The position numbers and the translations under genes are program-made. The notes below the pieces were generated by a model. The model was not told where the DNA came from and searched no databases. It saw only the letters and a list, made by a program, of their open reading frames with translations. Below, piece by piece: positions 1 to 32,608 of a stretch of DNA of 32,608 nt. Location of the stretch: positions 1 to 32,608 of the forward strand of contig JAIDCC010000111.1 of assembly GCA_029056055.1 (NCBI GenBank), written 5' to 3'. The stretch is from Duncaniella sp. Lineage in GTDB: Bacteria > Bacteroidota > Bacteroidia > Bacteroidales > Muribaculaceae. Position 1 is the first letter of the stretch, and the number at the start of each line of letters is the position of its first letter.

Positions 1-63
1 CCTCCCCTAACCTATATCCTATATATTATATATACGGAATATACGGGGGTCCAAGCGACACTG

Positions 64-71
64 CAAAGTTA
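64..71 (-). promoter_or_regulatory. Possible -7 box for a leftward gene outside the window
   Basis: Read on the minus strand this is TAACTTTG, which fits the Bacteroidetes -7 consensus TAnnTTTG. No clear TTTG -33 partner lies about 20 bp upstream, so support is weak. It would drive a gene beyond the left edge; no start codon for such a gene is visible in positions 1-63. Confidence 0.3.
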
Positions 72-127
72 CGACATGATCGGGGTGTGTATAGTGCGAT
101 AAGCACGGAATTACACGCCGTTATCAA

Positions 128-489
128 TTTCTCAATTTCTCACTTCTCACGAACCCCTGTGATGTGATAAATGAGAAAGTGAGAAATGATATGGGACAAC
201 GTTTTTCAGGAATAAGGCATGGATTTCTCAAATTCTTGGCAGAGCCAAGCGACTTCGTCGGTTACTCACTTCTCAAACATAGGGCGTAGTCTGAGAAATG
301 AGAATTGAGAAATGTATGTTGACGTAGGGGATGCAGGTAGGGACGTGCCATGGCACGTCCGCGGAGGCCCACGATGTCGAATCTGCACATGTCTCCGTGC
401 CAACGTCGCTGCGGACGTGCCATGGCACGTCCCTACTTTCTCACTTCTCAATCATGGGGCGTAGCGTGAGAAATGAGAAATTGAGAAAC
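128..489. repeat. Three hairpins built from the TGAGAAA/TTTCTCA heptamer
   Basis: Three groups occur at about 128-187, 264-315 and 438-489. In each, TTTCTCA-type units on the left face TGAGAAA-type units on the right, so each can fold into an imperfect hairpin. The second and third groups also share a nearly identical direct loop (CATRGGGCGTAG), so they are copies of one element and not chance low complexity. The same heptamer recurs as a direct array at 4818-4866. Confidence 0.7.
337..436. repeat. 26-bp inverted repeat with internal 20-bp palindrome (REP-like)
   Basis: Arms at 337-362 and 411-436 are exact reverse complements over 26 bp, separated by 48 bp. Each arm contains the perfect 20-bp palindrome GGACGTGCCATGGCACGTCC (341-360 and 413-432). 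Each arm can therefore fold alone, or the two can pair with each other. The layout resembles paired REP/BIME elements mobilised by Y1 REP-associated transposases; no such transposase is in the window, so that relation is inferred. Confidence 0.75.
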
Positions 490-521
490 GTGGTCGGCGC
501 AGGGTGATGTGCAAAATGAAT

Positions 522-553
522 GCAGCCCTGCGTCGGTCGCGACGCGGGGCTGC
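522..553 (-). terminator. Likely intrinsic terminator of degP
   Basis: A 13-bp stem (522-534 with 541-553) with a single G-T wobble encloses a 6-nt loop. It lies about 47 bp downstream of the degP stop codon. On the minus strand it is followed by a moderately T-rich stretch (ATTCATTTTG), so it fits an imperfect intrinsic terminator for the leftward protease gene. Confidence 0.55.
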
Positions 554-599
554 GGTGCTATCTATACTGAAATTGTCCTAAATCACAAACTCACGGGGG

Positions 600-2147
600 T
601 TACTCGCCACCGAGGTCGAGGGCGAATGCGGCACGCTTGCCCGAAGGATAGTAGCCGCGGACGATGAGGAGGTTTTCGCTGTCAGTCTGTTTGGTGACGG
701 CTTTGTAGATTTTCTCGATGTCGTCGGGGGTGGAGACGCGGATGTCGTTGACCTGCGTGATTACGAAGCCTTTGCGGATGCCTGCTTCCTTGAAAATGCC
801 GTCGGAGACGGAGCTGACTTCTACGCCGGTGCGGAGATTGAGCTTGCGCAGGGTCTCTTCGTCGGCTTTCTTGAGGGTGGCGCCGAGCGAGGTGAAGTCG
901 GTGGGACGGGTCACTTCGGTGGAGCCTTGAGAATTGAGAAGTTTCACGGTGACGGAAGCGGGTTTGTTGTCGCGGATGTATCCGAGGGTTATCGAGTCGC
1001 CGGGGCGGTGCTTGGCGAGCTGTTCCTGAAGCTGGGCCATGTTGTTGACGTTGACGCCGTCGATAGACGTGAGCACGTCGCCCGACTGAATGCCTGCCGC
1101 CGAGGCCGATGATTTTTCAGCCACTTCGTTGACCCATACACCCTGAGTCACGGCCTTGACATCTTTTTCCTTGGCGAGTTCGGGGGTGAGGTCGGCTATG
1201 GTCACGCCGAGCACAGCGCGCTGCACGGTGCCATACTGGCGGAGGTCGGTGACCACTTTGCGCACTATCGAGGTGGGGATTGCGAATGAGTAGCCGGCAT
1301 AGTTGCCCGTCTGCGAATAGATGGCGGTGTTGATGCCGATGAGTTGGCCGGCGAGGTTGACGAGGGCACCGCCCGAGTTGCCGGGATTGACGGCGGCGTC
1401 GGTCTGGATGTAGCTTTCGATGCCCATGCGTCGGCCGTGGTTTGAGCCACCAATCGAGCGGGCTTTGGCCGAGACGATGCCGGCGGTGACTGTCGAGGTG
1501 AAGCCGAAGGGGTTGCCCACGGCGAGCACCCATTCACCAATCTTGAGGCCTTCGCTATCGCCCATCGGGATGACGGGGAGACCCGTGGCGTCGATTTTGA
1601 GCAGGGCGAGGTCGGTCATGGGGTCGGTGCCTATGACGCGCGCTTCATAGGAGCGGTTGTCGTTGAGGGTCACTTCGAGGCGTTCGGCGCTGTCGATGAC
1701 GTGGTTGTTGGTCACCACGTAGCCGTCTTCGCTGATGATTACGCCCGAGCCGAGTCCGAGCTGCTGCTCGCGAGGTTGCTGGGGCTGCTGCTGCTGACGG
1801 GGCTGCTGTTGGGGCGAGCCGAAGAAGTATTCAAAGAAGGGGTCGCTGCCGAAGAAACCGCCGGGCGCGCTCTGGCGCATCTGCGGGGTGGCATAGCTCT
1901 TGATTGAAACGACGCCGTTGATGGTAGACTCGGCGGCCTCGGTGAAGTCGATGGAGCCGACAGACGCCACGTTGCGGACGCCTGTCGGTAGGGCGAAGCC
2001 GCCATCGAGGTCACTTCCGACACAGGTGTCGGCGGTGGGACGGGAGGGAGAAGAGAATGAGAGCACGGTTGCGGCGGTGAGGCCTGCGGTGGCCACCGAC
2101 ACGCCGGCTGCTATGAGAAGTGTTCTTGCAGTGGTTGTCAATTTCAT
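600..2147 (-). CDS. degP: Do/DegP (HtrA) family periplasmic serine protease
   Basis: The 515-residue protein is an HtrA-type protease/chaperone that would degrade or refold damaged envelope proteins in the periplasm. It has an N-terminal hydrophobic signal or anchor (about residues 8-32), a trypsin-like domain with the triad His149 (TNNHV), Asp179 (MTDLALL) and Ser258 (NPGNSGGA), and two C-terminal PDZ domains (about 305-400 and 415-510). Length and order match Do-family proteins with two PDZ domains. A glutamine/proline/arginine-rich linker (about 112-128) precedes the protease domain. The ATG start is followed directly by a plausible signal sequence. It is transcribed away from the NlpC/P60 gene, with a 10-bp repeat array in the shared upstream region. 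The family is usually induced by envelope stress, but no such operator is visible here. Confidence 0.95.
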   Translation of the reverse strand: MKLTTTARTLLIAAGVSVATAGLTAATVLSFSSPSRPTADTCVGSDLDGGFALPTGVRNVASVGSIDFTEAAESTINGVVSIKSYATPQMRQSAPGGFFGSDPFFEYFFGSPQQQPRQQQQPQQPREQQLGLGSGVIISEDGYVVTNNHVIDSAERLEVTLNDNRSYEARVIGTDPMTDLALLKIDATGLPVIPMGDSEGLKIGEWVLAVGNPFGFTSTVTAGIVSAKARSIGGSNHGRRMGIESYIQTDAAVNPGNSGGALVNLAGQLIGINTAIYSQTGNYAGYSFAIPTSIVRKVVTDLRQYGTVQRAVLGVTIADLTPELAKEKDVKAVTQGVWVNEVAEKSSASAAGIQSGDVLTSIDGVNVNNMAQLQEQLAKHRPGDSITLGYIRDNKPASVTVKLLNSQGSTEVTRPTDFTSLGATLKKADEETLRKLNLRTGVEVSSVSDGIFKEAGIRKGFVITQVNDIRVSTPDDIEKIYKAVTKQTDSENLLIVRGYYPSGKRAAFALDLGGE

Positions 2148-2170
2148 AGGAGATGTATTCTTTGTGTGGT

Positions 2171-2250
2171 GAATCGTGATAAATCGGGTTGCTTCGGGAT
2201 TAATCGGGTTTAATCCGGATTAATCGGGATTAATCGAGAATAATCGTGAA
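2171..2250. repeat. Array of eight 10-bp units (consensus TAATCGGGAT)
   Basis: Eight consecutive 10-bp units, in register without gaps, lie in the divergent region between degP and the NlpC/P60 gene. Units at 2201, 2211 and 2221 are closest to the consensus TAATCGGGAT; units at 2171, 2181, 2191, 2231 and 2241 diverge at a few positions but keep the TCG core. The period is close to one DNA helical turn, so repeated sites would face the same side of the helix. Confidence 0.75.
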
Positions 2251-2420
2251 TATCTCGGCTGGAGGCTGCGGCGCTCCTGCGTTTCTATCCTATAGACGGA
2301 AGATGCGGCGGTTTGTTACACGGGGCGGCTTCGATTTAATTCTTTTTAATTCTCGTGGCAAAAATCGCTCGTGAGATGAGAAAATCTGTTAAAGGATATG
2401 GAGAATGGCATATTTTTGTG

Positions 2421-2428
2421 TAATTTTG
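2421..2428 (+). promoter_or_regulatory. -7 box of the NlpC/P60 gene
   Basis: TAATTTTG matches the Bacteroidetes -7 consensus TAnnTTTG. It ends only 6 bp before the ATG at 2435, so the transcript would start at or next to the start codon. No convincing TTTG -33 element is seen at the usual spacing. Confidence 0.45.
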
Positions 2429-2434
2429 TAGACT

Positions 2435-3550
2435 ATGTTGAAAATTTCCAAAATAACACTGACCTTTCTGATGATTGCAGCGGCTGCGGCTCTGACGGGC
2501 TGCGGCTCGAAGAAGTCGGCCTCTACCTACAAGCCGCGCTATGAAAAGGTGGTCTACTCTTTCCCGCAGTCTGACGACGACGCCACGCAAAGGCTTCTCT
2601 CGGAGGCTAAGATGTGGCTCGGCACGCCCTATCGCTACGGCGGAAACGACCGCGGGGGCGTGGACTGTTCGGGGTTGGTCGTGCAGGTCTACCAGCGTGC
2701 GCTCGGCATAAAACTGCCGCGTGTGTCGCGCGAGCAGGCCGACGCCGTCGAGGCGCAGAGCCGCGAGCGTCTCCTCCCGGGCGACCTCGTGTTTTTCGCC
2801 ACGGGGCGCGACCCTCAGCGCATCTCGCACGTAGGAATTTTCCTCGGCGACGGAAAGATGATACATTCTTCAACCAAGAACGGTGTGGTTGTGGCCGACA
2901 TCCTCTCGGGCTACTTCGACGAGCATTTCCGCAAAGCGGGCCGTGTGCCGGCCTTCCACAGTATGCGCTCGTCGGCGGCATCGACCAAGAATAAGAAAGA
3001 GAAGCCGTCAAAGAAAAAGAAAGAGAAAGAGAAAGAGAAGAGCAACGCTGCCAAAGCCGCCGTCGCCCCCGTCACGCCTCCTGCCGGAGCGCAGATTCAG
3101 CCCCCGATGCCCGAGGCGGCCGAAGTATGGCAATACGAGGTGGTCAATTCGACGCCCTCCTCCGCAGCTGCTGCCACTCCTTCCGACCCTGCGCCACGCC
3201 CCGCGCCCAAAAAGCGAAAGGGACAACGCTCGCCTACACCTCCGCCTGCCGGCGCAACCATGAGCACCCCGGAAACATCCGCCCCACGGACCGGCTCAAC
3301 GTCGGATGCCCCGACTCGGGAAGCAGCTCCCGAGCCAACTCCCGCACCTTCGGCAGCCGCAGCTCCCGCCCCGGCCAAGACAGAGAAACCCAAGGCCTCG
3401 AAACCGGCCAAACCGGCTCTCGAGAAACCCGCAAAGCCCGCGAAACCTGCGGCAAAATCTCCTGAACCCCAGAACGATTCGCCCGCCACATCAACCCCCG
3501 ACCCTGACGCCGCACGCGCCAAAGTACTCTCCCGACTTAAGTTAGATTGA
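2435..3550 (+). CDS. NlpC/P60 family cell-wall hydrolase lipoprotein with long basic tail
   Basis: The 371-residue protein is a predicted peptidoglycan endopeptidase of the NlpC/P60 (C40) cysteine peptidase family, which cuts stem peptides. The N-terminus is a lipoprotein signal with lipobox LTGC (Cys23), so the mature protein is membrane-anchored. The catalytic domain (about residues 50-175) contains Cys78 in the GVDCSGL motif, His132 (SHVGIF) and a third polar residue, probably His144. Residues from about 180 to the end form a low-complexity Lys/Ala/Pro tail, which could bind wall polymers or span the periplasm. The ATG at 2435 is required for a full signal peptide. The stop overlaps a possible TTG start of the next gene, suggesting co-expression. 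Confidence 0.9.
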   Translation: MLKISKITLTFLMIAAAAALTGCGSKKSASTYKPRYEKVVYSFPQSDDDATQRLLSEAKMWLGTPYRYGGNDRGGVDCSGLVVQVYQRALGIKLPRVSREQADAVEAQSRERLLPGDLVFFATGRDPQRISHVGIFLGDGKMIHSSTKNGVVVADILSGYFDEHFRKAGRVPAFHSMRSSAASTKNKKEKPSKKKKEKEKEKSNAAKAAVAPVTPPAGAQIQPPMPEAAEVWQYEVVNSTPSSAAAATPSDPAPRPAPKKRKGQRSPTPPPAGATMSTPETSAPRTGSTSDAPTREAAPEPTPAPSAAAAPAPAKTEKPKASKPAKPALEKPAKPAKPAAKSPEPQNDSPATSTPDPDAARAKVLSRLKLD

Positions 3551-3555
3551 AACGC

Positions 3556-4812
3556 ATGACCCCTCCCGCAATCCACGAAATAGGCCGTCTGGCCATCCGT
3601 CCGTTCGACACCGTCACACTCGACAACGGACTGCAAGTGCACTCCATTCTCGACACCACCACAGAAATCTGCCGCCTGACGCTCCTGCTCCCGGGCGGAG
3701 AGGCCGAGTCGCCGCTGCCCGGTCTCTTCGTGCTCGGCAACACCCTGCTGGCTGAAGGCACGCGCCGACATTCGGGCGCCGAGATTGCCGACAGCCTCGA
3801 CTTCGAAGGGGCATGGTGGGGGCCGCAGCTCACCACCCACTACTCGCCGCTCGATTTCTATTCGCTCTCGTCGAAAACCGCCGCCATCTTCGACACGGCC
3901 ATCGAGATGTTGCTCGAACCTGTTTTCCCGCAGGAAGCCATCGACAATTCCCTGCGTCAGCTCGCGGGACGCATCGAGGTGAGTCAGCGCCAGGCCTCCT
4001 ACCTCTCGGCTTGCTGCCAGAACCGCTTGCTCTACCGCCCTGACTCGGCATTGAGTCGCTCGGCGTCGGTCGACCTGTTGCCTCAATACACGCGCGAATT
4101 GTTTGTCAAGGCTCACGCCTCGCGTCTCGACCCCTCGCAGATGCACTGCTGCATTTCGGGACGCCTTTCCGACGATGATTTCGCACGCATCGTAGGCCGT
4201 CTGGCCGAAATTCCCGCTGCTGAGAAAGCATTTGAGTTCAAACCCGCAGGCTTCCGCGACTCCTACACCGACACCCGCGTCGACACTCCTCTCGAAGGGT
4301 CGGTGCAAACCTCTGTGCGCATAGCCGTGCCCACCATAGGGCGTCGCCACCCCGACTACATCGCCGTGCGTTTTGCCGTGCTCGCCTTGGGGGGAGCGTT
4401 CGGCAGTCGCCTGATGAGCAACATCCGCGAGGAAAAAGCACTCACCTACGGCATCAACGCCCAACTCAGCGGATATGCCGACCGCGGTTTCATGGGCATT
4501 GCCTGTCAGACCCGCGAACCGGAGACAGTCATAGCCGAATGTGAGCGTGAGATTGTCCGTCTGGCCGACCCTGCGTCTTACACTCCCGACGAACTCACCC
4601 GTCTGCGTCGCACCGCCCTCAGCAGCCTCGCCTCGATACTCGACACACCCTTCAGCCGTATGGACTTCCTCCAGACGCGCATCACGGCCGACACCCCCGC
4701 CGACTACTTCGAAGCCCAGCAGCAGCTCGCCCTCTCGCTCACCCCCGAACTCCTCGCCACCGCCGCCGCCACACATCTCCAAGGCCCCCGTCTCATCTCG
4801 ACAGCGGGATAG
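3556..4812 (+). CDS. M16 family zinc-peptidase homologue, catalytically degenerate
   Basis: The 418-residue protein (from the ATG at 3556; a TTG at 3547 is an alternative start) has the layout of M16B peptidases such as PqqL-like and mitochondrial processing peptidase subunits. The zinc-binding HxxEH motif, expected before the AEGT sequence at residues 66-69, is replaced by Val59-Leu-Gly-Asn-Thr63, so it should not bind zinc or cleave peptides. The second half keeps the Arg291/Tyr298 pair (IREEKALTYG) typical of the substrate-binding partner domain. No signal peptide is evident. In many bacteria M16 proteins work as an active/inactive pair, but no active partner is present here. It follows the NlpC/P60 lipoprotein by a few bases and is probably co-transcribed with it. 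Confidence 0.85.
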   Translation: MTPPAIHEIGRLAIRPFDTVTLDNGLQVHSILDTTTEICRLTLLLPGGEAESPLPGLFVLGNTLLAEGTRRHSGAEIADSLDFEGAWWGPQLTTHYSPLDFYSLSSKTAAIFDTAIEMLLEPVFPQEAIDNSLRQLAGRIEVSQRQASYLSACCQNRLLYRPDSALSRSASVDLLPQYTRELFVKAHASRLDPSQMHCCISGRLSDDDFARIVGRLAEIPAAEKAFEFKPAGFRDSYTDTRVDTPLEGSVQTSVRIAVPTIGRRHPDYIAVRFAVLALGGAFGSRLMSNIREEKALTYGINAQLSGYADRGFMGIACQTREPETVIAECEREIVRLADPASYTPDELTRLRRTALSSLASILDTPFSRMDFLQTRITADTPADYFEAQQQLALSLTPELLATAAATHLQGPRLISTAG

Positions 4813-4817
4813 CGCAA

Positions 4818-4866
4818 TGAGAAATGAGAAGGGCGAAGGGAGAAATGAGAAGTGAGAAATGAGAAA
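4818..4866. repeat. Seven tandem 7-bp units (TGAGAAA)
   Basis: Seven contiguous heptamers follow the M16 stop codon, starting at 4818, 4825, 4832, 4839, 4846, 4853 and 4860. Four are TGAGAAA or differ from it only at the first base, two are TGAGAAG, and one is GGCGAAG. The same heptamer forms the hairpins at 128-489. Confidence 0.8.
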
Positions 4867-4869
4867 TCG

Positions 4870-4949
4870 TCATTTTGTCATTTTGTCATTTCGTCAATTT
4901 GTCAATTTGTCAATTTGACATTTTGACTATTTGACAACTTGACTATTTG
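4870..4949. repeat. Ten tandem 8-bp units (TCAATTTG-like)
   Basis: Ten contiguous octamers run without any gap from 4870. The first three are TCATTTTG, TCATTTTG and TCATTTCG; the next three are TCAATTTG; the last four (ACATTTTG, ACTATTTG, ACAACTTG, ACTATTTG) start with A. The array lies about 70 bp upstream of the promoter of the pectin/galacturonate operon. Confidence 0.85.
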
Positions 4950-5018
4950 AGCCGCGGCTTGCCCCTCATTCCCCTCCGCCGCTACCGACACTTTTTTTGT
5001 CATTTTTATGCGAAAATT

Positions 5019-5049
5019 ATTGAGGTATGGCGAAAATTTTGTAACTTTG
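5019..5049 (+). promoter_or_regulatory. Promoter of the pectin/galacturonate operon
   Basis: TAACTTTG at 5042-5049 matches the Bacteroidetes -7 box TAnnTTTG. ATTG at 5019-5022 lies 19 bp upstream as the -33 element. The promoter leaves a leader of about 70 nt before the ATG at 5128, and therefore argues against the longer open frame starting at 5008, which would begin upstream of the promoter. Confidence 0.7.
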
Positions 5050-5127
5050 GGGAAATTTTTACCATCCCCGCTCAGGCTCGGTAGGCAAAAACCGGCTGAA
5101 AGAGCGGTCTATCCTTATACCTTAACA

Positions 5128-6816
5128 ATGAAAAATTACCTGAAACTTAGCGCATTGTCTTTATTAGCGTTGTGCGCCACAGCCCCCTCTGCTCTCGCAG
5201 ATGTCAGCGCCGTCCATCAGCCCGACCTCGGTAACGGTAAGTATAAGAATCCTGTCATCGATGCCGACTATTCCGACCCCGACGTAGTGCGCGTAGGCAA
5301 CGACTACTATATGACCGCTTCGAGTTTCAACAACATCCCCGGTCTTCCCGTACTTCATTCGAACGACCTCGTCAACTGGACTCTCATCGGCCATGCCATA
5401 GCCGAAATGCCCGAGTATGCGCAGGTGGGTCCCGACGTGCAGCATGGCAATGCCGTCTGGGCTCCCGCTATCCGCTACCACAACGGCGAGTATTACATCT
5501 ATTACGGTGACCCCGACCTCGGCATCTTCATGACCAAGACCAAAAATCCCGCAGGCCCGTGGGAACCTCTGGTACTCGTGCATCCCGCCAAGGGCATCAT
5601 CGACACCTGCCCTCTCTGGGACGAAGATGGCCGCGCCTACATTGCCCACGGCTATGCCGGCTCGCGCGCAGGGGTGAAGAGCATCATAGGCATGATTGAA
5701 ATGACCCCCGACGGCAAGTCGTCTATCGGACAAGACCGTATCATCTACGACGGCCACATCGAAAACGAAACCATCGAGGGCGCGAAAATCTACAAGCGCG
5801 ACGGATGGTATTACATCTTCTCGCCCGCAGGAGGTGTCTCGACAGGTTGGCAGGAAGTGCTCCGCTCGAAAAACGTGTGGGGTCCTTACGAGGTGATGAA
5901 CGTGATGGACCAGGGCAACACCGACATCAACGGCCCGCACCAGGGCGCGTGGGTCGACACCCCCGACGGTCGTGAGGATTGGTTCCTGCATTTTCAGGAC
6001 AAAGGCCCTTATGGCCGCGTGGTGCATCTCCAGCCCATGGAATGGAAAGAAAACGGCTGGCCCGTCATCGGCGTTGACCCCGACGGCGACGGTCGCGGCG
6101 AGCCTGTGATGACCTATCGCAAGCCTAATGTGGGTGCCACCTACGAGAAGGCCAATCCGCAGGAAAGCGACGAGTTCGGAGGCATCGAACTCGGCAAACA
6201 GTGGCAGTGGAACGGCAACCCCTCGGCTCTGTGGTACTTCTGCGAAGCCTCGACAGGCACTCTGCGTCTCTTCAGCCACCACACTCCCGATGCCAAGAGC
6301 CACTATGACGAAGCCAACATGCTGCTGCAGAAATTCCCCTCTGAAAACTTCACAGCGACAGCCAAGGTGAAATTCTGCCCGCGCGTCAAAAACGGCAAGG
6401 TGATGACCGGCGAGAAGGGTGGCCTCATGGTGATGGGCTACGACTATGCCGACCTCGCTCTCGAAAGCCGTGAAGACGGCATCTATCTCGTGGAGGGCGA
6501 AAACTACAAGGCCGACAAGGGCGCCGCCGAGAAAGAAGTGGAAGCCGTGAAGCTCGCCAACCCCGACCAGGACATCTATCTGCGTGTCAGCATCCGCATG
6601 ACAGGCGCCAAGAAGCCCAAAGCCAAGGGCGACTACAAGTGTGAGGCCACTTTCTCCTACAGCCTCGACGGCAAGAAGTTTGAGAAAATCGGCAAACCAT
6701 TCAACGTGAGGGAAGGCCATTGGATTGGCGCGAAGGTGGGTCTGTTCTGCTCGCGCACATGGGCAAGCAACGACTCGGGCTGGCTCGACGTCGACTGGTT
6801 CCGCATCTCGAAGTAA
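5128..6816 (+). CDS. Glycoside hydrolase family 43 (arabinofuranosidase/xylosidase type)
   Basis: The 562-residue secreted enzyme probably removes arabinose or xylose side chains from pectin or arabinan/xylan. The signal peptide is about residues 1-24. A five-bladed GH43 domain follows (about 40-340) with the three expected acids: base Asp50 (YSDPDVV), pKa-modulating Asp159 (IIDTCPLW) and acid Glu217 (TIEGAKIY). The C-terminal part (about 380-562) looks like the concanavalin-like domain of two-domain GH43 enzymes, such as those in subfamily 12. The start at 5128 gives a clean signal peptide and lies below the promoter; the upstream in-frame Met at 5008 does not. It is the first gene of the operon. 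Exact substrate cannot be read from sequence; the pectin context suggests arabinan or rhamnogalacturonan side chains. Confidence 0.88.
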   Translation: MKNYLKLSALSLLALCATAPSALADVSAVHQPDLGNGKYKNPVIDADYSDPDVVRVGNDYYMTASSFNNIPGLPVLHSNDLVNWTLIGHAIAEMPEYAQVGPDVQHGNAVWAPAIRYHNGEYYIYYGDPDLGIFMTKTKNPAGPWEPLVLVHPAKGIIDTCPLWDEDGRAYIAHGYAGSRAGVKSIIGMIEMTPDGKSSIGQDRIIYDGHIENETIEGAKIYKRDGWYYIFSPAGGVSTGWQEVLRSKNVWGPYEVMNVMDQGNTDINGPHQGAWVDTPDGREDWFLHFQDKGPYGRVVHLQPMEWKENGWPVIGVDPDGDGRGEPVMTYRKPNVGATYEKANPQESDEFGGIELGKQWQWNGNPSALWYFCEASTGTLRLFSHHTPDAKSHYDEANMLLQKFPSENFTATAKVKFCPRVKNGKVMTGEKGGLMVMGYDYADLALESREDGIYLVEGENYKADKGAAEKEVEAVKLANPDQDIYLRVSIRMTGAKKPKAKGDYKCEATFSYSLDGKKFEKIGKPFNVREGHWIGAKVGLFCSRTWASNDSGWLDVDWFRISK

Positions 6817-6845
6817 TCATCTGATTTACACCACGCTCTGAAAGA

Positions 6846-7802
6846 ATGAAAATCAAGCTCATAGCATTGTTCGTGCTGCTCGGCACATTGTGTGCCGGCG
6901 CGGCCGACAAGTGGAAGCACGACATCTACGTGGCGCAGGACGGAAGCGGCGACTACCGCACCCTGACCGAAGCGCTCGAAGGAATACGCGCCTTCATGGA
7001 ATACACGGTGACGGTGCACATCGCTCCCGGCACATATAAGGAAAAGGTGGTGATACCCTCGTGGCTCACCAACGTGACGTTCCGCGGAGAAAACCCGGAA
7101 AACACCGTCATCACCTTCGACCACCACGCCAACATCGACAACATGGGCACGTTCCGCACCTACACCCTCAAGTGTGAAGGGTCGGACATCCTGTTTGAAA
7201 ACCTCACCATCGAAAACAACGCTCCCCGTCTGGGACAGGCCGTGGCTCTCCACACCGAGGGCGACCGTCTGACGTTCCGCAACTGCCGTCTGCTCGGCAA
7301 TCAGGACACCATCTTCACCGGCGGCAAACACAAGCGTCTGTTCTTCGACCGTTGCTATGTGGAAGGCACCACCGACTTCATCTTCGGACCCGCCACAGCT
7401 TACTTCAAGGACTGCGAAATCCGCTCGAAAACCAACAGCTACATCACGGCCGCTTCGACTCCCGAGGATGTAGAGGTGGGCTACGTATTCGACGGCTGCC
7501 GTCTGACCGCCGAGCCTGAGGCCACGCAAGTCTACCTCGGCCGTCCCTGGCGTCCGTTTGCCCACACCGTGTTCATCAACTGCGAGATGGGCGGACATAT
7601 CCGTCCCGAGGGTTGGCACAACTGGCGCAACCCCGACAACGAGAAGACCGCCCGCTACGGTCAATACGGCTGCACCGGACCCGGAGCAAATGAAGAAGGT
7701 CGCGTAGACTGGGTGAAAAACCCCGACGCTGCCACCGCTGCCGCGCTGACCGACCTTCAGAAAGTCTTTGCCGTCACCTCGTCGTGGCAACCCGCGCAGT
7801 GA
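6846..7802 (+). CDS. Pectin methylesterase (CE8)
   Basis: The 318-residue secreted enzyme removes methyl esters from homogalacturonan, giving methanol and pectate that polygalacturonase can attack. A signal peptide (about residues 1-20) precedes a right-handed beta-helix domain filling the rest. All catalytic residues of family CE8 are recognisable: Gln131 (GQAVALH), Gln153 and Asp154 (GNQDTIF), Asp177 (GTTDFIFG) and Arg233 (LGRPWR). Length is normal for a single-domain bacterial enzyme. It starts 29 bp after the GH43 gene and is followed by galacturonate catabolism genes, so it supplies the same pathway. The protein is likely intact and active. Confidence 0.95.
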   Translation: MKIKLIALFVLLGTLCAGAADKWKHDIYVAQDGSGDYRTLTEALEGIRAFMEYTVTVHIAPGTYKEKVVIPSWLTNVTFRGENPENTVITFDHHANIDNMGTFRTYTLKCEGSDILFENLTIENNAPRLGQAVALHTEGDRLTFRNCRLLGNQDTIFTGGKHKRLFFDRCYVEGTTDFIFGPATAYFKDCEIRSKTNSYITAASTPEDVEVGYVFDGCRLTAEPEATQVYLGRPWRPFAHTVFINCEMGGHIRPEGWHNWRNPDNEKTARYGQYGCTGPGANEEGRVDWVKNPDAATAAALTDLQKVFAVTSSWQPAQ

Positions 7803-7869
7803 GGTAACCTCTCCCCCGCAAACTCCAAATTGAGAAAAAACAACTAACAACATACTACACGAAAGTATC

Positions 7870-9354
7870 ATGAAAGCCCTTAACAAATTTACAGCTCCCA
7901 AAGCGGTAGCTCCCGAACGCATCATCCAGTTTGGCGAAGGAAACTTCCTGCGCGCATTCGTAGATTGGATTGTCAAGAACATGAACGACAAGACCACGTT
8001 CAACTCGAGCGTGGTGTGTGTGCAGGGCACCCCCGACGCCTTCGTAATGCAGCTGCTCGAAGGCCAGAGCTGTCTCTACCACGTCAACCTCCAGGGCCGT
8101 CTCGACGGCGAGGTCATCAACTCGCTCACCCGCATCGACGTCATCTCGCGCGGCGTCAACCCCTTCACCCAGACCGACGCTTTCTTCGCGCTGGCCGACC
8201 AGCCCGAGATGCGTTTCGTCATCTCTAACACCACTGAGGCCGGCATCTGCTTCGACGACACCTGCAAGCTCACCGACCGCCCCGCTTCGTCGTATCCCGG
8301 CAAGCTCACCCAGCTCCTCTACCGCCGCTACAAGACCTTCAACGGTGCTGCCGACAAGGGCTTCATCATCATGCCTTGCGAGCTCATCTTCGAGAACGGT
8401 CACCATCTGAAAGAGTGCATCTTCAAGTATATCGAACTCTGGAAAGAGGAACTCGGCGCCGACCACGACGGCTTCAAGAAATGGTTTGAAGAGTCGTGCT
8501 ACGTATGCTCGACACTCGTCGACCGCATCGTGCCCGGATTCCCCCGCAAGGACATCAAGCAGATTCAGGAAAAGCTCGGCTACCAGGACAACGTCGTGGT
8601 GCAGGGCGAGGCTTTCCACCTCTGGGTAATCGAACGCGCCTCAAACATGACCATCGAACAGCTCCGCGAAGAGTTCCCCGCCGAAAAGGCAGGTCTTCAG
8701 GTGCTCATCACCGACTCCGAGGCTCCCTACCACGAACGTAAGGTGACCCTGCTCAACGGCCCGCACACCGTGCTTTCGCCCGTGGCCTTCCTGAGCGGCG
8801 TAGACATCGTGCGCGATGCCTGCAACCACCCCGTCATCGGCAAGTACATCCACAAAGTGCAGTTCGATGAACTCATGCAGACTCTCAACCTCCCCATGGA
8901 AGAGCTGCAGAAGTTTGGCGCCGACGTGCTCGAACGTTTCAACAACCCCTACGTCGACCACCAGGTGACCTCAATCATGCTCAACTCCTTCCCCAAATAT
9001 CAGACCCGCGACCTGCCCGGCCTCAAGACCTATCTCGAGCGCAAGGGCGAGCTGCCCAAGGGTCTCGTGCTCGGTCTCGCAGCGCTCATCACCTACTACA
9101 AGGGCGGCAAGCGTGAAGACGGCACCCCCATCGTGCCCAACGACGACCAGCGCATCATGGACCTCCTCACCGAGCTCTGGGCTACCGGCGACACCCGCAA
9201 GGTGGCTGAAGGCGTTCTCGGCGCGAAAGACCTCATCTGGGGCGTGCAGGGCGACCTCAACGAAGTGCCCGGCCTCACCGACCTCGTCACATACTACCTC
9301 GACGAAATCCAGAAGAAGGGTATGCTCGAAGTAGTGAAGGAAGTTGTAGAATAA
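7870..9354 (+). CDS. uxaB: Tagaturonate reductase (altronate oxidoreductase)
   Basis: The 494-residue cytoplasmic enzyme belongs to the polyol-specific long-chain (mannitol dehydrogenase) family and would reduce D-tagaturonate to D-altronate with NADH, the second step of galacturonate catabolism. The N-terminal Rossmann motif is IIQFGEGNFLRAF (residues 18-30). The family catalytic signature is Lys291, Asn296 and His299 (KVTLLNGPHT). The length matches UxaB. Fructuronate reductase (UxuB) is a paralogue; the neighbouring uxaA supports UxaB. The gene lies 67 bp after the methylesterase and 9 bp before uxaA, within the operon. Confidence 0.93.
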   Translation: MKALNKFTAPKAVAPERIIQFGEGNFLRAFVDWIVKNMNDKTTFNSSVVCVQGTPDAFVMQLLEGQSCLYHVNLQGRLDGEVINSLTRIDVISRGVNPFTQTDAFFALADQPEMRFVISNTTEAGICFDDTCKLTDRPASSYPGKLTQLLYRRYKTFNGAADKGFIIMPCELIFENGHHLKECIFKYIELWKEELGADHDGFKKWFEESCYVCSTLVDRIVPGFPRKDIKQIQEKLGYQDNVVVQGEAFHLWVIERASNMTIEQLREEFPAEKAGLQVLITDSEAPYHERKVTLLNGPHTVLSPVAFLSGVDIVRDACNHPVIGKYIHKVQFDELMQTLNLPMEELQKFGADVLERFNNPYVDHQVTSIMLNSFPKYQTRDLPGLKTYLERKGELPKGLVLGLAALITYYKGGKREDGTPIVPNDDQRIMDLLTELWATGDTRKVAEGVLGAKDLIWGVQGDLNEVPGLTDLVTYYLDEIQKKGMLEVVKEVVE

Positions 9355-9363
9355 GCTCCGCGC

Positions 9364-10881
9364 ATGAAAGATTTCCTCAAAATCAATCCCGCCGACAACG
9401 TGGCCGTGGCCATCAATCCCTTGGCCAAGGGCACGGTTGTCGACGTCGAGGGCACGGGCGAAGTGACACTCGTCACCGACGTGCCTGCCGGACATAAGTT
9501 TGCCCTGCGCGACCTCGCCGAGGGTGAGAACGTCATCAAGTATGGCTTCCCCATCGGTCACACCCGTCACGCCGTGGCCAAAGGCGCGTTCCTCGACCAC
9601 AACGACATCAAGACCAACCTCGAAGGTCAGCTCGACTATTCGGATATCTCTATCAAAAATCCGTCGCCCGCAGCTCCCGGCGCAGCTCTCGGAGAGGCTA
9701 AGGAAGCTACGTTCCGCGGCTTCGAACGCAAAGACGGTCAGGTGGGCATCCGCAACGAAATCTGGGTGATTCCTACCGTGGGTTGCGTCAACGGCATCTG
9801 CAAGCAAATCGTCGACCGCGTCAACGCCGAGACAGGGGCCGAGGGTGTCGACGGCATCTTTGCCTTCCCCCACAACTACGGCTGCTCGCAGCTTGGCGAC
9901 GACCACGAGAATACGAAGAAAATCCTGCGCGACATGGTGCACCACCCCAACGCCGGCGGTATACTCGTCGTGGGTCTCGGTTGCGAAAACAATCAGCCCC
10001 GTGTGTTCGAGGAGTTCTGCGGCGACTACGACCGCGACCGTGTCAAGTTCATGGTCTGCCAGGAAGTCGAGGGCGACGAGGTGGAATATGGTGTCAAGGT
10101 GCTCACCGACCTCTATCGTCAGGCCCGCACCTTCGAGCGCACCGAGCAGCCCGCCTCAAAGCTGCGCATCGGTCTGAAGTGCGGCGGCTCCGACGGCTTC
10201 TCGGGCATCACGGCCAACCCCCTGCTCGGTGAGTTCTCCGACTGGCTCTGCGAAGTGGAAGGCGGAACGACCGTGCTCACCGAAGTGCCCGAAATGTTTG
10301 GCGCCGAAACCATCCTGATGGAACGTTGCGCCAACCCCGAGCTTCTCGGCGAAACCATCTCGCTCATCAACAACTTCAAGCAATATTTCCTCAGCCACGG
10401 CGAACCTGTGGGCGAAAACCCCTCGCCCGGCAACAAGGCCGGCGGCATCTCCACTCTTGAGGAGAAGGCTCTCGGCTGCACACAGAAGTCGGGCAAAAGC
10501 CCTGTCTTCGGCGTGCTTGAATATGGCGAGCGCATCCACAACCATGGCCTCAACCTGCTCTCGGCTCCCGGCAACGACCTCGTGGCTTCGACAGCACTCG
10601 CTGCCGCAGGATGCCAGATGGTGCTCTTCACGACAGGCCGCGGCACTCCCTTCGGCACTTTCGTCCCCACGATGAAAGTTTCGACCAACTCTGGACTCGC
10701 TCAGCGCAAACCGACGTGGATTGACTTCAATGCCGGCGTCCTCGCCGAAGACCGTTCGATGGCCGAAGTCGTCAAAGACTTCATCGGCTACGTCCTCGCA
10801 GTGGCAAACGGTGAGAAAGTACATTCCGAAAAAGCCGGTATCCACGAAATTTCAATCTTCAAGAACGGCGTCACCCTCTGA
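9364..10881 (+). CDS. uxaA: Altronate dehydratase
   Basis: The 505-residue cytoplasmic enzyme dehydrates D-altronate to 2-keto-3-deoxygluconate. It has the full UxaA layout: an N-terminal SAF domain (about residues 5-95) and the C-terminal UxaA domain (about 115-505), with conserved segments FPHNYGCSQLGDDHE, LGCENNQ and GLKCGGSDGFSGIT that carry candidate metal-binding Cys and His residues. The family normally depends on iron or another divalent metal. Length matches the fused form found in Enterobacteria and Bacteroidetes. It begins 9 bp after uxaB. The kinase and aldolase (kdgK, kdgA) needed for the following steps are not in this window. Confidence 0.95.
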   Translation: MKDFLKINPADNVAVAINPLAKGTVVDVEGTGEVTLVTDVPAGHKFALRDLAEGENVIKYGFPIGHTRHAVAKGAFLDHNDIKTNLEGQLDYSDISIKNPSPAAPGAALGEAKEATFRGFERKDGQVGIRNEIWVIPTVGCVNGICKQIVDRVNAETGAEGVDGIFAFPHNYGCSQLGDDHENTKKILRDMVHHPNAGGILVVGLGCENNQPRVFEEFCGDYDRDRVKFMVCQEVEGDEVEYGVKVLTDLYRQARTFERTEQPASKLRIGLKCGGSDGFSGITANPLLGEFSDWLCEVEGGTTVLTEVPEMFGAETILMERCANPELLGETISLINNFKQYFLSHGEPVGENPSPGNKAGGISTLEEKALGCTQKSGKSPVFGVLEYGERIHNHGLNLLSAPGNDLVASTALAAAGCQMVLFTTGRGTPFGTFVPTMKVSTNSGLAQRKPTWIDFNAGVLAEDRSMAEVVKDFIGYVLAVANGEKVHSEKAGIHEISIFKNGVTL

Positions 10882-10982
10882 TGCCCGACTGAGACATATC
10901 AATCATCTCTGAGGAGCGCCTGCCCCCGACGGCGACGCTCTCTCGGAGACTTCATCTGACAAGAACCTTAACAACAGCAATT

Positions 10983-12398
10983 ATGAAGCCTTTCATGGAC
11001 GAAAACTTCCTGCTGCAGACCGAAACCGCGCAGAAGTTATATCACGAGCATGCGGCCAAAATGCCCATCATCGACTACCACTGCCACCTCATCCCCAAGA
11101 TGGTGGCCGACGACCACAAGTTTAAATCTATCACCGAAATCTGGCTCGGCGGCGACCACTACAAGTGGCGTGCAATGCGCTCCAACGGCGTAGACGAACG
11201 CTTCTGCACCGGCACCGACACAACAGACTGGGAAAAATTCGAGAAGTGGGCCGAGACCGTACCCTACACCTTCCGCAACCCCCTCTACCACTGGACTCAT
11301 CTGGAGCTCAAGACAGCTTTCGGCATCGACAAGCTGCTCAACCCCGAGACCGCACGCGAAATCTTCGAGGAATGTAACGACAAGCTCCTCAACGACCCCA
11401 ACATGACCGCCCGCGGCCTCATGCGTCGCTACAACGTCGAGACCGTCTGCACCACCGACGACCCCGTCGACTCGCTCGAATATCACAAGCAGGTGAAAGA
11501 CAGCGGCTTCGAAATCAAGATGCTCCCCACCTGGCGTCCCGACAAGGCTATGGCCGTCGAAGACCCCGCCGAGTTCCGCGCTTACGTCGAGAAGCTCGCC
11601 GAAGTATCAGGCGTTGAAATCTCGAAGTTCCAGGACATGATTGACGCCCTCCAGAAGCGTCACGACTTCTTCGAGGAAATGGGCTGCCGCCTCTCCGACC
11701 ACGGCATCGAAGAGTTTTATGCCGAAGACTACACCGACGACGAGATTGCACGCATCTTCGACAAGGTGTATGGCGGCCAGCAACTCACCAAGGAGGAAAT
11801 CGCCAAGTTTAAGAGCGCCATGCTCGTCATCTTCGGCGAAATGGACTACAACTCCGGCTGGACTCAGCAGTTCCACTACGGTGCCATCCGCAACAACAAC
11901 ACCAAGATGTTCAAACTGCTCGGTCCCGACACCGGCTTCGACTCTATCGGCGAATTTACAACGGCCAAGAGCTGCGCAAAATTCCTCGACAAGCTCAACA
12001 CCCGCGGCAAGCTCACCAAGACCATCCTCTACAACCTCAACCCCTCGGCCAACGAAGTAATCGCCACGATGCTCGGCAACTTCCAGGACGGCACCGTGCC
12101 CGGCAAAATCCAGTTTGGTTCTGGCTGGTGGTTCCTCGACCAGAAAGACGGTATGCAGAAGCAGATGAACGCACTCTCTACCCTCGGTCTGCTCAGCCGT
12201 TTCGTCGGCATGCTCACCGACTCGCGCTCGTTCCTCTCTTATCCCCGCCACGAATACTTCCGTCGCACCCTCTGCAACCTCGTCGGCACCGACATCGAGA
12301 ACGGCGAAGTGCCCTACACCGGCTACGAGCAGGAGCGTGTCAACAAGATGATTGAAGACATCTGCTACAACAACGCTAAAAACTACTTTAAATTCTAA
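10983..12398 (+). CDS. uxaC: Uronate (glucuronate/galacturonate) isomerase
   Basis: The 471-residue cytoplasmic enzyme, of the amidohydrolase superfamily, interconverts D-galacturonate and D-tagaturonate, and D-glucuronate and D-fructuronate. The N-terminus (KPFMDENFLLQTETAQ) and the metal-site motif DYHCHL (His33, His35) are typical of UxaC, and the length is normal. It sits 101 bp after uxaA; that gap contains an imperfect GC-rich hairpin around 10914-10940, possibly an mRNA processing or stability element. The start codon of exuT follows the stop by 3 bp. In this set it performs the first intracellular step. Confidence 0.95.
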   Translation: MKPFMDENFLLQTETAQKLYHEHAAKMPIIDYHCHLIPKMVADDHKFKSITEIWLGGDHYKWRAMRSNGVDERFCTGTDTTDWEKFEKWAETVPYTFRNPLYHWTHLELKTAFGIDKLLNPETAREIFEECNDKLLNDPNMTARGLMRRYNVETVCTTDDPVDSLEYHKQVKDSGFEIKMLPTWRPDKAMAVEDPAEFRAYVEKLAEVSGVEISKFQDMIDALQKRHDFFEEMGCRLSDHGIEEFYAEDYTDDEIARIFDKVYGGQQLTKEEIAKFKSAMLVIFGEMDYNSGWTQQFHYGAIRNNNTKMFKLLGPDTGFDSIGEFTTAKSCAKFLDKLNTRGKLTKTILYNLNPSANEVIATMLGNFQDGTVPGKIQFGSGWWFLDQKDGMQKQMNALSTLGLLSRFVGMLTDSRSFLSYPRHEYFRRTLCNLVGTDIENGEVPYTGYEQERVNKMIEDICYNNAKNYFKF

Positions 12399-12401
12399 GC
12401 G

Positions 12402-13919
12402 ATGGCAGCCGCAGCTACTCCCCTCCAGCAGGCCAACCAGAAGATGACCAACTTCCGTTGGACCATCTGCGCCCTGCTCTTCCTCGCAACGACTGTCAAC
12501 TATATGGACCGTCAGGTGCTCTCGCTCACCTGGAAAGAGTTCATATCGCCCGAATTCCACTGGACCGATGCCAACTACGGCCTCATCACCGCCGTGTTCT
12601 CGATAGTCTATGCCGTGGCCAACCTTCTCGCTGGCCGCTTCATCGACTGGATGGGCACCAAGAAAGGCTATCTCTGGGCCATCGGCATCTGGAGCGCCGG
12701 CGCGTGTCTTCACGCCGCTTGCGGTTGGGCCACCGAAATGACCCTCGGTCTCCACAACGCCACAGAACTTCTCGATGCCGCCGGCACTATGGCCGTCACC
12801 ATCGCCACTGTTTCGGTCTACTTCTTCCTCGGTGCCCGCACCATCCTCGCCCTCGGTGAGGCCGGCAACTTCCCCGCTGCCATCAAGGTGACCGCCGAAT
12901 ACTTCCCGAAACGCGACCGCGCTTATGCAACGTCGATTTTCAACGCCGGTTCGGCTGTAGGCGCGCTCATCGCTCCCTTCACCATCGGCCCGCTCGCCAA
13001 GTTCTTCCAGAGCATCGGCTGGGGCAACGGCTGGGAAATGGCTTTCATCGTCATCGGTGCCCTCGGCTTCATCTGGATGGGTTTCTGGGTAGTGCTCTAC
13101 AAGACCCCTGCCTCCAACCCCCACGTGAATGCCGCCGAGCTCGCCTACATCGAGCAGGACAATGAGACAGCTGATGAAACAGCCCGTCAGAAGGCTGTCG
13201 AAGAAGACGTAAAGGAGAAATCCATCCCCTTCTTCCAGTGCTTCAAGTATCCCCAGACCTGGGCTGTGTTCTTCGGCAAGTTCCTCACCGACGGTGTATG
13301 GTGGTTCTTCCTCTTCTGGACTCCCGCCTACATCACCGACGTGTTCAAGCTCTCTACCTCGTCGGGCGAAGGCATGCTGATGATCTTCGTGCTCTACCTC
13401 ATCACGATGCTCTCCATCTACGGTGGTAAGCTCCCGACCATCTTCATCGACCGCGCCGCACGCAAGGGCATTCAGGTCAACCCCTACTCTGCCCGTATGC
13501 GCGCCATGCTCATCTTTGCTGTATTCCCCCTCCTCGCACTCCTCGCACAGCCTCTGAGCGGTGTGTCGCCCTGGCTCCCCATCATCATCATCGGTATCGC
13601 AGGAGCAGCCCACCAGTCGTGGTCGGCCAACATCTACTCGGTTGTAGGCGACATGTTCCCCAAATCCACCATCGCCACCATCATCGGTATCGGCGGCATG
13701 GCAGGCGGTCTCGGCTCGTTCCTCATCAACTACTTCTCGGGCATCCTCTTCGACTATGCCGACCAGGTGCAGATGTCGTTTATGAGCTTCACCGGCAAAC
13801 CCGCGGGCTATTTCATCGTGTTCTGCATCTGCGGCGTGGCCTACCTCGTCGGCTGGCTCATCATGATTATGCTCGTGCCCCGCTACAAGGTCATCGAACT
13901 CCCCGAAAACCTGCGCTAA
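12402..13919 (+). CDS. exuT: Hexuronate MFS transporter (ExuT-like)
   Basis: The 505-residue inner-membrane protein of the major facilitator superfamily (anion:cation symporter group) probably imports galacturonate/glucuronate with protons. It has about 12 hydrophobic segments. The family motif NYMDRQVLS lies in the first segment and a GEAGNFPAAIK motif lies near residue 150. It is longer than E. coli ExuT, with extra residues between segments 3 and 4 and in the central loop. The ATG lies 3 bp after the uxaC stop, so translation is probably coupled. A closely related sugar-acid substrate such as altronate cannot be excluded, but the uxaBAC context makes hexuronate most likely. It ends the operon. 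Confidence 0.88.
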   Translation: MAAAATPLQQANQKMTNFRWTICALLFLATTVNYMDRQVLSLTWKEFISPEFHWTDANYGLITAVFSIVYAVANLLAGRFIDWMGTKKGYLWAIGIWSAGACLHAACGWATEMTLGLHNATELLDAAGTMAVTIATVSVYFFLGARTILALGEAGNFPAAIKVTAEYFPKRDRAYATSIFNAGSAVGALIAPFTIGPLAKFFQSIGWGNGWEMAFIVIGALGFIWMGFWVVLYKTPASNPHVNAAELAYIEQDNETADETARQKAVEEDVKEKSIPFFQCFKYPQTWAVFFGKFLTDGVWWFFLFWTPAYITDVFKLSTSSGEGMLMIFVLYLITMLSIYGGKLPTIFIDRAARKGIQVNPYSARMRAMLIFAVFPLLALLAQPLSGVSPWLPIIIIGIAGAAHQSWSANIYSVVGDMFPKSTIATIIGIGGMAGGLGSFLINYFSGILFDYADQVQMSFMSFTGKPAGYFIVFCICGVAYLVGWLIMIMLVPRYKVIELPENLR

Positions 13920-13987
13920 TCCTCGGCAAGTGTTTTTCCCCGAGTAAAAAATTTGTTAAAAATTTTTCGTATTTCGGGGAAAAGCAT

Positions 13988-13995
13988 TACTTTTG
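13988..13995 (+). promoter_or_regulatory. -7 box of the ferredoxin gene
   Basis: TACTTTTG fits TAnnTTTG and lies 74 bp upstream of the ferredoxin start codon. The -33 partner is weak (a T-rich stretch ending near 13969). The AT-rich gap after exuT suits a separate promoter. Confidence 0.5.
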
Positions 13996-14069
13996 CATCA
14001 TCAATCGACTCTCTCCATTGTCGAAAGAACTCATTTTTATCCCATCCATAACATAATCTTTTTACTACT

Positions 14070-14240
14070 ATGGCTTACGTAATCAACGACAACTGCGTAG
14101 CTTGCGGCACCTGCGAGCCCGTATGTCCCACCGAATCTATCACTCCCGGCGACATCTATGCAATCAACCCCGACACCTGCATCGACTGCGGTTCTTGCGC
14201 AGAGGTTTGCCCCAGCGACGCTATCCACCCCGCTGAATAA
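14070..14240 (+). CDS. 2[4Fe-4S] ferredoxin
   Basis: This short gene encodes a 56-residue clostridial-type ferredoxin, an electron carrier in anaerobic metabolism (for example with pyruvate:ferredoxin oxidoreductase, hydrogenase or Rnf). Two complete cluster motifs are present: Cys9, Cys12, Cys15 and Cys19 (CVACGTCEPVCP) and Cys37, Cys40, Cys43 and Cys47 (CIDCGSCAEVCP). The length is typical. The sequence ends with a TAA, and a strong hairpin terminator follows 41 bp later, so it is probably a monocistronic unit with its own promoter at 13988. It has no obvious pathway link to the uronate genes. Identification is secure; the electron partner is unknown. Confidence 0.95.
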   Translation: MAYVINDNCVACGTCEPVCPTESITPGDIYAINPDTCIDCGSCAEVCPSDAIHPAE

Positions 14241-14281
14241 TTCAGTCGAGGCCCGATAGATAAAACCTCAACCCATAAGTC

Positions 14282-14320
14282 GAGGCCGACACCGATTTGC
14301 GTGTGTCGGCCTCGCGCTTT
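14282..14320 (+). terminator. Intrinsic terminator after ferredoxin
   Basis: A perfect 11-bp stem, GAGGCCGACAC (14282-14292) with GTGTCGGCCTC (14303-14313), encloses a 10-nt loop and is followed by GCGCTTTTA. It lies 41 bp after the ferredoxin stop. Confidence 0.8.
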
Positions 14321-14414
14321 TACCCCTTGCTCCACGCCACCGGCCGCTTCGGAGGCTCCCACTTTTCATCACACACTCCCACGTCTCGACTTCCGGCTTC
14401 CGCCCAGACTCCAA

Positions 14415-15620
14415 ATGAACAAGCTGAAAGAACTCGCATCTATGCCGGCCTTCCCGGTCTTGCTCGCCCTGAGTGCATCTCACGCGCTCAACGACCTGCT
14501 GCAATCGGTCATCACGGCCGTCTATCCCATGCTCAAGGCCGACCTCCACTTAGACTTCGCACAAATAGGCATCATCACACTGGTCTATCAGATTGCCGCC
14601 TCGATATTCCAGCCCGTCGTCGGCTATGCTTTCGACCGCCGCCCCTTCGTATTCTCCCTCCCATTCGGCATGGTGTCCACCTCACTCGGCATCACACTCT
14701 TCGCCTTATGCGACACCATGGCCGGCATCCTCGTGGCCGTATTCCTTGTAGGCATCGGCTCCGCCACACTCCATCCCGAAGCCTCGCGCATCACCTCGTT
14801 GGCCGGACGCGCACGCCGTGGCTTCGCCCAGTCAGTGTTTCAGGTCGGCGGCAATTTCGGCGGTTCCATCGGCCCGCTGCTCGTAGCCCTCATCGTCGCG
14901 CCCCACGGCCGCCGCTATGTGCTGTGGTTTCTCGTCTTTTCCACTCTGGCTTTTGCCGCCATGCGCCCCATCGTGAAATGGTATCGCGCCTATCTGGCCG
15001 ATGTCAAGACCAATCCCCAGGCCCACGTCAAAAGTCTCAAGCTTCCCCTCTCCAAGCGCAAGACCTTCTTCGTGATTTGCGTCATAATGGTGCTGATTTT
15101 CTCGAAATATGTCTACATGGCCTCACTGTCGAGCTACTACACCTTCTACCTCATTCAAAAATTCGGCGTCTCGGTCAAGATGTCGCAGATTTTTCTCTTC
15201 ATCTTCGTAGTCTCTACCGCAGCAGGAACATTGGTGGGTGGTCCGATTGGCGACCGCTACGGACGCAAGCTCGTCATCTGGGTTTCAATCCTCGGCACCG
15301 CGCCGTTCTCGATGCTTCTCCCTTACGTTTCGCTCCCCCTCACGGCGGTGCTCAGTTTCTGCGCCGGCTTCATGCTCTCGTCGGCCTTCCCGGCCATCCT
15401 GCTCTACGCGCAGGAACTCCTCCCTACCAAGCTCGGCATGATTTCCGGACTCTTCTTCGGATTTGCCTTCGGAGTCGGCGGCATAGCTTCGGCCGTCCTC
15501 GGCACGTTTGCCGACACCTACGGCATCGAAGCCATCTACAACGCCTGCGCCTACATGCCTCTTCTGGGCATAGTGGCTTGCCTGCTGCCTAATCTCAAAA
15601 ACCGCCGCCTCCCTCAATGA
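14415..15620 (+). CDS. MFS exporter of the fosmidomycin-resistance (Fsr) type
   Basis: The 401-residue inner-membrane protein has about 12 hydrophobic segments and an N-terminal signature (SHALNDLLQSVITAVYP) typical of Fsr-like major facilitator exporters. These proteins are linked to export of fosmidomycin or other small hydrophilic compounds, but most have no tested substrate. The ATG at 14415 is chosen because the longer in-frame opening at 14301 lies inside the preceding terminator. The motif GDRYGRK in the central loop is a standard MFS feature. No good promoter is visible between the terminator and the start; low-level readthrough is possible. The following gene starts from its own promoter. 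Confidence 0.85.
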   Translation: MNKLKELASMPAFPVLLALSASHALNDLLQSVITAVYPMLKADLHLDFAQIGIITLVYQIAASIFQPVVGYAFDRRPFVFSLPFGMVSTSLGITLFALCDTMAGILVAVFLVGIGSATLHPEASRITSLAGRARRGFAQSVFQVGGNFGGSIGPLLVALIVAPHGRRYVLWFLVFSTLAFAAMRPIVKWYRAYLADVKTNPQAHVKSLKLPLSKRKTFFVICVIMVLIFSKYVYMASLSSYYTFYLIQKFGVSVKMSQIFLFIFVVSTAAGTLVGGPIGDRYGRKLVIWVSILGTAPFSMLLPYVSLPLTAVLSFCAGFMLSSAFPAILLYAQELLPTKLGMISGLFFGFAFGVGGIASAVLGTFADTYGIEAIYNACAYMPLLGIVACLLPNLKNRRLPQ

Positions 15621-15644
15621 GTTTGGCAGATTTGAGGGCCGAGG

Positions 15645-15676
15645 TTTGGCACTCACACGATTTTTTCTTAACTTTG
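15645..15676 (+). promoter_or_regulatory. Promoter of the acetylesterase/GH28/mur gene run
   Basis: TTTG at 15645-15648 and TAACTTTG at 15669-15676 are separated by exactly 20 bp, matching the Bacteroidetes primary promoter (TTTG, 19-21 bp, TAnnTTTG). It leaves a leader of about 30 nt before the ATG at 15714. Confidence 0.8.
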
Positions 15677-15713
15677 TGGTTTAAACAGGTCATACCCTCA
15701 CTTCAACTCACCT

Positions 15714-16568
15714 ATGAAAATTCTTAAATCTTTTTTGCTCGCGCTTGCCATGCCCATGCTCGCTTCGGCTGCCGAGCCCGCCGACACTCTCACAGTGTTT
15801 ATGATAGGCGATTCCACCATGGCTAACAAACCTCTCGACAAGGAAAATCAGGAACGCGGTTGGGGGCAGATGCTCTCCATGCATCTCACCGGCCCCGTGC
15901 GCGTCGACAATCACGCCGTCAACGGCCGCTCGTCGAAGTCGTTTCTCGACGAAGGTCGCTGGGATGTGGTGAAACAGAAAATCCGCCCCGGCGACTACGT
16001 CATCATCCAGTTCGGCCACAACGACGAGAAGAGCAAAGACCCCAAGCGCTTCACCGCTCCCGGCTCGACATTCGATGAAAACCTCCGCCTCTACGTCAAA
16101 CAGGCCCGCGAACTCGGTGCCATCCCCGTGCTGATGAATTCCATTGCGCGCCGCAATTTCCCCGCCGGTCAGGAAGACCTCGCCTCCGAGAGCGACGACC
16201 ATCAGAAGGAGTGGAACGTAGGTCTTTCCGAAATGCCTCGCGAGGGCAAGACGCTTGTCGATACCCACGGAGCCTACCTCGACTCGCCGCGAAAGGTGGC
16301 CGAAGAGACAGGCGCCACGTTTATCGACCTCAACGCCCTCACCATGGATCTCGTGCAGCAGATGGGTCCCGAATTTTCAAAAAACATCTACATGTGGATT
16401 CCCGCCGACACCTATGAGTTCTGCCCCAAAGGCAAGGTCGACAACACTCATCTCAATGTGCTCGGTGCAATCATCGTCAGCAAGCTCGCCGCCGTCGAAC
16501 TCGCCCGCAACGTCGAGGGTCTCCGTCCCTACGTGCGCCCCGAGGTCTACAACCTCAACGCGAAATAA
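15714..16568 (+). CDS. Rhamnogalacturonan acetylesterase (CE12-type SGNH hydrolase)
   Basis: The 284-residue secreted esterase is predicted to remove acetyl groups from rhamnogalacturonan or acetylated pectin. After a signal peptide (about residues 1-20) it shows the SGNH blocks: Ser34 (IGDSTMAN), Gly71 region (VNGRSSKSF), Asn103 (FGHNDEKS) and the Asp243/His246 pair (VDNTHLN). Spacing and length match CE12 enzymes of the RhgT/YesT type. It is the first gene after a strong promoter and is followed 40 bp later by the GH28 polygalacturonase, so the two probably act together on pectin outside the cytoplasm. Confidence 0.9.
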   Translation: MKILKSFLLALAMPMLASAAEPADTLTVFMIGDSTMANKPLDKENQERGWGQMLSMHLTGPVRVDNHAVNGRSSKSFLDEGRWDVVKQKIRPGDYVIIQFGHNDEKSKDPKRFTAPGSTFDENLRLYVKQARELGAIPVLMNSIARRNFPAGQEDLASESDDHQKEWNVGLSEMPREGKTLVDTHGAYLDSPRKVAEETGATFIDLNALTMDLVQQMGPEFSKNIYMWIPADTYEFCPKGKVDNTHLNVLGAIIVSKLAAVELARNVEGLRPYVRPEVYNLNAK

Positions 16569-16608
16569 CCTCCCTTCACCTTAAATCATCAATCTGCTTT
16601 CCCTGAAA

Positions 16609-17883
16609 ATGAAAACTTCACGTCTGCTCGCCGCCATGCTCCTCGCCGGAGCCTCAGTGTGCGCTTCAGCCAAAGACTTTGTCATCACCGACTACGGTGT
16701 CTCCACCGACTCCACAGCCATCCAGTCCGCTGCCATCCAAGCTGTCATCGACCGCGCCGAGGCCGAGGGGGGTGGCCGCATCGTCGTGCCCGAAGGCACT
16801 TTCCTCACCGGCGCGCTCTTCTTCAAACCGGGCACCTCTCTCTATCTCGAAAAAGGGGCCGTCATCAAGGGCATCGACGACATTGCCCACTACCCTCTCA
16901 TCCCCTCGCGCATGGAGGGCCGCAGCATCTACTATCACGCCGCTCTCATCAACGCCTACTTCGTCGATAATTTCTCTATCAGCGGAAGCGGCATAATCAA
17001 TGGCAACGCCGCCAAATTCTGGGACGAGTTCTGGGCGCTGCGCGAGGAGCGTCGCAAGATTGGCAAGTCGTGCACCAACCTCGAAGTGCGCCGCCCGCGC
17101 CTGGTGTTCATGTGGGGCTGCGACTCACTCACCATCTCGGGCGTTCAGCTCCGCAACTCCGCGTTCTGGACCACCCACCTCTACCAGTGCCACAACGTGC
17201 TGATTGAAAATGCCACCATCTACGCTCCCACCAAACCCGTCAAAGCTCCGTCAAGCGACGCCATCGACCTCGACGTGTGCAGCAACGTCACCGTGCGCGG
17301 CTGCTTCATCGACTGCAACGACGACGCCGTTTGCATCAAGGGCGGTAAGGGCGTCTATGCCAACGTGTCGCCCGAAAACGGCATCGTCGAGAACGTCCTC
17401 GTCGAAAATTGCCATTTCGGCCCCAACTGCCACGGCACGCTCACCATGGGCAGCGAGTGCATCCACGCACGCAACATCACGCTGCGCGATTGCACCGTCG
17501 ACACCCACACCTCGATTCTCCGCCTCAAGATGCGTCCCGACACCTATCAGATTTACGAGAACATCACCATCTCGGGCGTCAAGGGCACCTGCGGTTCGGT
17601 CATCGACATGAAGCCCTGGAAACAGTTCTTCACCCTCGAAGGCTCGTCGCTCAAACCCTACGGCATCGTGCGCAATATCCTCATTGAAAACGTCGACGCC
17701 ACTATCGACAACGTTGGCACCATTGCCGGAAATCCCGACGACACCGTGAGCAACTTCGCTCTGAAAAACATCACTCTGAAATCGGCCCCCGACAAAACGC
17801 CCGAGTTTGTCTGCAACTACCCCACCGTGGTGCTCGACAACGTGACTCTTGACGGAAAGAAAGTAACAAATCCTGCAAAGTGA
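16609..17883 (+). CDS. Polygalacturonase-type glycoside hydrolase family 28
   Basis: The 424-residue secreted beta-helix enzyme hydrolyses alpha-1,4-galacturonan or rhamnogalacturonan. A signal peptide (about residues 1-21) is followed by the pectate-lyase-superfamily opening segment (ITDYGVSTDSTAIQ). The GH28 active-site residues are recognisable: Asp217/Asp220 (SSDAIDLD), Asp238 and Asp239 (CNDDAVCIK), His275 (NCHGTLTMG, in place of the usual GHG) and Arg305/Lys307 (LRLKMRP). The first motif differs from the classical NTDG and suggests the exo-acting or oligosaccharide-active branch; that is inferred. Its stop codon overlaps the GTG start of murB. Confidence 0.92.
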   Translation: MKTSRLLAAMLLAGASVCASAKDFVITDYGVSTDSTAIQSAAIQAVIDRAEAEGGGRIVVPEGTFLTGALFFKPGTSLYLEKGAVIKGIDDIAHYPLIPSRMEGRSIYYHAALINAYFVDNFSISGSGIINGNAAKFWDEFWALREERRKIGKSCTNLEVRRPRLVFMWGCDSLTISGVQLRNSAFWTTHLYQCHNVLIENATIYAPTKPVKAPSSDAIDLDVCSNVTVRGCFIDCNDDAVCIKGGKGVYANVSPENGIVENVLVENCHFGPNCHGTLTMGSECIHARNITLRDCTVDTHTSILRLKMRPDTYQIYENITISGVKGTCGSVIDMKPWKQFFTLEGSSLKPYGIVRNILIENVDATIDNVGTIAGNPDDTVSNFALKNITLKSAPDKTPEFVCNYPTVVLDNVTLDGKKVTNPAK

Positions 17884-18875
17884 CTCCGATAGCCAACACT
17901 TTCGCCCTCCCCGCCTTCTGCCGCCGACTCGTCGAAATCGAGTCGGCCGACCATCTGCGCGCTCTCCTGCCCGAGTTGGCGGGAGAGCCGCTGCTCAAAG
18001 TTGGTGCGGGAAGCAATCTCGTCTTCATCACCGACTGGCCCGGCACCGTGCTCCACAGCGCCATCTCCGACATCACGTTTCTCCCCGACGGAACGGTCAG
18101 GGCCGGCAGTGGCGTGGTGATGGACCATCTCGCGGCCCTCACGGCCGAACGCGGCCTCTGGGGTCTCGAAAATCTCTCGGGCATTCCGGGCGAAGTGGGT
18201 GCTTCGGCTGTGCAGAATGTCGGTGCCTACGGCGTTGAAGCCGCCGACCGCATTGTCAGCGTCGAAGCCGTCGACCTCGTCACGAGCGAGACCCGCTCTT
18301 TCTCCGTTGATGAATGCGGCTATGGCTATCGCGATTCAATCTTTAAACACTCTCCCGCAAAAGAACGTTACTTCATTACCCACGTCACCTATCGTCTCTC
18401 TTCCGAGCCTTCGCCGGTGCTCTCCTACCCCGCATTGCGCGATGCTTTCGAGGGGAAGATGCCCCAAAGTCCCGAAGAGGTGCGCTCCACGATAATAGCC
18501 ATCCGCGACTCCAAGCTGCCGAGCCCCGACGAGGTGCCGAGCGCCGGAAGTTTCTTCAAAAACCCCGTTGTCGATGCCGCTGCCTTCGAGCGGGTCGTGG
18601 CCCTTCACCCCGACATCCGCGTGCCCCGCTACCCTCTCGCCGACGGCTCGGTAAAAATCCCAGCGGCGTTCCTCATCGAGCAATGCGGTTGGAAAGGCTA
18701 TGACAACGGGCGCGTGGCCGTCTGGCACAAACAGCCTCTCGTGCTCACCAATCCCTGCCGTCAGGCCTCAGGCGCCGACGTTCTCGACCTCGAGACGCGC
18801 ATCATCGCCTCCGTGGCCGCCCGCTACGGCATCACCCTCTCTCCTGAAGCCGAACACATCGACGCTTCCTGTTAA
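17880..18875 (+). CDS. murB: UDP-N-acetylenolpyruvoylglucosamine reductase
   Basis: The 331-residue cytoplasmic flavoprotein reduces UDP-GlcNAc-enolpyruvate to UDP-MurNAc with NADPH, the second committed step of peptidoglycan synthesis. The FAD-binding segment KVGAGSNLV (residues 40-48), GIPGEVGASAVQNVGAYG, Arg151 (GYGYRDS), Ser224 (SAGSFFKNP) and the C-terminal Glu323 (LSPEAE) correspond to the conserved MurB residues. The YGYRDS segment and length indicate the type I (E. coli-like) form. The start is GTG at 17880, overlapping the GH28 TGA stop (GTGA); this reading gives the normal N-terminus. Forty bases separate it from murA, the preceding enzyme in the pathway. Confidence 0.95.
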   Translation: MTPIANTFALPAFCRRLVEIESADHLRALLPELAGEPLLKVGAGSNLVFITDWPGTVLHSAISDITFLPDGTVRAGSGVVMDHLAALTAERGLWGLENLSGIPGEVGASAVQNVGAYGVEAADRIVSVEAVDLVTSETRSFSVDECGYGYRDSIFKHSPAKERYFITHVTYRLSSEPSPVLSYPALRDAFEGKMPQSPEEVRSTIIAIRDSKLPSPDEVPSAGSFFKNPVVDAAAFERVVALHPDIRVPRYPLADGSVKIPAAFLIEQCGWKGYDNGRVAVWHKQPLVLTNPCRQASGADVLDLETRIIASVAARYGITLSPEAEHIDASC

Positions 18876-18915
18876 CCCCATTCTCTCATCCCCCACTTTT
18901 CCCCTACACACCGAC

Positions 18916-20226
18916 ATGAGTTCTTATATCATCGAAGGCGGCCACCGCCTGCACGGAGCAATCACCCCTCAGGGAGCAAAAAACGAAGCTCTCCAAGTGA
19001 TTAGTGCCGTGCTCCTCACCGCCGAGCCGGTGGTGATTCACAACATCCCCGACATCCTCGACATCGTCAATCTCATTTCGCTGCTCAAAGCCATGGGGGT
19101 CAAAGTGGAGCGTCTTTTCCACTCCTCCTACCGCTTTCAGGCCGACGACCTCGACGGCGACTACATTTCGAGCGCCGACTTCGTGGCCCGGTGCGCCGGC
19201 CTGCGCGGCTCGGTGCTCGTCGTGGGTCCCCTGCTCGCCCGTCTCGGCCAGGCTTACTTCGCCAAACCGGGAGGTGACAAAATCGGTCGTCGCAAGGTCG
19301 ACACCCACATCACCGGCATGACCAAACTCGGAGCGATGCTGGCCTACAACGAAGAGCGACGCGCCTACTATCTGGCCGCCATCAACGGCCTCAAGGGGTG
19401 TTACATGCTCCTCGACGAAGCTTCCGTCACCGGCACGGCCAACATCATCATGGCTGCCTCGATGGCCGAAGGCACCACCACCATCTACAACGCCGCCTGC
19501 GAGCCTTACGTGCAGCAGCTTTGCCACATGCTCGTCAGAATGGGCGTCACCATCGAAGGCATCGGCTCCAATCTCCTCCGCATCACCGGCACCGACCGTC
19601 TGCACGGCACCGAACACACCGTGCTCCCCGACATGATTGAGGTCGGCTCGTTCATCGGTATGGCCGCCATCACCCGCAGCGCCATCACCATAAAAAATGT
19701 GTCATACGACAACCTCGGAATTATCCCCGACTCGTTCCGCCGTCTCGGCATCGAACTCGAGCGCCGCGGCGACGACATCTTCATCCCCGAGCAGGAGGTC
19801 TATGAAATAGAAAGCAACCTCGACGGGTCGATTCCCACCATTGCCGACGCTCCGTGGCCCGGCCTCACCCCCGACCTCCTGTCTGTCATTCTCGTGACGG
19901 CCACTCAGTGTCGCGGCTCGGTGCTCATTCATCAGAAAATGTTCGAGAGCCGACTCTTCTTCGTCGACCACCTCATCGACATGGGCGCGCAAATCATGCT
20001 CTGCGACCCTCACCGAGCTGTTGTCATCGGCCTCGACCACAAAATGGACCTCCGCGCCAACCGTATGCACTCGCCTGACATCCGCGCCGGCATAGCCATG
20101 CTCATTGCCGCGATGAGTGCGAAGGGTGTCTCGCAAATCGACAACATCCAGCAAATCGACCGCGGCTACGAGAACATCGACACCCGCCTCAACTCGATAG
20201 GTGCCTGCATCTACCGACGCGACTGA
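18916..20226 (+). CDS. murA: UDP-N-acetylglucosamine 1-carboxyvinyltransferase, Asp variant
   Basis: The 436-residue cytoplasmic enzyme transfers enolpyruvate from PEP to UDP-GlcNAc, the first committed step of peptidoglycan synthesis. The family N-terminus (GAKNEAL, Lys22 and Asn23) is present. In the catalytic loop (residues 117-129, KPGGDKIGRRKVD) the position of the classical Cys115 is Asp121. In other bacteria, such as Mycobacterium tuberculosis, the Asp form is active but not alkylated by fosfomycin, so intrinsic fosfomycin resistance is expected. The start at 18916 gives the standard 435-residue-class length; the frame is open further upstream (to 18700) but overlaps murB. Confidence 0.95.
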   Translation: MSSYIIEGGHRLHGAITPQGAKNEALQVISAVLLTAEPVVIHNIPDILDIVNLISLLKAMGVKVERLFHSSYRFQADDLDGDYISSADFVARCAGLRGSVLVVGPLLARLGQAYFAKPGGDKIGRRKVDTHITGMTKLGAMLAYNEERRAYYLAAINGLKGCYMLLDEASVTGTANIIMAASMAEGTTTIYNAACEPYVQQLCHMLVRMGVTIEGIGSNLLRITGTDRLHGTEHTVLPDMIEVGSFIGMAAITRSAITIKNVSYDNLGIIPDSFRRLGIELERRGDDIFIPEQEVYEIESNLDGSIPTIADAPWPGLTPDLLSVILVTATQCRGSVLIHQKMFESRLFFVDHLIDMGAQIMLCDPHRAVVIGLDHKMDLRANRMHSPDIRAGIAMLIAAMSAKGVSQIDNIQQIDRGYENIDTRLNSIGACIYRRD

Positions 20227-20308
20227 CGCCCCTCCCCTGCCGCGTCCGTCGCCTCCAACGTTCCAATCTTCCCACATACACATTCCTCTCCTCCCTACAC
20301 CCGCTCCT

Positions 20309-22483
20309 ATGCTTTCGCTCGCCCGACAACTGATAGCAGACGCTGCCCCGGTGATTGCCCCCGGCGACTACAGCGCCCTGCGGCAGCTCTACAAAGACGC
20401 TTTCAAAGCCGGCTACAAACCTGCCGACAATCATGGCATAAGCCGCCTGCGCCATGCCATGTCCACCTGTATCACCCTCTGCGAGATGGTGTCGCCCGAC
20501 CGCAACATGATTATCGCCACTCTCGTGGCCGACCTTTGCATCGACGGTTTCGTGGGGCTGGAGCAAATCGAGTCAATCTGGGATGCCGACGTTGCCAAGA
20601 TGGTCAACGGTCTCACCAAGGTCTCGGCTCTCTACGGCAAACAGGGTGTGGTGAAGACCGACAATTTCCGCCGCCTGCTCATGGCGCTGGCCGAAGACAT
20701 CCGCGTCATCATCATCATGATTGTCGACCGTCTCACGCTGATGCGCGCCATCAATCATCACCCCGACGAAAAGTTTGTGGCCGACACTGCCTTCGACGCC
20801 AACTATCTCTACGCTCCCCTCGCCCACCGTCTCGGCCTCTACAAAATCAAAGGCGAATTGGAAGACATGTCGCTCAAGTACACCGCGCGCGACACCTACA
20901 CCAAAATCGCCTCCGAACTCAATGCCACCAAGGCCGAACGCGATGCCTACATAGCCTCTTTCATCGCCCCCCTGCGCGAAAAGCTCGACGCTACCGGCCT
21001 CAGCTACGAAATGAAGGGGCGCACCAAAAGCATCTATTCCATCTGGAACAAACTGCGCAAGCAGAAGGTGGAAATGTCGGGCATCTACGACCTCTTCGCC
21101 ATACGCATCATTCTTGACGTGCCTCCCGAGATGGAAAAGGCCGAGTGCTGGCGCGTGTTCTCGATTGTCACCGACATGTACACCGCCAACACCGCCCGAC
21201 TCAAAGACTGGGTCACCATCCCGAAGAGCAACGGCTACGAGAGCCTTCACATCACCGTCAAAGGTCCCGACAACAAGTGGGTCGAAGTGCAGATTCGCAC
21301 CCGCCGCATGGACCTCGTGGCCGAGAAGGGTCTTGCCGCCCACTGGCGTTACAAGGGCGTGAAGAGCGAGCAGCAGCTCGACACGTGGATGAACAACGTC
21401 CGTGACATTCTCGAAAATGCCGACGGCCCCATGGAGCTGATGAAGAATTTCAAGATGGACCTCTACGACAAGGAGGTGTTCGTCTTCACTCCCAAGGGCG
21501 ACCTCTACCGTCTGCCGCTCGGCGCCTCGGTGCTCGACTTCGCCTTTGCCATTCATTCAAAACTCGGGTGCTCCTGCGTCGGCGCTAAGGTCAACGGACG
21601 CACGCGTAAAATCAACTACAAGCTCCATTCGGGCGACACCGTCGAGGTCATCACCTCGTCGGCCCAGACTCCCAAGCAGGACTGGCTCGGAATGGTGGTC
21701 ACCTCAAAGGCGCGAAATAAAATCCGCCAGACCATCAACGAGCTTGAGGGGCGCTCGGCTCAGCTCGGCAAGGAGTTGCTGCAGCGCCGTTGCAAGAACC
21801 GCAAAATCGAGCTCGACGAGGGCGTAATCATGCGCACCATCAAGAAGCTCGGTTTCCGCACCGTCACCGATTTCTATCGCGCCATTGCCGAAGAGAAGCT
21901 CGACGTCAACCACGTCATCGCCACCTACGAGACCCTCGAAGAGGCCGACCGCAAAGTCGAGACCCCGGCCGACCGACGCAGCGCCGAAGAGTTCGAGCTC
22001 ATCGACCGCACCGAGCAACTCGCCGACGCCGGCGAAGACATTCTCGTCATAGGCGACCACATCAAAGGCATCAACTATCGCCTCTCGAAATGCTGCAACC
22101 CCATCTTCGGCGACTCCGTCTTCGGCTTCGTCTCGGCCGAAGGTGTCATCAAGGTCCATCGCACCGACTGCCCCAACGCCGCCCACATCCGCGAACGCTA
22201 CCCCTACCGCATCATCCGCACTCGCTGGTCGGGCAAAAGCGGCTCCGGCTTCACGGCTTCCATCTCGGTGGTCGGGCAAGACGACATTGGCATCGTCACA
22301 AACATCACCTCTCTCATCAATAAAGAAAAAGATGTCTCGCTCCGCGGCATCTCCATCGACTCCCACGACGGCATCTTCTCGGGCTTCCTCACCGTCGGCG
22401 TCTCCGACACCGAGCAACTCGCCGCTCTAATCCGTAAAATCAAAACCGTTAAAGGTGTTAAAGATGTCACACGTTCCCACTAA
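20309..22483 (+). CDS. relA: RelA/SpoT family (p)ppGpp synthetase with degenerate HD domain
   Basis: The 724-residue long RSH protein makes the stringent-response alarmone (p)ppGpp. Order: N-terminal HD-like domain (about 35-150), synthetase domain (about 220-345; GRTKSIYSI, Asp261 in IYDLFAIRI, Glu326 in EVQIRT), TGS (about 388-448), a Cys-containing helical/zinc-finger region (SKCCNP at 593-598) and a C-terminal ACT domain (about 648-722). The hydrolase HD motif expected near residues 74-80 reads ADLCIDG, and matching His residues are missing, so hydrolysis is probably lost. RLKD at 297-300 corresponds to the RxKD form seen in bifunctional enzymes, not the ExDD form of E. coli RelA. The ATG at 20309 is chosen over 20201, which lies inside murA. 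Confidence 0.9.
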   Translation: MLSLARQLIADAAPVIAPGDYSALRQLYKDAFKAGYKPADNHGISRLRHAMSTCITLCEMVSPDRNMIIATLVADLCIDGFVGLEQIESIWDADVAKMVNGLTKVSALYGKQGVVKTDNFRRLLMALAEDIRVIIIMIVDRLTLMRAINHHPDEKFVADTAFDANYLYAPLAHRLGLYKIKGELEDMSLKYTARDTYTKIASELNATKAERDAYIASFIAPLREKLDATGLSYEMKGRTKSIYSIWNKLRKQKVEMSGIYDLFAIRIILDVPPEMEKAECWRVFSIVTDMYTANTARLKDWVTIPKSNGYESLHITVKGPDNKWVEVQIRTRRMDLVAEKGLAAHWRYKGVKSEQQLDTWMNNVRDILENADGPMELMKNFKMDLYDKEVFVFTPKGDLYRLPLGASVLDFAFAIHSKLGCSCVGAKVNGRTRKINYKLHSGDTVEVITSSAQTPKQDWLGMVVTSKARNKIRQTINELEGRSAQLGKELLQRRCKNRKIELDEGVIMRTIKKLGFRTVTDFYRAIAEEKLDVNHVIATYETLEEADRKVETPADRRSAEEFELIDRTEQLADAGEDILVIGDHIKGINYRLSKCCNPIFGDSVFGFVSAEGVIKVHRTDCPNAAHIRERYPYRIIRTRWSGKSGSGFTASISVVGQDDIGIVTNITSLINKEKDVSLRGISIDSHDGIFSGFLTVGVSDTEQLAALIRKIKTVKGVKDVTRSH

Positions 22484-23315
22484 ACTCCTCGCAGCCGCCG
22501 TCGCTGCCTTCGCTATTATAACATCCTCTTGCAACGGGTCAGACGACTCCGCCGCTCAGGCTCTCCTCGACCAAGCCGAAACGGCTCTCAACGAAGGACA
22601 CCCCGCGCTCACGGTCGAACTCATCGACTCCATCAAAAACGCCTATCCCCGCGCCATCGACGTGCGCAAGAAGTCGCTCCACGTCATGGCCAAGGCGCAG
22701 GAAGCCTTGACTCGCGCCCAACTCGAAACCGCCGACTCCACTCTGGCCGTTCTCTTCGTCCGGGCCGACTCCCTTCAGCAGTTGCTCAAGAAGGTCGACA
22801 ATCCCATCGAACCCTACTACGTTGCCGAAGGCATCGACCCCGCCGCTGCTCGCTCCGCCTCCGGTCTCCACGCTCGTGTCAGCCTCGACGGCGACCTCTA
22901 CCTCATCGCCACCCTCAAAGGTGTCGACGCGCGTTCCACGGCTGTCACCGTCACTGACGCTTCTGGGCGCACGGTCCGCACTCCCGACATTGCTTTCGAC
23001 GGCGAGCGAAACGACCGCTCTTCGGGTCTCGAAACCATCACCTTCATGGGCGCCGAATGCGAGGAAACAGCCTCGTTCATCACCATGGCCGACCGCTCGC
23101 AGCTGCGCATCACCTTCGAAGGAGCTCGCCCCTACACCATGACGCTCCCGCAGGCTCAGGCCGAGGCCATCGCCACTCTCTACAACGCGGCCGCCACTCT
23201 CCGCGCCCTCCGCGTGGCTTCTGTTGAAAAAGAACGTGCGACGCGCGCCCTCGACCTCTCGCGCTCACAAGCCGCACGCACTTTCCCCGAAGACGAACCG
23301 GCTCAAACCGAATAA
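22464..23315 (+). CDS. Putative lipoprotein of unknown function
   Basis: I do not recognise a named family. The 283-residue product has an N-terminal hydrophobic stretch ending in a possible lipobox (ITSSC, Cys about residue 23). The next region (about 30-100) is rich in Ala, Leu, Asp and Lys and looks helical, possibly coiled coil. The middle (about 125-215) looks like beta structure, and a short charged helical tail ends the protein. The ATG at 22464 overlaps the end of the RSH gene by 20 bp; a GTG at 22455 is an alternative. The YihY gene starts 10 bp later, so the three are probably co-transcribed. An envelope role is inferred only from the signal and context. Confidence 0.75.
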   Translation: MSHVPTKLLAAAVAAFAIITSSCNGSDDSAAQALLDQAETALNEGHPALTVELIDSIKNAYPRAIDVRKKSLHVMAKAQEALTRAQLETADSTLAVLFVRADSLQQLLKKVDNPIEPYYVAEGIDPAAARSASGLHARVSLDGDLYLIATLKGVDARSTAVTVTDASGRTVRTPDIAFDGERNDRSSGLETITFMGAECEETASFITMADRSQLRITFEGARPYTMTLPQAQAEAIATLYNAAATLRALRVASVEKERATRALDLSRSQAARTFPEDEPAQTE

Positions 23316-23325
23316 CTGAAACTTA

Positions 23326-24672
23326 ATGAAAAAGTCTTTTGCCGAACGATACAAGGCCATCTACGACAAAATGCTCGCGCGGTGGCAGTATGCTTCCGAA
23401 GGCGTGTGGGCCGACCATCGCGACACGTTGAAGGTCAACGTTCTCAAGACCATCAACCTCACCGTGCGCACGTTCATGAGCTCCGACCTACAGAACAAGG
23501 CCGGAGCCTTGACCTATCAGACCCTCCTCGCGCTCGTGCCTATCCTCGCGCTCCTCTTCGCCATCGGGCGCGGTTTCGGCTTCGGCAACATGCTCCAGGA
23601 CGAATTGCTGCGCTACTTCCCCTCGCAGCACAAAGCCCTCGAAATGGCTTTCAAGTTTGTCGACTCCACGCTTGCCCAGGCTTCCGAAGGTATTTTCGTC
23701 GGTGTCGGCATTGTCTTCCTGCTCTGGACCATCATCTCGCTCCTCAGCAATGTCGAAGAGATGTTCAATCAGGTATGGAACGTCAAAGTCGACCGCTCCA
23801 TGACCCGTAAGCTCGTCGACTACCTCGCCATCTGCATCATCCTCCCCGTGCTGATGATTTGCTCGGGAGGCATTCAGATTTTCATGTCGTCGGCCATCCA
23901 GCGCTTTCTCCCCTACGATTTCCTTTCGCCCGTCCTCTCGCTGCTTTTCGACTTCATGAGCGTGGTCTTCGCATGGCTATTCTTCGCCGGCGCCTACATG
24001 CTCATCCCCAACGCGAAAGTCAAGTTCAGCAACGCCATCATCGCGGGCGTTCTGGCCGGCACCGCCTTTCAGCTGCTCCAATGGGTGTTCCTGTCAGGCC
24101 AGATGTACGTGTCAAAGTACAACGCCATCTACGGCTCTTTCTCCTTCCTGCCCTTGCTCCTCATCTGGATGCAGTTTTCGTGGCTCATCTGTCTCGCCGG
24201 TGCATTGGTGTGTCATGCCGCACAAAACATTTCAATGTACTCTTATTCGCGCCACGTCCGCGACATTTCCCCTGCCTATGCCCGCGAAGTGTGCGTCGCG
24301 GTCCTCTCGGTGATTCTGAAACGCTTTCGCGACGAGCAGCGCCCCATCAACTCCTCACAACTCTCCGAACTCTACAAAATCCCCTGGCGTCTGTCGGTCG
24401 AGTCGGTCGACCGCCTCATCCGCTGCGGCCTTCTCATCCGGGTGATGCCCACACCCGAAATGAAGGAGACCGACGGTCAGGCCGCCGTGCAGCCCGCGAT
24501 GAGCCTCGAACATTACACTCTCGCCGAAGTCATCTCCCGATTCGAAACCACCGGCGAGGACGATTTCGTCGACTCATTCCCCTCGGCCTTCCCCAAAGTC
24601 GTGGCCGAGATGGAGCGCGTCCGTGCCGCCGTTCAGTCAGCCGCCTCCTCCACCCTCGTCCAAGACCTCTGA
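23326..24672 (+). CDS. YihY/BrkB family inner-membrane protein
   Basis: The 448-residue protein belongs to the YihY/virulence factor BrkB family (once called ribonuclease BN by mistake). Six hydrophobic segments can be seen at about 60-80, 120-142, 162-186, 196-224, 236-256 and 266-296, with the conserved ALTYQTLLALVPILALLF segment in the first. The C-terminal 150 residues are soluble and resemble a winged-helix fold (LSELYKIPWRLSVESVDRLI), as in the longer Bacteroidetes members. The biochemical role of the family is not established. It follows the lipoprotein by 10 bp and precedes the phosphoethanolamine transferase gene by 34 bp. Confidence 0.88.
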   Translation: MKKSFAERYKAIYDKMLARWQYASEGVWADHRDTLKVNVLKTINLTVRTFMSSDLQNKAGALTYQTLLALVPILALLFAIGRGFGFGNMLQDELLRYFPSQHKALEMAFKFVDSTLAQASEGIFVGVGIVFLLWTIISLLSNVEEMFNQVWNVKVDRSMTRKLVDYLAICIILPVLMICSGGIQIFMSSAIQRFLPYDFLSPVLSLLFDFMSVVFAWLFFAGAYMLIPNAKVKFSNAIIAGVLAGTAFQLLQWVFLSGQMYVSKYNAIYGSFSFLPLLLIWMQFSWLICLAGALVCHAAQNISMYSYSRHVRDISPAYAREVCVAVLSVILKRFRDEQRPINSSQLSELYKIPWRLSVESVDRLIRCGLLIRVMPTPEMKETDGQAAVQPAMSLEHYTLAEVISRFETTGEDDFVDSFPSAFPKVVAEMERVRAAVQSAASSTLVQDL

Positions 24673-24706
24673 CCCCTCAGCCCTAAACCAATCTATTCGC
24701 CATGCG

Positions 24707-25546
24707 ATGAAACAGAAACTCCGTCTGCTGTTCCAAACTTTCTCGGCTCCGCTTACCGACTGTCCACGCGCAGCCTCATTGTTGCTCGCTCTCGGTCTGG
24801 CTATCCCTTTGGCCACCTGCACGAGATGGTTCGTCATGGGCGACTATCCCGCGGTGAGATACTTTGGAAACCTTTTCGTTGCTCTCTGCTACTACCTTGC
24901 GTGCGTATGGATAATGAGCGCCGGGGCCGTGTTTCTCCGTCGGTGGGCACGTTGGGCGGCTAACGTGTGGATAGGCGTTTGCCTCGCCCTCGCTTCTATG
25001 AATTGCTTGATGAACGTGTCCTACTTTGCCATCTACTACGAATGGCCCGGCATCGAGACCGTTGCAGCGACAATGGGTACCAACCGTCAGGAAGCTATTG
25101 AATTCATAGGTTCGTTTTTCTCACCCGACATCCTGATTATCTTGGCTTGCATAGCTATATTCTATCTGATAATCAAAGGATTATACGCAATAGGGGGGGG
25201 GTACTTGTATGAGGTATGTTATGGCTACCATGGCACTCTTCGGCCTGATTGTTCCGGCTTATCGGAACAGGGATGTCTGGTTTGCCACTCTCGCAGGAAA
25301 GATCGATATGATGTGCCGTCTTCCCGAAGACCTTCCGTTGCTCGACGAGCGTCTCCCTCTCTCCGTGACAGACCCGGAGACGCCGCCCGGCCACATCGTG
25401 GTCATTATCGGCGAGAGTCATTCAACCGACTGTTCGCAACTCTATGGATACGACCTCCCCACAAATCCTCTCCTTTCAGCCATGCAGGCCGACTCGTCTC
25501 TATTCGTGTTTACCGACGCGACTTCACGATATTATCACACCATTAA
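24707..25546 (+). CDS. Phosphoethanolamine transferase, N-terminal part (membrane domain), frameshifted
   Basis: Codons 1-162 encode four hydrophobic segments (about 22-40, 52-76, 85-110, 140-162), matching the N-terminal membrane domain of EptA/CptA-type phosphoethanolamine transferases. At the G9 tract (25193-25201) the reading frame shifts relative to the rest of the gene, and everything translated after 25202 in this frame, up to the stop at 25546, is nonsense rich in Arg, Ser and Pro. Removing one G joins it to the next open frame and gives a continuous 535-residue protein, the normal size of the family, with the fifth membrane segment supplied by the downstream part. The ATG at 24707 is preferred over the open frame to 24623, which lies inside the YihY gene. 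Confidence 0.75.
   Translation: MKQKLRLLFQTFSAPLTDCPRAASLLLALGLAIPLATCTRWFVMGDYPAVRYFGNLFVALCYYLACVWIMSAGAVFLRRWARWAANVWIGVCLALASMNCLMNVSYFAIYYEWPGIETVAATMGTNRQEAIEFIGSFFSPDILIILACIAIFYLIIKGLYAIGGGYLYEVCYGYHGTLRPDCSGLSEQGCLVCHSRRKDRYDVPSSRRPSVARRASPSLRDRPGDAARPHRGHYRRESFNRLFATLWIRPPHKSSPFSHAGRLVSIRVYRRDFTILSHH
25193..25201 (+). repeat. G9 homopolymer tract inside the phosphoethanolamine transferase gene
   Basis: Nine consecutive G residues sit between the fourth and fifth membrane-segment codons. Upstream codons are in one frame and downstream codons are in the frame that would be reached with eight (or eleven) Gs. Such tracts mutate by slipped-strand mispairing and are classic on/off switches, for example in Campylobacter; a sequencing or assembly error is the main alternative. 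Confidence 0.85.
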
Positions 25547-26315
25547 CTGCTTCAGAAGTTTCATGACAGCCACTCACGATGACAAACCCTGGAATGAGTG
25601 CGAAAATGCCTTCGAGGTTGCCGCCTCACGGGGCTATCAGACTTTCTGGCTATCTAATCAGAGTCCCGTGGGTTTCAATGACAATGCGATTGCAACGATG
25701 GCCTCTCGCGCCGATAAGGTGGTCTACACCACCGTGCCCGGTGAGGTCGACTACAGCGCGCTGCCCTACGACGAGGCTCTCACGTCTATGCTCGACAGTC
25801 TCATAGCCCCTGGAAGCAAACAATTGTTCTTCGTCCACCTTATGGGTTCGCACCGGAGTTTCGAAAATCGCTATCCCGCCGATCGCGGGCATTTCCAACC
25901 TACCGATTACACTGCCTATCCTGCCGCCCAACGTGAAGACCGTGCGTGCTATGACAATTCGATTCTCTACAACGACTCTGTCGTCAGCACCCTCTTCCGG
26001 CGTCTCGACTCTCTCGATGCTGTCGGGCTCTATTTCTCAGACCATGGCGTCGACGTGTTTCAATCTCCCTCCGTGACACGTATCACCCATGCCAATTCCG
26101 ACTCGTTGAGCATGAAAGCGGCTGCCCGCATTCCGATGCTCATCTACGCCTCGCCGCGCTATCGCACAACCCACCCTCTCAAAATGGAACGTCTGCGCCG
26201 TTCGCTCGACACCCCGGTGAAAAACACACAGATGGTCTACACTCTGATGGACATGATGGGTGTGAGGTTTCGCGATGACAACCGCGTAGACAGCTTGTCG
26301 GCCATCCGCCCCTGA
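25209..26315 (+). CDS. Phosphoethanolamine transferase, C-terminal sulfatase-fold part
   Basis: This 368-codon frame holds the fifth membrane segment (residues 4-19) and the periplasmic catalytic domain of an EptA/CptA-like enzyme that moves phosphoethanolamine from phosphatidylethanolamine to lipid A or core sugars. Metal and catalytic positions are visible: Glu69 (IIGESHS), the likely nucleophile Thr111 (YHTINCF), His210 and His215 (HLMGSH) and Asp278/His279 (FSDHG). Either it is translated only when the upstream G tract has a compatible length, or the ATG at 25209 is used as an internal start, giving a protein with a single membrane segment. The domain itself is intact, so the gene does not look like an old pseudogene. 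Lipid A modification would lower negative surface charge and protect against cationic peptides. Confidence 0.82.
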   Translation: MRYVMATMALFGLIVPAYRNRDVWFATLAGKIDMMCRLPEDLPLLDERLPLSVTDPETPPGHIVVIIGESHSTDCSQLYGYDLPTNPLLSAMQADSSLFVFTDATSRYYHTINCFRSFMTATHDDKPWNECENAFEVAASRGYQTFWLSNQSPVGFNDNAIATMASRADKVVYTTVPGEVDYSALPYDEALTSMLDSLIAPGSKQLFFVHLMGSHRSFENRYPADRGHFQPTDYTAYPAAQREDRACYDNSILYNDSVVSTLFRRLDSLDAVGLYFSDHGVDVFQSPSVTRITHANSDSLSMKAAARIPMLIYASPRYRTTHPLKMERLRRSLDTPVKNTQMVYTLMDMMGVRFRDDNRVDSLSAIRP

Positions 26316-26401
26316 CAACAGTACAAAATTACGCAATCCTGCCACGAAAATAGTGCGATTATCCCGGCACGACTTTCCGGACTCCACACTTTCCCTTAAA
26401 A

Positions 26402-27451
26402 ATGACAACTCAAGGACGAATCACATATCTCGACACTGCACGCGGACTGGCCATTTTCACCGTACTCTACAGCCATGTGTGCATCTTCTGCCTCCCCGAC
26501 TACAACGCATCCGCGATTCTCGGCTTTCTGCGTAACTACTATCTCAACGCATTCTTTTTCGTAGCCGGATTCTTCGCGCTGCGCAGCCACATTCCGTCGG
26601 TGCGTGAAGCCGCGGGACAGATGTGGCGCAAGACCATGCAGCTTTTGCTACCTACGGTGATTGTCGGTAGCATCTACACTTTGACGCACGGCTCCTACAT
26701 GGACGATTTCATCTATGCTCCGGCCAAGAACGGCTATTGGTTCACGTTGGTGCTCTACGAAATGTTCCTCCTCTATTATGCCCCCGAGGCTGTGGCCACG
26801 ATGTGCGGCTGCAGACACCTTGTGATGCTGGGATTAGTTGTAATCGTTTCATGCGGGCTCTACGTTGTGCAGAACGTCCGGCCTTTCTCGGGTCCTGCTG
26901 CCGACATTCTGTGTCTCACCAACCTCGCCTATGCGTTCATCTACTTTGTCGCAGGACTCGTCGCACGTCAGTACCGGGCAGAGATTTCTCGTGTCGTCGA
27001 TGCGCGAAACGGTATCCTTATCACTGCGATAGTGTGCTTCGTGATTGCGGGTTATATTGTCAGCCTGCCCAAAACGCTCCATCAGGCAGCTATCCTCGTG
27101 GCCGTGGTCTACGTGTTGCGGCGTCTTTCAACCTCCTCCCGGTTAGAGGGTGCGGTACGTCCCGTCATCAATCTGTTCACTTGGCTCGGCTCATATACGC
27201 TCGAAATCTATTTCATCCACTATTTCCTGCTTTTCCGCCTGCCCGACCCACTCGCACGCTTCATCACCACCTCTCTCAACGCCGACCTCTCACTGAGCTT
27301 TCCCGAGTTTCTCACCATCGGGGCATTGGTTGTCGTCCTTAGCTATTTCAGCGTCCTCATAGCATGTTTCATAAAACAGATACCATATTCCTCTCTCCTG
27401 GCGTTCGGCAAGACTGCCGCCTCCGCACGCCCCTCCGCCTCTCCTGAATAG
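26402..27451 (+). CDS. Acyltransferase family 3 membrane protein
   Basis: The 349-residue integral membrane protein has about ten hydrophobic segments and the Acyltransferase_3 (OafA/OatA-type) N-terminal signature: Asp11 and Arg14 (YLDTARGLAIF) and His25 (LYSHVCIF). Members move acyl groups, mainly acetyl, onto surface sugars, O-antigen, peptidoglycan or secreted polymers. No extracellular SGNH domain is fused, so it is the short form. It lies 86 bp after the phosphoethanolamine transferase, on the same strand; both would alter surface glycolipids or glycans. The acceptor cannot be deduced from sequence. Confidence 0.87.
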   Translation: MTTQGRITYLDTARGLAIFTVLYSHVCIFCLPDYNASAILGFLRNYYLNAFFFVAGFFALRSHIPSVREAAGQMWRKTMQLLLPTVIVGSIYTLTHGSYMDDFIYAPAKNGYWFTLVLYEMFLLYYAPEAVATMCGCRHLVMLGLVVIVSCGLYVVQNVRPFSGPAADILCLTNLAYAFIYFVAGLVARQYRAEISRVVDARNGILITAIVCFVIAGYIVSLPKTLHQAAILVAVVYVLRRLSTSSRLEGAVRPVINLFTWLGSYTLEIYFIHYFLLFRLPDPLARFITTSLNADLSLSFPEFLTIGALVVVLSYFSVLIACFIKQIPYSSLLAFGKTAASARPSASPE

Positions 27452-27482
27452 AAATCAAAAAACCACATAATAATAATCCATC

Positions 27483-27857
27483 ATGAAAGAAGTAATCTCT
27501 ACCACTGCCGCCCCTGCGGCTATCGGCCCCTACAGCCAGGCCATCAAAGTTGGCAACATGCTCTTCTGCTCGGGTCAGATTCCCGTCAACCCCGCCACGG
27601 GCGAAATCCCCGAAGGCATCACCGCCCAGACCCGTCAGGCTCTCGAAAACGTCAAGGCTCTCCTTGCCGAAGCCGGCGCTACGGTCGACAATGTTGTCAA
27701 GACCACCGTTTTCCTTGCCGACATGAGCCTCTTCGTTCCCATGAACGAAGTCTACGGCGAAGTCTTCACCAAGCCCTACCCCGCACGTTCAGCCGTAGCC
27801 GTGCGCGAACTTCCCAAGCAGGTGCTGGTCGAGGTTGAGGTCATCGCAGCTCTCTAA
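27483..27857 (+). CDS. ridA: RidA family enamine/imine deaminase
   Basis: The 124-residue cytoplasmic protein of the RidA/YjgF/UK114 family hydrolyses reactive enamine/imine intermediates such as 2-aminoacrylate released by PLP enzymes. Conserved residues are visible: Tyr17 (GPYSQA), Gly31 (FCSGQIP), Arg102 (PARSAV) and the acidic residue near the C-terminus (Glu117/119, VEVEVIA). The length is typical and the trimeric fold is expected. It starts 31 bp after the acyltransferase and ends just before a strong terminator, so it is the last gene of this run or a single-gene unit. Confidence 0.96.
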
Positions 27858-27881
27858 TCTATTCCGCTTACACTTCCCTCC

Positions 27882-27916
27882 GAGGCCCGGCCGTCACGGT
27901 CGGGCCTCTCGTTTTG
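27882..27916 (+). terminator. Intrinsic terminator after ridA
   Basis: An 11-bp stem (27882-27892 with 27898-27908; one G-T wobble) closes a 5-nt loop and is followed by TCGTTTTG. It lies 24 bp after the ridA stop codon. Confidence 0.82.
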
Positions 27917-27982
27917 TCGCACAACCTTTTCGCCTCGCCATCTGTTTTTTCTTTAGAGCAAATATCTAAAAAACGTTCTACT

Positions 27983-28429
27983 ATGAAAAAAATCCTTTTC
28001 CTTCTGATGGCGGTCTTGGCGTTCTCCCTCCAAGGCATGGCCTTCGACAAGTATTCCATCGACCGCAACGACCTCCCGCAAGCCGCGCAGGATTTCCTAC
28101 TCGAACACTTCCCGAAGACAAAAGTCGGAATGGTGAAAACCGACAAACACTTCCTGCGCAAGACCGACTACGACGTGCGCCTCGTCAACGGCACGACAAT
28201 TGAATTCTCCAACTCCGGCAAATGGACGTCGGTCGACTGCAAGACCCGAGCCGTCCCCGAAGCAATCATTCCGCGTGCCATTCGCTCCTACGTCAAGAAG
28301 AACTGTCCCGACGTTAAGATTGTCAAAATTGAAAAGACCTCCTCGAAGTATGAAGTCGAACTCTCCGATGGCATCGAACTCACCTTCAACCTCCTCGGCC
28401 AATTCAAAAGTATGAAGATGGACGACTGA
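27983..28429 (+). CDS. Secreted PepSY-like (DUF2874-type) protein
   Basis: The 148-residue protein has a signal peptide (about residues 1-20) and two repeats of a PepSY-like beta-lactamase-inhibitor-like module, at about 28-80 and 92-146. Each starts with a helix (LPQAAQDFLLEHFP; IPRAIRSYVKKNCP) followed by beta strands with a YDVRLVNGTTIEF or YEVELSDGIELTF segment. Such secreted periplasmic proteins are common in Bacteroidetes and are of unknown function. The ATG at 27983 gives the clean signal peptide; the frame upstream to 27914 runs out of the ridA terminator region and is not coding. No clear promoter was found. It is likely a single-gene unit. Confidence 0.85.
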   Translation: MKKILFLLMAVLAFSLQGMAFDKYSIDRNDLPQAAQDFLLEHFPKTKVGMVKTDKHFLRKTDYDVRLVNGTTIEFSNSGKWTSVDCKTRAVPEAIIPRAIRSYVKKNCPDVKIVKIEKTSSKYEVELSDGIELTFNLLGQFKSMKMDD

Positions 28430-28470
28430 CTCCTCCCTCATTCAAAATCCCCGCTCCTCCTCCAAGTCGA

Positions 28471-28510
28471 GCTAAATCCGGCTTCATCCCGTTAAATCTC
28501 GCTAAATCCC
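28471..28510. repeat. Four tandem 10-bp units (GCTAAATCCC-like)
   Basis: Four contiguous 10-bp units (GCTAAATCCG, GCTTCATCCC, GTTAAATCTC, GCTAAATCCC) lie between two convergent genes. Read on the opposite strand they resemble the 10-bp array at 2171-2250 (shared TAA and TCCC core), suggesting one repeat family. Confidence 0.65.
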
Positions 28511-28547
28511 GCCTTCTCATCCCAAATTCCCCATTCCCCATTCAAAA

Positions 28548-28593
28548 TTAAAAAAGCTCCCCCGCTCGCCGACCGATGGTCGCCGCGCGGGGG
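28548..28593 (-). terminator. Terminator of the DUF4861 gene
   Basis: On the minus strand CCCCCGC (28587-28593) pairs with GCGGGGG (28559-28565), with an inner CGACC/GGTCG stem. The minus-strand sequence then continues AGCTTTTTTAATTTT, a good T-tract. It lies 35 bp after the DUF4861 stop. Confidence 0.8.
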
Positions 28594-28627
28594 AATGTCG
28601 TTTCTTATGGTTGCCTCTTCGGCCTTC

Positions 28628-29797
28628 CTACTTCTTCACGGTGATTTTCACCGGCTTGGCCAGAGTCGTGCGCCAATTGCGGAGCCACGCCCACCACTCC
28701 TCCGGCGTGCGGGGCGACGTCGTGTCGCGCAGCGCGCAGGCGGCGAAATAGTAACGCATGTGTCCCTTCTCGTCGGGGCGCATCAGAGTGAGATAGTTCA
28801 CGTCGTCTTCCAACGTCTTGGCGAGGTAGGGCGCCGGCACATAGATGCCGAGTCCGAGAGTGTCTACCAATTCCTTCATGCCGTTGTCAGGAACGTTGTT
28901 GCCCCACGACCCGGCCAGACCGTCAGCCTCGATGAAACCCACGTTGTCGTTCATGAGTTTCTGCACACCCGTGGCAAAAGTCTTGCCGTGCGAGGGCGTG
29001 ACGCACACGTCCACTTCATAGTCGCGGTGACCCTTGTAGATAGTATAGGTCTGCGTCATGTCGACGGGCTGTCCGTCATACACCCAGCCGCGGTCGGTCA
29101 CCTCGATTATCGAGCGGAGCGGGCCGGTGGTCACAATGCGCTGCGCGCGTGTGGCCACGGTGTCTATCGTGACAGGCTTGTCGTTCTGCCAGCCGCGGAA
29201 TGAGCCGAGCGCCACAGAGGTGCCCGCCCAGAGGATGTCGCGGCCATAACCCTGAGCCAGCTGGTCGCGCGTGGTGTAGAAACCTGTCGTCTCGAGTTCG
29301 AGCTGCGGAGTGTTCTTGGCGTAGAGGTCGACGCTCTGACGATTGTCCATGTAGACGCGGATTGCGTTATAGAGACCTTCGAGCACGGCGCCGTGACCAT
29401 AGATGGAGTTATACATCTGGCGGTTGTCGGCATCGCCCGGGAAGGTGATGGCCGTGATGCGCGGATGCTTCTGATTTTTGTCGTTGAGTTTGATGTAGGC
29501 CGACGTCCCTGCCTCGAAGCTGTCTGTCTCGGGGCGCGACGACGTCGTTATGCGAAACGTCCGTGTGGCCGAGGGCTTGAGGTCTACGAGAAACACGAGC
29601 TCGTCAGCGCGGCCGTCGGCGTTCATGTCGTCGAGCTGATAGGCCATGTCGGGCTGACCGGCAAACGAAACCGAACGCACCTCCTCGCCTTTCGAGGGGA
29701 GCGAAACTACGACGGGCACATCTTTGCGGGGTGTCGCGTCAGGGTTGCTGACCGTGACGGTCAGTGCCAGCAGAAGTGAATTGACGATTGTTGACAT
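28628..29797 (-). CDS. DUF4861 family secreted protein
   Basis: The 389-residue product begins with a hydrophobic signal (about residues 1-18). It resembles the DUF4861 family, found mostly in Bacteroidetes and often encoded with polysaccharide-degrading enzymes; no activity is established to my knowledge. Visible features are an Asp-rich segment (DDMNADGRADELVFLVDL), a likely beta-sandwich-rich fold, and a conserved central part around YGHGAVLEG and DNRQSVDLY. The ATG at 29797 is chosen; the frame is open on to 30046 but that part overlaps rpoD and looks non-coding. It is transcribed toward the PepSY-like gene, with a terminator between. A carbohydrate-active role is inferred only. Confidence 0.75.
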   Translation of the reverse strand: MSTIVNSLLLALTVTVSNPDATPRKDVPVVVSLPSKGEEVRSVSFAGQPDMAYQLDDMNADGRADELVFLVDLKPSATRTFRITTSSRPETDSFEAGTSAYIKLNDKNQKHPRITAITFPGDADNRQMYNSIYGHGAVLEGLYNAIRVYMDNRQSVDLYAKNTPQLELETTGFYTTRDQLAQGYGRDILWAGTSVALGSFRGWQNDKPVTIDTVATRAQRIVTTGPLRSIIEVTDRGWVYDGQPVDMTQTYTIYKGHRDYEVDVCVTPSHGKTFATGVQKLMNDNVGFIEADGLAGSWGNNVPDNGMKELVDTLGLGIYVPAPYLAKTLEDDVNYLTLMRPDEKGHMRYYFAACALRDTTSPRTPEEWWAWLRNWRTTLAKPVKITVKK

Positions 29798-29846
29798 TAG
29801 CTTAATGGTGATTAGATTGCTTTGGGCTTTGGGGTTATTACACAAA

Positions 29847-29874
29847 TTCCCCCGGGTGGTTTGGGCCGGGGGAA
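29847..29874 (-). terminator. Likely terminator of rpoD
   Basis: A 9-bp perfect stem (TTCCCCCGG at 29847-29855 with CCGGGGGAA at 29866-29874) and 10-nt loop follow the rpoD stop by about 50 bp. On the minus strand the sequence continues TTTGTGTAAT, a short T-tract. Confidence 0.6.
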
Positions 29875-29924
29875 GAATGAAAAGTCTTACGATTTGAGTG
29901 GTGCGGAGGCCGAAGCCTTCCTTC

Positions 29925-30785
29925 TCACTGGCCGAGGAACGGCTGAAGCAGATGGCTCTTCTGACCTTTGAGGCGACGGATGGCCTTCTCCTTAATCTGG
30001 CGCACGCGCTCGCGGGTGAGGTCAAACTTAGCGCCGATTTCCTCAAGAGTCATTTCCTGGCATCCGATGCCGAAGAACATCTGGAGGATTTCGCGCTCGC
30101 GCTCGTGCAGCTGACGAAGCGCGCGGTCTACTTCTTTCGAAAGCGACTCCTGATTGAGGGCCGCGTCGGCCATCGGCGAGTCGCCGTCGGTCAGCACGTC
30201 AAGCAGCGAATTGTCTTCGCCTTCCACGAAAGGTGCGTCTACAGAGATGTGACGACCCGACACTTTCATCGTGTCGGCTATCTTGTCGACGGGCACCTCA
30301 AGCTTTTCGGCCAGCTCCTCGGGAGAGGGGCGACGCTCGTTTTCCTGCTCGAATTTCGAAAGAGCCTTGCTTATTTTGTTGAGCGAGCCCACCTGGTTGA
30401 GGGGCAGACGCACTATGCGGCTCTGTTCGGCCAGGGCCTGAAGGATGGATTGACGTATCCACCACACGGCGTAGGAGATAAACTTGAAACCGCGGGTCTC
30501 GTCAAACTTCTGTGCCGCTTTAATCAAGCCGAGATTGCCTTCGTTGATGAGGTCCGGGAGGCTGAGTCCCTGGTTCTGATACTGTTTGGCCACTGACACA
30601 ACGAAGCGAAGGTTGGCACGGACGAGCTTGTCGAGAGCCCTCTGATCTCCCTGGTGAATGCGCTGCGCGAGTTCTACTTCTTCCTCTACCGAGATTAATT
30701 CTTCTCGGCCGATTTCCTGAAGAAACTTATCGAGCGACGCGCTCTCACGGTTGGTGATTGATTTGGAAATTTTTAATTGTCTCAT
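29925..30785 (-). CDS. rpoD: Primary sigma factor (RpoD/sigma-ABfr type)
   Basis: The 286-residue protein is the housekeeping sigma subunit of RNA polymerase. It lacks region 1.1 and the non-conserved insert, as is normal for the short Bacteroidetes primary sigma. Region 1.2 (about residues 16-45; [10 protein letters not shown]), region 2 (about 53-125; [18 protein letters not shown] and [15 protein letters not shown]), region 3 (about 135-200) and region 4 (about 215-280, with the helix-turn-helix [20 protein letters not shown]) are complete. The N-terminus [19 protein letters not shown] is characteristic. It carries its own TTTG/TAACTTTG promoter (30811-30842), of the type this sigma recognises, and a terminator. 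Confidence 0.97.
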
Positions 30786-30810
30786 GTCTACTTAACGCAG
30801 AATATTCGCG

Positions 30811-30842
30811 CAAAGTTAGTTAATTATTTTTAATTATGCAAA
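30811..30842 (-). promoter_or_regulatory. rpoD promoter
   Basis: On the minus strand TTTG (30839-30842) is followed after exactly 20 bp by TAACTTTG (30811-30818), matching the Bacteroidetes consensus. The expected leader before the ATG at 30785 is about 20 nt. Confidence 0.82.
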
Positions 30843-31237
30843 TTTTTCAGCCCTGAATATCGCTTTTAGCACCGTACGTAATACTTTTTCACACCTTTAT
30901 CGTTTTCTTCATAGAAATTTTCACTACTTTTGCGACGGTGACACACATCCGCCCTCCATTGTCAAATACCGCGAAGGGCCGTGATGTAAACACTGCTCGC
31001 GGCAAAATCAGCCTCATTCTCAACCTTAATTTTAAAGTAAGTGAGAAAAATAAATGAACAGATAAAAGGAAGTTATTTTTGAGATGATTTGGGGCTTGAG
31101 TGAAGAAGTATAGCCTCCCTATGCGCCTGAACGAAAGGCTCAAAGCATCCAAAAAGAACGAGTTTTACTGTTCAAGAATTTTTCATCACAAATATAGTTT
31201 TATTTTTAGAACTTACTTAAACCGAACTCTGAAGCAT
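30843..31237. other. Gene-free region between rpoD and the DUF4230 pair
   Basis: About 395 bp without a convincing gene. The short frames here (minus 30889-31152, plus 31100-31237) have no recognisable features. It contains a plus-strand -7 box (30925-30932), a possible hairpin (CCGCGA 30969-30974 with TCGCGG 30997-31002, inner GTG/CAC) and AT-rich DNA up to 31237. It may be a long 5' leader or hold a small RNA; neither can be shown from sequence alone. Confidence 0.55.
30925..30932 (+). promoter_or_regulatory. Possible -7 box for a leader or small RNA
   Basis: TACTTTTG fits TAnnTTTG. The upstream -33 region is only T-rich. The nearest gene on this strand starts about 305 bp later, so the transcript would have a long untranslated leader. 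Confidence 0.45.
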
Positions 31238-31843
31238 ATGAAACACCTCATTCTCACGGTGCTCGTCGCGACGCTCGCCCTGTGCGGCTGCCACCGCGGG
31301 CCCGACCCCGCCGCCGTGTTCTACTCGGAAGTGCGCTCCACAAACAAAATCAATCTTGCACGGATGTCAATCACCAAGATGGCCATCGTCGACGATATCG
31401 ACCCCTCGAAGGCCGAAGGCATGAAGCAGATGGTGGCCGGCATGATGGATGCCGTCAAGGTGGGTTCGCGTCGCGCCGCCTATTCCTACGACACCTATCT
31501 GACCGCCTTCATCGACCTCTCTTCGCTCACGCCCGAGGATGTGAAGGTTGATGAATCCACGAAGACCGTCACTCTCACTCTGCCCGACGTGCAGACCGAG
31601 TTTTCCGGACGCGACGTTGCTTTCCGCGAAGACCACTACCGCGTCAGCGGACTGCGCAGCGAAATCGACGCCCGCGAACGCGCCGACATCAAGGAGCAGA
31701 TGAACGCGTCGCTCAAAAAAGAAGTCGAGGAAGACCCCGCCTTCAGCCAGCGCCTCGCCTCGACCGGACGCGCCAAGGCCGAAGCCTATTTCCGCTCCCT
31801 CCTCGAACGCGACGGCTACACCGCCATCATCAATTTCAAATAA
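31238..31843 (+). CDS. DUF4230 lipoprotein
   Basis: The 201-residue protein has a lipoprotein signal (lipobox LCGC, Cys18) and a DUF4230-like domain over most of the rest. The domain includes a strand-rich core with Val/Thr-rich beta segments (STKTVTLTLPDVQTEF) and a charged C-terminal helix (DIKEQMNASLKKEVEED). The ATG at 31238 gives the signal peptide; the open frame continues upstream to 31100 but lacks features of coding sequence. It is followed after 17 bp by a second DUF4230 gene, and the two share the layout of a beta region, a central Arg-Glu segment and a C-terminal helix, so they are probably tandem paralogues acting together in the envelope. Function is unknown. Confidence 0.8.
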   Translation: MKHLILTVLVATLALCGCHRGPDPAAVFYSEVRSTNKINLARMSITKMAIVDDIDPSKAEGMKQMVAGMMDAVKVGSRRAAYSYDTYLTAFIDLSSLTPEDVKVDESTKTVTLTLPDVQTEFSGRDVAFREDHYRVSGLRSEIDARERADIKEQMNASLKKEVEEDPAFSQRLASTGRAKAEAYFRSLLERDGYTAIINFK

Positions 31844-31860
31844 CCTGAAAATTGACTCTA

Positions 31861-32433
31861 ATGAAAACTCTCTACAGCATAGCCATAATCCTGCTTCTCG
31901 CCGCCGCGGGGGTCGTAGGATACCTTTGGGTGACTTCGCCCGATGCCTCGCGCGTCACGATTGAGAAAGGCAAGATTTCCGACCTCCGCCCCATGATGCA
32001 ACTTTGCAGCGTGGAGCTGTTTGAAGAATTTCCCATCAAAGCCCACATCGGCAGCCGCCACTTCGTGGCCAAAGCCCGACTCAACGGCTCGATTGCGTTC
32101 GACCTCGACAACATCGACATGACCGAGCGCGGTGACACCCTCTCCGTCACGCTTCCCCGCGAAATCGTCGAAGTCTTCGAATCCACCGAGCCGGGCGCCT
32201 ACAAGGTCATCGACACGTGGAACGACAAACTCCTCGGTTCGGCCAATTTCACCACCGCCGAAGAAAACGACATCAAGAGCAAATTCATCGCCTCCTACCG
32301 CAACTCCATCTATCGCCGGGGCCTCGTCAGGAAAGCCCGCGCCGAGGCTGCCGCCAATCTGAAGCAGATGCTCTCCTCGCTCACCGGCAAGACCGTCATC
32401 GTCTCCGACCCCACCCCCGACGGACAGCCGTAA
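31861..32433 (+). CDS. DUF4230 membrane-anchored protein
   Basis: The 190-residue protein has one N-terminal hydrophobic segment (about residues 5-25) without a lipobox and a DUF4230-like extracytoplasmic domain (about 35-185). The segment NDIKSKFIASYRNSIYRRGLVRKARAEAAANL near the end is a long charged helix (residues about 140-170) and corresponds to the C-terminal helix of the preceding protein. The ATG at 31861 is preferred over a TTG at 31852. It is 17 bp downstream of the first DUF4230 gene, with a terminator after it, so the pair forms one small operon. Function is unknown. Confidence 0.8.
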   Translation: MKTLYSIAIILLLAAAGVVGYLWVTSPDASRVTIEKGKISDLRPMMQLCSVELFEEFPIKAHIGSRHFVAKARLNGSIAFDLDNIDMTERGDTLSVTLPREIVEVFESTEPGAYKVIDTWNDKLLGSANFTTAEENDIKSKFIASYRNSIYRRGLVRKARAEAAANLKQMLSSLTGKTVIVSDPTPDGQP

Positions 32434-32483
32434 CCCGGCACCGCATCTGACTTTCTGCAATCCGTCTGACCGACAGCATTGCT

Positions 32484-32530
32484 CCCCCTGGAGGCCGCTT
32501 CAATTCGCAGCCGCAGGGGGTGCATTTTCA
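32484..32530 (+). terminator. Intrinsic terminator of the DUF4230 operon
   Basis: CCCCCTG (32484-32490) pairs with CAGGGGG (32514-32520), with a further GGC/GCC pairing inside, followed by TGCATTTTC. It lies about 50 bp after the second DUF4230 stop. Confidence 0.7.
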
Positions 32531-32608
32531 TGAGGGTGTTGCAGAACTACCCTTAATGAAGGCCTCTGAGAATTGCATATTTTGGCCCAAAATTAGATTT
32601 TTTAGTTT
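32531..32608. other. AT-rich right edge, possible end of a mobile element
   Basis: No gene is present in the last 78 bp. It contains GAGGGTGTTGCAGAA (32532-32546), which resembles terminal repeats of some insertion sequences, and AT-rich sequence to the edge. Only one end is inside the window, so it cannot be confirmed. Confidence 0.25.

What the first reader, a model, noticed from the sequence alone, without database searches (positions are those of the whole stretch)
24707..26315. G9 tract puts a phosphoethanolamine transferase out of frame by one base: candidate phase-variable surface switch
Seen: nine Gs at 25193-25201 lie between membrane segments four and five; upstream and downstream coding frames are both clean and differ by one base. 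With eight (or eleven) Gs the gene gives a continuous 535-residue protein with five membrane segments and an intact sulfatase-fold domain, the normal EptA/CptA size. Known: poly-G tracts are slipped-strand switches in other bacteria. Inferred: cells could switch lipid A/core phosphoethanolamine addition, and so resistance to cationic peptides, on and off. The next gene, an acyltransferase-3, is also a surface modifier.
Basis: partly seen in the sequence, partly recalled or inferred. Interest (0 to 1): 0.85.

Follow-up and report, generated by a model that had tools for sequence, protein, structure and literature searches.

The report
Surface enzyme gene with G-tract switch
A gut-type bacterium carries a gene for a surface-decorating enzyme that falls out of frame where nine Gs stand in a row, and related bacteria show the same pattern in other surface genes, so it is probably a random on/off switch of a kind already known elsewhere, although no sequencing reads were available to prove it.

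Summary
A G9 run at 25193-25201, the only G/C run of 7 or more in the window, separates two same-strand frames that are halves of one phosphoethanolamine (PEtN) transferase; searched apart, both match CptA best. Homologues are common (298 of 397 family genomes, own included); none of 67 examined has a G/C run of 8 or more.

New points. (1) The gene and the acyltransferase behind it are a two-gene insert: in 20 of 20 informative genus relatives the flanking BrkB and RidA genes are neighbours. (2) The same genome has a type III methyltransferase with an in-frame G9; two relatives have G9 there in frame, a third has G10 with the frame broken. (3) Other genus members have frame breaks at G/C runs in acyltransferase, glycosyltransferase and SusC-like genes.

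Best reading: a slipped-strand on/off switch of a CptA-like surface modifier, assembled OFF (0.6). Rivals: assembly error, gene decay. The lipid A/polymyxin inference is weak. Such switches of PEtN-type transferases are known in Neisseria: a new member of a known kind; ten literature searches listed none in this bacterial group.

The parts
25193..25201 (+). G9 tract, candidate slippage site
24707..25192 (+). upstream half: N-terminal membrane part of a CptA-like PEtN transferase (162 codons)
   Evidence: NCBIfam CptA 52-133/577, E 3.1e-5; own profile 28.3 bits against at most 8.0 in 200 shuffles
25209..26315 (+). downstream half: catalytic sulfatase-fold domain, in another frame
   Evidence: PF00884 E 2.9e-35; CptA 234-541/577, E 6e-52; EptC structure 5zzu E 1.7e-34; five putative catalytic residues conserved 35 of 35 (their roles are recalled)
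26402..27451 (+). acyltransferase-3 gene, second gene of the insert, intact
   Evidence: PF01757 E 2.2e-16; at E <= 0.001 in only one other genus genome (2 of 27 including own)
24673..27482 (+). two-gene insert between BrkB and RidA
   Evidence: BrkB and RidA are neighbours in 20 of 20 informative relatives; G+C 0.535 against 0.576 and 0.587 for the flanking genes
23326..24672 (+). left flank, BrkB family gene
   Evidence: PF03631
27483..27857 (+). right flank, RidA-like (Ribonuc_L-PSP) gene
   Evidence: PF01042

Best explanation
A CptA-like PEtN transferase, gained together with an acyltransferase as a two-gene insert, is switched at random by polymerase slippage on its G tract. In the assembled (OFF) state translation enters a wrong frame after the tract and yields a membrane stub with a foreign tail. 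In another tract state the enzyme would be made and would add PEtN to a surface glycan (LPS core or another acceptor), perhaps together with the acyltransferase. Shown: tract, two halves of one gene, conserved catalytic residues, the insert, and tract-linked frame differences in other genes of this genome's relatives. Inferred: slippage in this strain, reversibility, acceptor, benefit.
For: Frame change bracketed to 48 bases around the window's only long G/C run. Both halves otherwise clean, with E, T, H, D, H conserved in 35 of 35 homologues, so decay is not visible elsewhere. Same genome: type III methyltransferase with in-frame G9; at the same site G9 in frame in G065 and G006, G10 with broken frame in G018 (4 of 30 Mod loci fetched carry a run of 9 or more there). 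Genus: a G012 polysaccharide cluster with C9, G10 and C8, each breaking a frame, where 0.02-0.12 runs of 8 or more were expected; both pieces at the C9 hit acyltransferase PF01757 at 3-167 and 180-322; G025 acyltransferase and G010 SusC-like protein. Codon-usage test: frame breaks at 4 of 7 scorable runs of 9 or more, 1 of 13 runs of 8, 51 of 1,396 random spots; Fisher p 0.031. In print: phase-variable pptA and eptA in Neisseria (PMC3656113, PMC10525099; passages) and a G-tract switch in a gut Bifidobacterium (PMC9187656; abstract and one section).
Against: No read-level or strain-level variation at this tract. Without the window's own tract the Fisher p is 0.071; with the first setting the figures were 3 of 6 against 2 of 10, and the window's tract was not scorable. 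Runs of 9 or more are not in excess over composition. The tract is in none of 67 homologous frames. Codon usage with the small training set preferred a switch point 12 or more bases past the tract. A lipoamide-dehydrogenase-like gene is also broken at a G9 in G008, which looks like error or decay rather than a surface switch. The tract lies about 160 codons into the gene, not at its very start.
Confidence: 0.6

Rival explanations
1. Assembly or sequencing error: the tract length is miscalled in the consensus and the gene is intact in the cells. The tract would still be there and might still slip.
For: G tracts are hard to sequence: PMC9187656 warns that deposited G-tract lengths can be wrong (section 23). 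9 of 16 runs of 9 or more in this assembly lie within 100 bases of contig ends. A lipoamide-dehydrogenase-like gene broken at a G9 in another assembly.
Against: This tract is well inside a contig. The Mod G9 of the same assembly is in frame. Breaks are seen in acyltransferase, glycosyltransferase and SusC-like genes of other assemblies, though that could also reflect which genes hold tracts.
Confidence: 0.22
2. A decaying gene: a one-off slip at the tract has been fixed and the gene is on its way out.
For: The insert is accessory, two intact paralogues exist in the genome, and no other homologue shares the tract.
Against: Both halves are otherwise clean with all five checked catalytic residues kept. 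A slip at such a tract is easily reversed by another slip.
Confidence: 0.13
3. The two frames are used as they are: slippage by RNA polymerase or ribosome, or separate starts (an ATG lies just behind the tract), give product without any DNA change.
For: An ATG at 25209 lies just behind the tract. That G runs can be slippery for polymerases other than the replicase is recalled, not from a call.
Against: The site is not conserved in any of 67 homologous frames; intact homologues carry membrane part and catalytic part in one chain.
Confidence: 0.05

Closest known systems
Neisseria pptA and eptA, transferases phase-variable by homopolymeric tracts in the reading frame (PMC3656113, PMC10525099; passages)
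   Same: PEtN- or ChoP-transferring surface modifiers with a homopolymeric tract inside the reading frame that puts it in or out of frame; for eptA the review lists a genetic island, as here an insert.
   Different: There switching is shown in strains and colonies; here only one assembled state is seen. Our gene is CptA/EptC-like and from another phylum (Bacteroidales-like by inference). That pptA belongs to the same enzyme superfamily is recalled.
Intragenic G-tract switch of pilus clusters in Bifidobacterium breve (PMC9187656; abstract and section 23)
   Same: Gut commensal, G tract inside a gene for a surface structure, replication slippage.
   Different: Gram-positive pilus gene; shown by maximum depth sequencing and in mice, which could not be done here.
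CptA/EptC, PEtN transferase of the LPS core
   Same: Best family hit of both halves and best solved structure of the downstream half.
   Different: Scores far below the family cut-off; acceptor unknown; class described for heptose I in E. coli and Salmonella (PMC10525099 passages).
Phase-variable type III methyltransferases (phasevarions)
   Same: The same genome has a type III methyltransferase with a G tract at a site where length and frame differ between genomes.
   Different: A separate locus; it supports the mechanism and is not the finding itself. Its switching and regulon are untested.
DNA-inversion phase variation of Bacteroides (PMC12632263 and PMC11868660; passages)
   Same: Random switching of surface molecules in gut Bacteroidales.
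   Different: There invertases act, not homopolymer slippage; 'homopolymer' and 'slipped' do not occur in the main text of PMC12632263.

Membership tests
Homopolymeric-tract phase-variable gene | A long homopolymer inside the reading frame at which the frame changes | tested here: met
   exact switch point less sure by codon usage
Homopolymeric-tract phase-variable gene | Different tract lengths at this locus between cells or strains | not testable with these tools
   no reads; no second strain found
Homopolymeric-tract phase-variable gene | Reversible change of phenotype | not testable with these tools
   needs culture
Homopolymeric-tract phase-variable gene | Other tract-switched genes in the same genome | tested here: inconclusive
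   the Mod tract differs in length and frame between genomes, but variation within one strain was not seen; a CHASE2-domain gene has C9 between a short ATG frame and its main frame
PEtN transferase (alkaline phosphatase/sulfatase fold) | Sulfatase domain with the metal-binding and nucleophile residues | tested here: met
   PF00884 above cut-off; E, T, H, D, H conserved in 35 of 35 homologues, a further H in 25 of 35; residue roles recalled
CptA (NCBIfam NF007933) | Score above the curated cut-off (404 bits) | tested here: not met
   halves scored apart: 22.7 and 176.9 bits. They were scored separately, so the whole was not tested, but the sum is also below the cut-off. Hence 'CptA-like', not CptA
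EptA / MCR lipid A PEtN transferases | Score above the curated cut-offs | tested here: not met
   downstream half: EptA NF007160 84.4 bits against 561; best MCR model 66.6 against 1225, tested on one half only

The most novel reading that the evidence does not exclude
This family of gut-type Bacteroidales runs a slipped-strand contingency system beside the inversion switches known in the order: G tracts of about 9 or more switch a type III methyltransferase (a phasevarion) together with sets of surface modifiers (PEtN transferase, acyltransferases, branching glycosyltransferase, SusC-like proteins), so that each cell draws a random surface and methylation state; inserts such as this one bring ready-made switchable modifiers.
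Probability: 0.45. Interest if true: 0.75.

Novelty: new member of a known kind. Interest (0 to 1): 0.52.

Why it matters
If true, one strain of a gut commensal would hold mixed populations that differ in surface chemistry by one base, which annotation hides because the gene is called split or broken. That bears on phage escape, immune recognition and tolerance of host peptides by commensals, and the methyltransferase tract would tie it to genome-wide epigenetic switching. It can be tested at once by counting tract lengths in existing reads.

Tried and rejected
Close relatives of the locus: a genome contigs protein scan (38 stretches matched a pattern, none was confirmed) and a DNA pattern across the tract allowing any length gave nothing, so no strain comparison was possible. 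The tool says that records very near the window may be left out of that collection.

A tract shared by PEtN transferases: rejected; 0 of 67 other homologous frames fetched have a G/C run of 8 or more (68 rows, L043 and L065 being one gene; at least two frames are cut by an end). Rarity of the tract: rejected. A special 'ATGTTAATGGGGGGGG' motif: 40 of 397 genomes match with up to one mismatch, and the reversed-pattern control also matches in many genomes, so nothing is made of it.

Codon-usage classification was run with a strict first setting and a second one at two thresholds. Left out of the ratios at threshold 5: of 48 runs of 9 or more, 38 with one side not coding, 2 on opposite strands, 1 at an edge; of 46 runs of 8, 32 and 1. 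At threshold 8 the ratios are 4 of 7, 1 of 10 and 31 of 1,251 random spots. One of the four breaks (L143) has no family support. The genes behind the tracts were taken from 10 of 27 genus genomes and not all tracts of each (41 tracts in 40 loci); runs of 8 came from 3 genomes.

Literature: ten searches. One search lists six papers that hold both 'Muribaculaceae' and 'phase variation'; I did not open them, and their titles are not about slipped-strand switching. (Duncaniella) lists none. Atack et al. 2018 (10.1093/nar/gky192) is not held. The name Muribaculaceae is my inference from gene content and family size; no call named the organism. No structure was predicted, since the useful model would have needed the gene read through.

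Full report
WHAT IS THERE. Nine Gs stand at 25193-25201, the only G or C run of 7 or more in the window. The frame from ATG 24707 is open up to the tract and then goes on for about 117 codons to a stop at 25546; the other frame opens at the tract and runs to 26315. Codon usage scores the two sides as coding in different + frames (22.5 and 15.3 log units).

ONE GENE IN TWO PIECES. The downstream piece alone is a sulfatase-fold domain (PF00884, E 2.9e-35). Its best solved relative is EptC (5zzu, E 1.7e-34); EptA and MCR chains are weaker. The upstream piece has no Pfam match, but its only NCBIfam match is CptA NF007933 at 52-133 (E 3.1e-5), the model that the downstream piece hits best at 234-541 (E 6e-52). 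A profile of 35 intact homologues (chosen from those fetched; one is a paralogue in the same genome) scores the upstream piece 28.3 bits against at most 8.0 for 200 shuffles. The upstream piece aligns to profile position 148 and the downstream one from 166, so little or nothing is missing between them. Five putative catalytic residues are invariant in 35 of 35 homologues and a further histidine is kept in 25 of 35 (the roles are recalled).

WHERE THE FRAME CHANGES. Homology brackets the change to about 25171-25218, which holds the tract; the chance that the window's only long G/C run falls there is 0.0015. Codon usage is less exact: with 13 training genes it preferred 25213-25240, the tract scoring about 5 log units lower; with 92 frames the tract is within 2.2 units, and for other tract breaks the best point strays by up to 27 bases from the tract end.

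RELATIVES OF THE GENE. Matches occur in 298 of 397 family genomes and 26 of 27 genus genomes, own included, the best at about 40% identity. In the capped list all other matches have open frames of 442 aa or more against 373 here; print two shorter ones, G047 (392, running off its contig end) and G020 (418, not looked into). None of 67 other homologous frames fetched has a G/C run of 8 or more; the longest is 7. The genome holds two more matches with uninterrupted frames of 568 and 592 aa. No second strain of the locus was found.

THE INSERT. BrkB was found in 21 genus relatives (22 of 27 genomes including own). In 20 of their 21 loci RidA follows BrkB with about 200 bases or fewer between the match ends, and no match to the transferase or the acyltransferase; the 21st locus is cut by its contig end. 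So the pair is a two-gene insert of this lineage, of lower G+C (0.535 against 0.576 and 0.587). The ends share only one 9-mer, so how it came is unknown. The acyltransferase has a match in one other genus genome and in 98 of 297 family genomes, own included.

IS THERE A SLIPPAGE SYSTEM? G/C runs of 9 or more are not in excess over composition (16 found; models expect 0.06 to 41), and 9 of the 16 lie within 100 bases of contig ends. But tracts inside genes often go with a frame change. (a) A type III methyltransferase of this genome (best PADLOC model E 7.9e-178) has G9 in frame after 35 codons. Matches occur in 109 of 297 family genomes; of the 30 loci fetched, four have a run of 9 or more at this site: G000, G065 and G006 with G9 and both sides in one frame, G018 with G10 and the sides in different frames. 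(b) A 19-kb contig of G012 with polysaccharide genes has C9, G10 and C8 runs, each with a change of frame, where 0.02-0.12 runs of 8 or more were expected; it was looked at because it had tracts. The pieces at the C9 hit PF01757 at 3-167 and 180-322; upstream of the C8 is PF01757 12-226 while the downstream piece hits nothing; after the G10 comes the Branch glycosyltransferase. (c) In G025 the PF01757 match of an acyltransferase starts at a G9; in G010 the start and the body of a SusC-like protein are in different frames. (d) In a codon-usage test breaks occur at 4 of 7 scorable runs of 9 or more, 1 of 13 runs of 8 and 51 of 1,396 random spots; Fisher p 0.031, or 0.071 without the window's own tract. 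A stricter first setting gave 3 of 6, 2 of 10 and 14 of 867, with the window's tract not scorable. Against the reading, a lipoamide-dehydrogenase-like gene of G008 is broken at a G9, and several tracts are in frame or between genes.

MECHANISM. Most likely the tract slips during replication and turns the enzyme on and off; the assembly shows the OFF state, a membrane stub with a wrong tail. Whether the downstream piece is ever made from its own ATG is untested. The acceptor is unknown: the CptA/EptC class is assigned to heptose I, with mixed statements on peptide resistance (PMC10525099 passages), and nothing here shows lipid A modification.

KNOWN OR NEW. Phase-variable pptA and eptA with homopolymeric tracts are in print for Neisseria (PMC3656113, PMC10525099; passages), and an intragenic G-tract switch for a gut Bifidobacterium, with a warning that deposited tract lengths may be wrong (PMC9187656; abstract and section 23). 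Reviews describe inversions in Bacteroides (PMC11868660, PMC12632263; passages). Ten searches list no paper on slipped-strand switching in this bacterial group, but the library is partial and most listed papers were not opened. The mechanism is known; its use here would be new, and it stays a candidate until tract lengths are counted in reads.

Noticed in passing
L064:2278-3819 (own contig C128:82777-84318; tract 82882-82890), L119, L122, L130: Type III methyltransferase with a G tract after 35 codons: G9 in frame in three genomes, G10 with the frame broken in G018. A phasevarion candidate.
   Followed up: partly
L192 (G012 contig C38), tracts 10317-10325, 13246-13255, 17113-17120: Polysaccharide cluster with three G/C tracts of 8-10, each with a frame change, in two acyltransferases and a Branch glycosyltransferase.
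   Followed up: partly
L134 about 1537-1545 (G008) and L164 about 1527-1535 (G025): Two phage-tail-like proteins (PHROG 21973) both carry a G9 a few codons after or right at a W[TS]PAPED motif: possibly a switch in prophage tail proteins.
   Followed up: partly
L061:2318-2326 (own contig C96:30317-30325): C9 between a short ATG frame and the main frame of a CHASE2-domain gene, as if the true start were out of frame.
   Followed up: partly
L145 about 1522-1530 and L144 about 1524-1532 (G010): SusC-like proteins with a nine-base tract near the start, one with a frame change, one in frame.
   Followed up: partly
L136:1562-1570 (G008): Lipoamide-dehydrogenase-like gene broken at a nine-base tract; does not fit a surface-switch theme and may be an error.
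   Followed up: partly
own contigs C32, C45, C48, C57, C63, C71, C87: 9 of 16 G/C runs of 9 or more lie within 100 bases of contig ends, so assembly breaks and G runs go together in this genome.
   Followed up: no
own contigs C57:35863-35871 and C126:68860-68868: C9 tracts between genes, upstream of an OmpA-like gene and of a DUF4114 gene; possible promoter-spacing switches.
   Followed up: no
window 5008-17883: Run of genes that looks like pectin/uronate breakdown: GH43, pectinesterase, mannitol-dehydrogenase type, altronate dehydratase, UxaC, two MFS transporters, GDSL esterase, GH28.
   Followed up: partly
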